Assembly: GCF_003385215.1 (NCBI RefSeq)
Contig: NZ_PQHW01000034.1
Location: forward strand, 1-60,982
DNA length: 60,982 nt
Reading direction: 5' to 3'
Source: Amycolatopsis thermalba
GTDB lineage: Bacteria; Actinomycetota; Actinomycetes; Mycobacteriales; Pseudonocardiaceae
The notes under the pieces were generated by a model. That model worked only from the letters and a program-made list of their open reading frames with translations. It did no database searches and was not told the DNA's origin. How positions within the stretch are numbered: position 1 is the stretch's first letter; every line of letters begins with the position of its first letter. Below are positions 1-60,982 of this stretch, one piece after another. The position numbers and the translations under genes were made by a program.

Positions 1-83
1 TTTCCGCCCCAGACCTCACTCCACCCCCCGGCACGCGCCCCGGGGGCGCGTGCCGGGGGGTGGAGTGAGGTCTGGGGCGGAAA
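1..83. repeat. Perfect 83-bp palindrome (41-bp arms), terminator-like
   Basis: Position i pairs with 84-i without a mismatch, giving two 41-nt arms around the single central G at 42. The stem is G+C rich and flanked by T-runs and A-runs (TTT at 1-3, AAAAA at 81-85). It lies downstream of korB, which is transcribed towards it, so it could act as a very strong terminator. It may extend beyond the window edge. It could also be a dispersed palindromic element; copy number cannot be judged here. Confidence 0.85.
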
Positions 84-89
84 AACGAA

Positions 90-116
90 GCCCCGCACCG
101 GTGGGTGGTGCGGGGC
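90..116 (-). terminator. Hairpin terminator after korB
   Basis: A perfect 10-bp G+C stem (90-99 with 107-116) and a 7-nt loop sit 8 bp beyond the korB stop codon. There is no long U-tract, as is usual for actinobacterial terminators. With the 1-83 palindrome it forms two successive hairpins at the end of the korAB transcript. Confidence 0.7.
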
Positions 117-124
117 CTCGAGCG

Positions 125-1189
125 TCAGTCGACCGTCCAGGTGTCCTTGCCCGTCAGCAGGGCCTGCAGGTCCGCCGGCTTCGCCGTCCTGGCCTGTTCC
201 ACCTGCGCGCGGGCCTGGTCGTCGTACGTGGGGCGGGCCACCTGGCGGAAGATGCCCGTCGGGGTGTGGTTGAGGTGCTGGTCGCCGATTCGGGACAACC
301 CGAAGGCGTACGCGGTGTCCTGGATGGACGGGTCGTGGACGATCAGCTCGTCCTCCCCGACCTCGGCCACCTTCGCGATCTCGAAACCGCCCCAGCGGTT
401 GGGTACCACGCCGTACTCGGCCTCCGGGCCGAAGCGGATCGGCTCGCCCGCGCGCAGCGGGATGATCCGGTGCGCGGCCTCGTCCTTGTCCTTCAGCACA
501 TCGAAGGCACCGTCGTTGAAGATCGGGCAGTTCTGGTAGATCTCCACCAGCGCCGAACCGCGGTGCTGCGCCGCCGCGGTGAGCACCTCCGTCAGGCCCT
601 TCTTGTCACTGTCCAGCGCACGGCCGACGAACGTGGCCTCCGCGCCCAGCGCCAGCGAGATCGGGTTGAACGGCGTGTCCACCGAACCCATCGGCGTCGA
701 CTTGGTGACCGTGCCGGGGTCGGACGTCGGCGAGTACTGGCCCTTCGTCAGGCCGTAGATCCGGTTGTTGAACAGCAGGATCTTGATGTTCACGTTCCGC
801 CGCAGCGCGTGGATCAGGTGGTTGCCGCCGATCGACAGCGCGTCGCCGTCACCGGTCACCACCCACACCGACAGGTCCGGCCGCGTCGTCGCCAGGCCGG
901 TCGCGATCGCCGGGGCGCGACCGTGGATCGAGTGCATCCCGTAGGTGTTGAGGTAGTACGGGAACCGCGACGAACACCCGATGCCGGAGACGAACACGAT
1001 GTTCTCGCGCTGCAACCCCAGCGTGGGCAGGAACGACTGCACCGTGTTGAGCACGACGTAGTCACCGCAGCCCGGGCACCAGCGCACTTCCTGGTCGGAC
1101 TTGAAGTCCTTCGCCTTCTGGGGCTCGTCCGTGGTCGGCACCAGGTCCAGGCCACCGAGCTGGGGAAGACCGAGATCCGTGGCGGTCAT
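125..1189 (-). CDS. korB: 2-oxoacid:ferredoxin oxidoreductase, beta subunit
   Basis: The 354-residue thiamine-diphosphate subunit of an anaerobic-type 2-oxoacid (probably 2-oxoglutarate) oxidoreductase, which forms acyl-CoA and reduced ferredoxin in the cytoplasm. An N-terminal RWCPGCGDY contributes the conserved Cys pair. A GDGDALSIGGNH motif followed by NNRIYGLTKGQ forms the ThDP/Mg site. The ATG at 1189 overlaps the korA stop in an ATGA junction, so the subunits are translationally coupled. Length fits mycobacterial and streptomycete KorB. Substrate choice (2-oxoglutarate versus pyruvate) is inferred from family placement only. Confidence 0.93.
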   Translation of the reverse strand: MTATDLGLPQLGGLDLVPTTDEPQKAKDFKSDQEVRWCPGCGDYVVLNTVQSFLPTLGLQRENIVFVSGIGCSSRFPYYLNTYGMHSIHGRAPAIATGLATTRPDLSVWVVTGDGDALSIGGNHLIHALRRNVNIKILLFNNRIYGLTKGQYSPTSDPGTVTKSTPMGSVDTPFNPISLALGAEATFVGRALDSDKKGLTEVLTAAAQHRGSALVEIYQNCPIFNDGAFDVLKDKDEAAHRIIPLRAGEPIRFGPEAEYGVVPNRWGGFEIAKVAEVGEDELIVHDPSIQDTAYAFGLSRIGDQHLNHTPTGIFRQVARPTYDDQARAQVEQARTAKPADLQALLTGKDTWTVD

Positions 1190-3087
1190 CGGGTCAGCGC
1201 TCCTTCGATGATGTCGGTGAAGACGTGCTGCAGTTCCTCGGCCTTGAACGGCAGGCCGGCGACCTTGGTGTAGGAGTGCACGTCCACGAGGTACTTCGCC
1301 CGCAGCAGCAGCGCGAGCTGGCCCAGGTTCATCTCCGGCACCACGACCCTGTCGTAGCGGGCCAGGACCTCGCCCAGGTTGCGCGGGAACGGGTTCAGGT
1401 GCCGCAGGTGCGCCTGCGCGATCGGGATGCCCAGCTTGCGCACCCGCCGGGCCGCGGCGCCGATCGGGCCGAACGTCGAACCCCAGCCGAGCGCGAGCAC
1501 CCGCGCCTCGCCGGACGGGTCGTCGACCTCCAGGTCCGGCACGTCGATGCCGTCGATCTTGGCCTGCCGCAGCCGGACCATGTGGTCGTGGTTGTCCGGG
1601 TCGTAGGAGATGTTGCCCTTGCCGTCCTGCTTCTCCAGACCACCGATGCGGTGCTCCAGCCCCGGGGTGCCGGGCACCGCCCACGCGCGGGCCAGCGTCT
1701 CCGGGTCACGCACGTACGGCCAGAACTCACCCGAGCCGTCCGCCGCGTTCGGCTCGGTGGCGAACTCCACCGAAAGATCAGGCAGGTCCTCGACGTCCGG
1801 GATCAGCCACGGCTCCGAGCCGTTGGCGTTCGCGCCGTCGGACAGGATCATCACCGGCGTCCGGTACTTCAACGCGATCCGCACCGCCTCGATCGCCGCC
1901 GCGAAGCAGTCCCCGGGGGACTGCGGCGCGATCACCGGCAGCGGCGACTCGCTGTTGCGGCCGAACATCGCCTGCAGCAGGTCGGCCTGCTCGGTCTTGG
2001 TCGGCAGACCGGTGGACGGCCCGCCGCGCTGCACGTCGATCACCACCAGCGGCAGCTCCAGCATCACGCCGAGGCCGATGGTCTCCGACTTCAGCGCCAC
2101 CCCCGGCCCGGAGGTCGAGGTGACCCCCAGTGCCCCGCCGTAGGAGGCGCCCAGCGCGGCGCCGATGCCGGCGATCTCGTCCTCGGCCTGGAAGGTCAGC
2201 ACGCCGAAGTTCTTGTGCCGGGACAGCTCGTGCAGGATGTCCGAGGCCGGCGTGATCGGGTACGTGCCCAGCAGCACCGGCAGCCCGGCCCGCTGCCCGG
2301 CCGCCACGATCCCGTACGCCAACGCCGTGTTGCCGGTGATCTGCCGGTAGGTGCCCTTGTTCAGCTTCGCCGGCGCCACCTCGTAGGTGGTGGCGAACGA
2401 CTCGGTGGTCTCGCCGTAGTTCCAGCCCGCGCGGAAGGCCAGGATGTTGGCCTCGGCGATGTCCGGCTTCTTCGCGAACTTCTCGCGCAGGAACGCCTCG
2501 GTGCCCTCGGTGGGCCGGTGGTACATCCAGGACAGCAACCCGAGCGCGAACATGTTCTTGCACCGCTCGGCGTCCTTCTTGCCCAGCCCGGTGCCCTCCA
2601 GCGCCCCCTGCGTCAGGGTCGACATGGCGACCTTGTGCACCTGGAACGCCGACAGCGTGTCGTCCGCCAGCGGATCCGCGTCGTAGCCCACCTTGGTCAG
2701 GTTGCGCTTGGTGAACTCGTCGGTGTTGACGATGATCGTGCCGCCGTTGGGCACGTCCCGCAGGTTCGCCTTGAGCGCCGCGGGGTTCATCACCACCAGC
2801 ACGTCCGGCCGGTCGCCGGGGGTCAGGATGTCGTAGTCGGCGAAGTGCACCTGGAACGACGAGACGCCCGGGATGGTGCCCTGTGGCGCGCGGATCTCGG
2901 CGGGGAAGTTCGGCAGCGTGGCCAGGTCGTTGCCGAAGGCCGCCGCCTCCGAGGTGAACCGGTCACCGGTCAGCTGCATACCGTCGCCGGAGTCGCCCGC
3001 GAACCGGATGACCACGCGGTCCAGCTTGGCGACTTCAGTGGGCCGGCTCGCCGACAGCACACCGTTGCCGTTCGTGCTCGTGCTCAT
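1186..3087 (-). CDS. korA: 2-oxoacid:ferredoxin oxidoreductase, fused gamma/alpha subunit
   Basis: This 633-residue protein joins a gamma domain (near residue 25, RFAGDSGDGMQLTG) to an alpha pyrimidine-binding/transketolase-like domain (GTYPITPASDILHEL near 280) and a C-terminal transketolase-C-type domain. This is the normal architecture for actinobacterial KorA. It pairs with KorB to make the alpha/beta enzyme that feeds CoA-thioesters and reduced ferredoxin into central metabolism. A 141-bp gap separates it from the upstream enoyl-CoA hydratase and contains a GTAA/TTAC palindrome. korA therefore probably has its own promoter. Confidence 0.93.
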   Translation of the reverse strand: MSTSTNGNGVLSASRPTEVAKLDRVVIRFAGDSGDGMQLTGDRFTSEAAAFGNDLATLPNFPAEIRAPQGTIPGVSSFQVHFADYDILTPGDRPDVLVVMNPAALKANLRDVPNGGTIIVNTDEFTKRNLTKVGYDADPLADDTLSAFQVHKVAMSTLTQGALEGTGLGKKDAERCKNMFALGLLSWMYHRPTEGTEAFLREKFAKKPDIAEANILAFRAGWNYGETTESFATTYEVAPAKLNKGTYRQITGNTALAYGIVAAGQRAGLPVLLGTYPITPASDILHELSRHKNFGVLTFQAEDEIAGIGAALGASYGGALGVTSTSGPGVALKSETIGLGVMLELPLVVIDVQRGGPSTGLPTKTEQADLLQAMFGRNSESPLPVIAPQSPGDCFAAAIEAVRIALKYRTPVMILSDGANANGSEPWLIPDVEDLPDLSVEFATEPNAADGSGEFWPYVRDPETLARAWAVPGTPGLEHRIGGLEKQDGKGNISYDPDNHDHMVRLRQAKIDGIDVPDLEVDDPSGEARVLALGWGSTFGPIGAAARRVRKLGIPIAQAHLRHLNPFPRNLGEVLARYDRVVVPEMNLGQLALLLRAKYLVDVHSYTKVAGLPFKAEELQHVFTDIIEGALTR

Positions 3088-3204
3088 GGGTCAGAGAATC
3101 CCTCTCTCCCGACAGGCCGCGTCTTCGTGGCCGGCTGGGCACACTTCCGCCGATACCTCCACCTTACTTGCTGTTCTGTGACGCGAATCGGCGGTGTGAT
3201 CCCG

Positions 3205-3226
3205 GTTACCCGTAACTTACGGTAAC
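3205..3226. promoter_or_regulatory. Nested palindrome upstream of korA (possible operator)
   Basis: CCGTAA-C-TTACGG (3210-3222) is a perfect inverted repeat nested in an outer GTTACC/GGTAAC pair. It lies just after the enoyl-CoA hydratase stop and about 120 bp ahead of the korA start. Its size and spacing fit a TetR/GntR-type operator. No cognate regulator can be assigned. Confidence 0.4.
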
Positions 3227-3228
3227 AT

Positions 3229-4005
3229 CTAGTTCCGCGTGGTGATCTTCGCCTGCATCGAGGCGAGCCGTTCCGCGAAGTCGGGGGAATTCAGCGACTT
3301 CACCTGCGGTTCGATCTCGGTGTCCACTGCGCGGGAATGCTCGGCCATGGTCGAGGTTTGCCGCATCGAGAACTTGGTCGCGAGGACCACCTCCCGCGGT
3401 GCGTCCGCCGCCGGTTTCGCCAGTTCCAGTGCCGCCTCCAGCAGGTCGTCGTGGTCGCCGTCCACGGTGCGCAACGTCAGCCCGGCCGCCTCGGCCGCCG
3501 CGGCGTCCAGCGACTGGCCGAACAACGTCATCGCCCGCGCCCGCTGGATACCCACCGCACGCTGCAGCATCCACGTGAATCCGCCGCCGGGGTGCAGGCC
3601 GAGTTCGAGGAACCGCGGGATGAACTTGGCGCGCGGGCCGGCGAGGCGGACGTCCGCGGCGAGCGCGAGGTTCAGCCCGGCGCCGACGGCAGGGTCGTCG
3701 ACCGCCGCGATCGTCGGCAGCGGCGACCGGGCCACGGCGAGAAAACCCTCGTAGACCGCCCGCAGTCCCTCCTCCTGCGCGCTGCCCAGCGTCGTCAGGT
3801 CGGCTCCGGCGCAGAACGCCGGCGGGGTGCCGGTGACGACCAGCGCGTGCACGTTCCGGTCCTGCTCGGCGTCGGCGACGGCCTGGGCCAGTTCGGTGGA
3901 AAGCGCCAGGGTCAGCGAGTTTCGCCGCTGCGGGGCGTCGACGGTGATCACCGCGACTCGTCCGCGCCGTTCGGCCACGATGCGTTCGGTCATGACGGCC
4001 ATCAT
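3229..4005 (-). CDS. Enoyl-CoA hydratase/isomerase family protein
   Basis: A 258-residue crotonase-fold protein. It has the CoA/oxyanion-hole segments expected of the family (AFCAGADLTTLG near residue 67 and a GAGLNLALAADVRLAG stretch near 107), followed by a C-terminal helical tail. It probably hydrates or isomerises an enoyl-CoA in beta-oxidation or another acyl-CoA pathway; the exact substrate cannot be read. The ATG at 4005 overlaps the Lrp stop (ATGA). A second ATG at 3993 gives the more typical N-terminus MTERI and is the main alternative start. Confidence 0.88.
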   Translation of the reverse strand: MMAVMTERIVAERRGRVAVITVDAPQRRNSLTLALSTELAQAVADAEQDRNVHALVVTGTPPAFCAGADLTTLGSAQEEGLRAVYEGFLAVARSPLPTIAAVDDPAVGAGLNLALAADVRLAGPRAKFIPRFLELGLHPGGGFTWMLQRAVGIQRARAMTLFGQSLDAAAAEAAGLTLRTVDGDHDDLLEAALELAKPAADAPREVVLATKFSMRQTSTMAEHSRAVDTEIEPQVKSLNSPDFAERLASMQAKITTRN

Positions 4006-4448
4006 GTCGTGGGGTTGGGCGGGCGCTCAAGGAGACGGGACAGCACCACGGTGGACACCGTCCGGTCGACGATCTCCAGCCCGCGCACCCGCTCCAGCGC
4101 CATCTCCAGCTGGTGGATGTCGGCGGCCCGCAGGTGCACGATGGCGTCCGCCGCGCCGGTCACCGTGTACGCGGCGACCACCTCCGGCAGCGGCTCCAGC
4201 CGCGCCCGGATGCGCGCCGGGGAGATGTTGCCGCGGCAGTGCACCTCGACGAACGCCTCGGTGCCCCAGCCCAGCGCCTCCGGGTCGACCACCGCCGTGA
4301 AGCCGCGTAGCACGCCGGTCTCCAGCAGCCGGTCGACCCGGCGTTTGACCGCCGGGGCGGACAGCCCGACGACCTTCCCGATCTCGGCGTAGCTGGCGCG
4401 CGCATTCGTGACGAGGCACGAAACGATCTGCTGATCGAGGGTGTTCAC
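4002..4448 (-). CDS. Lrp/AsnC family transcriptional regulator
   Basis: A protein of about 148 residues with an N-terminal AsnC winged helix-turn-helix (LDQQIVSCL...YAEIGKVVGLSAPAVKRRVDRL) and a C-terminal RAM ligand-binding domain (residues about 60-140). The GTG at 4448 gives the canonical MNTLDQQI beginning; a TTG two codons upstream is less likely. It is divergent from the dimethylargininase-like gene with only a 73-bp spacer. Lrp proteins commonly sit beside and control arginine/ornithine catabolic genes, so autoregulation and control of that gene are likely. It is coupled to the downstream enoyl-CoA hydratase gene. Confidence 0.9.
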   Translation of the reverse strand: MNTLDQQIVSCLVTNARASYAEIGKVVGLSAPAVKRRVDRLLETGVLRGFTAVVDPEALGWGTEAFVEVHCRGNISPARIRARLEPLPEVVAAYTVTGAADAIVHLRAADIHQLEMALERVRGLEIVDRTVSTVVLSRLLERPPNPTT

Positions 4449-4521
4449 ACGCAATGTTTAGCAGGTGAATGAGCATGAAACAGCGATTGCTTGTCCCTGA
4501 ATCGAGCCATACCGTGAACTC

Positions 4522-5352
4522 ATGACGACTCGGGTTCCGACTACCCGCCGGTACCTCATGTGCCCGCCCCGGTTCTTCGCCGTCGAGTACGCGATCAACC
4601 CCTGGATGGACCCGACGCAGCCGGTCAGCGCCGAGCGCGCGATGGAGCAGTGGCGCGAGCTGCGCGACACCTACCGCCGCCTCGGGCACACGGTCGAGGA
4701 GATCGAGCCGCAGCCCGGGCTGCCGGACATGGTCTTCGCCGCCAACTCCGGCACCGTCGTCGACGGCCGGGTGCTCGGCGCCCGCTTCCGCGCCCCGCAG
4801 CGCACCGCCGAGGCCGAGCACTTCCGCCGCTGGTTCGTCGAGCACGGCTACCGCGACGTCGTCATGCCGTCGTACGTGAACGAGGCCGAGGGCGACTTCG
4901 CCTGGACCGGCCGGATGCTGCTGGCCGGCACCGGGTTCCGCACCGACCCCGCCGCGCACGCCGAGGCCCAGGAGGTGCTCGGGGTGCCGGTGCTGTCGCT
5001 GCGGCTGACCGACCCGCGTTACTACCACCTGGACACCGCGCTGTTCGTGCTCAGCGAGGCGACCGACACCACGCCGGCGCAGATCGCGTACTACCCGGAG
5101 GCGTTCTCGGCCGGCTCGCGCCGCGTCCTGGCGCGCCTGTTCCCCGACGCGGTGCTCGCGACGGCGGCCGACGCGGAGTGCTTCGGCCTCAACGGCGTGT
5201 CCGACGGGCGCAACGTGGTGCTGCCGGTGGAGGCCACGGAGCTGGCCGACCGGCTCGCGGCTCACGGCTACGAACCGGTGCTCGTCGACATCTCCGAGCT
5301 GCGCAAGGCAGGCGGCGGTCCGAAGTGCTGCACGCTGGAGATCCGCAAGTAG
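4522..5352 (+). CDS. ddaH: Dimethylargininase-like amidinohydrolase
   Basis: A 276-residue pentein-fold enzyme of the dimethylarginine dimethylaminohydrolase/arginine-deiminase superfamily. The N-terminus MCPPRFFAVEYAINPWM, the LPDMVFAANSG segment, a central His in the substrate pocket and the C-terminal GGGPKCCTLEIRK, which carries the catalytic Cys, are all present. It would hydrolyse methylated arginine, or a related guanidine, to citrulline plus amine. Divergence from the Lrp gene supports a role in arginine/ornithine turnover. Substrate specificity within the superfamily is not certain. Confidence 0.85.
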   Translation: MTTRVPTTRRYLMCPPRFFAVEYAINPWMDPTQPVSAERAMEQWRELRDTYRRLGHTVEEIEPQPGLPDMVFAANSGTVVDGRVLGARFRAPQRTAEAEHFRRWFVEHGYRDVVMPSYVNEAEGDFAWTGRMLLAGTGFRTDPAAHAEAQEVLGVPVLSLRLTDPRYYHLDTALFVLSEATDTTPAQIAYYPEAFSAGSRRVLARLFPDAVLATAADAECFGLNGVSDGRNVVLPVEATELADRLAAHGYEPVLVDISELRKAGGGPKCCTLEIRK

Positions 5353-5434
5353 GTCGCGGGTCTCATTTCGGGCTCGGTGGGCGAAACGCGGACGGTGTCT
5401 GTAACAGGGCCTTCGCGTCTCCCGAATCAGGAGC

Positions 5435-6673
5435 ATGACCACCTGCCGACTCTGTGGCTCGACACAGCTGGCCAGCGTCGTCGATCTCGGGGCGACTCCG
5501 CCGTGCGAGGCGTTCCTGACCGAAGCGCGACTGGACGAGTCGGAAAATACCTTTCCGTTGCACCTGCGGGTGTGCACGGACTGCTGGCTCGCGCAGATCC
5601 CGCCGTTGATCACGCCGGAGGAAACGTTCACCGAATACGCGTACTTCTCGTCGTATTCGGAATCCTGGGTGGACCACGCGGGCCGGTTCGTCGCGGGTGC
5701 GGTGGACCGGCTGGGGCTGGACGGCGACTCGTTCGTCGTCGAGGTCGCCAGCAACGACGGGTACCTGCTCAAACACGTTGTGGCACAGGGCATCCGCTGC
5801 CTCGGCGTGGAGCCGTCGGTGAACGTCGGCCAGGCCGCCCGGGACGCGGGCGTGCCGACGCTGACCGCGTTCCTCGGGCCGGAGACCGGCGCGGCCGTCC
5901 GGGCCGGGCACGGGCCCGCGGATCTGGTGGTGGCCAACAACGTCTACGCGCACATCCCGGACGTCATCGGCTTCACCAAGGGCCTGCGCGCGCTGGTCGC
6001 CGACGACGGCTGGGTGTCGATCGAGGTGCAGCACCTGCTCACGCTCATCGAGAAAACCCAGTACGACACGATCTACCACGAGCACTTCCAGTACTACACG
6101 GTGGCTTCGGCGCAGCGGGCGCTCGCTTCCGGCGGGCTGTCCCTTGTGGACGTCGAGCTGCTGCCGACCCACGGCGGCTCCATCCGGCTGTGGGCCCGGC
6201 CTGCCGAAGCAGCGGGTGACCCGAGCCACCGCGTGATCGACGTGCTGGCCCGGGAGAAGGCCGCCGGGCTGCACGAGCTCTCCGGTTACACCGAGTTCGC
6301 CGCGCGGGTCGCCCGGGTGCGCCGCGACCTGCTGCGGTTCCTCGTCGACGCGGCCGACGCGGGCCGCACGGTGGCCGGCTACGGCGCGCCGGGCAAGGGC
6401 AACACCCTGCTCAACCACTGCGGCATCCGGCCGGACCTGCTCGCCTACACGGTCGACCGCAACCCCTACAAGCACGGCCGGTTCACGCCGGGCACGCGCA
6501 TCCCGATCCTGCCGCCGGACCGCATCGCCGCGGACCGGCCCGACTACGTCCTGGTCCTGCCCTGGAACCTGCGGGACGAACTGACCCAGCAGCTGTCCTA
6601 CGTCGGGGAGTGGGGCGGCAAGCTGGTCTTCCCCATACCCCGCCTGGAGATCGTCGAGGTGAACCCAACGTGA
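5435..6673 (+). CDS. Sugar C-methyltransferase (SAM-dependent, zinc-finger type)
   Basis: A 412-residue protein with the three-part layout of NDP-sugar C-3/C-5 methyltransferases such as TylC3 and NovU. It has an N-terminal zinc-binding domain (CRLCGS near residue 4 and a Cys pair VCTDCW near 47). A Rossmann methyltransferase core follows (VEVASNDGYLLKH near 105). Last is a C-terminal domain (GYGAPGKGNTLLNH near 315). It is the first gene of the plus-strand glycan operon and probably methylates a 4-keto-6-deoxy sugar nucleotide. The junction with the next gene is GTGA-coupled. Confidence 0.88.
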   Translation: MTTCRLCGSTQLASVVDLGATPPCEAFLTEARLDESENTFPLHLRVCTDCWLAQIPPLITPEETFTEYAYFSSYSESWVDHAGRFVAGAVDRLGLDGDSFVVEVASNDGYLLKHVVAQGIRCLGVEPSVNVGQAARDAGVPTLTAFLGPETGAAVRAGHGPADLVVANNVYAHIPDVIGFTKGLRALVADDGWVSIEVQHLLTLIEKTQYDTIYHEHFQYYTVASAQRALASGGLSLVDVELLPTHGGSIRLWARPAEAAGDPSHRVIDVLAREKAAGLHELSGYTEFAARVARVRRDLLRFLVDAADAGRTVAGYGAPGKGNTLLNHCGIRPDLLAYTVDRNPYKHGRFTPGTRIPILPPDRIAADRPDYVLVLPWNLRDELTQQLSYVGEWGGKLVFPIPRLEIVEVNPT

Positions 6674-7458
6674 AGGTCGTCCTGTTCTGCGGCGGGTACG
6701 GAATGCGGATGCGCGGCGGCACCGCCTCCGACGTGCCCAAGCCCATGGCGATGGTCGGTCCCCGGCCGCTGATCTGGCACGTGATGCGGTACTACGCGCA
6801 CTTCGGGCACACCGAGTTCATCCTGTGCCTCGGCTACGGCGCCCACCACATCAAGGACTTCTTCCTCAACTACGAGGAAACCACCTCCAACGACTTCGTG
6901 CTGCGCGGCGGCAAGGCGGAGCTGCTGTCCACCGACATCGCGGACTGGACGATCTCGTTCGTGCAGACCGGCATCGAATCGCCGATCGGGGAACGGCTGC
7001 GCCGGGTCCGGGAGCACCTCGGCGGTGACGAGATGTTCCTGGCCAACTACGCCGACGTGCTCACCGACGCGCCGCTGCCGTCGATGATCGAGCGGTTCGC
7101 GAAGTCCGACGCGGGCGCGTCCATGATGGTCGTGCCGCCGCAGTCGTCGTTCCACTGCGTGGAGATGGACGAGGGCGGCCTGGTCGGGTCGATCACCGCG
7201 GTGAGCGAGATGCCGCTGTGGGAGAACGGCGGGTACTTCGTGCTGCGCCAGGAGGTGTTCGACCACATCCCGGAGAACGGCGACCTGGTCGCCGACGGGT
7301 GCGCCGAACTGGCCAAGCGCGGCCGCCTGCTGGCCTACCCCTACCGCGGCTTCTGGAAGCCGACGGACACCGTCAAGGAGCGGTACGCGCTGGACGAGGG
7401 CTACACGCGCGGGGTGCGCCCGTGGGCGCTGTGGGACAAGGACCGAGTGCCGGCGTGA
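6670..7458 (+). CDS. Sugar-1-phosphate nucleotidyltransferase (cytidylyltransferase-like)
   Basis: A 262-residue protein beginning at GTG 6670, overlapping the previous stop by 4 nt. The N-terminal KVVLFCGGYGMRMRG signature and the VPKPMAMVG segment (Lys) are those of glucose-1-phosphate cytidylyltransferase/RfbF-type enzymes. It would form an NDP-sugar (CDP- or related) as precursor for the deoxy/branched sugar made by neighbouring genes. Nucleotide preference cannot be decided from motifs alone. It is coupled to the truncated deacetylase remnant downstream. Confidence 0.85.
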   Translation: MKVVLFCGGYGMRMRGGTASDVPKPMAMVGPRPLIWHVMRYYAHFGHTEFILCLGYGAHHIKDFFLNYEETTSNDFVLRGGKAELLSTDIADWTISFVQTGIESPIGERLRRVREHLGGDEMFLANYADVLTDAPLPSMIERFAKSDAGASMMVVPPQSSFHCVEMDEGGLVGSITAVSEMPLWENGGYFVLRQEVFDHIPENGDLVADGCAELAKRGRLLAYPYRGFWKPTDTVKERYALDEGYTRGVRPWALWDKDRVPA

Positions 7459-7624
7459 CCGGGCTGGTTCCGGAACGGATCGAGCGGATCGTGGTGCTCG
7501 GCGCCCACTGCGACGACATCGCGATCGGCGCGGGCGGCAGCGACATCGTCCTTGGTACGACCGGGAGGCGCGGTACGCGGAGGCCTTCCACGTCAGGAAG
7601 TTGTGTCTCCAGCTGGAGGGCTGA
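7455..7624 (+). pseudogene. Remnant of a PIG-L family N-acetylsugar deacetylase
   Basis: GTG 7455 (GTGA overlap with the previous gene) opens a frame reading about 33 residues of a PIG-L deacetylase N-terminus, including the metal-site motif GAHCDDIAIGAGG. At about 7553 the sequence jumps, out of frame, to a typical PIG-L C-terminus (RYAEAFHVRKLCLQLEG, stop at 7622-7624). Roughly 200 internal codons appear to be deleted. The leftover frame would run into the next gene as a 62-residue nonsense peptide. The enzyme is surely inactive; its loss may change acetylation of one glycan sugar. Confidence 0.72.
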
Positions 7625-7627
7625 GCC

Positions 7628-8650
7628 ATGCGTGTGCTGCTGACCGGGCACAAGGGGTACCTGGGCACGGTGATGGCCCCGGTGCTCGCCGCCGCCGGGC
7701 ACGAGGTGATCGGGCTCGACTCCGGCCTGTTCGACGAGTGCGTGCTCGGCCCGAAGCCGCACGACCCGCCCGGGCACCGGGTGGACCTGCGGGACGTCAC
7801 GCCGGCGCAGGTGTCCGGTGTGGACGCCGTGATCCACCTGGCGGCGCTGTCCAACGACCCGCTGGGCGCGCTGGCGCCCGAGCTGACCTACGAGATCAAC
7901 CACGAGGCCGCCGTCCGGCTGGCCCGGCTGGCGAAGGACGCCGGGGTGTCCCGCTTCCTCTACGCCTCCACCTGCTCGGTCTACGGCGCTTCCGGCGGGG
8001 CGGATCTGGTGAACGAGGACGCGCCGCTGCGGCCGGTGACGCCGTACGCGGAGTCGAAGGTGCTCGTCGAGGACGATCTGCACGCGCTGGCCGACGACGG
8101 CTTCTCCCCGGTCTACCTGCGCAACGCGACCGCGTTCGGCTTCTCGCCGCGGCTGCGGGCGGACATCGTGCTGAACAACCTGGTCGGGCACGCGTGCCTG
8201 TCCGGTGAGGTGCTGGTGCTCTCCGACGGCACGCCGTGGCGGCCGCTGGTGCACGCGCGAGACATCGCGCGGGCGTTCACCGCCGCGCTGGAAGCACCTC
8301 GCGAAGCGGTGCACGACAAGGCGTTCAACATCGGCACCGAGCGCAACAACGTGACCGTCGCCGAGATCGCCGAGCAGGTCGTGGAGGCCGTGCCGGGCTC
8401 GCGGCTGCGGATCACCGGCGAGGCCGGCGCCGACCCGCGGTCCTACCGGGTCGACTTCTCCCGCTTCCGCGCCGCGATCCCCGGCTTCACCTGCGAGTGG
8501 TCGGTCAAGGACGGTGCGGTCGAGCTGGTCGAGGCCTACCACCGGCACGGGCTGACCCGCTCCTCGTTCGAGCGCAGCTTCACCCGGCTCGCGCGGCTGA
8601 AGCAGCACCGCGAGGCCGGCGCGGTCGACGACACCCTGCGGTTCGTGTGA
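7628..8650 (+). CDS. NAD(P)-dependent sugar epimerase/dehydratase (SDR)
   Basis: A 340-residue extended SDR. The N-terminal cofactor motif is GHKGYLGT (a variant GxxGxxG near residue 8). A YASTCSVYG segment is followed by the catalytic YAESK near residue 140, and the length fits NDP-hexose epimerases/dehydratases. It starts 3 bp after the PIG-L remnant. It likely converts the NDP-sugar made by the upstream nucleotidyltransferase, acting as a reductase or epimerase; the exact reaction cannot be assigned. Confidence 0.85.
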   Translation: MRVLLTGHKGYLGTVMAPVLAAAGHEVIGLDSGLFDECVLGPKPHDPPGHRVDLRDVTPAQVSGVDAVIHLAALSNDPLGALAPELTYEINHEAAVRLARLAKDAGVSRFLYASTCSVYGASGGADLVNEDAPLRPVTPYAESKVLVEDDLHALADDGFSPVYLRNATAFGFSPRLRADIVLNNLVGHACLSGEVLVLSDGTPWRPLVHARDIARAFTAALEAPREAVHDKAFNIGTERNNVTVAEIAEQVVEAVPGSRLRITGEAGADPRSYRVDFSRFRAAIPGFTCEWSVKDGAVELVEAYHRHGLTRSSFERSFTRLARLKQHREAGAVDDTLRFV

Positions 8651-8669
8651 TCGGTGGCGGAGTAGTGCG

Positions 8670-9971
8670 ATGGCGGTGACGGGAAAGCCCGGTCGGCACC
8701 GGCTGGTGCGCGGGTCACCGCTGCGCGCGATGGCGGGCCGGCTCAGCTGGGGCCTCGGCGACCAGGCGGTGTCCAGCCTCAGCAACTTCTTCGTCGGCGT
8801 CGTCGTGGCCCGCTCGCTCGGCGCGGCGGCGTTCGGCGTCTTCACGCTCGCCTGGGTGACCTACGGCGTGGTGCTCGGCCTGTCCCGGGGACTGGCGACG
8901 GATCCGCTGGCCGTCCGGTTCAGCGGGGTCGCGACCGACCTCTGGCGGGGCGCGGTGGCGCGCTCCACCGCGACCGCACTGCTCGTCGGGACCGGCACCG
9001 GTGTGGTGAGCGCGCTGGCGGGGATCGCGATCGGCGGCTCCGTCGGTGGCGCGTTCGTCGCGCTCGGCGTCATCCTGCCGGGCCTGATGCTGCAGGACAG
9101 CTGGCGGTTCGCGTTCTTCGCCTCCGGGCAGGGGCACAAGGCCTTCGTCAACGACCTGGTGTGGACGGCCGCCCTGGTGCCGGCGCTGGTCCTGGCGGTG
9201 CTGCACGGCAGCGTGGTCGGTTTCCTGCTCGCGTGGGGGCTGTCGGCGGCGGTCGCCGGGCTGTACGGCTACTGGCAGACGCGGATGACGCCGACCTGGA
9301 CCGGGGCGCGCGCGTGGGTGCGCGAGCACCGCGACCTGGGCAGCCGGTTCCTCGCCGAGAACGTCCTGGTGGCCGGGTCCGGGCAGCTCCGCATGTACGG
9401 GCTGGGCGCGATCGCCGGGCTGGCCGACGTCGGCGCGGTCCGCGGCTCCCAGTTGCTGCTCGGGCCGTTCATGGCGGTCCTGATCGGGTTGTCGCTGGTC
9501 ACCGTCTCCGAGGCGGCGCGGGTGGTCCGGGAGCGGCCGCACCGGCTCCGCCTGTTCGCCCTGCTGCTCGGCGGCGGTCAGGCCGCCGCCGCGATGGCGT
9601 GGGGCGTGGCGCTGATGGTGCTGCTGCCCGAGTCCGTCGGCCGCTACCTGCTCGGCGACGTGTGGGAGTCGGCCGCCGCGCTGATCCTGCCGGCCACGCT
9701 CGCCATCGCCGCCGCGAGCTTCACCACCGGCTCCTCGTCCGCGTTGCGGGCGCTCGGCGCGGCGGGCCGCGGCCTGCGCGCCGAGGTGGTCACGTTCGCG
9801 GGCTACGTCGGGGGCGGGTTGATCGGCGCCGCGCTGGGCGGCGCCCTCGGCTCCAGCTGGGGCGCCGTCGTCGGCAGCGTGCTCGGCGCCGCGGCGCGGT
9901 GGCTCGAACTGGAGGCCTGCCTCCGTGAACGCGATCCGGCCGTCACATCCGAGGAAATGAGGACCACATGA
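8670..9971 (+). CDS. Wzx-like polysaccharide flippase (MATE/MOP family)
   Basis: A 433-residue polytopic membrane protein with about 12 hydrophobic segments (first at residues about 25-50) and the short polar loops of polysaccharide-transport MOP proteins. The N-terminal SWGLGDQAVSSLSNFFVGVVVARSLG matches the start of this family. It would flip undecaprenyl-linked repeat units across the membrane. It is the only flippase candidate in the window and so probably serves both flanking glycan operons. The next GT2 gene overlaps it by 4 nt. Confidence 0.82.
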   Translation: MAVTGKPGRHRLVRGSPLRAMAGRLSWGLGDQAVSSLSNFFVGVVVARSLGAAAFGVFTLAWVTYGVVLGLSRGLATDPLAVRFSGVATDLWRGAVARSTATALLVGTGTGVVSALAGIAIGGSVGGAFVALGVILPGLMLQDSWRFAFFASGQGHKAFVNDLVWTAALVPALVLAVLHGSVVGFLLAWGLSAAVAGLYGYWQTRMTPTWTGARAWVREHRDLGSRFLAENVLVAGSGQLRMYGLGAIAGLADVGAVRGSQLLLGPFMAVLIGLSLVTVSEAARVVRERPHRLRLFALLLGGGQAAAAMAWGVALMVLLPESVGRYLLGDVWESAAALILPATLAIAAASFTTGSSSALRALGAAGRGLRAEVVTFAGYVGGGLIGAALGGALGSSWGAVVGSVLGAAARWLELEACLRERDPAVTSEEMRTT

Positions 9972-10903
9972 CCGGCACACCCCGGCTGAGCATCGGACTG
10001 CCCGTCTACAACGGCGAGGAGTACCTGGCCGAGTCCCTGGAAGCGCTGCTCGGCCAGACGTACGAGGACTTCGAGCTCATCATCTCGGACAACGCCTCGA
10101 CCGACGGCACCGCGGACATCTGCCGCCGGTTCGCGAAACAGGACTCGCGGATCCGGTTCATCCCGCTGGCGAAGAACATCGGCGCCGCGCCCAACCACAA
10201 CTTCGTGTTCCGCGAGGCGCGCGGCGAGCTGTTCAAGTGGGCCTCGCACGACGACCTGTACGGGCGGGACCTGCTGCGGCGGTGCGTGGACGCGCTGGAC
10301 GAGCACCCGGAGGTGGTCCTCGCGCACGCCGGGACGGCCATCATCGACGGCCCGGGCGGGGTGACCGCGCCGTTCGAGTACCGGCTCGCCACGGACTCCC
10401 CGCACCCGCCGGCCCGGTTCCGCGCGCTGCTGTTCGCCGACGGCGGTGACGACTTCTACGGGGTGATCCGCTCGGCCGCGCTGCGCCGGGTCCGGCCGCA
10501 CGACAGCTACCACCACGCCGACCGGACCTTCGTCGCCGATATCGCGCTGCAGGGCCCGTTCCACCAGGTCCCCGAGCTGCTGTACTTCCGGCGCGACCAC
10601 CCGGACCGCGCGGAGCGGGCCAACAAGACCATCCGGTCCCGCTGCGCGAACCTGGACCCGAAGCGCGCCGACCCGCTCCGGCACCCGACCGCCCGGCTGC
10701 TCGGCGGCTACGTGTGGGGCTGGATCCGGATCGTCCAGCGCGCGCCGATCACACCCGCGCAGCGCCGCGAGTGCTACCGCCACCTGGGCGAGTGGCTGGC
10801 CCGGCGCGCGCTGCGGCGGGAACCGTCGGAGGAGTTCGCCCGCGTCGAGAACGACCTGGACGCCGTGGTCGACTCGGTGGTGGCCGGGCGCGGGGGCGAG
10901 TGA
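9968..10903 (+). CDS. Glycosyltransferase family 2
   Basis: A 311-residue GT-A-fold inverting transferase. It starts with RLSIGLPVYNGEEYLAESLEALLGQTYEDFELIISDNASTDGT-like family features and has a W-x-x-H-D-D-L segment near residue 88 that supplies the metal-binding Asp pair. There are no obvious membrane spans, so it probably acts at the cytoplasmic face on a lipid-linked glycan. ATGA overlap upstream and TGATG overlap downstream place it firmly within the operon. Confidence 0.9.
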   Translation: MTGTPRLSIGLPVYNGEEYLAESLEALLGQTYEDFELIISDNASTDGTADICRRFAKQDSRIRFIPLAKNIGAAPNHNFVFREARGELFKWASHDDLYGRDLLRRCVDALDEHPEVVLAHAGTAIIDGPGGVTAPFEYRLATDSPHPPARFRALLFADGGDDFYGVIRSAALRRVRPHDSYHHADRTFVADIALQGPFHQVPELLYFRRDHPDRAERANKTIRSRCANLDPKRADPLRHPTARLLGGYVWGWIRIVQRAPITPAQRRECYRHLGEWLARRALRREPSEEFARVENDLDAVVDSVVAGRGGE

Positions 10904-12054
10904 TGCGCGTCGGCGTCTTCGGCCTGCTGGGACAGGGCAACCTCGGCAACGACGGTTCCCTGGCCGCCCTGCTGGACCACCTGCGGCGGGCGCACCCGGA
11001 CGCGGTCGTGGACGCCCTGTGCGGCGGCCCGGAGGAGGTCAGCGGGCGGTACGGCATCCCGGCGCGGCGGCTGCACTGGTTCCGCTCGGAGACGCTGCCG
11101 GCCAAGGTGCTCGGCAAGGTCGCGGACCCGCTGTGGATCGGCCGCTGGGTGCGCCGCCACGACGTGGTGATCGTGCCCGGCATGGGAGTGCTGGAGGCGA
11201 CGCTTCCGCTGCGGCCCTGGGGGTTTCCCTACTCGCTGCTGCTGCTCGGGCTGACCGCCCGCCTCACCGGCACCAAGGTCGCGCTCGTCAACGTCGGCGC
11301 CGACGTGGTCCGCCAGCGCGCCACCCGGTGGGTGATCACGCGCGCCGCGCGGCTCGCGCACTACCGGTCCTACCGGGACGAGCACTCGCGGCAGGCGATG
11401 GCCCGCATGGGCGTCGACGTGCGCGCCGACGCGGTGTTCCCGGACCTGGCGTTCGGGCTGGCCGATCCCGAGCCCCGGCCCTCGTCCGGCGCGGTCGGCG
11501 TCGGGGTCATGTCCTTCCACGGCGGCAACGACGACCGGGCCCGGGCCGGCGAGATCAACCGCGCCTACCTGACTACCGTGAAGCGGTTCGTGCGCCTGCT
11601 GGCCGACGAGGGACGGCCCGTGCGGCTGTTCACCGGCGACGCCGCCGACGACGAGGTGGTCGCCGAGATCCTCGCCGACCTGCCGGACGTCGACGTCACC
11701 GCCGAACCGCCGGCCTCGCTGACCGACCTCATGCGCCAGATGGCCGAGGTGGACGTCGTCGTCGCCACGCGCTACCACAACGTGCTGTGCGCGCTGAAGA
11801 CCGGGAAGCCGGCGATCTCGCTGGGCTACGCGCGCAAGAACGACGTGCTGATGGAGGCGATGGGGCTCGGCGAGTTCGCCCTGTCCGCCCGGGAGCCGGA
11901 CTTCGACCGGCTGGTGCGGCGGTTCCGCGAGCTGCTGGACCGGCGGGAGGAGCTGGTCGCCGTACTGGGGGAACGCAATCGTGTGACGACCGAGCGGCTC
12001 GCGCACCAGTTCGCCATGATGTCCGAATCCGTCGTCGAAGGGAGCCGGCCGTGA
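10903..12054 (+). CDS. Polysaccharide pyruvyl transferase family protein
   Basis: A 383-residue protein starting at ATG 10903, inside a TGATG junction. The N-terminal FGLLGQGNLGNDGSLAALL glycine-rich segment and the C-terminal VVATRYHNVLCALKTGKPAISLGY segment are diagnostic of the PS_pyruv_trans (CsaB/WcaK-like) family. Members transfer pyruvate from PEP to a sugar as a ketal, often creating a negatively charged cell-wall anchoring group; some only share the fold. Its role here is probably decoration of the exopolysaccharide. Confidence 0.85.
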   Translation: MRVGVFGLLGQGNLGNDGSLAALLDHLRRAHPDAVVDALCGGPEEVSGRYGIPARRLHWFRSETLPAKVLGKVADPLWIGRWVRRHDVVIVPGMGVLEATLPLRPWGFPYSLLLLGLTARLTGTKVALVNVGADVVRQRATRWVITRAARLAHYRSYRDEHSRQAMARMGVDVRADAVFPDLAFGLADPEPRPSSGAVGVGVMSFHGGNDDRARAGEINRAYLTTVKRFVRLLADEGRPVRLFTGDAADDEVVAEILADLPDVDVTAEPPASLTDLMRQMAEVDVVVATRYHNVLCALKTGKPAISLGYARKNDVLMEAMGLGEFALSAREPDFDRLVRRFRELLDRREELVAVLGERNRVTTERLAHQFAMMSESVVEGSRP

Positions 12055-12599
12055 AGGCCGTACCGGTACCCGGCATCGCCGGGGCGTGGTTGTTCGAACC
12101 GACACCGCACGCCGACGCGCGCGGGTTCTTCTCGCGTACGTTCGACCGCGAGGTCGTCGCCTCCGTGGGCATCGACCCGGACGGCTTCGCGCAGGACAGC
12201 CTGTCCCGGTCGGTCAAGGGCGTGATCCGCGGAATGCACCTGCGCTCCGGCGCCGGAGAGGCCAAACTGGTCCGGTGCTCCTACGGCGAGGTGTTCGACG
12301 TCGTGGTCGACCTGCGTCCGGACTCGCCGACCTTCCGCAACACCGAGTACTTCCAGCTCTCCGGCGACACCCAGGTCAGCGTGTACGTGCCGGCGGGCTG
12401 CGCGCACGGCTTCCAGGCGCTGACCGACCCCGCCGACGTCTCCTACCGCATCGACCGGCCGCACGACCCGTCCGAGGACGTCACCATCGCCTTCGACGAC
12501 CCGGACCTGGCCATCCCGTGGCCGCTGCCGGTCACCCTGACCTCCGACCGCGACCGGCGCGCGCCCGCGCTCGCCGAAGTTCTGAAGACCCTGAGGTGA
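12051..12599 (+). CDS. dTDP-4-dehydrorhamnose 3,5-epimerase family protein
   Basis: A 182-residue cupin-fold epimerase of the RmlC family, starting at a GTGA-coupled GTG. The family hallmarks are visible: FFSRTFD near residue 26, the catalytic His of GVIRGMHLR near residue 63, and the YVPAGCAHGFQAL segment. It would epimerise C3 and/or C5 of a 4-keto-6-deoxy-NDP-hexose made by neighbouring enzymes. No RmlB or RmlD homologue is adjacent, so it may serve a non-rhamnose sugar. Confidence 0.88.
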   Translation: MKAVPVPGIAGAWLFEPTPHADARGFFSRTFDREVVASVGIDPDGFAQDSLSRSVKGVIRGMHLRSGAGEAKLVRCSYGEVFDVVVDLRPDSPTFRNTEYFQLSGDTQVSVYVPAGCAHGFQALTDPADVSYRIDRPHDPSEDVTIAFDDPDLAIPWPLPVTLTSDRDRRAPALAEVLKTLR

Positions 12600-12604
12600 C
12601 AGTC

Positions 12605-13918
12605 ATGGACGCCCAGTTCCTGCCCAGGTCCACCGAGCTCAACGAGCGCCTGCACCAGCTCGTGCCCGGTGGCGCGCACACCTACGCCAAGGGGGAGGAC
12701 CAGTACCCCGAGGGGCTGGCGCCGGTCATCTCCCACGGCCGCGGCGCGCACGTGTGGGACGTGGATGGCAACTCCTACATCGAGTACGGCTCCGGGCTGC
12801 GGTCGGTGAGTCTCGGGCACGCGCACCCGCGGGTGGTCGAGGCCGTGCGGCGCGAGCTGGACCGGGGCAGCAACTTCGTGCGGCCCTCCACCGTCGAGCT
12901 GGCCGCGGCCGAGAAGTTCCTGGCGACCGTGCCGACCGCGGAGATGGTCAAGTTCGCCAAGAACGGCTCGGACGTCACCACCGCCGCGGTCCGGCTCGCG
13001 CGGGCGGCGACCGGGCGGCGGGTGGTCGCGATCTGCGCCGACCAGCCGTTCTTCTCCACCGACGACTGGTTCATCGGCACCACCGGCATGCCGGCCGGGA
13101 TCCCGGACGAGATCGCCGCGCTGACCGTGCGGTTCCCGTACGGCGACCTGGCCGCGACCGAGGAGATCCTGCGGCAGCACGACGTGGCGTGCCTGGTGCT
13201 GGAGGCCGCGAGCGCGGTCGAGCCGCCGCCCGGGTACCTGGAGGGGCTGCGTGCGCTGGCCGACGCCTACGGCGTGGTGCTGATCTTCGACGAGATGATC
13301 ACCGGTTTCCGCTGGTCGGAGGCGGGCGCGCAGGGCTACTACGGGGTGACGCCGGACCTGTCGACGTTCGGCAAGGCCCTGGGCAACGGGTTCGCGGTGT
13401 CCGCGCTGGCCGGCAAGCGGGAGCTGATGGAGCTGGGCGGGCTGCGGCACACGCGCGAGCGGGTGTTCCTGCTGTCCACCACGCACGGCGCGGAAACCCA
13501 CTCGCTGGCCGCGGCGATGGCCGTCATGGACACCTACGTCCAGGAGGGCATCGCGGCGCGGCTGCACGCGCTCGGCGAGCGCCTGGCGTCCGGGGTGCGG
13601 GACGTGGCGGCGGCGATGGGCGTCGGCGAGCACGTCGTGGTGCGCGGCCGGGCGAGCAACCTGGTGTTCGGCACGCTCGACGAGCAGCTGCGGCCGTCCC
13701 AGCCGTACCGGACGCTGTTCCTGCGGCAGCTGGTCGCCGGGGGTGTGCTCGGGCCGTCGTTCGTGGTGAGCAGCGCCCTGACGGAGGCCGACATCGACCG
13801 GACGGTGGACGTGGTGGCCCAGGCGTGCACCGTGTACCGGAAGGCGCTGGACGCCCAGGACCCGACGCCGTGGATCGGCGGCCGCTCGGTCAAGCCGGTG
13901 TTCCGGCCGTACGCCTGA
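12605..13918 (+). CDS. Class-III aminotransferase, glutamate-1-semialdehyde aminomutase-like
   Basis: A 437-residue PLP enzyme of the GSA-aminomutase/aminotransferase III family. The PLP lysine lies in LSTFGKALGNG near residue 258, preceded by the IFDEMITGFR cofactor Asp. An SD (GAGGTG) sits 6 nt before ATG 12605; an in-frame GTG at 12596, overlapping the upstream stop, is an alternative. GSA-like enzymes in glycan operons often aminate an aldehyde or keto group rather than make 5-aminolaevulinate, so a role in building a glycan substituent is inferred. It ends the plus-strand glycan operon. Confidence 0.85.
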   Translation: MDAQFLPRSTELNERLHQLVPGGAHTYAKGEDQYPEGLAPVISHGRGAHVWDVDGNSYIEYGSGLRSVSLGHAHPRVVEAVRRELDRGSNFVRPSTVELAAAEKFLATVPTAEMVKFAKNGSDVTTAAVRLARAATGRRVVAICADQPFFSTDDWFIGTTGMPAGIPDEIAALTVRFPYGDLAATEEILRQHDVACLVLEAASAVEPPPGYLEGLRALADAYGVVLIFDEMITGFRWSEAGAQGYYGVTPDLSTFGKALGNGFAVSALAGKRELMELGGLRHTRERVFLLSTTHGAETHSLAAAMAVMDTYVQEGIAARLHALGERLASGVRDVAAAMGVGEHVVVRGRASNLVFGTLDEQLRPSQPYRTLFLRQLVAGGVLGPSFVVSSALTEADIDRTVDVVAQACTVYRKALDAQDPTPWIGGRSVKPVFRPYA

Positions 13919-13994
13919 CGGGGGGCGTCCGGCGTAACAGGGCGGTGGTCGTCCGCGACCCCCTGGTGAAGCCACCAGTTCCGGGAGGGCCGCC

Positions 13995-14246
13995 ATGCGT
14001 GTACGGGCATCCGACATCTCGGCTCGCACCATCGGTGACGAGACGATCGTGCTCAGCCTGTCGACCTCGAAGTACTTCACCATCACCGGGGTCGGCACGC
14101 GGCTGTTCGAGCTGCTCGCCGAGGAGCGGTCGGTCGAGGACCTGGTCGGCGTGATCACCAGCGAGTACGAGATCGACGCGGACACCGCGCGCCGTGACAT
14201 CGAGACCTTCCTCGGCCGGCTCCGCGATGCCCAGCTCCTCCACTGA
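13995..14246 (+). CDS. PqqD-type RRE protein of the lasso cluster (B1)
   Basis: An 83-residue stand-alone RiPP recognition element with the PqqD fold (winged helix built from three beta-strands and C-terminal helices). The segment TIVLSLSTSKYFTITGVGTRLFELLAEERSVEDL-type pattern is characteristic. In lasso pathways this protein binds the leader peptide and presents the precursor to the B2 protease. An excellent SD (GGGAGG) precedes the ATG. It is the first gene of the B1-C1-B2-kinase transcription unit, and the next gene overlaps it by 20 nt. Confidence 0.88.
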   Translation: MRVRASDISARTIGDETIVLSLSTSKYFTITGVGTRLFELLAEERSVEDLVGVITSEYEIDADTARRDIETFLGRLRDAQLLH

Positions 14247-15345
14247 GGCGCCGCCGCGGCTGTCCACACTGGACATCGCGGCCGGTCAGCCCCTCGGTGC
14301 CGCCCCGTTTCCGCTCGGCGTGCCCACGGACCCGGTGCGCGCGCTGCGGACCGCCCTGCGACCGGCGTTGCGGCGCGAGCCGTGTGTGATCGCCTTTTCC
14401 GGTGGGCGGGACTCGTCGGTGCTGCTGGCGGTCGCGGCCGATCTCGCCGCGCGCGAGGGGCTCGCGCCGCCGATCGCGCTGACCTTCCGCTACCCCGGTG
14501 ACGCGGCCGCGGACGAGTCGGCCTGGCAGGAGGCGGTGATCCGGCACGTCGGCGTGGACACCTGGGTGCGCCGGGACATCGCCGGTGAGCTGGACCTGAT
14601 CGGACCGCTCGTGCGGCCGGTGCTGCGTGCGCGCGGCCCGGTCTATCCGGCGGCGCTGGGCAACACGATGCTGCTCGCGTCGCACGCGCCGGGCGGCAGC
14701 CTGGTCACCGGCAACGCGGGGGACGAGGTGCTCGGCGGGCACCGGCTCGGAACGCTGCGTGCGGTGGCGCGCCGTCGTGGCCGCGGGGTGACCGGGGCCG
14801 ATTGGGCGCGGTTCGCCGTGAGCGCGGCGCCCGCGTTCGCTCGTCGCCGGATCGCGCGCCGGTCGCTGCCGATGCCGTGGCTGCGGCCGGATCCGCGCCG
14901 CGTGGTGTGGCGCGCGGCCGCGGACCGCCCGTTGCGGTGGGAGACCAGCGTGCGCACCGCGTTGGCGACACGCGCGTTCGCGGTGGGATTCCGGACGCGG
15001 GCCGACGCGGCCGCGGAGTACGGCTGCGAGCTGGTGGAGCCGTTCGCCGATCCGTCGTTCGTCGCGTCCTACGCGGCTACCCGGCCGATGACCCGCGCGG
15101 CGGGCACCCGGCTGGTGGCCGACGGGCTGCTGCCGGAGGCCGTCCTCGCCCGGCGGGACAAGGCGCGGTTCAACGCCTCCCGCTTCGGGGCGCGCTCGCG
15201 TGAGTTCGCGCGTGACTGGGGTGGCACCGGTGTGGACGAATCGCTGGTCGACCCGGACGCGCTGCGGGCCGCGTGGCTGGCCGACGAGCCGCCGGCCGCC
15301 ACCGCGATGCTGTTGCAGCAGGCCTGGCTGGCGGAGGCGACATGA
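14227..15345 (+). CDS. Lasso cyclase 1 (short asparagine-synthetase-like)
   Basis: A 372-residue ATP-dependent amide-forming enzyme of the asparagine synthetase family. The PP-loop AFSGGRDSSVLL lies near residue 58 and a NAGDEVLGGHRL segment near 162. It would adenylate the ring Asp side chain and close the macrolactam with core residue 1. Unlike McjC (about 510 residues) or AsnB, it has no N-terminal glutaminase-like domain. ATG 14227 lies inside the B1 gene; an ATG at 14194 is also possible. It is clearly paralogous to cyclase 2 at 19239-20369, including a shared C-terminal LLQQAWLA motif. Confidence 0.85.
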   Translation: MPSSSTEAPPRLSTLDIAAGQPLGAAPFPLGVPTDPVRALRTALRPALRREPCVIAFSGGRDSSVLLAVAADLAAREGLAPPIALTFRYPGDAAADESAWQEAVIRHVGVDTWVRRDIAGELDLIGPLVRPVLRARGPVYPAALGNTMLLASHAPGGSLVTGNAGDEVLGGHRLGTLRAVARRRGRGVTGADWARFAVSAAPAFARRRIARRSLPMPWLRPDPRRVVWRAAADRPLRWETSVRTALATRAFAVGFRTRADAAAEYGCELVEPFADPSFVASYAATRPMTRAAGTRLVADGLLPEAVLARRDKARFNASRFGARSREFARDWGGTGVDESLVDPDALRAAWLADEPPAATAMLLQQAWLAEAT

Positions 15346-15758
15346 GGTGGCGGCGACGGGCCCGGCTGGCCTGGGAGGTGCTGCGGGCGCTTCCGCCGAT
15401 GGTGCGGATCGAGCTCGGCCTGCGGCGCTCGGACCTGCGGGAAACCTGCCGCCGGTTGGGGGTGCGCTGCGATCTGACCAGCACGGAACCACCCTCGGAC
15501 GAGCTGCCGGTGCTGCCGCGGTGGTCGCGGGCGCCCATCCGGGCCTCGTACTTAGTGGTGTCGCGGTGGCCGGCCGGGGACACCTGCCTGCGCCAGTGCC
15601 TGCTCATCGGGCACCGGTTGCGGGACCTGGAGCCGGTGCTGCGGATCGGCGTGCGGCGTGCGGACGGCCGGTTCGCCGCGCACTCGTGGCTGGAGATCGA
15701 CGGCAAGGCGCTGGACCCCACGGCGGCCCGGTACGCGGTTCTCGGATCGGCGGGGTGA
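15342..15758 (+). CDS. Lasso leader peptidase B2 (transglutaminase-like)
   Basis: A 138-residue protein with the B2/Transglut_core3 catalytic triad: Cys82 in DTCLRQCLLIGHRLR, His114 in FAAHSWLEIDG and Asp120. It would cleave the precursor after the residue following the conserved leader Thr, releasing the core N-terminus for cyclisation. It is ATGA-coupled to cyclase 1 and GTGA-spaced to the kinase. One B2 is present for two precursors, so it must process both leaders. Confidence 0.88.
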   Translation: MRWRRRARLAWEVLRALPPMVRIELGLRRSDLRETCRRLGVRCDLTSTEPPSDELPVLPRWSRAPIRASYLVVSRWPAGDTCLRQCLLIGHRLRDLEPVLRIGVRRADGRFAAHSWLEIDGKALDPTAARYAVLGSAG

Positions 15759-15763
15759 CCACA

Positions 15764-16675
15764 ATGGACTTCACCTACCGGGCCCACGGGCTGACCGTCT
15801 GGAGCGACGTCGAGCTGGCGCTGCCACCCGGCGACGGCGGCGAGCCGGATCTGGTGCTGCGCCGGGGGCCCGATCACGCGGTGCCCCGGGCGGAGCTGCC
15901 CGGTCGCTGCCTGGCCGAGCTGGCGAAACCGGACGGGCGGGTGTTCTACACGCTCGCCACGGACGGGAACCGGACCGTGCTGCGGTACCCGTCGCTGTGC
16001 GAGTTCGCCGGCGACCCGCTGCTGCGTGAGGTGACCTACCACCTGGACCCGTCGGCCGATCACGGGTTGCTGACCGTGCTCGCGACGGGCGCGCTGCTGG
16101 CCGTGCACCTGACGCTGAACTCGCACCTGGTGCTGCACGCGAGCGCCGTGCGGGTCGACGAGCGGGCACTGGCGTTCGTGGGTGCGTCCGGGATGGGGAA
16201 GTCCACGCTCGCGGCGGCGTTGTGCGGGCTCGGGTGCGATCTGGTGGCCGACGACGTGCTGCGCGTCGATGCCGGCGGGATCGTGTACCCGGGGAGCACG
16301 GAGAACCGGCTGCGGATGGCCGCGCGCGGACTGGCGGACGAGGCCGCCGAGGAGGACGTGCGGCCGACCGCCGACGGTCGGCTGGCGTTGCGGTCCACCG
16401 TGTCCACGAACGCGTTGCCGCTGGCCGCGTGCGTGATCCCGCGGCCAAGTCGGTCCGTTGTGGACGTTTCGGTGGAGCGGCTGGCCGGGGCGCGGGCGTT
16501 CGTGCGGATGAGCCAGTTCCCGCGGGTGCTGGGCTGGCGCGATCCGGCGGTGATGGACTTCGCGTTCCAGCGGCTGGCCGATCTGGTGGCGGAGGTGCCG
16601 GTGTTCGAGGCGACGGTGCCGTGGGGGCCGCCGTTCCGCGACGAGGTGCTCAACACCTTGGCGGCCCTCACCTAA
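15764..16675 (+). CDS. HPr-kinase-like lasso peptide kinase
   Basis: A 303-residue protein with an HPrK C-terminal-type domain: LHASAV near residue 124, a Walker A GASGMGKST at about 140-148 and VADDV at about 161-165. HprK homologues in lasso clusters (paeninodin and pseudomycoidin types) phosphorylate the side chain of the precursor's C-terminal Ser. Both precursors here end in Ser, which fits. ATG 15764 follows a GGGGTGA SD; a GTG at 15755 overlapping the B2 stop is the alternative start. It ends its transcription unit facing the convergent ABC gene. Confidence 0.87.
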   Translation: MDFTYRAHGLTVWSDVELALPPGDGGEPDLVLRRGPDHAVPRAELPGRCLAELAKPDGRVFYTLATDGNRTVLRYPSLCEFAGDPLLREVTYHLDPSADHGLLTVLATGALLAVHLTLNSHLVLHASAVRVDERALAFVGASGMGKSTLAAALCGLGCDLVADDVLRVDAGGIVYPGSTENRLRMAARGLADEAAEEDVRPTADGRLALRSTVSTNALPLAACVIPRPSRSVVDVSVERLAGARAFVRMSQFPRVLGWRDPAVMDFAFQRLADLVAEVPVFEATVPWGPPFRDEVLNTLAALT

Positions 16676-16680
16676 CCCCA

Positions 16681-16903
16681 CACGCGAGTCCCACGTTCCC
16701 GCACGCGAGTCCCACGTTCCCGCACGCGAGTCCCACGTTCGGGCATGCGTGTCCCACGTTCCTGCGCGCGTGTTCCACGTTCGGGTGCGCGAGTTCGCCG
16801 ATCGCCCCGCGCGCCGGCAGCGGCGAAGTCGCGTGCCTGAGTGTGGGACTCGCGTGCTTGAGTGTGGGACTCGCGTGCTTGAGTGTGGGACTCGCGGGTG
16901 GGT
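16681..16903. repeat. Inverted pair of 21-bp tandem repeat arrays
   Basis: Five 21-bp units run from 16681 to 16785 (16681-16701, 16702-16722 and so on, degrading rightwards), sharing the core CACGCGAGTCCCAC. After a 55-bp spacer, about three units of the same period appear in inverse orientation (16841-16903) with the reverse-complement core GTGGGACTCGCGTG. The arrays fill the whole gap between two convergent stop codons, and the last unit includes the ABC gene stop. They can pair into a very long hairpin and are probably the bidirectional terminator. Confidence 0.85.
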
Positions 16904-18669
16904 CAGCGGTAGGCCGCTGACTGGAGGCGGTACAGCTCGGCGTACTGGCCGGCGCGGGCCATCAGCTCGTCGTGCGTGCCGCATTCCACCACGCGGCCCG
17001 CGTCGAGCACGTAGATCCGGTCGGCCATGCGGGTGCTCGAGAAGCGGTGCGAGATCAGCAGCGCGGCCCGCCCGCCGAGCATGGCCCGGACGTCGGTGAA
17101 CAGCTCGTGCTCGGCGCGCGGGTCGAGCGCCGCGGCGGGTTCGTCCAGCACCACCAGCGAGGTGTCCCGGTACAGCGCCCGCGCCAGCGCGACCCGCTGC
17201 CACTGCCCGCCGGAGAGGTCGAAACCCTCGTCCAGGTCCCGGCCGAGCATCGTGTCCAGGCCGTGCGGCAGCTCGCGCGTCACGCCGAGCACGCCCGCGC
17301 GCCGGGCCGCGTCGTGCACCGACTCCTCGTCGGCGGGGCGGTCGCCGTCGCTGATCGTGATGTTGTCGCGCAACGTCATCTGGTACCGCACGAAGTCCTG
17401 GAAGATCACCGTCACCGACGCGCGGATGTCGGCGGGCGGGGCCTCCGCGCCGTCCCAGCGGCGCGTGCCCCGGTCCGGGTCGTACAGCCCGGCGACGATC
17501 TTGGCGAGCGTCGTCTTGCCGGAACCGTTCTCGCCGACCAGCGCGACCACCTCGCCCGCGCCGATCTCGATGTCCACCGAGTCGACCGCGGGCCGCTCCT
17601 GCTCGGGGTAGCGGAAGCCGACGTCCCGCAGCACGACGCCCCGCCGCAGCGGCCGCTTTTCCCCGGCGGCGGTCGAGCGCGGGGCCGACGCGACGAACCG
17701 TTCGAGGTCGGCCAGGAACGGCGCCGATTCGAGCAGCCCGCCGACCGAGGTGAACAGCGTGCCGAGCTGGCTGCTCAGCAACCGCACCGCGATCGCGGCC
17801 GCGCCCGCCGCGGGCAGGTCGATCCGGCCGCTGCGCACCAGCCCGACGATCGGGCGCAGCGCGGCCGTCAGCGACAGCGCGACACCGATCGTGGTGAGCC
17901 CGGCGATCAGCTGGCGCCGCCGGACCTGCTGCCGCAGCGCGCCGTTGATCTCGGTGTTGAGCTCGGCGTGCCGCGCCCGCAGCGGTTTCGTCGAGTGGAA
18001 CGCGCGCAGCTCGGCCGCGTACGGGCGCTGGGTGAGCAGCTGGCGCAGGTAGTTGCGGCGGCGGAACAGCGGCGTCAGCCGGTGGGCGAACGCGAACTCG
18101 GTGCGGCTGGCCCACCGCGCGAGCAGCACCGCGGGCAGCCCGGCGGCGAGCAGGACCGGCACCAGCAGCGGTTCGACCCCGATCAGCACCGCCGACATCG
18201 TGACCACCCCGAGCAGGCTCCCGGTCAGCCCGAGCAGCGCGGTGGTCACGGCGAACGGCCGGGTCAGCGCGTTCTGCTGGACGCGTTCCAGCGACGTGGC
18301 GAAGCCGGCGGACTCGTAGGTCACCAGGTCCGCGCGGGCGGTGGTGTCCAGCACCCGGTCCCAGACCCGCTGCGAGACGCGTTCGCCGAGCAGCCGGTGC
18401 TGCTGGGTCTGCAGGGCGCCGACCGAACCGGACAGCGCGGTCATGAACGCCAGTGCCAGCAACGAAACGGTGAGGCCGAAGCGCGCGTGTTCCGGCTGCA
18501 GCAACGCGTCGAAGGTGAGCTTGCTCGCCGCGACCACGCCGAGCGCGCCGAGTGCGCCGATGATCTGGTAGACCGCCGCGGTGGCCGTGCCGGCGCGGTC
18601 GGCCGCCGCGACCTCCCGCGCCGCGGCCGTGATCAACCGCGGCGTGGCCGCGATGCGTCTGATCCCCAC
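16903..18669 (-). CDS. ABC exporter of the lasso cluster (fused TMD-NBD)
   Basis: A 588-residue half-transporter of the type-I exporter fold. An N-terminal domain of about six membrane spans (residues about 30-320) is followed by an NBD with Walker A GENGSGKTT, Q-loop IFQDF, signature DLSGGQWQRVALARAL, Walker B SLVVLDEP and H-loop LISHRF. As LarD/McjD-type proteins do, it would export mature lasso peptides and give self-immunity. It is transcribed divergently from the precursors across a palindrome-rich 168-bp region. GTG 18669 is the best start available but lacks a strong SD. Confidence 0.88.
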   Translation of the reverse strand: MGIRRIAATPRLITAAAREVAAADRAGTATAAVYQIIGALGALGVVAASKLTFDALLQPEHARFGLTVSLLALAFMTALSGSVGALQTQQHRLLGERVSQRVWDRVLDTTARADLVTYESAGFATSLERVQQNALTRPFAVTTALLGLTGSLLGVVTMSAVLIGVEPLLVPVLLAAGLPAVLLARWASRTEFAFAHRLTPLFRRRNYLRQLLTQRPYAAELRAFHSTKPLRARHAELNTEINGALRQQVRRRQLIAGLTTIGVALSLTAALRPIVGLVRSGRIDLPAAGAAAIAVRLLSSQLGTLFTSVGGLLESAPFLADLERFVASAPRSTAAGEKRPLRRGVVLRDVGFRYPEQERPAVDSVDIEIGAGEVVALVGENGSGKTTLAKIVAGLYDPDRGTRRWDGAEAPPADIRASVTVIFQDFVRYQMTLRDNITISDGDRPADEESVHDAARRAGVLGVTRELPHGLDTMLGRDLDEGFDLSGGQWQRVALARALYRDTSLVVLDEPAAALDPRAEHELFTDVRAMLGGRAALLISHRFSSTRMADRIYVLDAGRVVECGTHDELMARAGQYAELYRLQSAAYR

Positions 18670-18687
18670 CGCCGAATCGTACCGCCG

Positions 18688-18721
18688 GGGAAACGAATTC
18701 CCGGAATTGTTCCGGTACCGG
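18688..18721. promoter_or_regulatory. Nested palindromes in the divergent lasso promoter region
   Basis: Three overlapping inverted repeats stand between the ABC gene and precursor 1: GGGAA-N5-TTCCC (18688-18702), CCGGAA-TTG-TTCCGG (18701-18715) and the perfect CCGGTACCGG (18712-18721). They sit 19-52 bp upstream of the ABC start and about 120 bp upstream of the first precursor. They fit an operator for a regulator coded elsewhere, because no regulator gene is inside the cluster. Confidence 0.45.
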
Positions 18722-18837
18722 TTGGACAACTTCACCAGCACATTCTCCGGGCGGTTGTAACGGAATGGGTCATTCGGGCGAATCCCGGTCGAGGTCCTTC
18801 GGCTCTCCTTCGTCGACGAGCAACGGAAAGGAGTGAC

Positions 18838-18975
18838 ATGAAGAAAGAATACGCCGCGCCGGGCATCGACGACATCGGCACGTTGTCCGAGCTCACGCTG
18901 GGTCAGTCGGCGGGAACGCGGCTCGACGCCGATTTCGCCGCCGGCACCCTCTTCGGTGATCTGACCTTCTCGTGA
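18838..18975 (+). CDS. Lasso peptide precursor 1
   Basis: A 45-residue peptide preceded by an AAAGGAG SD. Residues 1-21 form a classic lasso leader: Tyr5, Pro8, Ile10, Gly14, then Leu19-Thr20 with Thr at position -2. The predicted core is Gly22-Ser45 (24 residues). Its first nine residues are GQSAGTRLD, so a 9-residue macrolactam between Gly1 and Asp9 is expected. The tail ends DLTFS with a C-terminal Ser that the cluster's kinase could phosphorylate. The alternative acceptor Asp11 would give an atypical 11-residue ring. Confidence 0.88.
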   Translation: MKKEYAAPGIDDIGTLSELTLGQSAGTRLDADFAAGTLFGDLTFS

Positions 18976-19019
18976 CACGGGTTTTCCCGTTCCGGCCAGT
19001 AGTGGGGGGAGGTGAACAC

Positions 19020-19160
19020 ATGCGCGAGCCCTACACCACCCCGGAAATCACCCTGTTGGGTTCGGTGATGGACTTGACACAGCAAAACCTGTTCGGTTCG
19101 TCCCCGGACAACCTGACGTGGGCGATACCGATCCTCGGCGATCGCGACGCGTATTCGTGA
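19020..19160 (+). CDS. Lasso peptide precursor 2 (Gln1-type core)
   Basis: A 46-residue peptide with a near-perfect SD (GGAGGTGA) 4 nt before the ATG. Its leader aligns residue for residue with precursor 1 (Tyr5, Pro8, Ile10, Gly14, Leu19-Thr20), so the predicted core is Gln22-Ser46 (25 residues). It begins QNLFGSSPD, again placing Asp at core position 9. Core Gly5 is also shared with precursor 1. Position 1 is usually Gly, sometimes Ala, Ser, Cys or a few others, so Gln1 is unusual. The peptide ends DAYS, again with a C-terminal Ser. The core sequences otherwise differ completely. Confidence 0.85.
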   Translation: MREPYTTPEITLLGSVMDLTQQNLFGSSPDNLTWAIPILGDRDAYS

Positions 19161-19175
19161 TGGTTTTCCCGGTCG

Positions 19176-19209
19176 CGGGGACAGGTGGTCGGGTGATCGC
19201 CTGTCCCCG
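19176..19209 (+). terminator. Hairpin between precursor 2 and cyclase 2 (attenuator-like)
   Basis: A perfect 10-bp stem, CGGGGACAGG (19176-19185) with CCTGTCCCCG (19200-19209), and a 14-nt loop lie 15 bp after the second precursor stop and 29 bp before cyclase 2. There is no U-tract. Such a hairpin after RiPP precursor genes typically limits read-through or stabilises the precursor mRNA so that peptide outnumbers enzyme. Confidence 0.6.
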
Positions 19210-19238
19210 TCGGCCGGCTGTGCGGAAGTGAGCACCCG

Positions 19239-20369
19239 GTGACGCTGTACACAATGGACCGACTGGAGATCGCGGGCGGCTGGATCAACGGGTACGACCT
19301 CATCCCGTTGCCGCTGGGCGATCCGGGCGAGCCGCGGCGGGTGCTCGACCGGATCCTGCTCGGGCACCTGACGCGCACGCCGTGCCTGGTCGCCTTCTCC
19401 GGCGGCCGCGACTCCTCGGCGCTGCTGGCCGCGGCGGTGGCGCTGGCCCGGCGCGAAGGGCTGCCGCCGCCGGTGCCGATCACGCTGCGGTACCCGGCCG
19501 CGCCCGCGTCGGACGAAACGTCGTGGCAGGACGCCGTGCTCGCGCACCTCGGGGTCACCGAACGCATCGTGCTGACCGTGGGCGACGAGCACGATCCGGT
19601 CGGTCCGATCGCGACGGCGGTGCTGCGGCGGCACGGGCTGGTGTGGCCGCCGAACTTCGCGCCGACCTGGCGGATGATGGACGCGGCCCGCGGTGGCGTG
19701 CTGCTGACCGGCGAGGGTGGCGACGAGGTGTTCGGGCTGAAGCGGATCACGCCGCTGACCAAGGTGCTCAAGGCGCGCGGGCGGGTCCGGGCCCGGGTGT
19801 TTCCGGATGCGGTGCGTGCGCTGGCGCCCGCGTCCGTGCGGCGGCGGGCGGCGCTGCGCGCGAGGTACCGGCGCCCGTGGCTGCGGCCCGCGGCGGAGGA
19901 GGTGCTCGCGGAACGGGACGCGGCGGACGCGGCGGCGTACGAGTTGCACGCCGGCCGGCACGCGTGGCAGTTCACGACGCGCCGCTGCGCGCGGCTGGGC
20001 TACCGCACGGTGCGCGCGCTGGGGTCCGAACTGGACTGCCGGTACGTGCAGACCTTCGCCGAGCCGGACTTCGTGGCGGCGATCGCGCGGGCCGCCGGGT
20101 TCTGGGGGTGGAGCGGCCGGACGGCCACGATGCGTGACCTCTTCGGCGACCTGCTGCCCCGCGAAATCCTGGAACGCACCAGCAAAGCGGACTTCACGGG
20201 CGCGGTGTTCACCGACCGGACACGCACGTTCGCGCGCGCGTGGACCGGTCGCGGGGTGGACGAGGAGCTGGTGGACCCGGCGGCGCTGCGGGACAACTGG
20301 CTCGCGCCGAGCCCGCACGCGCCGTCGATGACGCTGCTGCAACAGGCCTGGCTGGCGACCAGCGGTTGA
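19239..20369 (+). CDS. Lasso cyclase 2 (short asparagine-synthetase-like)
   Basis: A 376-residue paralogue of cyclase 1. The PP-loop AFSGGRDSSALL is near residue 52 and the GEGGDEVFGLKR segment near 160. The C-terminal block FARAWTGRGVDEELVDP...LLQQAWLA aligns with FARDWGGTGVDESLVDP in cyclase 1. It too lacks the N-terminal glutaminase-like domain. It is probably co-transcribed with both precursors after the hairpin. GTG 19239 is used here; ATG 19254 is an alternative. Whether each cyclase serves one precursor or the two act as a heteromer cannot be told from sequence. Confidence 0.85.
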   Translation: MTLYTMDRLEIAGGWINGYDLIPLPLGDPGEPRRVLDRILLGHLTRTPCLVAFSGGRDSSALLAAAVALARREGLPPPVPITLRYPAAPASDETSWQDAVLAHLGVTERIVLTVGDEHDPVGPIATAVLRRHGLVWPPNFAPTWRMMDAARGGVLLTGEGGDEVFGLKRITPLTKVLKARGRVRARVFPDAVRALAPASVRRRAALRARYRRPWLRPAAEEVLAERDAADAAAYELHAGRHAWQFTTRRCARLGYRTVRALGSELDCRYVQTFAEPDFVAAIARAAGFWGWSGRTATMRDLFGDLLPREILERTSKADFTGAVFTDRTRTFARAWTGRGVDEELVDPAALRDNWLAPSPHAPSMTLLQQAWLATSG

Positions 20370-20412
20370 CTCGCGGAATCCCGCGCGGCGACAGCCGGCG
20401 GAGTTCACCGGC

Positions 20413-21546
20413 TCACCGGGACCCGGTGGGCGAGCCCTTCCGCACCTCGCGCAGGGCGTAGGTGAACCGGCTCAACGGGCTCCGGTGCCGGGCGGCCGTG
20501 TAGCTCGCGTCCGGGAAGACCAGCGCCCGCAGGTACGCGGGCTTGTCGCGCCACGGCAGGACCCGCAGCGTCGCCACCGCCTGTGCCGCGAACGTCTTGT
20601 CCGGTGTCGTGTGCAGGCCGAGCCACGATTCGTCCCGCCGGCACGGCACGTAACCGACCGCCCAGTGGGCCAGCTCGCCCGGGACCTTGATCCCGAGCAG
20701 CCGCACCGTGTCGGCCACCGCGGCGGCCACCACCGCCTCCGCGCCCCACGACGCGGCCGTCCGCCGCACCGGCTCCGGGTTCCCGTCCACCACCCGCAGC
20801 ATCTCCGCCACGTCCCGCAGCGAACCGAGCCGCAGCGGCCAGTCCCCGAGTGCGGCGTGGTAGCAGGCGTGCAGGAACCGGTTCGGCAGCGACAACGCCC
20901 GCACCGCCCGCCCGCCGATCGCGAACTCCTGCCCCGCGTCCCACACCGCGTCCAGGTCGACCCGCCGCCCCCACGGGCCCAGCACGAACGTGCGGTGCAG
21001 GTCCAGCTCGTACCCGGCGGGCGGGCGCAACGTCATGCCCTTGTCGAACCGCCGGTCGAACCCCGGCCGCGGCTCGGCGAGCGTCCGCCGGAAACCCGCC
21101 GTCGCGAGCACCGCCACCGTCCGGTCGATGTCCCCGGCCCGCACCAGCACGTCGAGGTCGTTGAACGACCGCAGCGCCGGATCGGAGTAGTCCAGGTGCG
21201 CCACGGCCGTCCCCTTCAGCACCCGCGCCTCGATGCCCGCCCCGGTCAGCAGGTCCAGGATCCGCAACAGCTCGTGCTCCAGCACCAGCACCCGCATCTG
21301 GTTGGTGGCGTGCGCGGAGGCCGCCTCCCGCGCCTGCGCACCGGTCGCCGGGAACGCGCCCGCGGCGATCGCCGCGGTCAGCAACCCGGTCATCCGGTGC
21401 TTCCGCGCCGCCGCCAGCAGCCCCGGCCAGTCCTCGGCGCGCACCGGTCGCGCGGGCATGGCCCGGTCGGTCCCCGGCAGGCGATACGCCGCGGCGGCGA
21501 GCAGCGCCGCCGGGTACTCGCGTTCGTCACACAGCCTGCGGCCCAT
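20413..21546 (-). CDS. NTP_transf_5 family nucleotidyltransferase
   Basis: A 377-residue protein with the family signature around residues 108-134: RVLKGTAVAHLDY, then DPALRSFNDLDVLV (metal-binding Asp130/Asp132). This family recurs in lasso clusters that also hold an HPrK-like kinase; in the pseudomycoidin pathway its member is linked to further modification of the phosphorylated C-terminal Ser. Here it converges on lasso cyclase 2 (43-bp gap). It also overlaps the upstream PAP2 gene by 20 nt, making it the last cistron of the heptose-glycan operon. It could serve either pathway. Confidence 0.8.
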   Translation of the reverse strand: MGRRLCDEREYPAALLAAAAYRLPGTDRAMPARPVRAEDWPGLLAAARKHRMTGLLTAAIAAGAFPATGAQAREAASAHATNQMRVLVLEHELLRILDLLTGAGIEARVLKGTAVAHLDYSDPALRSFNDLDVLVRAGDIDRTVAVLATAGFRRTLAEPRPGFDRRFDKGMTLRPPAGYELDLHRTFVLGPWGRRVDLDAVWDAGQEFAIGGRAVRALSLPNRFLHACYHAALGDWPLRLGSLRDVAEMLRVVDGNPEPVRRTAASWGAEAVVAAAVADTVRLLGIKVPGELAHWAVGYVPCRRDESWLGLHTTPDKTFAAQAVATLRVLPWRDKPAYLRALVFPDASYTAARHRSPLSRFTYALREVRKGSPTGSR

Positions 21547-22207
21547 CCGGCTCTCCGCTCATCCGTCTCCAGATCCGGTCGATCAGCCCCGCCGTCGCCG
21601 GGACGACCGCCACCGCGGCGCAGAACCCGCCGATCGTGTCGGTCGCGTAGTGGGCGTTCAGCCCGACCTGCGCCCACGCCGCGTAGGAGCCGGTCACCAG
21701 CGCGCACGCCAGCACAACCACCGGACCCGCGCGCCACCGCCGGGCCAGCGGCAGCGCCACCACCAGCGTCACCGCCGTGACGAACGCCGTGTGCCCGCTC
21801 GGATAGGACAGGTGGATCACGTGGATCGTCCGGTCCGTCAACGGTTTCCCGAGCGTGGTCACCGCGACCGTCAGCCCGGGACCGGCGATCGCGAGCGCCA
21901 GCACACGCCACCGCCGGAGCACCGTGAGCGTCACCGCCAGCAGCACCGTCAGGACCATCGATCCCCTGGGCTCACCGAAGAAGTCGATCGCGATCGCCGC
22001 CGACCAGGCGGCGTCGACCGACTCGGTCGCGGCCGGCTGCACCCACGCGTCGAACCACCCCGGCTCGCTGTGGCCGGCGTAGAGCACGCCCAGCAGCACG
22101 ACGACCAGCGCGGCGGCGACCGCGACCGGGTTCAGCACCCGTGCCGCGGGGGCGGGCAGCAGCGGTGGGTTCCGCCGCGGCACGAGTGATCTCCGCAGCC
22201 CAGTCAT
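21527..22207 (-). CDS. PAP2-superfamily membrane phosphatase
   Basis: A 226-residue protein with about five membrane spans and the PAP2 acid-phosphatase motifs: Lys121-Pro-Leu-Thr-Asp-Arg126, PSGH at 136-139, and His186/Asp190 in NAHYATD. It would dephosphorylate a lipid pyrophosphate such as undecaprenyl-PP, recycling the glycan carrier outside the membrane. It is coupled by ATGA to the membrane protein upstream and overlaps the nucleotidyltransferase gene downstream. Confidence 0.87.
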   Translation of the reverse strand: MTGLRRSLVPRRNPPLLPAPAARVLNPVAVAAALVVVLLGVLYAGHSEPGWFDAWVQPAATESVDAAWSAAIAIDFFGEPRGSMVLTVLLAVTLTVLRRWRVLALAIAGPGLTVAVTTLGKPLTDRTIHVIHLSYPSGHTAFVTAVTLVVALPLARRWRAGPVVVLACALVTGSYAAWAQVGLNAHYATDTIGGFCAAVAVVPATAGLIDRIWRRMSGEPDGPQAV

Positions 22208-23850
22208 CGCGTCCTGGCCAGCAGGATCCAGTCCGCGGTGATCTCGGCCTCCGTGAAGTGCTCGGCGAGGTAGGCGCCGTAGACCTCGCGCAGCGCGGTG
22301 ACGGTCTCCGCGCAGCAGCCCTGGCCCTCGGTCAGGCGCGGGATCATCACCCAGTCCACGTTGCCGAAGGCCCGGTCCGCGTCCGGGTGCACGGAGCGGT
22401 CGAAGCTGATGCCGACGTCCCACCACAGCGGGCCGCCGGTCGCGGGCGGCAGGGACAACGCGAACGAGAACGGGTTCGCCAACGCGATCGTCGCCACCGT
22501 GTCCGCGGGCCCGGCGTGCCGCCGCAGCAACGCCACGCCGTCGTTGATCATCGCCGGGACGGCGTTCGCTGTGCGGTACGCGGTCTGCCACTGCGCGTCG
22601 GCGGGAACCACGAAGTCCCGCAGGCCCGGAGCGGCCATGCGCTGGCTCGCCGGCGGAGCCGCCACGTAACCGTGCTCGCTCGCGGCGCGGCCCAGCGCCA
22701 GGGTGTCCTTCCCGGCGATCGGCCCGGCGGTCGCGGTCGCCGGGGCCGCCACCCCCGCGAGCACCAGCGCCGGGGTCCGCACCTTCGGCGCGAGGACCAC
22801 CAGGAGCAGCAGCGGGAGAACCACCAGCGCAGGCAGATCGCCGTGCTCGGCGGTGTTGGCCGAGGCCACCAGCACGCTGGACACCCACACGTATCCGGCG
22901 GCCACGGCCGTCTTGAGGATCGGGCGCGAAGGCAGCTCCAGCCGGCGTGCCCGGAGGATCAACGCGACGACGACGGCCGCGGTGAGCAGCAGCACCGGGG
23001 CGGTGTAGGCGGCGCTGCGCATCAGCATCCCGAGCCGTTGCCCGCCCTGGGAACCGCCGGCGTGCACGAGGTCGGCGAGGTAGCCGGCGATCCCGATGCC
23101 GAACGTCAGCCGCATGACGACCGCGACGCCGAGGAAGGCCGCGACCGCGGCGGCGCCGAACCGGAGGTTGCGGGGCAGCGTGCCCAGCACGAGACCGACC
23201 ACGACCGCGGCCGCGCCGGCCGCGAAGAAGTTGGCCTTGCAGTAGAACATCAGCCCCAGCAGGAAACCGAGCACGAGCCCCTCGGCGACCGCGCGCCGCG
23301 TGGTGAGCGGCGCACGCGGCCGGATCAGCACGAGCAGCAGCAGCGTCGCGTACAGCACCCAGCCGTAGCGGTTGTAGAGCATCGCGTACGTGGTGGTCCA
23401 CGGCGAATACCCGAGCGGGCGGGGCGTGACCACCAGCAGCGCCAGGAAGACCGTGAACCCGGCCGCGTGCACCGCGGGCAGCCGCCGGCGCGCGACGAAC
23501 CAGGCCAGCGGCGCGGTGATCGCGAGGAAGAGCGCACCGGCGTAGACCACCGCGGTCAGCGACGGGACCGCCTGCACCTTCATCCCCAGGCTGACCAGCC
23601 CGTACACCAGCGGCCCGATCGGGTTCTCGAAGTCGGTGCTGGGCACCTGACCCCCGGTCATCCGGTAGGCGCCGTCGAGCAGGATGAACACGTCCCAGGG
23701 CGCGGACATCGGCGCCGGTCCGGACCACAGCCACACCCCGCCCAGCCCGGCGACGAGCACGAGCGTCACGACCGGCCAGAGCCAGGGTCGCCGGTCGCGG
23801 CGGTCCGCGGGCTCCGCCGCGACGCGCGCGTCGATGGCCGGTTTCGTCAT
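22204..23850 (-). CDS. Polytopic membrane protein, possible GT-C glycosyltransferase
   Basis: A 548-residue protein with about 11 predicted membrane spans, starting after a basic N-terminus (residues about 26-43), and a soluble extracytoplasmic C-terminal part (from about residue 400). An early loop carries acidic residues (PWDVFILLDGAYR, STDFENPIGP), as in GT-C-fold enzymes that use lipid-phosphate sugars. No family-defining motif can be confirmed by eye, so this is only a plausible GT-C or EPS-related membrane protein. The operon context (PAP2 downstream, GHMP kinase upstream) supports a glycan role. Confidence 0.6.
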   Translation of the reverse strand: MTKPAIDARVAAEPADRRDRRPWLWPVVTLVLVAGLGGVWLWSGPAPMSAPWDVFILLDGAYRMTGGQVPSTDFENPIGPLVYGLVSLGMKVQAVPSLTAVVYAGALFLAITAPLAWFVARRRLPAVHAAGFTVFLALLVVTPRPLGYSPWTTTYAMLYNRYGWVLYATLLLLVLIRPRAPLTTRRAVAEGLVLGFLLGLMFYCKANFFAAGAAAVVVGLVLGTLPRNLRFGAAAVAAFLGVAVVMRLTFGIGIAGYLADLVHAGGSQGGQRLGMLMRSAAYTAPVLLLTAAVVVALILRARRLELPSRPILKTAVAAGYVWVSSVLVASANTAEHGDLPALVVLPLLLLVVLAPKVRTPALVLAGVAAPATATAGPIAGKDTLALGRAASEHGYVAAPPASQRMAAPGLRDFVVPADAQWQTAYRTANAVPAMINDGVALLRRHAGPADTVATIALANPFSFALSLPPATGGPLWWDVGISFDRSVHPDADRAFGNVDWVMIPRLTEGQGCCAETVTALREVYGAYLAEHFTEAEITADWILLARTR

Positions 23851-23854
23851 CGGG

Positions 23855-24844
23855 TCAGCTCCAGATGTCGCGGTGCACGTTGAAGATGACCCGGGACCCG
23901 AGCCGCTCCAGTTTGATCGGCAGTTCCTTCATCGTGGCCAGCCGCGAGCGCACCGCCCGCTGGTGTTCCAGGGGGCAGCTGACCAGCAGGAACCCGCCGC
24001 CGCCCGCGCCGGTCACCTTCGCGCCGGACGCGCCCGCCGCCAGTGCCGCGTCCACGGCCTCGTCGATCTGCCGGTTCGACACCCCGGACGCGAGCGAGCG
24101 CTTGGCCTCCCAGCTCTTGCGCAACGCGGTGCCCAGCGCGGACAGGTCGCCGCCACGCAGGCCGTCCGCCGCCTCGCCCGCGAGGTCGCGCAGCTGGCCC
24201 AGCTGCGGCAGCCGGTCGCCGACGTTCGCGTTCTGCTCGCCCAGGATCGTGTTCGCGCTGCGGGTGATGCCGGTGAAGAACAGCATCAGCTCGTCCTGAA
24301 GCTTCCGCCAGTCCGCGCGCGGCAGGTCGATCCGTTCGACGCCGACCGCGTCGCCGGGCCCGAACTGCAGGTCGCACAGCCCGCCGTAGGCAGCCGCGTA
24401 CTGGTCCTGCCTGCCGATCGGTTTGCGGCAGCGGTCGATCTCGATCGCGCACGCCCGGTCGGCCAGCTCCGCGGCGGTCACCTGCCTGCCCTGGTAGGCG
24501 AACAACGCGTGCAGCAGCCCGACGGTCACCGAGGACGACGATCCGAGCCCGGACCCGGCGGACGGGATGTCGGCCAGCGTGGTGATCTCCACGCCGCTGC
24601 GCACCCCGGTCATGTGCATGGCCTCGCGCACCAGCTCGTGCTCCAGGTCCTCGACCCGGGAGACGATCTCCTTGCGCGAGTAGTTGACGTAGATCTCGTC
24701 GTCGAAGCGCTGCTTGACCACGACGTAGACGTACTTGTCGATGGCCGCGTTGAGCACCCGGCCGCCGTGTTCGCGGTAGTAGCCGGGCAGATCGGTCCCG
24801 CCACCGACGAGCCCGATGCGCAGCGGGGTCTGGGTGATGATCAC
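23855..24844 (-). CDS. hddA: D-glycero-D-manno-heptose-7-phosphate kinase (GHMP family)
   Basis: A 329-residue GHMP kinase starting at a GTGA-coupled GTG, giving the canonical N-terminus VIITQTPLRIGLVGGGTDL. The ATP-binding motif PSAGSGLGSSSS lies near residue 95 and the C-terminal TGAGGGGFLL near 288. Sequence features match HddA, which phosphorylates D-glycero-D-manno-heptose 7-phosphate at C1 with alpha configuration. The neighbouring guanylyltransferase and the GmhB-GmhA fusion complete the GDP-heptose route, which strongly supports the assignment. Confidence 0.88.
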   Translation of the reverse strand: MIITQTPLRIGLVGGGTDLPGYYREHGGRVLNAAIDKYVYVVVKQRFDDEIYVNYSRKEIVSRVEDLEHELVREAMHMTGVRSGVEITTLADIPSAGSGLGSSSSVTVGLLHALFAYQGRQVTAAELADRACAIEIDRCRKPIGRQDQYAAAYGGLCDLQFGPGDAVGVERIDLPRADWRKLQDELMLFFTGITRSANTILGEQNANVGDRLPQLGQLRDLAGEAADGLRGGDLSALGTALRKSWEAKRSLASGVSNRQIDEAVDAALAAGASGAKVTGAGGGGFLLVSCPLEHQRAVRSRLATMKELPIKLERLGSRVIFNVHRDIWS

Positions 24845-25539
24845 GACGCTCGCCTGCCTTGCCATTCGTCGCGGGCCCGGTCCAGCGCCGCGGGGGTGCC
24901 GATGTCGAGGAACCACGCGTCGCCGAGGGAGACCACGCGCGCGTGCCCGACGAGCTTGGGCAGCAGGTGGTAGCCGATGTCGGCGGGCGGCGGCCCGATC
25001 AGGTCGAGCACGGCGGGGGAGAACGCGTACATCCCGGCGTTCGCCAGATCACCGGACGGCGTGGCCGGCTTCTCGGTGAAACCCGTGACCAGGCCACCGG
25101 AAACGGTCAGGATCCCGCACCGCGTGGGATCGGGGGCGTGGAACACCGACAGCGTGGCGATGGTCCCGCCGGTGCGATGCGCGTCGATCAGGACCCGCGG
25201 GTCGAAGTCGGTGAGGTTGTCCGCGTTGAGGGCCAGGAACATGTCCTCGCCCGCGACGAACGAGCGGTTGGCCCACAGCGTGCCCGCGCTGCCGAGCAGT
25301 TCCGGTTCCTCGACGGTGTGCACGACCGGGCCACCGCGCCGGACCGCGAGGTGCGCCCGCACCAGCGGGGCCAGGTGGTGCAGGTTGACCAGCACCTCGT
25401 CCACCCCGGCGGCGGCGAGCGCGTCGAGCCAGATGTCCAGCATCGGCCGCCCGCCGATCTCGACCAGGCACTTGGGCGTGTGGTCGGTCAGGGGTCGCAA
25501 CCGCGTCCCCAGCCCGGCCGCGAGCAGGAACGCCTTCAC
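24841..25539 (-). CDS. hddC: Heptose/mannose-1-phosphate guanylyltransferase-like (HddC role)
   Basis: A 232-residue nucleotidyltransferase starting with KAFLLAAGLGTRLRPLTDHTPKCLVEIGGRPML, the pyrophosphorylase signature including the conserved Lys. An LNADNLTDFDP segment near residue 107 holds the metal-binding Asp. Between hddA and the other heptose genes, the likely reaction is GTP plus D-glycero-alpha-D-manno-heptose 1-phosphate to GDP-heptose. By motif alone a mannose-1-phosphate substrate is also possible. Start GTG 25539 and the stop overlap both neighbours by 4 nt. Confidence 0.8.
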   Translation of the reverse strand: MKAFLLAAGLGTRLRPLTDHTPKCLVEIGGRPMLDIWLDALAAAGVDEVLVNLHHLAPLVRAHLAVRRGGPVVHTVEEPELLGSAGTLWANRSFVAGEDMFLALNADNLTDFDPRVLIDAHRTGGTIATLSVFHAPDPTRCGILTVSGGLVTGFTEKPATPSGDLANAGMYAFSPAVLDLIGPPPADIGYHLLPKLVGHARVVSLGDAWFLDIGTPAALDRARDEWQGRRAS

Positions 25540-26648
25540 GTCCCCGCCTTGCGCACCACGCCGAGCGACCGCATCTTGGCGTCCGCCTCGGCGAGGATCT
25601 CGTCCAGGCCCGGCATGTCCCGCAACCAGTCGGCGTACTCGGCCACCGAGTCCGCGGGAGTCCGCTTCGGGGACCAGCCCAGCTGTTCGAGCGCGTCGAT
25701 GTCGGAGGTGATGTGCCGGGTGTCGCCGAAGCGGTACTCGCCGCTGATCCGGCCCGGCCGGTCCGATCCGTACTGGCGGCGCACGATGTCGGCGAACTCC
25801 TGCGTGGTGTAGCCGGTTCCGCCGCCGACGTTGAAGACCCGCCCGGCGGCGCGGTCGTCGGCGAGCACCAGCACATTCGCGTCGACCACGTCGTGGATGT
25901 TCACGTAGTCGCGGATCGCCTGCCCGTCCTCGTACAGCGTCGGCGCGCCGCCCAGCAGGTAGTGCAGGTTGAAGATGCGGCACGCGCCGGAGTAGGCGTT
26001 GTAGACCGACTGCCGCGGGCCCTGGACGATGCTGTAGCGCAACGCGGCGGTCGGGATTCCGTAGCGGCGCCCGAGGTTGACCGCCACGACCTCCTCGCCG
26101 TGCTTGGACATGCCGTAGGCGTTCTGCGGGTTGGCGATCCGCTCCGGTGTGGGCAGCATCGCCAGCGGCTCGCCGCACACCGCGCAGCCGAGGTCCCAGT
26201 GCCCCGCCCGCAACGCCGCCTCGGGCCGCATGTCCGGCGTCTGCTCGCCGTGCGCCGCGCACCGGTAGAGCCCCTCGCCCATCGCGGCCTGCGAGGACGC
26301 CACCACGATCCGGGCCAGGTCCAGCTTCTCGGCGACCACGATCTCGTAGATCATCGCCGTGGACGTGACGTTGACGTCGGTGAACTTCGCGAAGTCCGGC
26401 AGGTAGTCCTGGTAGGCGGCGAAGTGGTAGACCGCGTCGGCGCGGCGCAGCAGGTTGCGCATCAGATCGCGGTTGCGCACGTCGCCCTCGTAGAACTCCA
26501 CGCCGGGCGTCAGGTGGTTCGGTTTCCCGTCGCGGTGCACCGGCGCGGCCAGCACGTCCAGCACGGTCACCTCGTGCCCCAGCTCGACGAGCCGGTCGCA
26601 GGTGTGCGATCCGATGAACCCGGCGCCGCCGGTGACCAGGATCCTCAT
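25536..26648 (-). CDS. SDR nucleotide-sugar epimerase with Cys/His-rich insertion
   Basis: A 370-residue extended SDR: GGAGFIGS at residues 7-14, then the ASSQAAMGEG segment and catalytic YGMSK near residue 185. Between the Ser and Tyr motifs is an unusual insertion with C-x2-H (RCAAHGEQ) and C-x2-C (GCAVCGEP), resembling a zinc knuckle. Similar insertions occur in actinobacterial proteins annotated as dTDP-L-rhamnose 4-epimerase. In this operon it may instead act on GDP-heptose. The fold is certain, the substrate is not. Confidence 0.8.
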   Translation of the reverse strand: MRILVTGGAGFIGSHTCDRLVELGHEVTVLDVLAAPVHRDGKPNHLTPGVEFYEGDVRNRDLMRNLLRRADAVYHFAAYQDYLPDFAKFTDVNVTSTAMIYEIVVAEKLDLARIVVASSQAAMGEGLYRCAAHGEQTPDMRPEAALRAGHWDLGCAVCGEPLAMLPTPERIANPQNAYGMSKHGEEVVAVNLGRRYGIPTAALRYSIVQGPRQSVYNAYSGACRIFNLHYLLGGAPTLYEDGQAIRDYVNIHDVVDANVLVLADDRAAGRVFNVGGGTGYTTQEFADIVRRQYGSDRPGRISGEYRFGDTRHITSDIDALEQLGWSPKRTPADSVAEYADWLRDMPGLDEILAEADAKMRSLGVVRKAGT

Positions 26649-27775
26649 CGCGCGTGCACCTCCCGGTACACGTCGAGCGTGCGCGCGGCGGTGGCCGCCC
26701 AGGTGAACTCGCCCGCGCGTTCCGGTCCGCGGGCGCGCAGCCGCTCGCCCTCCGGGCCGCAGGCCTTGACGATCGCGTCGGCGATCGAGCCGGAGTCCGC
26801 CGGATCGGCCAGCAGCGCCGCCCCGCCCGCGGTTTCCGGCATCGCCGTCACGTTGGAGGTGACCACCGGGCACGCCGAGGCCATGGCCTCCAGGATCGGC
26901 AGGCCGAACGTCTCGTTGTGCGACGGGTACACGAACACGTCGGCCGCGCGGTAGAAGTGCACGGTCTCCTCCAGCGGCACCCCGCCGACCCACACGATGT
27001 CGCCGGCCACGCCGAGCCGCGCGGCCAGCGCCTTGAGTTGCCCGACGTACTCGACGTCCCGGCCGGGGCCCACGACGACCAGCTGCCGGTCCCCGAGGTC
27101 GGATTTCGCGGCGGCGAACGCGCGGATCAGGCCCTCGCAGTTCTTGTACGGCCACAGCGACGACACGAACAGCACGAACTGCCTGGTCACGCCGTAGCGC
27201 CGGGACACGTGGGCGAACGCCTCGTCCCGGTCGCCGGGGCGGAACAGGTCGTGGTCCACCGCCTCCGGGATGAGCCGGATCTTCGCCGGATCGACGTCCA
27301 GGTACTGCCGCACCTCGTCGACCAGGCTGCGGGAGTTGAGGATGATCGCGTCGGCCAGCCGCGCGGTGCGCGGGTAGCTCAGCTGCCGGTACAGCCGCGC
27401 CGGCGGTGAGATCGCGTGCGGTGTGGTGTACGCGTGCAGCGTCTTGATGTGCACCACGAGCTTCGGCGCGGACTTCACGATCGGCGCCATCAGCGTGTTC
27501 AGCACGTCGATCCCGCTCAGCGGCAGCCGCACCGGCGAGTACAGGTGCTCCGACAGCGTGCGCAGGTTGCGCTTCTCGTTGGACCACGGATAGGTGATGT
27601 ACTCGACGCTCGACCCGTAGTCGTGCGTCGGCCGCGACTTCGGGCTCACCATGAGGTGGAACGACTCGCCGTCGCGGAGCAGCTCGGTCATCTCGGGGAT
27701 GACGCGCGTCCAGAACCAGTGCGCGCCCGAGGGGTTGACCGGATCGTCGGTGAGCAGGTTGATCGCGACGCGCAT
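26645..27775 (-). CDS. Glycosyltransferase family 4
   Basis: A 376-residue GT-B-fold retaining transferase. The C-terminal domain carries the GT4 signature VFVYPSHNETFGLPILEAMASACPVVTS with the conserved E-x7-E pattern (near residue 290) and a nucleotide-binding FVSSLWPYKN block near 200. ATG 27775 gives the normal start MRVAINLL. It probably adds a sugar, plausibly the heptose, to the lipid-linked repeat. ATGA overlap with the SDR gene downstream and a 4-bp gap to the heptose fusion gene upstream. Confidence 0.88.
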   Translation of the reverse strand: MRVAINLLTDDPVNPSGAHWFWTRVIPEMTELLRDGESFHLMVSPKSRPTHDYGSSVEYITYPWSNEKRNLRTLSEHLYSPVRLPLSGIDVLNTLMAPIVKSAPKLVVHIKTLHAYTTPHAISPPARLYRQLSYPRTARLADAIILNSRSLVDEVRQYLDVDPAKIRLIPEAVDHDLFRPGDRDEAFAHVSRRYGVTRQFVLFVSSLWPYKNCEGLIRAFAAAKSDLGDRQLVVVGPGRDVEYVGQLKALAARLGVAGDIVWVGGVPLEETVHFYRAADVFVYPSHNETFGLPILEAMASACPVVTSNVTAMPETAGGAALLADPADSGSIADAIVKACGPEGERLRARGPERAGEFTWAATAARTLDVYREVHAR

Positions 27776-27779
27776 GCGG

Positions 27780-28967
27780 TCAGAATGTCTGCGAGACAAC
27801 GGCATCTGGGGTCATCCTCGACTGTCGGACGTACTGGGCCAGCAGGTGCATGCACGCCTGGTGGGCGTCTTCGACGACGCCGTAGTTGGCGGAGTCGACG
27901 TGGATGGAGACCTCGGCGCGGCGTCGCGCGGGCCCGCCCTCGAACCCGGTGAGCGCGATGGTCGGCATGTCGTGCGCCGCCGCCCAGTCCAGTGCCCGCA
28001 CGATGTTCGGCGACCGGCCCGAGGACGAGATGACGATCAGCACGTCACCCGGCCGCGCCTGGGACTGCAACTGGTACTCGAAGACGTGCTCGTAGCCCAG
28101 GTCGTTGGCGATCGCGCTGAACAACTCCACGTTCGTGCTCAGGCTCTGCACCCGCGTGGTGACGCCGGTGCCGTTGCGGATGCCCTTCACGTGGTCGCAT
28201 TGCAGGTGGTTGGCGATCGACGCGGACCCGCCGTTGCCGCACGCGAACACCGCCGAATCGCGGTCGTAGGCGGCGTTCAGGACGGTCGCCGCGCGGCTGA
28301 CCTGTTCCAGGTCCACGGTGGCGAAGGCGCGCGCCAGCTCGGCGACGTAGGCGCCGCCGTAGGAGTCGGCGCGGTGGAACTTCGCGGCCGGGAACTTCGG
28401 CGCCTTCTCCTGATGCGGCGCCGGGACGGTGCTGCCACCGAGGATGAACCGCACGGCGGCAGCGAGATCGGGGAACGTGTCGACACCCGTCACCGCCGAG
28501 CCGGGCGGCCCGACGTGCAGCGGCTTGGCGCCCACCGCCCGCGCCAGCCCGACGTCGGCCGGGCTGTCCCCGACCACCCAGGACGCCGCCAGGTCCAGGT
28601 CCAGCGCCTCCGCGGCGGCCAGCGCCATGCCCGGCCCGGGTTTGCGGTCGGCGCTGCGCCGCGCGAACGCCTCCACGATGCCGTCCGGGTGGTAGGGGCA
28701 GAACAGCCACAGGTCGACGTGCGCGCCGTGCCGCGCCAGCTCGGCGATCATGTGCTTGTGGACCTGCTCCACGTCGGCGATGCCGTAGTACCCGCGGGCC
28801 ACCCCGGCCTGGTTGGTGACCACCGCGACCGGGATGCCGGCGCGGTTGAGCGCGGCGATGGCCGCGATGGACCCGTCGATGAACTCGACCCGGTCGACCG
28901 AGCCGACATATCCGCTGTCGACGATGATCGTGCCGTCGCGATCGAGCAGAACCCCTGGCTGGCTCAC
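27780..28967 (-). CDS. GmhB-GmhA fusion: heptose bisphosphatase plus sedoheptulose-7-P isomerase
   Basis: A 395-residue bifunctional protein. Residues about 1-180 are a HAD phosphatase of the GmhB type (LLDRDGTI with Asp9/Asp11, VVTNQAG near 50, RKPGPGM near 109, VVGDSPAD near 132). Residues about 195-395 are a SIS-domain GmhA (FACGNGGSASIANHLQCDH near 241, ISSSGRSPN near 313). The two parts catalyse isomerisation of sedoheptulose 7-phosphate and dephosphorylation at C7 of the heptose bisphosphate, flanking the HddA step. They are usually separate genes. The GmhB zinc-knuckle cysteines are only partly visible. GTG start. Confidence 0.9.
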   Translation of the reverse strand: MSQPGVLLDRDGTIIVDSGYVGSVDRVEFIDGSIAAIAALNRAGIPVAVVTNQAGVARGYYGIADVEQVHKHMIAELARHGAHVDLWLFCPYHPDGIVEAFARRSADRKPGPGMALAAAEALDLDLAASWVVGDSPADVGLARAVGAKPLHVGPPGSAVTGVDTFPDLAAAVRFILGGSTVPAPHQEKAPKFPAAKFHRADSYGGAYVAELARAFATVDLEQVSRAATVLNAAYDRDSAVFACGNGGSASIANHLQCDHVKGIRNGTGVTTRVQSLSTNVELFSAIANDLGYEHVFEYQLQSQARPGDVLIVISSSGRSPNIVRALDWAAAHDMPTIALTGFEGGPARRRAEVSIHVDSANYGVVEDAHQACMHLLAQYVRQSRMTPDAVVSQTF

Positions 28968-29043
28968 GGTCGACCACCTCTCTGAGATGACTTGAGGTCG
29001 CGCGCGGGCCCGGGCGCGTTACGGTTTCCGGCCGGTGGAGTGC

Positions 29044-30270
29044 TCATTCCACAACCGTCCTTTGTGGAGCGGCGCGCGGGGCGGACAGCAGCGCCGCCGC
29101 GACGAAGAGGTGCAGCAGGTACGGCGAGGCGTCGCCCACCCCGACCTCGGTGTAGGAGGCGACCAGGCAGTAGGTGATCAGGAAGATCGCGTACGCCCGG
29201 GCCGGTGAGGGCGGGCGGGACAGCGCGACGATCACCAGCGTCAGCAGGAACAGCCCCACCAGCACGATACCCAGGTAGCCCTGCTCGTGGTAGACCGCCA
29301 GCCAGCCGCTGTCGATCGGCAACCCGTTGAAGGACTTGTTGGACAACCCGGTGCCGAAGACCTGCTCGAACCAGCTGCGTGGTTCCTGCAGCAGCGCGTC
29401 CCACACTTTCGTCCGCCCGGTGAGGTTGCTCAGCGCCTCGTCGTCCTGCCCGCGCAGCAACCACGTCTGCACCAGCGGGCCGAGCGGGATCGCGGCCAGC
29501 GCGACCGCGCCCGCGCAGAGCGTGAAGATCTTGCGGGCCCGGACGCTGGTCAGGAACAGCGACAGGCCGGCCACGAGCAGCCCGGCGACCAGGCCGAGCA
29601 GCGCCGTCCGGGTGTGGCTCAGCAGCAGCATCGCGAACGCGGGCCCGGCGATGAACGCCACGCTGCGGCCGTCGGTGTGGCGGTTCACCCACAGCAGGAC
29701 GACCAGCCCGGCGACGACCGCGCTGTAGGCGCCGACCTGCGGCGCGGTCATCGGCCACAGGGTTCCGCTGAGGCGGCCGTCGTTGCTCGCGGGCAACGCG
29801 TTGCCCGGCGAGATGAACAGGCCGACCGCGACCGGGACCAGCACCACGATGAGGGCCCGCAGGTGCAGCCGCACGAACCGGATCGCGTGGTCCATCCACG
29901 GGCTGATCAGCCACAGCGTGGCGACGAACAGGGTCAGCCGGAAGCAGCGGAACAGCGAGCCGTAACCGGCCTCCAGGCGGGCGCTGCCCGCGATGCTCGC
30001 CGCCAGGAGCAGGGTGAGCAGGAACAGGAACGCGCTCGGCCGGATCCGCACGCGCGGGTTGGTGATCAGCGCGAGGCCGAACGCGGCCACGATCGCCCCC
30101 ATCGTGACCACCTGCACGACGGTCCGCGGCAGGGTGATCAGCAGTTGCCCGCCCTGCGAGCCGAGCGTGTTGAACACCAGCAGCGCCCAGATCGCCGGCA
30201 GCAGGCGGGGGAACGCCTCCTGGCCGGGCTTCTCCGGCGCCGCGCGGGGCCGGACGGTGTCGATGCTCAT
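29044..30270 (-). CDS. O-antigen ligase/polymerase-like membrane protein
   Basis: A 408-residue membrane protein with about 10-12 spans and a large extracytoplasmic loop near residues 280-330 that includes the Wzy_C-like hallmark RTKVWDALLQEPRSWFEQVFGTGLSN. It is the only candidate polymerase (Wzy) or ligase in the window and would join repeat units outside the membrane. Its start overlaps the beta-helix gene stop (TGATG), so the two are translationally linked. A 76-bp gap separates it from the fused heptose gene downstream. Confidence 0.85.
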   Translation of the reverse strand: MSIDTVRPRAAPEKPGQEAFPRLLPAIWALLVFNTLGSQGGQLLITLPRTVVQVVTMGAIVAAFGLALITNPRVRIRPSAFLFLLTLLLAASIAGSARLEAGYGSLFRCFRLTLFVATLWLISPWMDHAIRFVRLHLRALIVVLVPVAVGLFISPGNALPASNDGRLSGTLWPMTAPQVGAYSAVVAGLVVLLWVNRHTDGRSVAFIAGPAFAMLLLSHTRTALLGLVAGLLVAGLSLFLTSVRARKIFTLCAGAVALAAIPLGPLVQTWLLRGQDDEALSNLTGRTKVWDALLQEPRSWFEQVFGTGLSNKSFNGLPIDSGWLAVYHEQGYLGIVLVGLFLLTLVIVALSRPPSPARAYAIFLITYCLVASYTEVGVGDASPYLLHLFVAAALLSAPRAAPQRTVVE

Positions 30271-31787
30271 CAGCCACCCGCCCTGAGCGTGAACGTGCTG
30301 CCGGTGTCCTGCTGGTAGGGCGGCGCCTGCCAGGCCACGGTGTCCAGGACGCCCTCGGTGTCGACCGCCATGAAGCTCCACGGCCCGGCGTAGGTGTTGT
30401 CGTGCCACCGGTTGTCCTGCCCGAACGTGATCGCCTGCCGGATGACCTCGGCCTTGTACGGCGACCAGTCCGGGTAGGTGCCGTAGTTGGACAGCACCGC
30501 CATGCGCCCGCACATCGCCCGGCACCCGATCACCACCGGGTCGAAGGCGAACCGGTTGCCGTGGATGTCGACGCGCTGGGTCTTCCAGCGGCAGTCGGAG
30601 TACAGCGGTTCGCCGGCGATGGCGGGCTGGGCGCACGTCGCGGCGTCCGGGACCAGCCGGGTGCAGTAGCCGGTCGAGGTGTTCGCCGCGCTGTTGCAGA
30701 AGCGGTCGGCGTTCTCCCACAGGGTGATCCCGGACCAGTTGTCGGTCAGGTCGTTGCCGGTGATCTCGATCTTGTCGGTGCGCGCCGGGACCCGCGGTTC
30801 CCCGCCGGATTCGGAGATGTAGATCGTCGCGGCGGGGAAGGTGTCGCCCTTGTCGACGAAGGAGCGGCCCTCGACCCAGTTGTTGCGGCGGATCGCGTTG
30901 TTCCGGATGATCGCGTTGTAGCTGGTCTCGTAGATGATCGCGGCGCCGCCGTTGCCCTCGATGACGTTGCCCTCGATCAGGAAGTCGTTGTTGTTGGTGT
31001 CCGCCCACAGCCCGACGCCCTGGTTGTCGTGCACCCAGTTGCCGCGCACGTCGGCACCGTTGACGGCCCAGAACTTGATGCCGCCGGTGCAGCCGCAGCC
31101 CTCGTAGCGGGCCTCCAGGTTGTCGGTGTTGTTGCCGGTGATCTCGTTGCCCTCGACGACGAGCCCGGTGATGGTGTCGCCGGCCTGGTAGGCGTTCATC
31201 GCGTACTGGCCGTTGGCGCGCAGGCAGTTGGCACGCACCTGCTGCCGCGCCCCGGCCATCAGCCCGGCGCCGCGGTTGTCCTCGATGGTGTTGTGCTCGA
31301 TGATCCAGCCGTCGCCGGAGTCGTGGTTGACCACGCCCTCGTTGAGCGGCGCGTCGAAGCCGGTGACCACCAGGTGGCGGATCGTCACGTCGGAGGCGGT
31401 GCCCGCGAACGCGTACCGGTTGACGCCGCGGCCGTCGAACACCGCGCCGGGGGCGCCGAGGTAGGTGTTGCCGGTCCGCGGCTGGACCTGGTCGTACTGG
31501 TCCTCGCCGAGCACGTGCTTGCCCGGGGCCAGCCAGAACGTGGTGCCCGGCGGGTTGTCGGCGGTCTTGATCGCCAGGTCGTTGACCAGGCCCGGGTCCA
31601 CGACGACCGCCCCGGCGGGGGGCGTGGCCGGACCGGGTGCCGCGTTGCCGCACACCGCCGCCACCTGGTTCGGCACGCCCTCCTGCGCGGTGGGGGCCGC
31701 GGTCGGACCGGACGTGCACGCGGGCACCGCCAGGAGCGCCAGGGCCGGCAGCACCCGGCGGAGTCGGGTCGTCGTTCGTGCGGGCAC
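30270..31787 (-). CDS. Secreted right-handed beta-helix lipoprotein
   Basis: A 505-residue exported protein. The N-terminus MPARTTTRLRRVLPALALLAVPAC is a signal peptide with a plausible lipobox (VPAC), giving a lipoprotein. The rest is dominated by NosD/pectate-lyase-like coils: repeated N-x-I/V-x-G-N, NGGAAII and NNTDNLEARYEG units over residues about 130-400. Such proteins bind, cleave or epimerise polysaccharides. With the adjacent heparinase-like enzyme it probably trims or modifies the exported polymer. GTG 31787 follows a GGAGG SD. Confidence 0.82.
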   Translation of the reverse strand: MPARTTTRLRRVLPALALLAVPACTSGPTAAPTAQEGVPNQVAAVCGNAAPGPATPPAGAVVVDPGLVNDLAIKTADNPPGTTFWLAPGKHVLGEDQYDQVQPRTGNTYLGAPGAVFDGRGVNRYAFAGTASDVTIRHLVVTGFDAPLNEGVVNHDSGDGWIIEHNTIEDNRGAGLMAGARQQVRANCLRANGQYAMNAYQAGDTITGLVVEGNEITGNNTDNLEARYEGCGCTGGIKFWAVNGADVRGNWVHDNQGVGLWADTNNNDFLIEGNVIEGNGGAAIIYETSYNAIIRNNAIRRNNWVEGRSFVDKGDTFPAATIYISESGGEPRVPARTDKIEITGNDLTDNWSGITLWENADRFCNSAANTSTGYCTRLVPDAATCAQPAIAGEPLYSDCRWKTQRVDIHGNRFAFDPVVIGCRAMCGRMAVLSNYGTYPDWSPYKAEVIRQAITFGQDNRWHDNTYAGPWSFMAVDTEGVLDTVAWQAPPYQQDTGSTFTLRAGG

Positions 31788-31803
31788 GGGGTGCCACCTC
31801 CGG

Positions 31804-33744
31804 CTAGTGGGCGAAGCGCAGCAGTGTGGTGAGCGCGCCACCGCGCCCGGCCAGTCCACTGCCGATCAGGGTCGTGGCCGGTTCGCGGCGGCCGTAGCCG
31901 GGCGAGTACCAGCCGAGCGGTGGGCCGGTCTGCCCGTGGTGCGCGGTCCAGGTGAGCCCGGCGGGCAGGTCGAGGACGGCGGCCTGCTCGCGGCCGCCGG
32001 AGGTCCAGGTCAGCACGGCCGCGTGCCCGGTCAGTTCGGCCGAGACACGGGGGCCCAGGTGGAACGCGAGCCGCGCCGGGTGGTGCCGGCCGGCGGTGAT
32101 CTCGTCGGTGATCCGCAGCTCACGCGCGCCCGGGTCGAGTTCGACGGTGCGCCGGTGCACGGCCGGGCGGTAGCCGTCGTGCTCGGCCGACCACCGCGCC
32201 ACCCCGCCGCCGGGCGCGGCCAGCACGCGGGTGGTCGCGTGCCGGGTCCACAGGAACGGGCCGCCCGAAGTGGACTGGTCGGTGTCGTCCAGCTGCACCG
32301 TGTTGTGGCCCAGCGTGGACCGGAAGTAGGCGCGCCACTCCGGTTCGCCGTGGTAGCAGTAGGTGCCCGGGTCGGCGAGGACGTCCACGCCGTCGTGCCG
32401 CACCTCGACCGACAGCGCGTCGGCGTGCGCGTGCGCGGCGATCGACAGGAACCCGTGCGGGCCGCCGTCGCAGCGGCACCAGATCTCGCCGCGGCCGTCG
32501 CCGGGCGGGGTGCGCAGCAGCGTCAGCCCGGCGTCGGCGAAGTGGTCCGGCCGGGTGCGTGGCCGGTCCGCCGCCTCGAACCGGTCGGCGAGCGCGGCGA
32601 GCAGCGGCGTGCGCACGTCGCCGCAGCGCGGGCTCGGCCACCAGTCCAGGCGCCCGAACAGGGCGTCCCCGGTCGCCAGCAGCGACGACCAGCGGTCGGT
32701 GCCGCGGCCGTCGAGGACCAGCCCGTGCCCGTCGTCGCCGTCGCCCTGCCGCGGCGGGTGCAGCCGGACGTCGACGACGGCCGCGAGCGCGTCGGTCGTG
32801 CGCAGCAGCGTGCGCCACAGCGAGTCCGGCACGGCCGCCCCGGCCTCGGCCGCCGCGGCCAGGCCCAGCTCCAGAACCAGGCCGTGGTACTCGGTGGCCA
32901 GCTCGCGGTTCAGGCCGGAGCCGAAGGTGTTGGCGGCCAGGTGCTCGTCGAGCGACCGCAGCGCGGCCGATCGCCAGGCGGCCGACTCGGGGAACCACGG
33001 GAACGCGCAGGACGCGGCCAGCTGCCCGGCCGCCTCGGCGATGACGTGGTTGTTCGCCGACGAACCGCGGCTCGGGAAGGTCGCCAGCCACCGCTGGTGG
33101 TGCCAGATCTGGTGCAGCGCCTCGGGGTTGTCCTCGAACAGGCCGGCCGCGCCGGGCCAGCCGTGCAGCAGCCGCCGCACCCACACCCAGGACAGCAGCC
33201 GGATGCCCAGCTCGATCCCGCTGACCCAGTGCACGCTCGTCATCGGCGCGTTGGCCGCCCACCAGGACTTCAGGTGGTCGGCGACCCGCTCGGCGTAGCG
33301 GTCGTCACCGGTGAGCGCGTAGGCGGTGGCGAGCACGGTGAGGTGCTGGTGCCGCGACGGCTCCCAGATCTGCTTGATGTCGCCCACGACGTCCTCGTGC
33401 CGGTACGGGATGTCGAAGGCGAACGTGTCGGCAGGCGCCCGCCGCCCGGTCTTCGGATCGGCCGACCAGTCCGGGTTCACCAGGTCGTCGCGCGGCACCC
33501 CGAAGTACTCGGCTCGGCCGTCCAACAGCCGGTCCGCGGTCTCCAGCACGCGTGCCCACGCGTCCGGCGGCACCCGCACGTCCTCGGGCAGCACGGCGGT
33601 GAAGCGGCGGCCGGGCAGGGGAGTGGACGCCTCCGGCAACGCGCGCCGCAGCTTGCGCCGGTTCCGCACGTCCGCGGCCCGCCCGGCGACTTCGCGCGGG
33701 CCCATCCGCGACAGCCGCCGCAGGTACCAGCCGGGGTCCATCAT
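31804..33744 (-). CDS. Heparinase II/III-like polysaccharide lyase
   Basis: A 646-residue protein: an alpha/alpha-toroid N-terminal domain (about 60-350, with the SSANNHVIAEAAGQLAAS and TEYHGLVLELG segments typical of the family) followed by a beta-sandwich heparinase II/III domain (about 380-640, with HAHADALSVEVRHDG and DPGTYCYH). It would cleave uronic-acid-containing glycans, consistent with the uronate-forming dehydrogenase in the operon. No clear signal peptide is seen. It is coupled (ATGA) to the bi-domain oxidoreductase. Confidence 0.87.
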   Translation of the reverse strand: MMDPGWYLRRLSRMGPREVAGRAADVRNRRKLRRALPEASTPLPGRRFTAVLPEDVRVPPDAWARVLETADRLLDGRAEYFGVPRDDLVNPDWSADPKTGRRAPADTFAFDIPYRHEDVVGDIKQIWEPSRHQHLTVLATAYALTGDDRYAERVADHLKSWWAANAPMTSVHWVSGIELGIRLLSWVWVRRLLHGWPGAAGLFEDNPEALHQIWHHQRWLATFPSRGSSANNHVIAEAAGQLAASCAFPWFPESAAWRSAALRSLDEHLAANTFGSGLNRELATEYHGLVLELGLAAAAEAGAAVPDSLWRTLLRTTDALAAVVDVRLHPPRQGDGDDGHGLVLDGRGTDRWSSLLATGDALFGRLDWWPSPRCGDVRTPLLAALADRFEAADRPRTRPDHFADAGLTLLRTPPGDGRGEIWCRCDGGPHGFLSIAAHAHADALSVEVRHDGVDVLADPGTYCYHGEPEWRAYFRSTLGHNTVQLDDTDQSTSGGPFLWTRHATTRVLAAPGGGVARWSAEHDGYRPAVHRRTVELDPGARELRITDEITAGRHHPARLAFHLGPRVSAELTGHAAVLTWTSGGREQAAVLDLPAGLTWTAHHGQTGPPLGWYSPGYGRREPATTLIGSGLAGRGGALTTLLRFAH

Positions 33745-35906
33745 GCCGACGTCCCGATCCGGACCGGTGCGCCCGTGGCCAGGCTGGTCCGCACCGCGAG
33801 CGTGGCCAGCGTGGTCGCGACCAGCGACTCCAGCGGCACCGGCATCGGCCCGCCCGAGGTGACCGCGGTGACGAACGCGTCCAGCTCGGCGTGCTGGCCC
33901 TTGTCGCGGCCCTTCGGGATGCGCGAACTGGTCCAGCGCTTGCGCGCGTACACCGAGGCGCGGGCGAAGTCGTCGAACTTCAGCACCTTGCCGTCGGCGA
34001 CGACGTCCAGCGTCTCCTTGGGGAAGCTCGCCGGACCGGTGGTGGCGTAGCTGATCGCCGCGGTCGAGCCGTCCGGGTAGCGCAACAGGATCTGCAGGTC
34101 CTGCTGGTCCGGCGTGGCGCAGGCGTAGACCGACACCGGGTCGGCGCCGAGCAGCCAGCTGACCGTGTCGATGAAGTGCCCGCCCTCGCCGTCGAACCGG
34201 GTGCCCTCGGAGCCGGCCTGGCTGTACCAGCTGCCGTGGTCCAGGCGGCCGGCGTTCACCAGGTACCGCACCGACGCCGGGCCGATGCGCCTGCCGAAGT
34301 GGCTCGTCGCCTCGTGCAGCAGCGGCGCGAACCGGCGGTTGAACCCGACCTGCAGCCGGTCGTTGCCGGACTCCTCGACCGCGCCCAGCACCTTGCCCAG
34401 CTCGGCTTCGGTGAGCGCCAGCGGCTTCTCGACGAACACCGCCTTGCCGGCCAGCAGCGCGCGCCGGGTCAGCTCGGCGTGCGAGCTGTGCCGGGTCACC
34501 ACGAACACCGCGTCGATGCCCGGGTCGGCCAGTGTGGCGTCCACATCGGTGGACGCCTCGGCGAACCCGAACTTGCGCTTGGCGTTCGCGCCCGACAGCG
34601 ACGACGTGGTGACCACGCGGCGCAGCTCGACGTCCTCGCGCTCGGCCAGGTGCGGCAGCAGCATCGAGGACGCGTAGTTGCCCGCGCCGATGAACGCGGT
34701 CCGCACCCTGCCCATCCGCCGGGACGTGCGGATCGAGGCCGGGACCCGCGCGGTCAGCTCCGGTTCCGCGACGCCGGTATCCACGCCCGGGTACCGGAAC
34801 AACACGGCGACGGCCTTGAGCTCGCCTTCGTTGAGCCTGCGGTAGGTCTCCACCGCCGTGGCGAAGTCCGCGACGTGCGAGACCAGCGGTTCGACGTCCA
34901 CCCGGCCACGCGCGATCAGGTCGAGGAAGCATTCCAGGTTGCGGCGCTCGGTCCAGCGCACGTAACCGATCGGGTAGTCGCGGCCGTCCAGTTCGTACTC
35001 CGGGTCGTAGCGGCCCGGGCCGTAGGAGCGGGAGAACCGGACGTCGAGTTCCTTTTCGTAGTAGGCGTTCCACGGCAGGTCGAGGCGGCACTTGCCGATG
35101 TCGATCACCCGGCCGCGGTCGCGGGCGAGCTTCGCGGCCAGCTCGACCGGCTCGTTCGTGCTGCCGCCCGCCGCGAGGTACACCTGGTCGACGCCGTGGC
35201 CACCGGTCAGCTCACCGACGGCGATCGCCACGTCGCCGGAACCGGGATGCCCGCACACGGACGCGCCCAGCCGCTCGGCCAGCGCGCACCGCTCCTGGTC
35301 CGGATCCACCCCGACCACCCGCACCCCGGACGCGGCCAGCAGTTGCACGACCAGCTGCCCGATCAGGCCCAGCCCGATGACCAGCGCCGTGTCGCCGAGC
35401 TGCGGTTCGCCGCGCCGGACGCCCTGCATGGCGATCGCGCCGACGGTCGCGAACGACGCGTGCCGCGGCTCGACCCCGGCCGGCACGCGCACGTAGAGGT
35501 TCTTCGGCACCCAGTTCAGCTCGGAGTGCAGCGCGTGCTCGTTCCCGGCGCAGGCGACCAAGTCGCCGACGGTGACGTCATCGATCCCGGCGCCGACCTC
35601 TTCGACCACGCCGCACAGCGAGTAGCCGAGCGGGGTGTAGGAGTCGAGCCGGTTCATCACCTTGCGATAGGTGGCGCCGACGCCGTTGGTCGCGACGCTC
35701 TGCACGACCTTCGCGACCTGGTCCGGCCGCGACCGCGCCTTGCCCAGCATCGACATGCTCGCCTCGGACACCTTCATCATCTCGGTGCCGGTGGAGATCA
35801 GCGAGAACGCGGACCGCACGAGCACGCCGCCCGGCTTGCCCGCCGGCGTCTCGACGTCCAGCAGCGCCAGCTCGCCGCTCTTGTAGTTCTGTACGACCTG
35901 CTTCAC
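33741..35906 (-). CDS. Bi-domain oxidoreductase (MDR dehydrogenase plus Gfo/Idh/MocA)
   Basis: A 721-residue fusion. Residues about 1-380 are a medium-chain alcohol-dehydrogenase-like module (GYSLCGVVEEVG near 95, cofactor motif VIGLGLIGQLVVQLL near 170). Residues about 400-721 are a Gfo/Idh/MocA module (FIGAGNYASSMLLPHL near 405, VEKPLAL with the conserved Lys near 490). This fusion is common in polysaccharide operons and probably oxidises or reduces a sugar nucleotide or a glycan substituent. Substrate unknown. Lies between AsnB (9-bp gap) and the heparinase gene. Confidence 0.85.
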   Translation of the reverse strand: MKQVVQNYKSGELALLDVETPAGKPGGVLVRSAFSLISTGTEMMKVSEASMSMLGKARSRPDQVAKVVQSVATNGVGATYRKVMNRLDSYTPLGYSLCGVVEEVGAGIDDVTVGDLVACAGNEHALHSELNWVPKNLYVRVPAGVEPRHASFATVGAIAMQGVRRGEPQLGDTALVIGLGLIGQLVVQLLAASGVRVVGVDPDQERCALAERLGASVCGHPGSGDVAIAVGELTGGHGVDQVYLAAGGSTNEPVELAAKLARDRGRVIDIGKCRLDLPWNAYYEKELDVRFSRSYGPGRYDPEYELDGRDYPIGYVRWTERRNLECFLDLIARGRVDVEPLVSHVADFATAVETYRRLNEGELKAVAVLFRYPGVDTGVAEPELTARVPASIRTSRRMGRVRTAFIGAGNYASSMLLPHLAEREDVELRRVVTTSSLSGANAKRKFGFAEASTDVDATLADPGIDAVFVVTRHSSHAELTRRALLAGKAVFVEKPLALTEAELGKVLGAVEESGNDRLQVGFNRRFAPLLHEATSHFGRRIGPASVRYLVNAGRLDHGSWYSQAGSEGTRFDGEGGHFIDTVSWLLGADPVSVYACATPDQQDLQILLRYPDGSTAAISYATTGPASFPKETLDVVADGKVLKFDDFARASVYARKRWTSSRIPKGRDKGQHAELDAFVTAVTSGGPMPVPLESLVATTLATLAVRTSLATGAPVRIGTSA

Positions 35907-35915
35907 CAGGGCTCC

Positions 35916-37817
35916 TCACGCTGCTCGCTCGGCCGCACCGGCTTCGGTCGCGCCGCGGTACCAGTACTCCAGGGTCAACACGTGCCAGAGGTGCTTGGAC
36001 CGGTCCTCCCGCCCCGCGGCGTCCTCGTCGACGAGCCGCTGCAACGCATCACGCCGCAGGAAACCCGAGTTCACGAGAACGCCGTCGTGCACGACCTCAC
36101 GCACCAGCGGCGCCAGATCGCGGCTCATCCACGCCCGCAGCGGGGCGCTGAACAGGCCCTTCGGCCGGTGGACGATCTCCTTCGGCAGGATCGACAGCGC
36201 GGCTTCCTTCAGCGCGGCCTTGCCCTGCCGCCCGGCGATCTTGCGGTTGCCGGGCAGGCTGAACGCGGCCTTGACCACCTCGACGTCCACGAACGGCACG
36301 CGCACCTCGGTGGAGGCGGCCATCGTGGCGCGGTCGGTGTAGGTCAGGTTCAGGCCGGGCAGGAACATCCGCGCGTCGGCCAGGCACATGCGGTTGACGA
36401 AGTCGTCGAGCAGGTTGTCGTGGTAGGTGTCGGCGTGCTCGGTGAGCACGTCGTCCACGGCTCCGGCCAGGTCGGGGGCGACCAGACCGGCCAGCTCGTC
36501 GCGGTCGTACATCGTGTAGCTGCGCCGGAACGCGGTCTCCTCGGGCAGCTCGGCGAAGGACAGGAACCGCTTCGCGAAGCGCACGGACCGGAACCCGCGC
36601 CGGGACGTGGCCACCGGCAGACGGTCCACAAGGGACTCGATCGGCCGCCGCACCCCGCCCGGGATCTTCTGGTACCGCAACGCGATCAGGTTCGCCAGGT
36701 GCTTGCGGTAACCGGCGAACAGCTCGTCCGCGCCCATCCCGGACAGCATCACCTTGACGCCCGCCTCACGCGCGGCCAGGCAGATCAGGTAGCTGTTGAT
36801 CGCGGCCGGATCACCGATCGGCTCGTCCAGGTGGTAGGTCAGGTGCGGGAGCAGCTCCTGCACGTTCGGCGCGATCTCGATCTCGTGCAGGTCCACGCCG
36901 AACCGTTCGGCCACGATCCGCGCGTACCGCAGATCGTCCGGCATGGCCTCGAACTTCGCGTCCTCGGCGCGGAACCCGATGGTGTAGGCGGAGATGCCGG
37001 GCGAGTCTTGGGCCGCCAGCGCGGTCAGGTAGCTGGAGTCCAGGCCGCCGGACAGGAACGTCGCCACCGGCACGTCGGAGAGCAGGTGCTTGCGCGTGGA
37101 GTCCTCGACGACCGCGGCGAGGTCGGCGGGCGGGCCGTGCTGCGCCTCGGTGGCGACGTCCCGCAGGTTCCAGTACCGGCCGGTGTCGACGCGTCCGTCC
37201 GCGCGGCATCGCATCCAGGTGCCCGGCGGCAGCTTGTGCGCCTCGCGGAACGCGCACCGGCTGTCCGGAACCCAGTAGTACAGCAGCGACGCGACCAGCG
37301 CGGTCTCGTCGACGTGCAGCCCGCCGATCTCCCCGGCCAGCGCCTTCAGCTCGGAGGAGAACGCGATTCCCCCACCGCGGCGCACGTAGAACAGCGGCTT
37401 GATGCCCAGCTGGTCGCGGGCCAGGAACAGCTCCCCGGTGCGCTCGTCGAAGATCCCGAACGCGAACATGCCGCGCAGCCGGGGCAGGCACTGCACACCC
37501 CAGCGCCGCCACGCCTCCAGCAGGACCTCGGTGTCGGAGGTGCCGCGGAACCGCACGCCCTTGCTCACCAGCTCGGCCCGCAGCTCGGGGGCGTTGTAGA
37601 GCTCGCCGTTGTAGGTCAGCGCGAGGCCGCCGGAGACCATCGGCTGCGCGCCCGTCTCGGACAGGTCGATGATGGACAGCCGGCGGTGGCCGAGGTGCAC
37701 GTCACCGTGGTCGTAGCGGCCCTCGCCGTCCGGACCGCGGTGGGACAGGCGCTTGGTCAGCCGGTCGGTCAGCGGGCCGCCGTCGGGCCAGCGAAAGGTT
37801 CCTGCGACACCGCACAT
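35916..37817 (-). CDS. asnB: Glutamine-dependent asparagine synthetase family protein
   Basis: A 633-residue complete class-II AsnB: N-terminal Cys2 nucleophile (MCGVAG), glutaminase domain to about 200 and a synthetase domain with PP-loop FLSGGLDSS near 258 and GMGADELFAGY near 370. In polysaccharide operons such proteins (WbpS-like) can amidate a uronic acid carboxylate instead of making asparagine. The nearby GDP-mannose-dehydrogenase-like gene makes this attractive but unproven. It differs clearly from the short lasso cyclases, which lack the glutaminase domain. Confidence 0.87.
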   Translation of the reverse strand: MCGVAGTFRWPDGGPLTDRLTKRLSHRGPDGEGRYDHGDVHLGHRRLSIIDLSETGAQPMVSGGLALTYNGELYNAPELRAELVSKGVRFRGTSDTEVLLEAWRRWGVQCLPRLRGMFAFGIFDERTGELFLARDQLGIKPLFYVRRGGGIAFSSELKALAGEIGGLHVDETALVASLLYYWVPDSRCAFREAHKLPPGTWMRCRADGRVDTGRYWNLRDVATEAQHGPPADLAAVVEDSTRKHLLSDVPVATFLSGGLDSSYLTALAAQDSPGISAYTIGFRAEDAKFEAMPDDLRYARIVAERFGVDLHEIEIAPNVQELLPHLTYHLDEPIGDPAAINSYLICLAAREAGVKVMLSGMGADELFAGYRKHLANLIALRYQKIPGGVRRPIESLVDRLPVATSRRGFRSVRFAKRFLSFAELPEETAFRRSYTMYDRDELAGLVAPDLAGAVDDVLTEHADTYHDNLLDDFVNRMCLADARMFLPGLNLTYTDRATMAASTEVRVPFVDVEVVKAAFSLPGNRKIAGRQGKAALKEAALSILPKEIVHRPKGLFSAPLRAWMSRDLAPLVREVVHDGVLVNSGFLRRDALQRLVDEDAAGREDRSKHLWHVLTLEYWYRGATEAGAAERAA

Positions 37818-37819
37818 GG

Positions 37820-39439
37820 TCAGCCTTCGCGATCGAGGGGCCGCTTGCCGTTCACATGTGCCTCCGTGGTCTCGGCCGGCGTGACCGGGGTGAATTCCGT
37901 CGTCGGCAGCTCGGCGTGCACCGGCTGCAGCGTCGCGGTCCGCTCGCCGGCGCCGGCCGCGGGCAGCGGGGCGAACCAGGTCGTGGGGTGATCGTCGACG
38001 TTCGCGCTGCCGTTGACCCGTCGTGCCTCGGCGAAGGTGGCCCGGCCCCGCAACGCGGTGTGCAGGCCGTCCCACAACGTGCCGTCGGTGCGGTCCCGCG
38101 GATCCGGCGCGACGAGCACGATGCCGATGACCGGGATGCCCAGATCGGCCAGCTGCCGCGCGACGGTGTGCAGCCAGAGCGTGCTGGCCTTGCCGGCGCG
38201 GACCACCAGCACGGTCTCCGCGCCCAGCCGGCGCAGATCGGTCCACGCCGTCCCCGGCGACACGGACCCCACGCCGAGGCGCAGCCCGTCGTCCAGCCGT
38301 TCGCTGCCGTCCACGACCGGCACCGCCGGTGCCTTGCCCGCCACCGCGGTCAGGTCGCGGTGGGGGAGGTCGTCGACGAGCACGACCTTCGTGTCCTTCG
38401 CCAGGTACTTCGCCACTTCGAGGGCGAGCGTGGCGGCCACCCGGGGACAACCCAGCTCGAGCACCGACACCGGGCCACCCTCGGCGGTCACCGCACGGGC
38501 GACCGTCGCCGCGACCCGGGCCCGCTGTGTGTCCGACCGGGCGTGCCGCAACCGGCGCGGCTGCGGCAGTTCGCCGATGACCGACGCGCCCAGCTCGGTG
38601 GAGATGTCGCGGCGCAGCACCGGCCGGTCCCGCACCACGCCGAGCACCGCGGCCAGCGCGAGCCCGGCGAACAGGCCGAACCCGCCGCCGATCCCGCCGG
38701 TGGTCACGGCCGAGGCGAGCACGGACGATCCGACCGCGCGCGGGCCGTCGACGATCTGGGTGCCCGCGCCCAGCTGCGGCTCGCCGATCCGCGCCTCGTT
38801 GGCCCGTCCGGTGAAGTCGGAGACGCGCGAGGCCAGGTCCGCGCGCTGGGCGTACAGGGACTGCAGCTCGGCGGGGCCGACGCGGCTGTTGCGGCCGGAC
38901 GCCTCGACGATCTGCACGTCCACCTGGTTCAGCTCGCGCTGCAGATCGTCGCGCTGGTCGAGCAACGCCTGCGCCTCCGCGTCGGCGGCCGCCTGCAACC
39001 GCTGCCGGTGATCGGCGATGAACGCGTCGGCCAGCGCCTGCGCCCGTGCGAGCGCGTCGCGGTAGGTCGGCGCGGTGACCGTCACCTGCATGATGTTGTT
39101 CGTGACGCCCTCACCGCTGTAGGTCGTGAGGAACTGCTCGGGCGAGGCCGTCGAGTTCAGCGCCGTCAGCGCGGCACCGGCGATCCGGCTCGTCTCCAGC
39201 ACGGCGACGTCGGTCTGGATCAGGCTCTTGCTGTCGTTGGGCTGGTCGGCCGCGTGCAGCACGATCAGCTGGGTCACCGCGGTCGGCTGCTGCGGCGTCA
39301 GGAACGCGAACGCCGCACCCGCGAGCAGGCCCAGGACCCCGGTCGACACCCACAGGCGGCGACGGCGGCGGATCGCGGTGAGCAGGCGGTGGAGGTCGAT
39401 GAGCGGCTGGGCCGCCGGTGGACGGTCGGTCGTCGTCAT
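37820..39439 (-). CDS. Wzz/CapA-like chain-length regulator with degenerate kinase domain
   Basis: A 539-residue protein with an N-terminal membrane span (residues about 30-48), a periplasmic region containing a coiled coil (about 130-200), a second span (about 240-265) and a cytoplasmic domain shaped like a BY-kinase. That domain has a VVLVDDLPHRDL Walker-A'-like strand but no GxxxxGK(S/T) Walker A. It probably controls polymer length or export without tyrosine-kinase activity. ATGA overlap with a second, related protein upstream. Confidence 0.8.
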   Translation of the reverse strand: MTTTDRPPAAQPLIDLHRLLTAIRRRRRLWVSTGVLGLLAGAAFAFLTPQQPTAVTQLIVLHAADQPNDSKSLIQTDVAVLETSRIAGAALTALNSTASPEQFLTTYSGEGVTNNIMQVTVTAPTYRDALARAQALADAFIADHRQRLQAAADAEAQALLDQRDDLQRELNQVDVQIVEASGRNSRVGPAELQSLYAQRADLASRVSDFTGRANEARIGEPQLGAGTQIVDGPRAVGSSVLASAVTTGGIGGGFGLFAGLALAAVLGVVRDRPVLRRDISTELGASVIGELPQPRRLRHARSDTQRARVAATVARAVTAEGGPVSVLELGCPRVAATLALEVAKYLAKDTKVVLVDDLPHRDLTAVAGKAPAVPVVDGSERLDDGLRLGVGSVSPGTAWTDLRRLGAETVLVVRAGKASTLWLHTVARQLADLGIPVIGIVLVAPDPRDRTDGTLWDGLHTALRGRATFAEARRVNGSANVDDHPTTWFAPLPAAGAGERTATLQPVHAELPTTEFTPVTPAETTEAHVNGKRPLDREG

Positions 39440-40758
39440 GCCGAACCTGCCAATGCGTCGTTCTCGATCAGCTCATCGACCGGCCGCCGGGACGCCCGCA
39501 CCGGGTGCGCGACGACCGTGCCGAGCACCCGCAGACCGGCGTCCGTGCACGCGGTGGCCAGCGCCACCAGCTCCCACCCGGTCCGGGTGCCGGTGCCCTG
39601 GACCACCACGGCGCCGGACGCGTCGTCGACGGTGGGCACGGTGGGCCGCCGGGCGCTGGTCACGACGATGCGGAGTTCCGGTCCGCTCGCGGCCGCCGCC
39701 AGCTGCGTGGCCGCGGCCCGCCCCGCCGGGTCGTCGTCCGCGACGACCAGGACCACCAGCGGCTCGTCGTGCAGGCGGGACAGCGCCCGCCGGTAGCGGA
39801 TCTCCCGGCTGGCCTGGTCGACGGACGGCAGCAGGTCGGGTTCGTTCCACGGCCGGTCGGTGCCCAGCCAGCGCGACCAGCGGTGCCGCGGGGCGCCGGA
39901 CGGCAGGTGCCCGCCGCGCTCGACCGGCACGTCGACACTGCCCAGCACCGGGCCGCCCACCGCGGCGCCGATCTCGCTCTCGTCCCGTAACCGGCGGTCC
40001 GCCCGCGCGCCGATCAGGTGACCGAGCACGCCGAGCAGGAAGAACGCGAGCGCGCCGCCGCCGACGAACTGCGCCATCGTCGGCGCCGCCGGGCTGACCG
40101 GGCGCTGCGCGGGGCCCATCACGATGGTCTTGGTCTGGCTGATCGTCTCGTCGGTCTGGTCCAGCTTGAGCATCGCGTCGGCCAGGTCGTTGCGCAGCTG
40201 CTCCAGCTGCGTGCGGACGTCGACGCTTTCCACCGACAGGGTGCGCACCGACCCCGCGAGGTCGGTGATGCGGTCGTTGGTCTCCTGCACCTGCCGGCGC
40301 AGCGCGTTCGCCTGCTCCTGGGCCACCTGGCTCGCCGCGTCCGCGGTGCCGCCGAAGAGCTGCGCGGTGTAGGCGACGTAGGCGGCGGCGACTTCGTCGG
40401 CGAGAGCCTGCGCCTTCTCCGGGGTGTTCGCGGTGGCCGCGATCTGGACGATGTTGGCCTGGTTCGCCCCGGCCTTCACGGTGCCGCGCAGCTCCTCGCC
40501 GCTCACGCCCCAGCCCAGCGCCTGGGCGGCGCGGTCGAGGACGACCGAGCTGCTGGCGACCTGCGCCTCGGTGAGGAGTTCGCTCTCGTCCCGCGAGCCC
40601 TGCAACAGAACGCTGGTGGTGGTCCGGTAACCAGGGGAGAACAGCATGGAGGCGCCGGCCCCCACCAGGGCGCCGAGCACCGCCAGCGCCACGAGCACGC
40701 GCCACCGGTTGCGCAGGATCCGCCCGATCGTGGACAGGCGGACGGTGTCGTCACCCAA
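39436..40758 (-). CDS. Second Wzz-like chain-length regulator
   Basis: A protein of about 440 residues with the same plan: membrane span near residues 20-42, a heptad-rich periplasmic region (about 110-190, with QEQANALRRQVQETNDR), a second span (about 225-250) and a C-terminal P-loop-like domain (VVADDDPAGRAAATQL) again lacking a Walker A Lys. TTG 40758 follows a GAGGGGG SD; a GTG at 40782 is the alternative start. It presumably works with its neighbour in one export complex. Confidence 0.78.
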   Translation of the reverse strand: MGDDTVRLSTIGRILRNRWRVLVALAVLGALVGAGASMLFSPGYRTTTSVLLQGSRDESELLTEAQVASSSVVLDRAAQALGWGVSGEELRGTVKAGANQANIVQIAATANTPEKAQALADEVAAAYVAYTAQLFGGTADAASQVAQEQANALRRQVQETNDRITDLAGSVRTLSVESVDVRTQLEQLRNDLADAMLKLDQTDETISQTKTIVMGPAQRPVSPAAPTMAQFVGGGALAFFLLGVLGHLIGARADRRLRDESEIGAAVGGPVLGSVDVPVERGGHLPSGAPRHRWSRWLGTDRPWNEPDLLPSVDQASREIRYRRALSRLHDEPLVVLVVADDDPAGRAAATQLAAAASGPELRIVVTSARRPTVPTVDDASGAVVVQGTGTRTGWELVALATACTDAGLRVLGTVVAHPVRASRRPVDELIENDALAGSA

Positions 40759-40912
40759 TGCGGGCCCCCTCGAACGAACCACGGACGCCGACGGCGCCGG
40801 GATGGATGGCCTTTCACAAACAGGTCGCGGCGATTCCCGGATTGGTTACCGGCTTTCCCAAAATGCGACCAGGCGTTTTTCCGACCAGGATTTCCGGGTG
40901 CCGGTCGGCAAT

Positions 40913-42091
40913 TCACCGACCGGTCGCTGAGTAGGCGGCGAGCAGCGCCCGCGCGGAATTGGCCCAGGACAACGGACCCGCGACGCGGGCGGCGCCGAGT
41001 TCGCCCATGCGGGCCCGCTCGGCGGGGTCGTCCAGCAGACGGGCGGTGAGCTTGGCGAATTCGAGTTCGTCGTTGGCCGGTGCGTACACGGCCGCATCGC
41101 CCGCGGAAACCCGCGCCTCCCGCAGGTCGAACGACACGATCGGCCGGCTCATCGCCATGTACTCCATGATCTTGTTCATGGTGGACACGTCGTTCAGCGG
41201 GTTCAACGGGTCCGGCGCGAGGCAGACGTCCGCTGTGGACAGATAACACACCAGGTCCGCATCCGGGATGCGGCCGGTGAACTCGACCCGGTCGTCCAGG
41301 TGGAGGTCTTTCGACAGCGCGACCATCGCCTCGAACGCGTCCCCGGAGCCGACGAACACCGCGTGCCAGTCGGTGCGGCCGAGGTCGTCGCGTAGTTTCG
41401 CGAGCGCGCGCAGGGCGTAGTCGACCCCGTCCTGCGGGCCCATCACACCCAGGTAGCAGAGCAGGTGCGGCTTGCCGCGCTTGAGGTCCGGCTCCGGCGG
41501 AACCCGGTGGAAGCGGTCCACGACCGGGGCGCTGCGGACGACGAACACGTCCTCGGGCCGCTTGCCGCCGCGGGTGAGGGCCACGTCGCGGTAGCTCTCG
41601 TTGGTCGAGATCACCACGTCGGCGGCCCGGAAAGTGGCGCGTTCCAGGGCGCACACGCCGCGGTAGAGCAGGTCCCTGCCGCGGTCGAAGCGGGACAGGT
41701 ACAGCTCGGGCACCAGGTCGTGCTGGTCGAAGACGAACTTCGCGCCCCGCCGCTTGAGCATCCGGGCGACGAGGAAGAGCAGGTCGGGCGGGTTGCACGC
41801 GTGCACGACGTCGACCGGGCCGATCTTGCGGGCCAGCCGGAACGTGTGCCGCAGCGCGGAGCCGTACTCGCGCAGGTAACCGGCCGGCCCGCCGGTCGCC
41901 GCGGTCAGCGGGTAGCGGTGGATGTGCACGCCGTCGAGGACGACCTCCGGTTCGGTGTCCCGTTTCGTCCCTTGTGGACAGATGACGTGCACCTCCCACC
42001 CGGCGTCGCGCAGGGTGGTGCTTTCCTGCCAGACTCGCCGGTCGAAGGGCACGGACAGGTTCTCGACGAGGATCAGGGCTTTACCAGGCAA
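40913..42091 (-). CDS. Glycosyltransferase family 4
   Basis: A 392-residue GT-B protein. The N-terminal VENLSVPFDRRVWQE block and a C-terminal segment NDVSTMNKIMEYMAMSRPIVSFD (donor-binding, with Lys and Glu) are characteristic of the WcfQ/ExoY-partner GT4 clade. A CYLGVMGPQDGVDYAL acceptor/donor loop lies near residue 218. The TTG start overlaps the dehydrogenase stop by 11 nt. It probably adds the second or later sugar of the repeat unit. The 154-bp gap to the Wzz gene may hold an internal promoter. Confidence 0.87.
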   Translation of the reverse strand: MPGKALILVENLSVPFDRRVWQESTTLRDAGWEVHVICPQGTKRDTEPEVVLDGVHIHRYPLTAATGGPAGYLREYGSALRHTFRLARKIGPVDVVHACNPPDLLFLVARMLKRRGAKFVFDQHDLVPELYLSRFDRGRDLLYRGVCALERATFRAADVVISTNESYRDVALTRGGKRPEDVFVVRSAPVVDRFHRVPPEPDLKRGKPHLLCYLGVMGPQDGVDYALRALAKLRDDLGRTDWHAVFVGSGDAFEAMVALSKDLHLDDRVEFTGRIPDADLVCYLSTADVCLAPDPLNPLNDVSTMNKIMEYMAMSRPIVSFDLREARVSAGDAAVYAPANDELEFAKLTARLLDDPAERARMGELGAARVAGPLSWANSARALLAAYSATGR

Positions 42092-43397
42092 GGCCGACGT
42101 ATCCTTCTTCGGTGCGGCGCACGGCCGCGTCGGGCAGGCGGACGAGGTCGATCAGCGTGCGGTCGCCGGCCTTCGGCAGCGCGGCGAGCACGGCCGGGTC
42201 GGTGCTGCCGATCAGGCACACCTCGGCGTGGCCGAGCACCTCGTCCACGGAGCCGGCGAGCAGCTGGCCCAGGTGCGGCAGGCGGCTTTCGATGTACTCG
42301 CGGTTGGCGCCCATCAGCCGGGACAGGCTCACGTTCGCGTCGTAGATCTTGAGGTCGTAACCCTTGCCCAGCAGGCGTTCGGCGAGTTCGACGAGCGGGC
42401 TCTCGCGCAGGTCGTCGGTGCCCGGCTTGAACGACAGTCCGAACAGGCCGATCCGCCGCTTGCCGGTGCGGGCGACCAGGTCGAACGCGCGTCGCAGGTG
42501 TTCCTCGTTGGACGGCAGTACGTGCGCGAGCAGCGGCACCGACACGTCGGCGCGGTGCGCGGCGTAGACCAGGCCGCGCAGGTCCTTGGGCAGGCACGAG
42601 CCGCCGAAGGCGAAGCCGGGGCGCAGGTAGGCGGGGCTGACGTTGAGCTTGCGGTCGGCGAGGAACACGTCCATCACGCGGTGCGAGTCGAGGCCGAGGG
42701 CGCGGCAGATGGCGCCCAGCTCGTTGGCGAAGCCGATCTTGAGGCCGTGGAAGGCGTTGTCGGCGTACTTGGTCATCTCGGCGACCGGGATCGGCACGCG
42801 GAAGACGTCCCCGGGCAGGCCCTCGTACAGCTCGGCGACGGCGTCGCCGCTGGCGGTGTCCAGCTCGCCGATCACGGTTTTGGGCGGGTCGAAGAAGTCC
42901 TTGACGCTGCTGCCTTCCCGGAGGAACTCGGGGTTGACGGCGACGCCGAAGTGCACGCCCGCGGTGCGGCCGGAGGCCTTCTCCAGGATCGGTACCAGCA
43001 GGTCGAGGCAGGTGCCGGGCAGCATGGTGCTGCGGAATACGACCGTATGCCGACCGGTCTTGCCGGCGAGCGCGCCGCCGATCTCCTCGGTCACGCGTTC
43101 CAGGAAGGCGGTGGACAGGCTGCCGTTGGGGGCCGACGGGGTGCCGACGCAGATCAGCGAGATCTCGCTGTGCGCGATCGCCTCGGCGACGTCGGTGGTG
43201 GCTCGGAGCGCACCGCGGGCCACGACGTCGGCGGTGAGTTCGCCGATGCGTTCCTCGACCACTGGTGCTTTTCCCTGGCGGATGAGGTCGATTTTCACGG
43301 GGTTGATGTCGACCCCGATCACGTCGTGCCCCTCACCGGCGAGGCACGCGGCCGACACGCATCCGACGTAGCCGAGCCCGAAGACGCTGATCTTCAT
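42081..43397 (-). CDS. GDP-mannose/UDP-glucose 6-dehydrogenase family (AlgD-like)
   Basis: A 438-residue four-electron nucleotide-sugar dehydrogenase. It has the N-terminal GLGYVGCVSAACLA NAD motif, NPEFLREGSSVKDF (catalytic Glu) near residue 155, a conserved Lys in the EMTKYADNAFHGLKI helix near 215 and the Cys nucleophile in FGGSCLPKDLRGL near 270. The FAFGGSCLPKD form resembles GDP-mannose 6-dehydrogenase, giving GDP-mannuronate. A strong GGGAGG SD supports ATG 43397. First gene of the 23-kb minus-strand glycan operon. Confidence 0.88.
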   Translation of the reverse strand: MKISVFGLGYVGCVSAACLAGEGHDVIGVDINPVKIDLIRQGKAPVVEERIGELTADVVARGALRATTDVAEAIAHSEISLICVGTPSAPNGSLSTAFLERVTEEIGGALAGKTGRHTVVFRSTMLPGTCLDLLVPILEKASGRTAGVHFGVAVNPEFLREGSSVKDFFDPPKTVIGELDTASGDAVAELYEGLPGDVFRVPIPVAEMTKYADNAFHGLKIGFANELGAICRALGLDSHRVMDVFLADRKLNVSPAYLRPGFAFGGSCLPKDLRGLVYAAHRADVSVPLLAHVLPSNEEHLRRAFDLVARTGKRRIGLFGLSFKPGTDDLRESPLVELAERLLGKGYDLKIYDANVSLSRLMGANREYIESRLPHLGQLLAGSVDEVLGHAEVCLIGSTDPAVLAALPKAGDRTLIDLVRLPDAAVRRTEEGYVGLAW

Positions 43398-43978
43398 GGA
43401 ATTCCTCCCGCCGCCACCGGCTTGACCCAGAGGTCGGCGGGCGGTCGGAGATCGTTACGGCGGTGGACGGCTGGAAAACCGCTTACGTAGTGGGGTTTCC
43501 GCGGGGAACAAACCGCCCCGCCCCGGCACCGGTTCTACATACATCCGGTATGTATCCGAACCGAAAGCCAGCGTCCCCACCGCGGGCGCGATCACATTGG
43601 TGTCCCGCCCCGTGTCGAGAACGCAAGCGGCCCCCGGCATGGACCGGCGGCTGATCGCGGCGTCACAGGCCGCCCAGATGCCGCCCGCGCGCCGATGAGG
43701 CCCCCTGACGAGCGCCACCTGCCCGAACATCCCCTTTCTCTGGCCACGTCAGCCTCCCTCTGGCGGGCGGGTCGCCCACGTGCCGTGCCCGGGTCCCCTC
43801 GCCAGCCGGAACACCCCGCCGCCTGTCCACCCACCCATCCCCGCCGGTTTCCCACCGCGTCCGCGGGTACCCGGTCGCACGGTAACCCACCGTGCTCGGC
43901 CGTGCGGAGATCGTGACGGAACTTCACTTCCTTTTCGTGCGTTGGGAAAGCGAGTGTTGATAAGGAGGCGCAGGGCAC
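43398..43978. promoter_or_regulatory. 581-bp divergent regulatory region (glycan operon / htpX)
   Basis: No convincing coding sequence was found; the frames present lack family features or a good SD. The region must carry the promoter of the minus-strand glycan operon and that of htpX. It contains the TACATAC-N5-GTATGTA operator-like palindrome (43536-43554) and an imperfect GGAAAACC/GGGTTTCC inverted repeat near 43470-43502. Elsewhere nothing recognisable was seen. Confidence 0.6.
43536..43554. promoter_or_regulatory. TetR-type operator candidate, site 1
   Basis: TACATAC (43536-43542), 5-nt spacer, GTATGTA (43548-43554): a perfect 7-bp inverted repeat about 140 bp upstream of the AlgD-like gene. 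The same half-sites and spacing occur at 46632-46650 in front of rfbA and the hydrolase-tetR pair. That suggests the nearby TetR protein binds both. Confidence 0.6.
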
Positions 43979-44845
43979 GTGCACAAGCACCAGAACGGGC
44001 TGAAGACCGCGCTGTTGCTCGGATTGCTGAGTGCCATCATCATCGCGATCAGTTCACTGTTCGGGCGTGGCGCGTTGTTCATCGGGCTGGCGCTCGCGCT
44101 CGGGATGAACGCCTACGCCTACTTCAAGTCGGACACGCTGGCGCTCCGGGCGATGCGGGCACGCCCGGTGTCGGAGCCTGAGCAGCCAGTGATGTACCGC
44201 ATCGTCCGGGAGCTGGCGACCTCGGCCCGCCAGCCGATGCCGCGTCTCTACGTGAGTCCGACCCCCGCCCCGAACGCCTTCGCCACCGGCCGGAACCCGC
44301 GCCACGCCGCCGTCTGCTGCACCACCGGCATCCTGGAGCTGCTGGACGAGCGCGAGCTGCGGGCGGTGCTCGGCCACGAGCTGTCGCACGTCTACAACCG
44401 GGACATCCTGATCTCGTGCGTCGCCGGTGCGCTCGCGAGCATGGTCAGCGTGCTGGCGAACCTCGCGATGTTCGCCGGCGTGTTCGGCGGCAACGACCGC
44501 GAGGGCAACAACCCGCTGGTCTCGCTGCTGATCATCCTGATCGGTCCCATCGCGGCGGCCATCATCCGGTTGGGTGTCAGCCGTTCGCGTGAGTACCAGG
44601 CGGACGCGTCGGGCGCCGCGCTGACCGGGGACCCGCTCGGGCTGGCCTCGGCGCTGCGCAAGCTGGAGTACGGCACGCGCCGAGCCCCGCTCGTGGCGGA
44701 GCCGCAGCTGGTCTCGCAGTCGCACCTGATGATCGCGAACCCGTTCCGCCCCGGCGAGACGTTCTCCCGCATGTTCTCCACCCACCCCCCGATCGCGGAC
44801 CGCATCCGCCGCCTGGAGGAGATGGCCCGCCGGGGCCCGTTCTGA
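43979..44845 (+). CDS. htpX: Zinc metalloprotease HtpX (M48 family)
   Basis: A 288-residue membrane-bound M48 peptidase. Two N-terminal membrane spans (about 10-27 and 32-48) precede the catalytic [11 protein letters not shown] (HExxH near residue 136). Further spans lie near 150-200, and the third zinc ligand lies in [13 protein letters not shown] near 205. It degrades misfolded membrane proteins under envelope stress. The start is GTG 43979. The region just after its stop is a tandem array resembling repeated copies of its own 3' end. Confidence 0.9.
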
Positions 44846-45194
44846 GCGCAGCCGCCCCCCGAAGCCCACCGCACCAGCGACTCGGCTCCAGGCGCCGCCG
44901 TGTTCCGGCGGCCCGCTGCGCCCCCGTTCTGCCTAGACCTCGCGGCACGTCGAAGCCCACCGCGTCAGCGGGTCGGCTCCGGGCACCGGTCCGTCTCGAC
45001 GGCGCGCCGCGGCTCAGTCAGCCCAGCCCTGCCGCATCGCGAAGCCCGCCGCGCCAGCCGCCCGGTCCCCGGCACAGGCCTGCCTCGACGGCCCGCCGCG
45101 GCCCTGTTCTGCCCAGCCCCGCCGCACCCCGAAGCCCACTGCACCAGCCGCCCGGCCCCCGGCACCAGCCTGCCTCGACAGCCCGCGGCCCGTT
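44846..45194. repeat. Tandem array of about 90-bp units after htpX
   Basis: Four imperfect units begin at about 44860, 44951, 45040 and 45130 (periods 91, 89 and 90 bp), each opening with CGAAGCCCACCGCACCAGC or a close variant. They end with a GCGGCCC-GTTCTG-CCAGCC-type block. The end block resembles the htpX 3' terminus itself (GGCCCGTTCTGAGCGCAGCC at 44833-44852). The array fills the whole interval between htpX and the convergent hypothetical gene. Frames through it repeat about every 30 residues and look like artefacts of the repeat. Confidence 0.8.
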
Positions 45195-45692
45195 CTACCG
45201 GCGCTTCCGCTTGATCCGCTTCCCCAGCGCCATCGTGTGGTGGCTGCTCCGCGGCTGGTCCGGATCAACCGCCCACAGGATGTCCGCGACCGTCTCCGCC
45301 TCGTGCTCGTACCCCACCTGCAGGATGGTCCACAACCCGTTGCGCGCCTTGAGCCGGCACTGCGCACCGAGATCGGCGGGCTGGCCGGCGTACGAGTCGC
45401 CGGACACGAGCACCGCCAGCATGTCCAGCAGCTCCACCCGCGCGAAGTCCGACAGCGGCCCGGCCAGCGCGGCGAGGATTACCTCCACCGCCGGAACCGC
45501 CACCTCGAACAGGTTTCCGCTGATCTCCAGGTGGTTGTCGAGCCGGGCGCCGAGGGCTTCGCGCGGTTCCGCCGCCTCCAGGATCGTCTCGAACGTCCCG
45601 GGCAGGTGCGCGCCGCTCTCCCCGCAGCCGCACCGCAGCCGGCCCCAGTCGTGTCGCGCCAGCTCCGCGCGCACGAGCCTGCTGACAGTCAT
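45195..45692 (-). CDS. Hypothetical protein
   Basis: A 165-residue soluble protein with no recognised family. It has a Cys-rich RLRCGCGESG element near residue 20, a mostly helical, acidic middle and a strongly basic C-terminus (LGKRIKRKRR). It lies directly after rfbA on the same strand with no gap (rfbA stop 45693-45695, this ATG 45690-45692), so the two are probably co-transcribed. Real coding is supported by codon bias and tight spacing. Function unknown. Confidence 0.7.
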   Translation of the reverse strand: MTVSRLVRAELARHDWGRLRCGCGESGAHLPGTFETILEAAEPREALGARLDNHLEISGNLFEVAVPAVEVILAALAGPLSDFARVELLDMLAVLVSGDSYAGQPADLGAQCRLKARNGLWTILQVGYEHEAETVADILWAVDPDQPRSSHHTMALGKRIKRKRR

Positions 45693-46574
45693 TTAACCGA
45701 CGGCTCCCGCGGCGCGGGCGCACGCGACCACGTAGTCCCCGTACCCGGACTTCGACAGCTTCAGCCCGAGCGCCAGGCACTCCTCCGGATCGATGTACCC
45801 CATGCGGAGCGCGACCTCCTCCAGGCACGCGATCCGCACCCCCGTCCGGTGTTCGAGCACTTGGACGAACTGCCCGGCCTCCAGCAGCGAGTCGTGTGTC
45901 CCGGTGTCCAGCCACGCGAACCCGCGCCCCAGCTCGACCAGCTTCGCGCGCCCCTGCCGCAGGTACGTCAGGTTCACGTCGGTGATCTCCAGCTCGCCCC
46001 GCTTGGACGGGGTGAGCCCGCGCGCGATCTCCACCACCTGGTTGTCGTAGAAGTACAGCCCGGTGATCGCCTGGTTGGACTTCGGCCGCTCGGGCTTCTC
46101 CTCGATGGACACGAGCCGGCCGTCGGCGTCGAGTTCACCGACGCCGTACCGCTGCGGGTCCTTCACCGGGTACCCGAACAGCACGCAACCGTCGAGCGCG
46201 GCGACCTCCTCCTGCATCCGCCTGGAGAAGCCCTGCCCGTAGAAGATGTTGTCCCCCAGGATCAACGCCACGTCGTCGTCGCCGATGAAGTCCGCGCCGA
46301 TGACGAACGCCTCGGCCAGGCCGTTCGGGCTCGGCTGCTCGGCGTAGCTCAGGCGCAGCCCGAACTGGTCGCCGGAGCCGAGCAGACGCTGGAAGTTCGG
46401 CAGGTCGGCCGGCGTCGAGATGATCAGGATCTCCCGGATCCCGGCCAGCATCAGCACGGAGATCGGGTAGTAGATCATCGGCTTGTCGTAGACCGGCAAC
46501 AGCTGCTTCGACACCGCCTGGGTGATCGGGTGCAGACGCGTCCCGCTGCCGCCCGCCAGCACGATGCCCTTCAT
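45693..46574 (-). CDS. rfbA: Glucose-1-phosphate thymidylyltransferase
   Basis: A 293-residue protein with the RmlA signature [16 protein letters not shown] at residues 3-18, the dTTP/sugar site [14 protein letters not shown] near 30 and the [10 protein letters not shown] segment near 108. It makes dTDP-glucose, the entry to dTDP-rhamnose and other dTDP-deoxy sugars. RmlB and RmlD are not in this window. ATG 46574 is preferred, with a GGAGGGAG SD. Its promoter region carries the 25-bp TACATAC palindrome and is shared with the divergent hydrolase. Confidence 0.93.
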
Positions 46575-46628
46575 GTCCCCAGCTCCCTCCGGATCGATCC
46601 GGAACCACCCTAGCGTGTTTCGGAATTT

Positions 46629-46653
46629 ACATACATACAGACTGTATGTATGT
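46629..46653. promoter_or_regulatory. TetR-type operator candidate, site 2 (25-bp palindrome)
   Basis: A perfect palindrome with 12-bp arms and a single central A (46641); its inner part is TACATAC-N5-GTATGTA (46632-46650), matching site 1. It lies between rfbA (minus) and the hydrolase-tetR genes (plus) and ends 9 bp before the hydrolase ATG 46662. Binding there would block the hydrolase promoter and probably rfbA. Confidence 0.72.
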
Positions 46654-46661
46654 TGCATGGC

Positions 46662-47528
46662 ATGACTCGCTCACCAGCACTCGGCCAGGAAAAGCGCGTG
46701 ACCCTCCCGCAGGGTGACGTTCGCTACTTCGAACGCGGGGAGGGCCGGCCCGTGGTGTTCGTGCACGGCGTCTTCGTCAATGCGAACCTGTGGCGGCACG
46801 TCGTCCCGGACGTCGCCGACGCCGGCTTCCGCTGCCTCATCATCGACATGCCGCTCGGCGCGCACGAGGTCCCGTTGCGCCCAGACGCCGACCTGACCCC
46901 GTCCGGCGTCGCGGACCTCATCGCGGACTTCCTCGAGGCCGTCGACCTCCGCGACGTCGTCCTCGTCGCGAACGACACCGGCGGCGCCCTCACCCAGATC
47001 ATGTTGTCCCACCGCCCGGACCGGGTCGAGCGCGTCGTCCTGACCCCGTCGGACAGCTTCGACTACTTCTTCCCGCCGTTGTTCAAGCCGCTCGTCCCGT
47101 ACGCCCGCATCCCCGGCTCGATGCGCCCGCTCGCCGCGCTGCTGCAGGTCAAGGCGCTGCACCGGACCCCGTTCGTCTTCGGGCGGGTCGCCAAGTACGC
47201 GATCCCCGACGCCGTCGTCGAGTCCTACCTCGCGCCCGCCCACCGCCACGCGGCCATCCGCCGTGACCTGCGCAAGTTCCTCCGCGCCGTCCGCTCCCGG
47301 TACACGCTGGAGGCCGCGGAGAAGCTGCGTGCGTTCGACAAGCCGGTCCTGCTCGTGTGGGCCGACGAGGACCGGACGTTCCCGCTGCGCCTGGCCAAGC
47401 GCCTCGCTGCCATGCTGCCCGACGCCCGTCTGGAAGTGGTCGCCGATTCCTACGCCTTCGTCCCGGAGGACCAGCCGGCCGCGCTGGTGCGGCACATCCT
47501 GGCGTTCGCGGGCGTCATGGCAGATTAG
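46662..47528 (+). CDS. Alpha/beta hydrolase (haloalkane-dehalogenase-like fold)
   Basis: A 288-residue alpha/beta hydrolase. An HG-type oxyanion segment ([15 protein letters not shown] near residue 30) is present. The nucleophile-elbow position reads [13 protein letters not shown] near 106, so Asp replaces the usual Ser, as in haloalkane dehalogenase/epoxide-hydrolase-like members. A C-terminal acid and His block follows ([14 protein letters not shown]). It precedes tetR by 4 bp, making an operator-controlled hydrolase-regulator pair. ATG 46662 is preferred over an ATG at 46650 inside the operator. Substrate unknown. Confidence 0.85.
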
Positions 47529-47532
47529 GGGC

Positions 47533-48123
47533 GTGCGCCGTACCCAGGAAGAGCGATCGCAGAGCACCCGGGCCGCGTTGATGGCGGCCGCCCGCGAGCT
47601 GTTCGCCGAGCGCGGTTACCAGGCCGTGCCGGCGGACGAGATCGTGCGGGCCGCCGGGGTGACGCGGGGCGCGCTCTACCACCACTACGGCGACAAGCAG
47701 GGCCTGTTCCGCGCCGTGTTCGAGCAGGTCGAGCTCGAGGTCACTGCCGAGGTCGAGGCCGCCACCAAGGACGCGCCGGACCTCGCCACGGGACTGCTCT
47801 TCGCGCTCAAGGCCTTCCTCGACGCGTGCGAGCGCGCGGAGATCCGGCAGATCTCGCTGGTCGACGCCCCGGCCGTGCTGGGATGGACCACGTGGCGCGA
47901 AATCGAGGCCGAACACGGGCTCGGCCTGGTCATCACCGTGCTGCGGCAGGCGGTCGAGGAGGGGCTGATCAAGCCGCTGCCGGTTGAGGTGCTGGCCCAG
48001 CTCGTACTGAGCGCCGTGAACGAGGCGGCGCTGATGATCACCCACGCCGAAAACCCGGCGCAGGCCCGCTCGGACGCGGAGCAGGTGCTGGCCACCTGGC
48101 TGATCGGCCTGCTCGCGGAGTAA
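47533..48123 (+). CDS. TetR family transcriptional regulator
   Basis: A 196-residue regulator starting at GTG 47533. The TetR N-terminal HTH spans about residues 10-55 (TRAALMAAARELFAERGYQAV...VTRGALYHHYGDKQGLFRAVF), and the rest is an all-helical ligand domain ending in EQVLATWLIGLLAE. It probably represses the hydrolase gene through the TACATAC palindrome and may also act on rfbA and the glycan operon. Immediately after its stop begins a long array of degenerate copies of its own 3' end. Confidence 0.9.
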   Translation: MRRTQEERSQSTRAALMAAARELFAERGYQAVPADEIVRAAGVTRGALYHHYGDKQGLFRAVFEQVELEVTAEVEAATKDAPDLATGLLFALKAFLDACERAEIRQISLVDAPAVLGWTTWREIEAEHGLGLVITVLRQAVEEGLIKPLPVEVLAQLVLSAVNEAALMITHAENPAQARSDAEQVLATWLIGLLAE

Positions 48124-49055
48124 CCGCGCGGACCGGCGGCGCGGCTGGTGATCTGCGGCGCCGAGCAGCCGGTGCAGGCTCGCTCGAATGCGAGCAGGTG
48201 GTCACCACGTGGCTGTTCGGCTTGTTCGTGGAGTAGCCGCTGAGGCCGGCGGCGCGGCTGAGGATCTGCGGCGCCGAGCAGCCGGTGCAGGCTCGCTCGA
48301 ATGCGAGCAGGTGGTCATCACGTGGCTGTTCGGCTTGTTCGTGGAGTAGCCGCGGGGTCCGGTGGCGCGGCTGGATCGCCCGCGCCGAGCAGTCGGCGCG
48401 GGCCCGTTCGAATGCGAGCAGGTGGTCATCACGTGGCTGTTCGGCTTGTTCGTGGAGTAGCCGCGGGGGCCGGTGGCGCGGCTGGATCGCCCGCGCCGAG
48501 CAGTCGGCGCGGGCTCGCTCGAATGCGAGCAGGTGGTCATCACGTGGCTGTTCGGCTTGTTCGTGGAGTAGCCGCGGGGGCCGGTGGCGCGGTTGGATCG
48601 CCCGCGCCGAGCAGTCGGCGCGGGCCCGCTCGGACGCGAGCAGGTGGTCACCACCTGGCTGTTCAGCTTCCTCGCGGGGTAACTGCGGGGCCGGTGATCT
48701 ACCACGTCGAGCACTCGGCCCACGCCAGCTCGGTCGCCGCGCAGGTGCTCACCGCGTGGCTGATCGGCCTGTTCGTGGAAGAGCCCCCGGTCGGAGTGGC
48801 TGGCGCTCGCCACGCCGAGAACCGGGCAGAGGGCCGGTCCGATGCCGGGTGTTCGCTCCCTGTCTGGTGATCACCCACAGGAAGAACCCCGCGCGGGCCC
48901 CGCGGGTGCTCGCCACGTGGCTGATCGGCTACTTCACCGGAGTTGCGCTGGCCCGGCGGCGTGGCTGATGATCGCTTACGCCGAGCACTCGGCCCGCCAG
49001 CTTGGTCGCCGCGCAGGTCCTCACCACGCGGCCGATCGGCCGGTTCGGGGAATAA
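48124..49055 (+). repeat. Eight degenerate tandem copies of the tetR 3' end
   Basis: Units end at stop codons 48236, 48347-48349, 48458-48460, 48569-48571, 48680-48682 and 49053-49055, with two more divergent units between 48683 and 48942. Units 1-5 are 111-113 bp and very similar. Each reproduces the last about 95 bp of tetR plus about 15 bp of flank, decoding EQVVTTWLFGLFVE-stop like the tetR terminus EQVLATWLIGLLAE. Units 1-5 share a 1-nt deletion relative to tetR. No start codon or SD suggests independent expression. Confidence 0.85.
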
Positions 49056-49085
49056 CTCCGCGTCCGGCGGCGTTCGCCCGGGGGC

Positions 49086-49733
49086 GTGCAGGAGGAGATC
49101 TGGTCCGATGTGGTGTGCCCGTGGTGCTACCTCGGCAAGCGGCGCTTCGAGCGCGCGCTGGCCGGCTTCGAGCACCGTGACCAGGTCGAGGTGACCTTCC
49201 GGTCCTTCGAGCTGGACCCGGCCGCCCCGCGCGAGCCGCAGCCGAAGGCGCCGCTCCTCGCCGCGAAGTACGGGATCAGCGAGGCGGAGTTCGCCGCTAG
49301 CGAGCAGCGCCTGACCCGCCTCGCCGCGGCCGAGGGCCTGGAGTACCACCTCGACGGCGGAGTCATCGGCAACACCTTCGACGCCCACCGCGTGCTGCAG
49401 CTTGCCCGCGAGCGAGGCCGGCAGGACGTCGTCGCGGAGCGGCTGTTCCGCGCCTACTTCACCGAGCGGCGTTCGGTGTTCGACGAGGATTCGCTCGTCG
49501 AACTGGCGACCGAGTCCGGACTGGACGGTGACGAGGTCCGCCGGATGCTGAAGGAAGGCGCCTACGCCGACGAGGTCCGCGACGACATCGACCAGGCCCG
49601 AGCGCTCGGCGCCAACGGCGTCCCGTTCTTCGTCTTCGACCGCCGTTACGCGGTCTCCGGCGCGCAGCCCACCGAAACCTTCGCCGCCGCGCTGGACAGG
49701 GCGTATCAGGACGCTGGTCCCTTGCCGAAGTAG
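49086..49733 (+). CDS. FrnE-type DsbA family oxidoreductase
   Basis: A 215-residue thioredoxin-fold protein with the active-site CPWC (Cys11/Cys14, WSDVVCPWCYLG) and the inserted helical domain of the FrnE/2-hydroxychromene-2-carboxylate isomerase group. A GVPFFVFDRRYAVSGAQ cis-Pro loop lies near residue 178. No signal peptide is seen, so it is probably a cytoplasmic disulfide isomerase or polyketide-related oxidoreductase. It starts at GTG 49086, just after the tetR-derived array. Its 3' end overlaps the convergent sialidase-like gene by 28 bp. Confidence 0.9.
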   Translation: MQEEIWSDVVCPWCYLGKRRFERALAGFEHRDQVEVTFRSFELDPAAPREPQPKAPLLAAKYGISEAEFAASEQRLTRLAAAEGLEYHLDGGVIGNTFDAHRVLQLARERGRQDVVAERLFRAYFTERRSVFDEDSLVELATESGLDGDEVRRMLKEGAYADEVRDDIDQARALGANGVPFFVFDRRYAVSGAQPTETFAAALDRAYQDAGPLPK

Positions 49734-50842
49734 ATCTTGCACACCCCGCCGTCGTAGTCGGCCGTCAGTTCGAGGACGTTGCGCCCACTGTCCACAGGCA
49801 ACAGCGACGAGCTGTAGTTCGGGCAGAAGTTGTTGTAGGCGCCCGGAACGTGCACCGGGGCGGGCAGCTCGTACCAGTTGCCCTCCCCGAAGTTGTCGTT
49901 GGCGAGCAGCACCTGACCGTTCGACGGTAGCGAGCGGCCGACGCTGTCGGTGTAGATCTGACCGACCATCAACAACCGAACGCCATTCGGTCCGCCGGGA
50001 AACACCGTGACGGTCTGGGCGTGCTGGAAGTAGTTGCCGCTCGCCGTCACCACCCGCGTGCCGGGATCGGCGGGGTCGCCGTAGTCCGCGCCGTCCGAGG
50101 AGATCTTGAAGTACGGATCGCAGTAGCGCGTGCCGTAGTTGCAGATCTCGTAGCCGAAGTAGTAGCGACCGTCGGGCAGCTGACGCACGATCGGCATCCC
50201 GGGCCGGACGCGATCGGGTGAGATCGCGACCGTGCTCTGCTTGTCGCTCCAGGTGACGCCGTCGGTCGACGCGATCCGGTTGAGCACCTGACTGTGGCGC
50301 GGTGCCTCGGTTTCGTCGGCGTAGTGCATCCACAGTGTCCCGCCGGAGTCCACTGTGAACTCCGGCTCGAACACGCCGCCGTGGTTGTGCGAACGGACGG
50401 CCTCGGACAGGAAACTCCAGCTCCGGCCACCGTCCGAACTGGACCAGACCCGGATGGACATGCGGCGGTCGGCGCCGCCGTTCTGCCCGTAGGACGCGGC
50501 CCACAGCAGGGTTCCGGCGCGCAGCCTGCCGACGCGTCGCGGCAGCTCGTAGATGCTGCCGCAGCACTCGCCCCGCACTCCCTCCGGGTCGCGGACCTCG
50601 CCGATCTGGCGGAACGACGCGCCTTCGTCGGTGCTCTCGTAGATCCGCGCGAACGCGCCGCTGCCGTCCCAGCTGTTCACGGACGCGACGATCCGCCCGC
50701 GCCGGAACGGCGCGTGTTCCAGGCGGATGACCCGCGGGTACGCGCCCACGCCCAGCTCGGTGCGTTGCGCCGCCTGCGCCGGAACCGTCATCGCGGCCGT
50801 CGTGACCAGCAACGTCAGCATCAGCGCGGCTATCCGGCGCAT
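49706..50842 (-). CDS. Secreted sialidase/BNR-repeat glycosidase-like protein
   Basis: A 378-residue protein with an N-terminal signal peptide (RRIAALMLTLLVTTAAMTVPAQA, cleavage near residue 24) and a six-bladed beta-propeller pattern. Two clear Asp-box repeats are STDEGASF near residue 70 and SSDGGRSW near 134. An early Arg and acidic residues sit where sialidase catalytic groups are usually found, but the complete triad cannot be verified by eye. It may hydrolyse a surface glycan; substrate unknown. Divergent from the lanthipeptide precursor. Confidence 0.8.
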   Translation of the reverse strand: MRRIAALMLTLLVTTAAMTVPAQAAQRTELGVGAYPRVIRLEHAPFRRGRIVASVNSWDGSGAFARIYESTDEGASFRQIGEVRDPEGVRGECCGSIYELPRRVGRLRAGTLLWAASYGQNGGADRRMSIRVWSSSDGGRSWSFLSEAVRSHNHGGVFEPEFTVDSGGTLWMHYADETEAPRHSQVLNRIASTDGVTWSDKQSTVAISPDRVRPGMPIVRQLPDGRYYFGYEICNYGTRYCDPYFKISSDGADYGDPADPGTRVVTASGNYFQHAQTVTVFPGGPNGVRLLMVGQIYTDSVGRSLPSNGQVLLANDNFGEGNWYELPAPVHVPGAYNNFCPNYSSSLLPVDSGRNVLELTADYDGGVCKIYFGKGPAS

Positions 50843-50946
50843 CCGTCCCCCTCACTCTCAGGAGCGGAATTAGACCACAGGGTGACGGTCGAGCGGACAA
50901 AAGCCCACTTTGTAGCGCAATACCCCGTGAGAATCAACCTCTTGAT

Positions 50947-50963
50947 GGATCGTTGAACGATCC
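50947..50963. promoter_or_regulatory. 17-bp perfect palindrome upstream of lanA
   Basis: GGATCGTT-G-AACGATCC sits 60 nt before the lanthipeptide precursor start and 105 bp before the divergent sialidase start. A TACGTT hexamer at 50966-50971 is a possible -10. The geometry fits an operator controlling one or both genes. No regulator is coded next to it. Confidence 0.5.
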
Positions 50964-51022
50964 CCTACGTTCAGAAACCAGTGGCACAAGCCACAGTTCA
51001 CGACGAAGGAGAGGTAACTTCC

Positions 51023-51151
51023 GTGGAAAACCTGGCTCCCGAGGACTTCGACCTGGACCTCCGCATCGCGACTCCGACCCAGGACGGGGACCTGCTGACG
51101 AACAAGTCCGGCTTCAGCGACATCTGCGCCACCCTGTGGCCGTCCTGCTGA
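51023..51151 (+). CDS. lanA: FxLD-type class I lanthipeptide precursor
   Basis: A 42-residue peptide starting at GTG after a strong SD (AAGGAGAGG, 8-nt spacing). The leader has the FxLD box FDLDLRI (residues 9-15), as in FxLD lanthipeptide precursors, followed by acidic DGD. The C-terminal part has Thr26, Ser29, Ser32, Cys35, Thr37, Ser41 and Cys42, ending TLWPSC. Ser32-Asp-Ile-Cys35 could make one lanthionine ring, and a ring to Cys42 from Ser41, Thr37 or an upstream residue is possible. Cleavage site is not predictable. Placed directly before lanB. Confidence 0.88.
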   Translation: MENLAPEDFDLDLRIATPTQDGDLLTNKSGFSDICATLWPSC

Positions 51152-51212
51152 CGTGAGTTCCGGGTGGCGGGTCCGCGGGGGCCCGCCACCCGTCCAGCCG
51201 GGAGGCGAACCG

Positions 51213-54062
51213 ATGTTCACGTGTGCCGGACCGGCCCTGCTGCGGGCCGCGGTGCGACCCCGCACCTGGGGGCCGATCCCGCCGCTGGAGGTCCTCGCGG
51301 CGGACGAAACGCTGATGGAAGCGGTCGAAACGGCCAGTCCGAGCCTGGCCCGCGACGTCCTCCGCCTGGTCCGGGGCGAGCCGGTCAGGGACAAGGTTCG
51401 CCGCCGCGCCGCGCTCGCCCTCGCGAAGTACCACCTGCGCATGACCAGCCGCCCGACGCCGTTCGGGCTCTTCGCCGGGGTCGCGCCGGTGCGATTGGAC
51501 GCCGAGCCCGAGTTGCGGGCCGGTGACCAGCACCGTCCGACCAGTCGGACAGACGCCGAATGGCTGGACGGCGTCCTGCGACGGTTGCGAACCGATCCAG
51601 TGATCCTGACCAGGACAGTCCTGGTCGCCAACAACGTCAGCTTCGTCCGCGGGGACCGGCTCGTGCTGCCTGAGCGGTACGAGGGGGCAAGTCGTCGCGA
51701 AGCCTCGATCCGGTTCACGCCGCTCGTGCGTGCCGTCCGGGAGATGGCGGCCGCGCCGGTGGCCTGGCCGGACCTGGTCGAGCAGCTGTGCCGGCGGTTC
51801 CGGCGCACCGGTTTCGACGGGGTGCTGCGGCAGCTCGTCGAGGTGGGGGTCCTGCTCACCGACCTGGACCCGCCGCCGGACTGCGCCGACCCGCTCGCCC
51901 ATGTGCTCGGCCGCGTGCCGGCGGAACATCCGATGCACGCGGAGTTGAGCGCGATTCTGAGCGAGTTGCGGGACGCCGACACGGCTGCCGAGGACCGGCG
52001 GTCCCGCCGGCGGGCAGTGGCGGCCCGGATGCGTGCATTGCACGACGTGGATGACGTGATCCAGACCGATCTGCGGCTGGATGTCGCGGCCACGCTGCCG
52101 GCCGCCCTCGGGACGGAAGCCGCCCGCGCGGCGGAGGTGTTGTGGCGCCTGGGGAGCACGACCGGACCGTCCTGGTTGGACGAGTACCGGAAGCGCTTTC
52201 TGGAGCGGTACGGCAGCGACCGGCTGGTGCCGGTGCTGGAACTGCTCGACGACACCCGCGGCCTGGGGGCGCCCGATTTCTCGCGGCGGCCGGATCGTCC
52301 CGGGCATCGGGCGTTGATAGAGCTCCTGCTGGCCGCCGTGCGCGCGGGCCGGGACGAGATCGAACTCGACGAGTCGCTGGTCGGCCTGCTCGCCGAGGAG
52401 CCGCCGTCGCGCCGCCCGGTGTCGATGGAGTTGTGCGCGGAGGTTCTCGCGCCCGGCTGGGAAGCGTTGTGCGCGGGCGAGTTCCGGCTGGTCATCGGGG
52501 AGAACTTCGGGTCGCCGCAGGCGGGGTCGACGATCGCGCGGTTCGCGCACCTCATGCCCGAACTCGACGCCGAACTGACGGCGCTGGTCCGCGACGGAGC
52601 CCCGGCGAGAGCGGCGCAGGTCGCGTGCCGGCCGCGGACGTTGCGCTCAGTCAACGTCGCGTCGGTGCCGCAGCGGCTCCCGATGCGCATCCCGGTGAGC
52701 TGTGGCCCAGCGACCGCAGAGGTGACCGGCCTGCGGCTGGACGATCTCGCCGTCGGCGCGACGCAGGACGAGCTGTACCTCGTCGACCTGACGTCCGGGC
52801 GGCGCGTCGTGCCGGTTTCCGGCTCGATGCTCAACCCGCGCAGCGGGCACGTCCCGCCCGTCGCGCGGTTCCTGCTCGAGCTGGGGGAGCAGGAGAACCC
52901 GTCGTGCCTGCCGTGGCGGTGGGGCGATTTGTCGACCGCTCCGGTGCTGCCCCGGGTCCGGTACGGCCGGACCGTGCTCGCGCCCGCGCGATGGCTGCCC
53001 AGCCGCGAGATGCTGGGCCCGTCGTCCGACTGGTCGGACGCCGTCCGAAACTGGCGACAGCGTTGGGCCGTGCCCAGGTGGGTGCAGCTGACCAGCTCGG
53101 ACAACCGGATCGCGATCGACCTCGACGACCCCGGGCACCTGGCGGTGTTCCGCGCGGAGCTGCGGAAGACGCCGCGGCTGGTGGTCCAAGAGGTCCTGTC
53201 GCGGGACGACGGCTGGCTTGGCGGGCGCGCGTGCGAGGTGGTGTTCCAGCTGCTGGGGGAGCGGCCGGCCGCGCGTCCCGTTCCGGCCACCCGGACCCGG
53301 TCCGACGGGCTGCAGCTCCCCGGCGGCGACTGGCTGTACGCCAAGCTCTACGCCGGCGACGCCGCGCAGCGCCAGATCCTCCAGTCGCGGCTCGGCGAGC
53401 TGGTCGCCGGTGTGGAGGACTGGCACTTCGTCCGATATGCCGATCCCGATCCGCATCTCCGGATCCGGTTCGCCGGGAAACCGGACACGTTGTGGACGAC
53501 GTTGTTGCCACGCCTGCACGCGTGGGCGGCGGCGCTCCGGGCGGAGGGGCTGCTGTCCCGGCTGGTGCTGGACAGCTACGACGCGGAGGTCGAGCGGTAC
53601 GGCGGCCCGGACGCGATCTGCGGGGCCGAGCGGGTGTTCCACGCGGATTCGCTGGTCGCGCTCGCGATGCTCGACCGGGATTCGGATGATCTCGCGGCGT
53701 TGAGCGTGCTGGACCTCGTCCGGCATTTCGGACAGCCTCCGGAGATCCTGGACTGGCTCGCGGCGGCAGTGCCTCTCGACCTGCGGCGGAGCGTGCCCCG
53801 TGACCGCCGGGAGTCCTTCGCGGCGGCTGTCGACGCCACCGGTCGTCCGTCACTGGACCAACCGTGGAGGCAGCGGAGCCAGGCGGTCCTGGAGTACCTG
53901 ACGAAACTGGCGCCGGAGCAGCACGGCCGGGTCGCGCTGAGCCTGGCGCACATGCACTGCAACCGCCTGTTCGGGATCGACCGGGCGCGGGAGCAGGAGG
54001 TGTACGGGCTGGTGCACGGCGGATTGGCGCTGCGCATGGACCGGAGGAGGCACGGCCGGTGA
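51213..54062 (+). CDS. lanB: Full-length lantibiotic dehydratase LanB
   Basis: A 949-residue protein with the N-terminal glutamylation domain of LanB (CAGPALLRAAVRP near the start; KYHLRMTSRPTPFGLFAG near residue 80) and the C-terminal elimination domain (WLYAKLYAGDAAQRQILQ near 710; FVRYADPDPHLRIRF near 745). It should dehydrate Ser/Thr of the precursor with glutamyl-tRNA. ATG 51213 has a GGGAGG SD; the in-frame GTG 51153 does not. Its tail DRRRHGR is followed by iterated start-site repeats leading to lanC. Confidence 0.93.
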   Translation: MFTCAGPALLRAAVRPRTWGPIPPLEVLAADETLMEAVETASPSLARDVLRLVRGEPVRDKVRRRAALALAKYHLRMTSRPTPFGLFAGVAPVRLDAEPELRAGDQHRPTSRTDAEWLDGVLRRLRTDPVILTRTVLVANNVSFVRGDRLVLPERYEGASRREASIRFTPLVRAVREMAAAPVAWPDLVEQLCRRFRRTGFDGVLRQLVEVGVLLTDLDPPPDCADPLAHVLGRVPAEHPMHAELSAILSELRDADTAAEDRRSRRRAVAARMRALHDVDDVIQTDLRLDVAATLPAALGTEAARAAEVLWRLGSTTGPSWLDEYRKRFLERYGSDRLVPVLELLDDTRGLGAPDFSRRPDRPGHRALIELLLAAVRAGRDEIELDESLVGLLAEEPPSRRPVSMELCAEVLAPGWEALCAGEFRLVIGENFGSPQAGSTIARFAHLMPELDAELTALVRDGAPARAAQVACRPRTLRSVNVASVPQRLPMRIPVSCGPATAEVTGLRLDDLAVGATQDELYLVDLTSGRRVVPVSGSMLNPRSGHVPPVARFLLELGEQENPSCLPWRWGDLSTAPVLPRVRYGRTVLAPARWLPSREMLGPSSDWSDAVRNWRQRWAVPRWVQLTSSDNRIAIDLDDPGHLAVFRAELRKTPRLVVQEVLSRDDGWLGGRACEVVFQLLGERPAARPVPATRTRSDGLQLPGGDWLYAKLYAGDAAQRQILQSRLGELVAGVEDWHFVRYADPDPHLRIRFAGKPDTLWTTLLPRLHAWAAALRAEGLLSRLVLDSYDAEVERYGGPDAICGAERVFHADSLVALAMLDRDSDDLAALSVLDLVRHFGQPPEILDWLAAAVPLDLRRSVPRDRRESFAAAVDATGRPSLDQPWRQRSQAVLEYLTKLAPEQHGRVALSLAHMHCNRLFGIDRAREQEVYGLVHGGLALRMDRRRHGR

Positions 54063-54222
54063 GTGCTGCTGGAGCGGTGTGTGGCCTGGTGGGGGTGCGG
54101 TCGGTGAGCGCTGCTGGAGCGGTGCGTGGCCTGGAGGAGGTGCGGCGGTGAGCACGGCCAGTGGAGGCGCGGCGGTGAGTACGGCTGGAGCGGTCCGCGG
54201 ACCGGAGGAGGCGCGGCCGATG
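54039..54222 (+). repeat. Iterated SD-plus-start modules between lanB and lanC
   Basis: Five imperfect modules each carry a GGAGG-like purine run, a G+C spacer and a start codon: GTG 54059, GTG 54104, GTG 54148, GTG 54175 and ATG 54220 (spacings 45, 44, 27 and 45 bp). The DNA after each codon reads Ser-Ala/Thr-Ala-Gly-Ala-Val or a variant. The first module overlaps the lanB stop and the last supplies the best lanC start. Confidence 0.75.
54059..54151 (+). other. 30-codon linker frame between lanB and lanC
   Basis: GTG 54059 overlaps the lanB TGA (GTGA). It opens a 30-codon frame made of two tandem units (VSAAGAVCGLVGVRS and VSAAGAVRGLEEVRR) whose own TGA overlaps GTG 54148, which is in the lanC frame. 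It could relay ribosomes from lanB to lanC. No function is claimed for the peptide; it may simply be a product of repeat expansion. Confidence 0.45.
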
Positions 54223-55371
54223 AGGGCCACGCACGTCGCTCGTCGCGCGAGGGCCCGGGAGGTCGCGCTCGAGGTGGGGGATCGCCTCCGCTCGGTGCGG
54301 GGTCGCGGGCCGGGTCTGCTGGACGGCCACCCGGGCATCGCCGTCCTGCACGCGGCACTGTCCGTTTGGGATCCCGCGTGGGCCGCGGTGAGCCGTGCCC
54401 ATCTGGCCGCCGCGGGCGAGGTCGCGCCGGAGGCGGTGGTGCCCGCGGCCCTGGTGCACCGGGCCGCGCACGGCGGCGGTTACGACGGGCTGCTGCGCAA
54501 GGCCGGCGCGGCGCTGGCCGAGGTGTGCGAGGCGTGGCCCCGGGCCGACCGGCTCGCCGCGTCGGACTACGACGTGATCAGCGGGCTCACCGGCAAGGGC
54601 CGGCTGCTGCTCGCCCTGGGCGGCGACCGGTGCCTGTCCGCGCTGGAGGTCGTGCTGGAGCGTCTGGTGGCGTTGACCCGGCCGGTCCTGGTGGAGGGGC
54701 ACGAGGTGCCCGGGTGGTGGTGCGCGCCGGAGCGGTACGTGGTCGAGGCGGACCGCGAGCGCTACCCCCGGGGCGATTTCAACGCCGGTCTGGCGCACGG
54801 CATCAGTGGTCCACTCGCGCTGTTGTCACTGGCCCACCGGCACGGCCACCGGGTCGACGGCATGACCGACGCGATGCGCGTGATCGCCGACTGGTTGTTG
54901 CGGTGGTCGTGGACGGACGAGTCCGGGGTGAGCTGGCCGTCGCGCGTCGGGTTCGATGCGCAGGTGCGGGGCACGGCGGTGCCGGCTTCGCGGACGGCGT
55001 GGTGCTACGGGACGGCCGGGGTGGCGTACGCGCTGCACCTGGCCGCGGCGGAGCTGGGTGACGCGGGGCTCGCCGGCCTGGCGGCCGCGGCCATGAGCAG
55101 GCCGGGCCGGGCGGAGGGCCCGACCGTGTGTCACGGCGATGCCGGGTTGCTGCAGATCAGCGTGCGGATGGGTGTGCCTGCCGACCGGATCGCCGACCGG
55201 GTCCTGGCCGCGTTCGACCCGTCGTCCCCGTTCGGCTTCCGGCACCGCCTGCACACCGGCGAGTGGACGGACGACCCCGGCCTGTTGCAGGGCGCCGCCG
55301 GAGTCGCGCTGGCGCTGGCGACCTACGCCGGCAACTCCGCCCCCTGGGACGCCGCGTTGCTGCTGAGCTGA
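54220..55371 (+). CDS. lanC: Lanthionine synthetase C (cyclase)
   Basis: A 383-residue LanC. The zinc ligands are Cys262 (AWCYGTAG) and Cys304-His305 (TVCHGDAG); the helical-toroid motif LAHGISGPLALL lies near 191. It would add Cys thiols to the dehydrated residues made by LanB. GTGs at 54148 and 54175 would add low-complexity N-terminal extensions; the ATG here has a GGAGGAG SD. No transporter, protease or methyltransferase gene is adjacent, so those steps must come from elsewhere. Its stop is 3 bp from the convergent yajQ stop. Confidence 0.9.
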   Translation: MRATHVARRARAREVALEVGDRLRSVRGRGPGLLDGHPGIAVLHAALSVWDPAWAAVSRAHLAAAGEVAPEAVVPAALVHRAAHGGGYDGLLRKAGAALAEVCEAWPRADRLAASDYDVISGLTGKGRLLLALGGDRCLSALEVVLERLVALTRPVLVEGHEVPGWWCAPERYVVEADRERYPRGDFNAGLAHGISGPLALLSLAHRHGHRVDGMTDAMRVIADWLLRWSWTDESGVSWPSRVGFDAQVRGTAVPASRTAWCYGTAGVAYALHLAAAELGDAGLAGLAAAAMSRPGRAEGPTVCHGDAGLLQISVRMGVPADRIADRVLAAFDPSSPFGFRHRLHTGEWTDDPGLLQGAAGVALALATYAGNSAPWDAALLLS

Positions 55372-55374
55372 CGG

Positions 55375-55866
55375 TCAGCGGTAGTTGGTGAACTGCAGCG
55401 CGATGCCGAAGTCCTTGTCCTTGAGCAGGGCGATGACGTCCTGCAGGTGGTCCTTCTTCTTGCCGGAGACGCGGAGCTGGTCGCCCTGGATCTGGGCCTG
55501 GACGCCCTTGGGGCCCTCGTCGCGGATCACCTTGGCGATCTGCTTGGCCTTGTCGGCGGCGATGCCCTGGAGGATCTTGCCGTTGACCTTGTAGATCTTG
55601 CCGGACACGGCGGGCTCGTCGGCCTCGAACGCCTTCAGCGAGATGCCCCGCTTGATCAGCTTCTCCTTGAACACCTCGACCGCGGCCTTGGCGCGCTCCT
55701 CGGTGTCGGCCTCGATCGTCACGGCCTCTTCGCCGGCCCAGGAGACCTTGGCGTTGACGCCGCGGAAGTCGAAGCGGGTGGAAAGCTCCTTGGCCGCCTG
55801 GTTGAGGGCGTTGTCGACCTCCTGCCGGTCGACCTTGCTCACCACGTCGAATGACGGATCCGCCAC
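55375..55866 (-). CDS. yajQ: YajQ family nucleotide-binding protein
   Basis: A 163-residue cytoplasmic protein with the YajQ features [25 protein letters not shown] and [15 protein letters not shown], and two ferredoxin-like halves. Family members bind nucleic acid or cyclic-di-GMP and affect gene expression. GTG 55866 gives the canonical N-terminus. It is transcribed towards lanC and probably marks the conserved-genome edge of the lanthipeptide locus. Confidence 0.92.
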
Positions 55867-55982
55867 GTGTCCTACCTCGTCGTTTCGCTTGTCGGCTGAC
55901 CACACCATAGCGCCGCCCCCACCCCCGTCGGAGGCCCGCCGGAGGGTTGGTAAGCTAGTCCCCGGCCGGGACGCCCGGCCAT

Positions 55983-56064
55983 GGCGGGTTGCCCGAGCGG
56001 CCAAAGGGATCTGACTGTAAATCAGACGGCACTGCCTTCGCAGGTTCGAATCCTGCACCCGCCA
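55983..56064 (+). tRNA. tRNA-Tyr (GTA)
   Basis: 82 nt. Acceptor arm GGCGGGT (55983-55989) pairs with ACCCGCC (56057-56063), discriminator A 56064. The anticodon stem TCTGA/TCAGA encloses CTGTAAA with anticodon GTA (56017-56019). A long class-II variable arm and a TTCGAAT T-loop are present. CCA is not encoded. Confidence 0.95.
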
Positions 56065-56074
56065 CGCCAGCGAA

Positions 56075-56119
56075 AACGCCCCGCTGACCTGGGAAAACAG
56101 GTCGCCGGGGCGTTCTTTT
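56075..56119 (+). terminator. Rho-independent terminator after tRNA-Tyr
   Basis: Stem AACGCCCCG (56075-56083) with CGGGGCGTT (56106-56114), an inner GACCTG/CAGGTC pairing and an A-rich loop, followed by CTTTTG. A strong intrinsic terminator 10 nt after the tRNA. Confidence 0.88.
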
Positions 56120-56173
56120 GTCTCCGGCCCGGCCGGTGACGACACCGATTCGGCGGGTCGTCACAATCCGGGT

Positions 56174-56731
56174 ATGGAGGGCTTCGAGCCGCGGTGGTTG
56201 TCCGGCTTGGCCGCCGTTCGCTGGGAACACGGCCGCCGGCTCGCTGCTTTGGTCGGGCGACGGTTGACGGCGGCGTGGCTCGCTTGGGAGCTCGATGGTG
56301 ACTGCTGGTGGAACGACGCCCCGGTCGTGTTCGACTTCGGCGGGGAGCAGCTCGAGATCAGCCATCGGAAGTTCGATGAGCTGTCGATCACGTGGACCTC
56401 GATCCAGGTCACGCGCCCGCCGGCCGACCCGATGTTTCAGATCGCCTGGCGGGATGACATGTGCCACCGGTTGACGGCGTTGCATGGGCAGGTCCTCTCG
56501 TCGGTGGCACTGCTGGAATGGCAGGGCGAGCAGCGCGACCTGGGTACAGGTGCGGTTGCCGTGCACCTCGCCTTCACGTCAGGTGGTTCCGTGACGGTTG
56601 CGAACGCCTTGGACGAGAACGAGTTGGACTTCGGAGCCCCGGGCCCGCACTGGAGACGGCACGCGCTCTCGCAGAGGGGCGGTCGTGAATGGCCACTGGG
56701 CGAAATATCGCCGCGGCCGGTTCTTCGCTAG
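56174..56731 (+). CDS. Hypothetical protein
   Basis: A 185-residue soluble protein of unknown family. It is Trp-rich (WLSGLAAVRWEHGRR, LDGDCWWNDAPVVFDFGGEQLEISH) with alternating strands and no membrane span, signal or catalytic motif that I recognise. An RH-like TWTSIQVTRPP segment lies centrally. It sits 9 bp before the ATP-synthase-b-like gene and could be co-transcribed. Good codon bias supports coding. Confidence 0.65.
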   Translation: MEGFEPRWLSGLAAVRWEHGRRLAALVGRRLTAAWLAWELDGDCWWNDAPVVFDFGGEQLEISHRKFDELSITWTSIQVTRPPADPMFQIAWRDDMCHRLTALHGQVLSSVALLEWQGEQRDLGTGAVAVHLAFTSGGSVTVANALDENELDFGAPGPHWRRHALSQRGGREWPLGEISPRPVLR

Positions 56732-56740
56732 GTTCGGGCG

Positions 56741-57253
56741 ATGATCGTCCTCGCTGTGGAGAATCCGGTTCAGCCTGATATTCGTGAGCTCGCGCTCGGG
56801 CTTGTCGCGTTTCTCGTGCTGCTGTTCCTGATCACGAAGTTCGCCGTGCCGCGCTTCGAGGCCTTGTTCGAGAAGCGGGCGGAGAAGATCGAGGGCGGGA
56901 TCGAGAAGGCGGAGCAGGCGCAGGCGGCGGCCGCGGAGGCGCTGACCCGCTACCGGGCCCAGCTCGCGGACGCGCGTGCCGAGGCGGCGCGGATCCGGGA
57001 GGAGGCCCGCGCGGAGGGCGAGCGGGTGCGCGCCGAACTGCGGGCGGAGGCGCAGGAGGAGGCCCGGCGCCTGATCGCGCAGGGCGAGGCCGACCTGACC
57101 GAGCAGCGGGGCCGCATCATCGCCGAAATGCGCCCCGAACTGCGGCGGCTCGCGGTGGAGCTGGCGGAGCGGATCGTGGGCGAACCACTGACCGACGAGG
57201 CGCGGCGGCGCGGCACGGTGGACCGCTTCCTGACCGAGCTGGAGCGGCGGTAG
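56741..57253 (+). CDS. Orphan F-type ATP synthase subunit b-like protein
   Basis: A 170-residue protein with the AtpF plan: one N-terminal membrane span (about 20-33, LVAFLVLLFLITKFAV), a long charged coiled coil (about 45-140) and a C-terminal LAERIVGEPL-type delta-binding end. No other ATP synthase gene is near, so it is a solitary paralogue. It may be an extra b-subunit or a b-like scaffold for another complex. Followed by a terminator hairpin. Confidence 0.82.
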   Translation: MIVLAVENPVQPDIRELALGLVAFLVLLFLITKFAVPRFEALFEKRAEKIEGGIEKAEQAQAAAAEALTRYRAQLADARAEAARIREEARAEGERVRAELRAEAQEEARRLIAQGEADLTEQRGRIIAEMRPELRRLAVELAERIVGEPLTDEARRRGTVDRFLTELERR

Positions 57254-57350
57254 GGGTTGGCGAGCTCGGAGGGGCTGGCTGCGGCTTGGGTGGCGCTGCC
57301 GTGGCCGGCATGGCGCGGGGGCGTGGTTGCTTGGGTGGCGGTAGAGGCTG

Positions 57351-57386
57351 GCGGTGCCTGGTGGCCGGAGAGCCACCAGGCACCGC
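57351..57386. terminator. Bidirectional terminator hairpin
   Basis: A perfect 15-bp G+C-rich stem (57351-57365 with 57372-57386) and a 6-nt loop lie between the convergent b-like gene and the DUF3618 gene. Confidence 0.8.
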
Positions 57387-57394
57387 TTCCGGAA

Positions 57395-58048
57395 TCACCG
57401 GCTCTGCGCCGAGTCCTTGACCTCCTGCGCCGCGGACTTCGTTTCGTCCGCGACCGTTGATGCGGCCTCGCTCGCGGTGGATTTGACTGACTGGACCGCT
57501 TCCTGTGCTGGTTCGCGCAGGTTCTCCGTCATTTCCTGCGCCACCGAGCCCATCTGGCCCGCCATGTCCTGCGCCGACTCCTTGACCTGCCCCGCCAGCT
57601 CCCGCTCCTGGCGGCTCGCCGGGATCAGCGACGACACCAGCCATCCGGCGCCGAACGCGATCAGGCCCGCCGCCAGCGGGTTGCCCTCCGTCTGCCGGCG
57701 CACCATCCGCGGCGCGTCCTGGACCTGTTCGGCCACCGACGACGCCGCGTCGGACGCCGTCGAAGCCACCGACGAAGCCGCGCCGGACGCCGTCGAAGCC
57801 ATCGACGAAGCCGTCGACGACGCGCTGTCCGTCGCCTGGTGCATGCGGTCGGTCGCGGTCCGCACGCCGCCAGAAGCGCTTCCCATGACCCGCTCCTTCA
57901 TGTTCCGCGCCAGGCCCCGCGCGCGGTGCACCCGCCGGTGGACGACGCGGCTGGGCGTGACCTTCTCGGCGAGCGCGTCCACATCGCTGCCCAGATTCCG
58001 TTGCGTGCCTTCGATCTCCCGGCGAAGGCGGTCCGGGTCCGTGCTCAC
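57395..58048 (-). CDS. DUF3618 domain membrane-associated protein
   Basis: A 217-residue protein. Residues 1-50 are the DUF3618 motif (DPDRLRREIEGTQRNLGSDVDALAEKVTP), followed by an Ala/Ser-rich helical stretch (about 70-110). One membrane span lies near residues 130-147 (LAAGLIAFGAGWLVSSLIP), then a long amphipathic coiled tail. LEA-like repeats suggest an envelope/stress role. The GTG 58048 start overlaps the next gene's stop (GTGA). It is the third gene of a three-gene minus operon. Confidence 0.85.
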   Translation of the reverse strand: MSTDPDRLRREIEGTQRNLGSDVDALAEKVTPSRVVHRRVHRARGLARNMKERVMGSASGGVRTATDRMHQATDSASSTASSMASTASGAASSVASTASDAASSVAEQVQDAPRMVRRQTEGNPLAAGLIAFGAGWLVSSLIPASRQERELAGQVKESAQDMAGQMGSVAQEMTENLREPAQEAVQSVKSTASEAASTVADETKSAAQEVKDSAQSR

Positions 58049-58458
58049 GTCGTCCTCCTCAACTGGTCGGGCATCTGCTTGAGGCTGTCCACGGTCCGCT
58101 CGGGCACCGGCTCGACGCGGCGCATCCGGTTGCGCCCCAGGGCGAACAGCACGGCCGCGATCACGGCCCACACCCCGGCGACGATCAGCGCCGCCCAGCC
58201 CTGGTCCATCACGTTGGACAGCGCCCACCACAACGCGATCGACAGGAACAGCATCACCATGTAGCCGCCGAAACCGGCGCCGCCGAGCATGCCGGCGCCC
58301 TTGCCCGCCTGCTTGGCCTCGGCCTTCATCTCCGTCTTCGCCAGCTCCAGTTCCTGCCGCATCAGCGTGGACAGATCCTGGGAGATGTTGCTCATCAGCT
58401 GTCCCACCGACACGTCGCCGACGTCCGGCCGCTGTCCCGGCGGTTGCGAATACGTCAT
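58045..58458 (-). CDS. Actinobacterial holin-X/DUF1469-type membrane protein
   Basis: A 137-residue protein. An N-terminal soluble helix (VGQLMSNISQDLSTLMRQELELAKTEMKAEAKQ) is followed by two membrane spans (about 62-83 and 88-110) and a basic C-terminus. This is the pattern of actinobacterial Phage_holin_3_6/holin-X family proteins; it is not from a prophage here. Overlaps both neighbours by 4 nt, so the three proteins probably act together at the membrane. Confidence 0.85.
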   Translation of the reverse strand: MTYSQPPGQRPDVGDVSVGQLMSNISQDLSTLMRQELELAKTEMKAEAKQAGKGAGMLGGAGFGGYMVMLFLSIALWWALSNVMDQGWAALIVAGVWAVIAAVLFALGRNRMRRVEPVPERTVDSLKQMPDQLRRTT

Positions 58459-59105
58459 GACGGCTCCACCCGGTGCTGCCCGCGGTAGTCGCCGGGGTAC
58501 GCGCCTTCCGGCGGCATGGCCGTCGTCGGCGGGTGGACGGCCGTCTCGGTCGGTGTCCCGGTGGGGTACGTCATCTCCGCCGGTGTGCCCGTGGGATACG
58601 TCGTCTCCGTCGGGGTGCGCGGTTGCGGCGCGCCGCCGCTGCTCTGCTCGCTCACCGCCGCGGCGCTGCCCCTGGTCAGCCGGCCCGCGAGGAGCCCCGC
58701 GGCGGCCGCGCCGGCGAGGAACAGGCCGGGCTTGCGCCGCGCGAAGCCGCGCAGCTCGTCGACCAGTTCCCCGGGCTCGCGGGAATCGAGCCAGGACGCC
58801 ACCTTCTTCGCCCGCTGCGACACCTCGCGGACGATGTCCTGCGCGATTCCGGATTCCGACTGCTCCGACATCCGGTCCAGCTGATCCGCGATCGAATTCA
58901 GATTTCCGGCCGCTTTCTGCTGGCTGGTGCGTGCCTGTGCACGCAATTGATCGACGCCCTGGTCCTTCAGGTTCCGCACCTGCCGCTGCGCCTCGGATGC
59001 CACTTCCCGTGCCTGTTCGGCGGCGGTCCCGGTCACCTGGCTGCCCGATTCCGCGGCCTGTTCGCGCACCGCCTGCGGCGGCGAACTGCTGGTCTGCTGG
59101 GTCAT
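58455..59105 (-). CDS. Hypothetical membrane protein with Thr/Pro-rich tail
   Basis: A 216-residue protein. A long Gln/Ala-rich helix (residues 15-110) leads to one membrane span (about 125-145, FLAGAAAAGLLAGRL). A C-terminal tail carries three TPTET(T/A)YPTG-like repeats. A GAGGAGGA SD supports ATG 59105. First gene of the operon with the holin-like and DUF3618 proteins. Function unknown. Confidence 0.75.
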   Translation of the reverse strand: MTQQTSSSPPQAVREQAAESGSQVTGTAAEQAREVASEAQRQVRNLKDQGVDQLRAQARTSQQKAAGNLNSIADQLDRMSEQSESGIAQDIVREVSQRAKKVASWLDSREPGELVDELRGFARRKPGLFLAGAAAAGLLAGRLTRGSAAAVSEQSSGGAPQPRTPTETTYPTGTPAEMTYPTGTPTETAVHPPTTAMPPEGAYPGDYRGQHRVEPS

Positions 59106-59411
59106 TCCTCCTCCTCCGCTCGGTTCCGCGCGACTACCCGGCCCAATTCCCGGTAAACGACGAAAACAATTCCGCTTCGCGGCGCGGATCGGAAAAATAG
59201 ATCTCCGTTCGGGGTGCCTGATCGAGCCGTGCGGAGCTGCTCCTGGCTCGCCCCGGTCCTGCTCATCACGGCCGGCGACTGGTCAGGGCGGTCCGCAGCC
59301 GCACAGGAATTCTCCGGCCGGAGGCTGACGGAGAGGCGATGACGGCGGACCACCGGGAATCTGCGAACATGACGGCTTTGCGGCGCCCGGGCGGTGAGCG
59401 AGGAGCTAGGC
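59106..59411. promoter_or_regulatory. 306-bp divergent promoter region
   Basis: Between the envelope-protein operon (minus) and a hypothetical gene (plus). Somewhat A+T richer near 59150-59215 (GAAAACAATTCC, GGAAAAATAGATC), a likely promoter zone for the minus operon. No gene or clear operator was found. Confidence 0.5.
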
Positions 59412-60023
59412 ATGAGGTTGCACCGGTCTCGTCGGCTGGTCCTGTGGGAGTACGACTGCGTGGACCGGTTCGCCGCGAGTGCCGCCGAGGTCGGTTGGCT
59501 CTCCGCTGGAGAACTGCCCGCCGAGCCCTCGACGGGCACGCCGCGACGGTCGTCGTGGCAGCTCACCACCGGGGTGTTCGTCACCCTGTTCCAAGCCCCC
59601 GAGCGTCAGCTCGCATACGTGGCCGTGTTGAGCATGCTCGGCCGGGAAGCCGCAGCTCACTTCTTGCATCTGCCAGAGGCGAGCCTGGAGTTGGCTGGAC
59701 TTGACGTGTGGACTGATCAGGAGCTGATCGGCGCCGTGTCCGCCGCGTCGGACCCAGGCGAGCACGCGACCGCTCTGATCCGGGCCGGACTCGGCGCCCC
59801 GGCGGAGATCGCCGAGCCGTGGGCACGTGCCTTCTTCGCTGCCGCCGAGCATCCCTCGGAGGAGGTACGAGCTGCCGGGATCGAGGCGATCATGCACGCG
59901 GGCTGGCCACGCTTCGCCGAACTGCTCAGGGCCATGGCCGAGCGGGATCCCAGCAGGGACATCAGAGAGCTGGCGCAGCGGAGTGCCTCAGTCCTGGAGG
60001 CCAGAACTCCAGCTGGACCATAG
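59412..60023 (+). CDS. Hypothetical protein with HEAT-like helical repeats
   Basis: A 203-residue protein starting at ATG after a GAGGAG SD; GTG 59394 is an alternative. N-terminal half without recognised domain; residues about 85-200 are helical pairs (EHPSEEVRAAGIEAIMHAGWPRFAELLRAM, DPSRDIRELAQRSASVL) resembling HEAT/Armadillo repeats. Probably cytoplasmic and possibly a protein-interaction module. No partner is evident. Confidence 0.65.
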   Translation: MRLHRSRRLVLWEYDCVDRFAASAAEVGWLSAGELPAEPSTGTPRRSSWQLTTGVFVTLFQAPERQLAYVAVLSMLGREAAAHFLHLPEASLELAGLDVWTDQELIGAVSAASDPGEHATALIRAGLGAPAEIAEPWARAFFAAAEHPSEEVRAAGIEAIMHAGWPRFAELLRAMAERDPSRDIRELAQRSASVLEARTPAGP

Positions 60024-60077
60024 AGTTCCCCGGGTTGCCCGCACGACAAGTCCGGTTGGAGTACGAGCGTACTGATC

Positions 60078-60982
60078 ATGGATGCGGAACTCGTGCGCGC
60101 CCGCCGGGCGGTGTCCGTGGTGTTCGCGGCGTGCGGGGCGGCGTTCGGTACGTGGCTGGCGCGGGTGCCTGCGGTGCAGGACCGGCTGGGGCTCACGACG
60201 GGACAACTCGCGGCCGGGTTGTTCGGGCTCGCGGCCGGGTCGGTGGTCGCGTTGCTGCTGGCCGGCGCGGTGATCACGCGGATCGGCAGCCGGGTGGCGG
60301 CCATCGTGGGGGCGGTCGTGCTGTGCGGCGGGTTGCCGTTGGTCGCGATCGCGCCGAGCGTGCCGGTGTTCGTCGCGGCGCTGGTGGTGCTGGGGGTCGG
60401 CAACAGCACGCTCGACGTGGCGATGAACGCCCACGCGGCACGCGTCGAGCACGGCTACGGGCGGCCGATCTTCGCCGGTTTCCACGCGTTCTGGAACATC
60501 GGCGGGCTGGCCGGATCCGGCGCCGACGCGCTGGTGGAGACCTGGCACGTGCCGGTGACGGTGCACTTCCCGGTGGCGGGCGGGGTCCTGCTGGCGGTCG
60601 CGTTGCGGGCGGTCCGGACCGGGTTCCTGCGCGGGCCCGACCGCGGCCAGGGCGGGCCGGCGTTCGCGTGGCCGGGGCGGGCGCTGGTGCCGCTCGGGGC
60701 GATCGCGTTCTGCGGGTTCGTCGCCGAGGGGGCGGTCAACAGCTGGGGTGCGGTGTACCTGAGCGAGGTGACGGCGGCCGGGCCGGCGGTCGCCGCGCTG
60801 GGGTATTTCGCGTTCTCGGTGACGATGATCGTCGTGCGGCTGGGCGCGGACCGGATCGTGGCGCGGGCCGGGGCGGTTTCGTTCCTGCGGCTGGCTTCGG
60901 TGGTGGCGGTGGGCGGGTTCGCGGTCGTGCTCGCGGCGCCGGTGCCGGTGGTGGGGGTGGTCGAGGTCGCGCTCGACGAGCG
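60078..60982 (+). CDS. MFS transporter, truncated by window end
   Basis: About 301 residues are visible and the frame is open at 60982. At least eight membrane spans are seen, with VGNSTLDVAMNAHAARVEHGYGRPIFAGFHAFWNIGG near residue 110, typical of the YbjJ/FucP-like MFS group. Probably a small-molecule exporter; substrate cannot be assigned. ATG 60078 is used. Confidence 0.85.
   Translation, partial: MDAELVRARRAVSVVFAACGAAFGTWLARVPAVQDRLGLTTGQLAAGLFGLAAGSVVALLLAGAVITRIGSRVAAIVGAVVLCGGLPLVAIAPSVPVFVAALVVLGVGNSTLDVAMNAHAARVEHGYGRPIFAGFHAFWNIGGLAGSGADALVETWHVPVTVHFPVAGGVLLAVALRAVRTGFLRGPDRGQGGPAFAWPGRALVPLGAIAFCGFVAEGAVNSWGAVYLSEVTAAGPAVAALGYFAFSVTMIVVRLGADRIVARAGAVSFLRLASVVAVGGFAVVLAAPVPVVGVVEVALDE

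Follow-up and report, generated by a model that had tools for sequence, protein, structure and literature searches.

We found that a stretch of DNA from Amycolatopsis thermalba (60,982 nucleotides, 71.7% G+C, one contig of a 7.2-Mb genome; referred to as the window) carries a lasso peptide cluster that appears to make two products, with shared leader processing and one dedicated cyclase for each core, and we give this reading of the sequence a probability of roughly 0.6. Its genes are arranged in the order RRE, C1, B2, K, ABC (minus strand), A1, A2, C2, and nucleotidyltransferase N (minus strand). The initial annotation had proposed that one set of tailoring enzymes matures both precursors, A1 and A2. 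This applies to the RRE, the leader peptidase, the kinase, and the ABC exporter, each present as one copy, and the nucleotidyltransferase is probably also common to both peptides. It does not apply to the ring-closing step, for which the cluster contains two cyclase genes, C1 and C2, tracking A1 (22 of 23 loci) and A2 (23 of 23) respectively. From the genes, motifs, conservation, and co-occurrence that we observed, we infer every enzymatic step and the pairing of one cyclase with one core as follows. The PqqD-like RRE would recognise both leaders by their common motif (Y5, P8, I10); B2, the only leader peptidase, would cleave after residue 21, leaving Thr at position -2; and the HPr-kinase-like K would phosphorylate the C-terminal Ser of both precursors. 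C1 would then activate Asp9 of A1 and C2 that of A2, each joining Asp9 to the N-terminus of its core, to give two lasso peptides with 9-residue rings. The ABC protein would export both, and N may add a sugar to the phosphate.

A1 (18838..18975, plus strand; GQSAGTRLDADFAAGTLFGDLTFS) and A2 (19020..19160, plus strand; QNLFGSSPDNLTWAIPILGDRDAYS) are open reading frames of 45 and 46 aa, with predicted 21-aa leaders followed by cores of 24 and 25 aa respectively, and a purine-rich stretch resembling a ribosome-binding site lies upstream of each. As initially described, the 21-residue leaders are in identical register and share Y5, P8, I10, G14, L19, and T20, and the cores share G5 and D9. The accompanying statement that the cores otherwise differ completely was too strong, as the cores also agree at A14, G19, and D20 and both end in Ser. 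In an ungapped comparison excluding Met1, 11 of 44 positions are identical, a value equalled in 0.02% of 50,000 shuffles; identities number 6 of 20 in the leader (0.3% of shuffles) and 5 of 24 in the core (3.7%). Across ungapped offsets from -10 to +10, there are 12 identities at offset 0 (Met1 included) and at most five at any other. The register match had been offered as strong internal evidence that the two genes are real. Both indeed appear real, with the register match (0.02% of shuffles) being moderate evidence and cross-species conservation the main and stronger evidence: orthologues occur in other loci of the family, A1 in 11 (one of them decayed) and A2 in 21. A chance register match is ruled out by the shuffles together with this conservation.

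Both peptides have Thr at position -2 (T20), the usual residue in lasso precursors according to the available text of PMC10368454, and an acidic residue within core positions 7–9 (D9, from the Asp/Glu expected there). The curated precursor models, whose cut-offs are an aid to naming lasso precursors and not a biochemical requirement, score both peptides under cut-off: lasso_leader_L3 (NCBIfam, cut-off 19) gives 18.2 bits for A1 and 16.1 bits for A2, and lasso_cyano (cut-off 33) gives 12.8 and 20.6 bits. A1 and A2 are very probably two lasso precursors, and the 9-residue rings predicted for them are backed by sequence, cluster content, and conservation. Their dehydrated cores have predicted monoisotopic masses of 2399.139 (A1) and 2731.324 (A2).

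The enzymes predicted to be shared are encoded around the precursors. The RRE or PqqD-like (B1) leader-binding protein (13995..14246, plus strand) matches Pfam PqqD with 59.7 bits, above cut-off. The transglutaminase-like leader peptidase B2 (15342..15758, plus strand) matches NCBIfam NF033537 with 53.2 bits (cut-off 33); its residues C82 and H114 are kept in 22/22 relatives and D120 in 14/22, and its family, PF13471, has a single match across the whole genome. K (15764..16675, plus strand), proposed to be the kinase of the C-terminal Ser, scores under cut-off both with HprK-related models (35.5–36.1 bits) and with Pfam Hpr_kinase_C (24.9 bits), and its P-loop GxSGxGKST is kept in 22/22 relatives. 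The ABC exporter (16903..18741, minus strand), consisting of permease and ATPase, matches Pfam ABC_tran with 97.7 bits and was matched in all 22 other loci. N (20413..21546, minus strand), an NTP_transf_5 nucleotidyltransferase (PF14907, 132.4 bits) and a candidate phospho-glycosylation enzyme, was matched in 20/22 other loci, the two misses (G040 and G190) being on contigs that end nearby. The combination of RRE (B1), B2, and an Asn-synthase-like cyclase that marks lasso clusters is present, with Pfam and NF033537 matches all above cut-off; as predicted by HMM, this is a complete lasso cluster with additional kinase-like and nucleotidyltransferase genes.

The two Asn-synthase-like lasso cyclases are C1 (14194..15345, plus strand; 383 aa; PF00733, 57.0 bits), the proposed partner of A1, and C2 (19239..20369, plus strand; 376 aa; PF00733, 68.8 bits), the proposed partner of A2. 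They are 42% identical over 371 columns, and these two PF00733 genes rule out a single cyclase in the cluster. The motifs SGGRDS and GDE are kept in 10/10 other C1 and 21/21 other C2 sequences. The canonical McjC-type cyclase carries an N-terminal glutaminase-like domain. Pfam detects no such domain in C1 or C2, where only PF00733 and PP-loop-type models match, and both proteins start almost at the ATP-binding synthetase domain. With the cyclase model NF033535 (cut-off 525) they score 12.5 and 23.6 bits, far under cut-off; residue 51 of C2 aligns to position 261 of this model, in which about 260 positions precede the SGG motif. Among the genes with a readable SGG motif (31 from the family and 39 from the outgroup loci described below), the motif is preceded by fewer than 260 residues, counted from the upstream stop, in 27/31 family and 33/39 outgroup genes, and by at most 150 residues in 29/39 outgroup genes. 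The short form is thus common in relatives and does not disqualify C1 and C2 as lasso cyclases.

C2 was modelled with AlphaFold2 from 16 sequences (mean pLDDT 86.7), and the model likewise begins with the synthetase domain. Foldseek matched it best to beta-lactam synthetase, followed by human asparagine synthetase and carbapenam synthetase, with E-values from 1e-5 to 7e-4 and low TM-scores (0.38–0.42 by query length), and a search of the C2 sequence against solved structures gave no match at E 0.01. The model would place C2 in the expected enzyme class, that of ATP-dependent carboxyl activation for amide formation. It is highly improbable that C1 and C2 instead act jointly on each core (e.g., as a heteromer), or that one of them amidates a side chain or the C-terminus. 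Asparagine synthetase is mentioned 12 times in the accessible part of a preprint on C-terminal-nitrile RiPPs (PMC13060819), so enzymes of this kind may catalyse further reactions in RiPP pathways. However, beta-lactam synthetase, the best structural match of C2, is an amide-closing enzyme, and RRE, B2, K, ABC, and a precursor are still present wherever only C2 (11 loci) or only C1 (one locus) occurs, so that neither cyclase seems to need the other.

The proposed assignment of each cyclase to its own core is based on their distribution in the family. Our search of 390 Pseudonocardiaceae genomes found a C2-like match in 24, own genome included, and we compared 23 loci, i.e., the window and 22 other loci with enough sequence. 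Two sequences were excluded from this count: G320, a 3.8-kb contig with a partial cyclase (also excluded from the cyclase tree), and another G190 contig (L044), which ends in a cyclase fragment. This fragment, at ~10.3 kb, is C2-like and is adjoined by PAP2- and epimerase-like matches. Over the 23 loci, an A1 profile built from 10 of the 12 A1 sequences scored at least 68 bits in 12 loci, and an A2 profile built from 21 of the 22 A2 sequences at least 62 bits in 22, with crosswise scores below 37 bits; as the profiles were built from the sequences they scored, the gap between scores is informative and their height is not. Both pairs (A1 with C1 and A2 with C2) are present in 10/23 loci (the window, G170, G171, G173, G179, G181, G261, G262, G264, and G329), only the A2–C2 pair in 11/23 (G040, G041, G042, G044, G112, G190, G275, G291, G328, G387, and G388), and only the A1–C1 pair in one (G206). 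The remaining locus, G317, is discordant, with A1, A2, and C2 and no C1; its A1 (L062, at about 9.1–10.8 kb) is divergent, with a core that begins with Ala, and it is the sole exception to the pairing. Presence by profiles and tblastn thus agrees for C2 and A2 in 23/23 loci and for C1 and A1 in 22/23, the decayed A1 of G171 being counted as present.

In a whole-genome search of 14 of these genomes for C1, a true C1 was found only in G206 (64%), and the other 13 had just genes of 41–46% identity, located at the C2 places and in the G190 contig-end fragment. An A1-alignment search of 24 genomes gave strong matches (at least 67 bits) only in the family loci; the weaker matches were A2 leaders, save one 20.8-bit match on another G042 contig. 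C1 and A1 are ~3.5 kb apart, with B2, K, and ABC in between, and all three of these are retained in all 11 loci without C1 and A1, so the joint absence is not explained by one simple deletion and likely reflects two separate events. This argument is weaker for G044, G275, and G291, where gene order is altered. A2 and C2 are adjacent, so a single deletion could take both. Presence also varies within one genus (g32), as G329 has both C1 and A1 and G328 has neither. On a tree of RRE+B2+K+ABC, the distribution of C1 needs three changes (2–4 over bootstraps), and a phylogenetic test of C1 against A1 found one independent pair on supported branches and three on all branches; with one independent pair the test has no power, and the association cannot reach significance by it. 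The presence pattern of C1 and A1 is therefore striking, statistically thin, and suggestive, and its thin tree contrasts count against dedicated cyclases.

We also examined relatives outside the family. Searches at E 1e-15 matched 27 of 397 order-level and 20 of 394 class-level genomes, with the own genome counted in both and four family relatives counted in the order-level search; of the 41 matching outgroup genomes, G432, G493, G721, and G782 were omitted, and 40 stretches from 37 genomes were retained. In a 73-row cyclase tree including 40 outgroup rows (quick search, SH-aLRT only, midpoint root), C1 (11 rows) and C2 (22 rows) form separate clades with SH-aLRT of 100 and 99. The separate clades rule out a recent C1/C2 duplication, as far as a quick, midpoint-rooted tree with SH-aLRT only can do so, and indicate that the split is ancient as judged from sequence; the tree, with its 40 outgroup rows, does not show C1 and C2 to be each other's closest relatives.

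The outgroup precursors were found by sequence pattern only, and some may be missed. Two precursors with one cyclase match occur in 11/40 outgroup loci (L140–L143, L145–L150, and L155), 10 from family f34 and one from f43; a single cyclase is thus evidently able to handle two cores. These loci resemble the window in their leader pattern and mostly contain RRE, B2, K, and a cyclase of the same kind, and the three tabulated f34 cores have D9 and either S or A as their first residue, whereas two precursors there go with one cyclase match. Paired precursors are common in such clusters, and the second cyclase is the unusual part here. At ~5993 in the class-level locus L154 (G777), an A1-like core lies beside a cyclase weakly grouped (84) with C2, suggesting that the original cyclase for cores of the A1 type may have been C2-like; this, too, counts against dedicated cyclases. 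As a separate observation, L152 (G914) has two cyclase-like matches ~6 kb apart (at ~539 and ~6498) and one likely precursor, and is possibly another two-cyclase cluster.

These loci bear on a different account of the window, in which both cyclases take both cores without strict specificity and C1, acquired along with A1, is an extra copy that adds redundancy or dosage. The 11 outgroup loci would fit it, as would G317, which retains A1 and A2 with C2 alone, and the leader register and Asp9 are common to both precursors. However, C1 and C2 belong to anciently split clades and have dN/dS between the window and relatives of 0.14–0.29, and C1 is missing from 11/11 A2-only loci and C2 from the single A1-only locus. 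We regard such redundancy as rather unlikely, and one cyclase per core as the preferred reading.

On the minus strand at about 10.4–10.6 kb of L046 (G171), the A1 orthologue has lost motif residues and its frame departs near the C-terminus (in one assembly), while A2, C1, and C2 are open. Compared with the window, dN/dS of C1 is 0.29 in G171 and 0.17–0.27 in the other three compared, that of C2 is 0.14 against 0.19–0.22, and that of B2 is 0.30 against 0.15–0.28. These values do not support a decay of C1 coupled to that of A1 in G171, as B2 dN/dS is raised likewise.

D9 and Thr at -2 are kept in 12/12 A1 and 22/22 A2 sequences of Pseudonocardiaceae, and the C-terminal Ser in 11/12 A1 (the exception being the decayed one) and 22/22 A2. 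In 17 hand-picked outgroup precursors, D is found at core position 9 in 10 and is absent in seven, with the same cleavage assumed. Summed over all pairs of seven chosen sequences for each precursor, pN/pS of A1 is 0.53 in the leader and 0.16 in the core, and that of A2 is the reverse, with 0.24 and 0.40 respectively. The A1 core is nearly constant across several genera, a pattern in the sequences that hints at a conserved target or role and not at fast-changing competition.

Core position 1 is G in 11 A1 sequences and A in one, and in A2 it is A in 15, Q in two, S in two, G in two, and V in one, a variation in keeping with the predicted cut directly behind Thr(-2)-Gln. An N-terminal Gln could cyclise to pyroglutamate, blocking ring closure. 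It is thus conceivable that in this strain one precursor is not turned into a lasso, either A2, by way of its Gln1, or A1, as a relic. The window A2 has one of only two Gln1 among 22 sequences, with Ala in the five other loci of its genus, and the decayed A1 of G171 would also fit such a view. We consider it decidedly unlikely, however, as A1 and A2 have dN/dS of 0.12–0.32 between the window and relatives, and A1 is intact in the window.

Genes of a polysaccharide-type locus surround the lasso cluster on both sides (9968–13915 and 20413–28967). Upstream are genes for a glycosyltransferase, pyruvyl transferase, dTDP-sugar epimerase, and aminotransferase, the last of class III (12605–13915) and matched near the cluster in 20/22 other loci, not always adjoining the RRE. 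Downstream are genes for PAP2, GHMP kinase, nucleotidyl transferase, epimerase, glycosyltransferase, and a HAD-SIS fusion. This fusion (27783–28967) has a HAD phosphatase and a SIS domain in one protein, with the GHMP kinase and nucleotidyl transferase nearby; together they look like a heptose-phosphate (GmhA/GmhB-type) donor pathway. The two features that mark phosphorylated lasso peptides, a C-terminal Ser and an HPr-kinase-like gene, are both present, with K scoring under the curated HprK cut-offs. By analogy with the systems discussed below, the products of A1 and A2 may be phosphorylated and glycosylated.

According to the available text of PMC9266682, the PadeK/ThcoK clusters (paeninodin-type) contain an HPr-kinase-like gene, and the C-terminal Ser of their precursors is conserved. 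The cluster studied here resembles what is described there in its HPr-kinase-like gene, B1 and B2 proteins, and conserved C-terminal Ser; unlike the paeninodin-type, it is actinobacterial, has two precursors and two cyclases (~380 aa), and has a kinase match under curated cut-offs. For pseudomycoidin, the accessible portions of the two reports state that the kinase PsmK phosphorylates the terminal Ser and PsmN adds one or two hexoses (PMC9266682; PMC8498205). The window similarly combines a kinase with a nucleotidyltransferase as in that partial description, N being a possible counterpart of PsmN by enzyme type, whereas here the N gene is transcribed in the opposite direction and has polysaccharide-type genes as neighbours. 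Rumen-bacterial lasso clusters, mainly from Firmicutes, are described in the available text of PMC7533575 as having nucleotidyltransferase, HPr kinase, and glycosyltransferase genes nearby. Such genes also lie near the lasso cluster of the window, and the phrase “two cyclase” is absent from that text.

In the open-licence literature, as covered by titles and the starts of abstracts and with most subscription papers outside this scope, we found no lasso cluster with precursor-specific cyclases; where “two cyclases” did appear in the text available there, they were polyketide cyclases and not lasso ones. In the fullest form of our proposal, maturation would be divided by substrate solely at ring closure, with two old, glutaminase-less cyclases each threading its own core and with leader recognition, cleavage, phosphorylation, and export in common, and the phosphorylated products would be linked via N to sugars of the surrounding cell-surface glycan pathway. 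Taken as a whole, we regard this extended scheme as quite unlikely.

The core demands of lasso cyclases are still hard to predict. The window provides a matched set for this question, in which two cores and two cyclases have the same leader register, predicted ring size, acceptor residue, host, and helpers. Together with the relatives that have one pair (11 with A2 and C2, one with A1 and C1) and the one discordant locus, they would make direct swaps of cyclase specificity possible.
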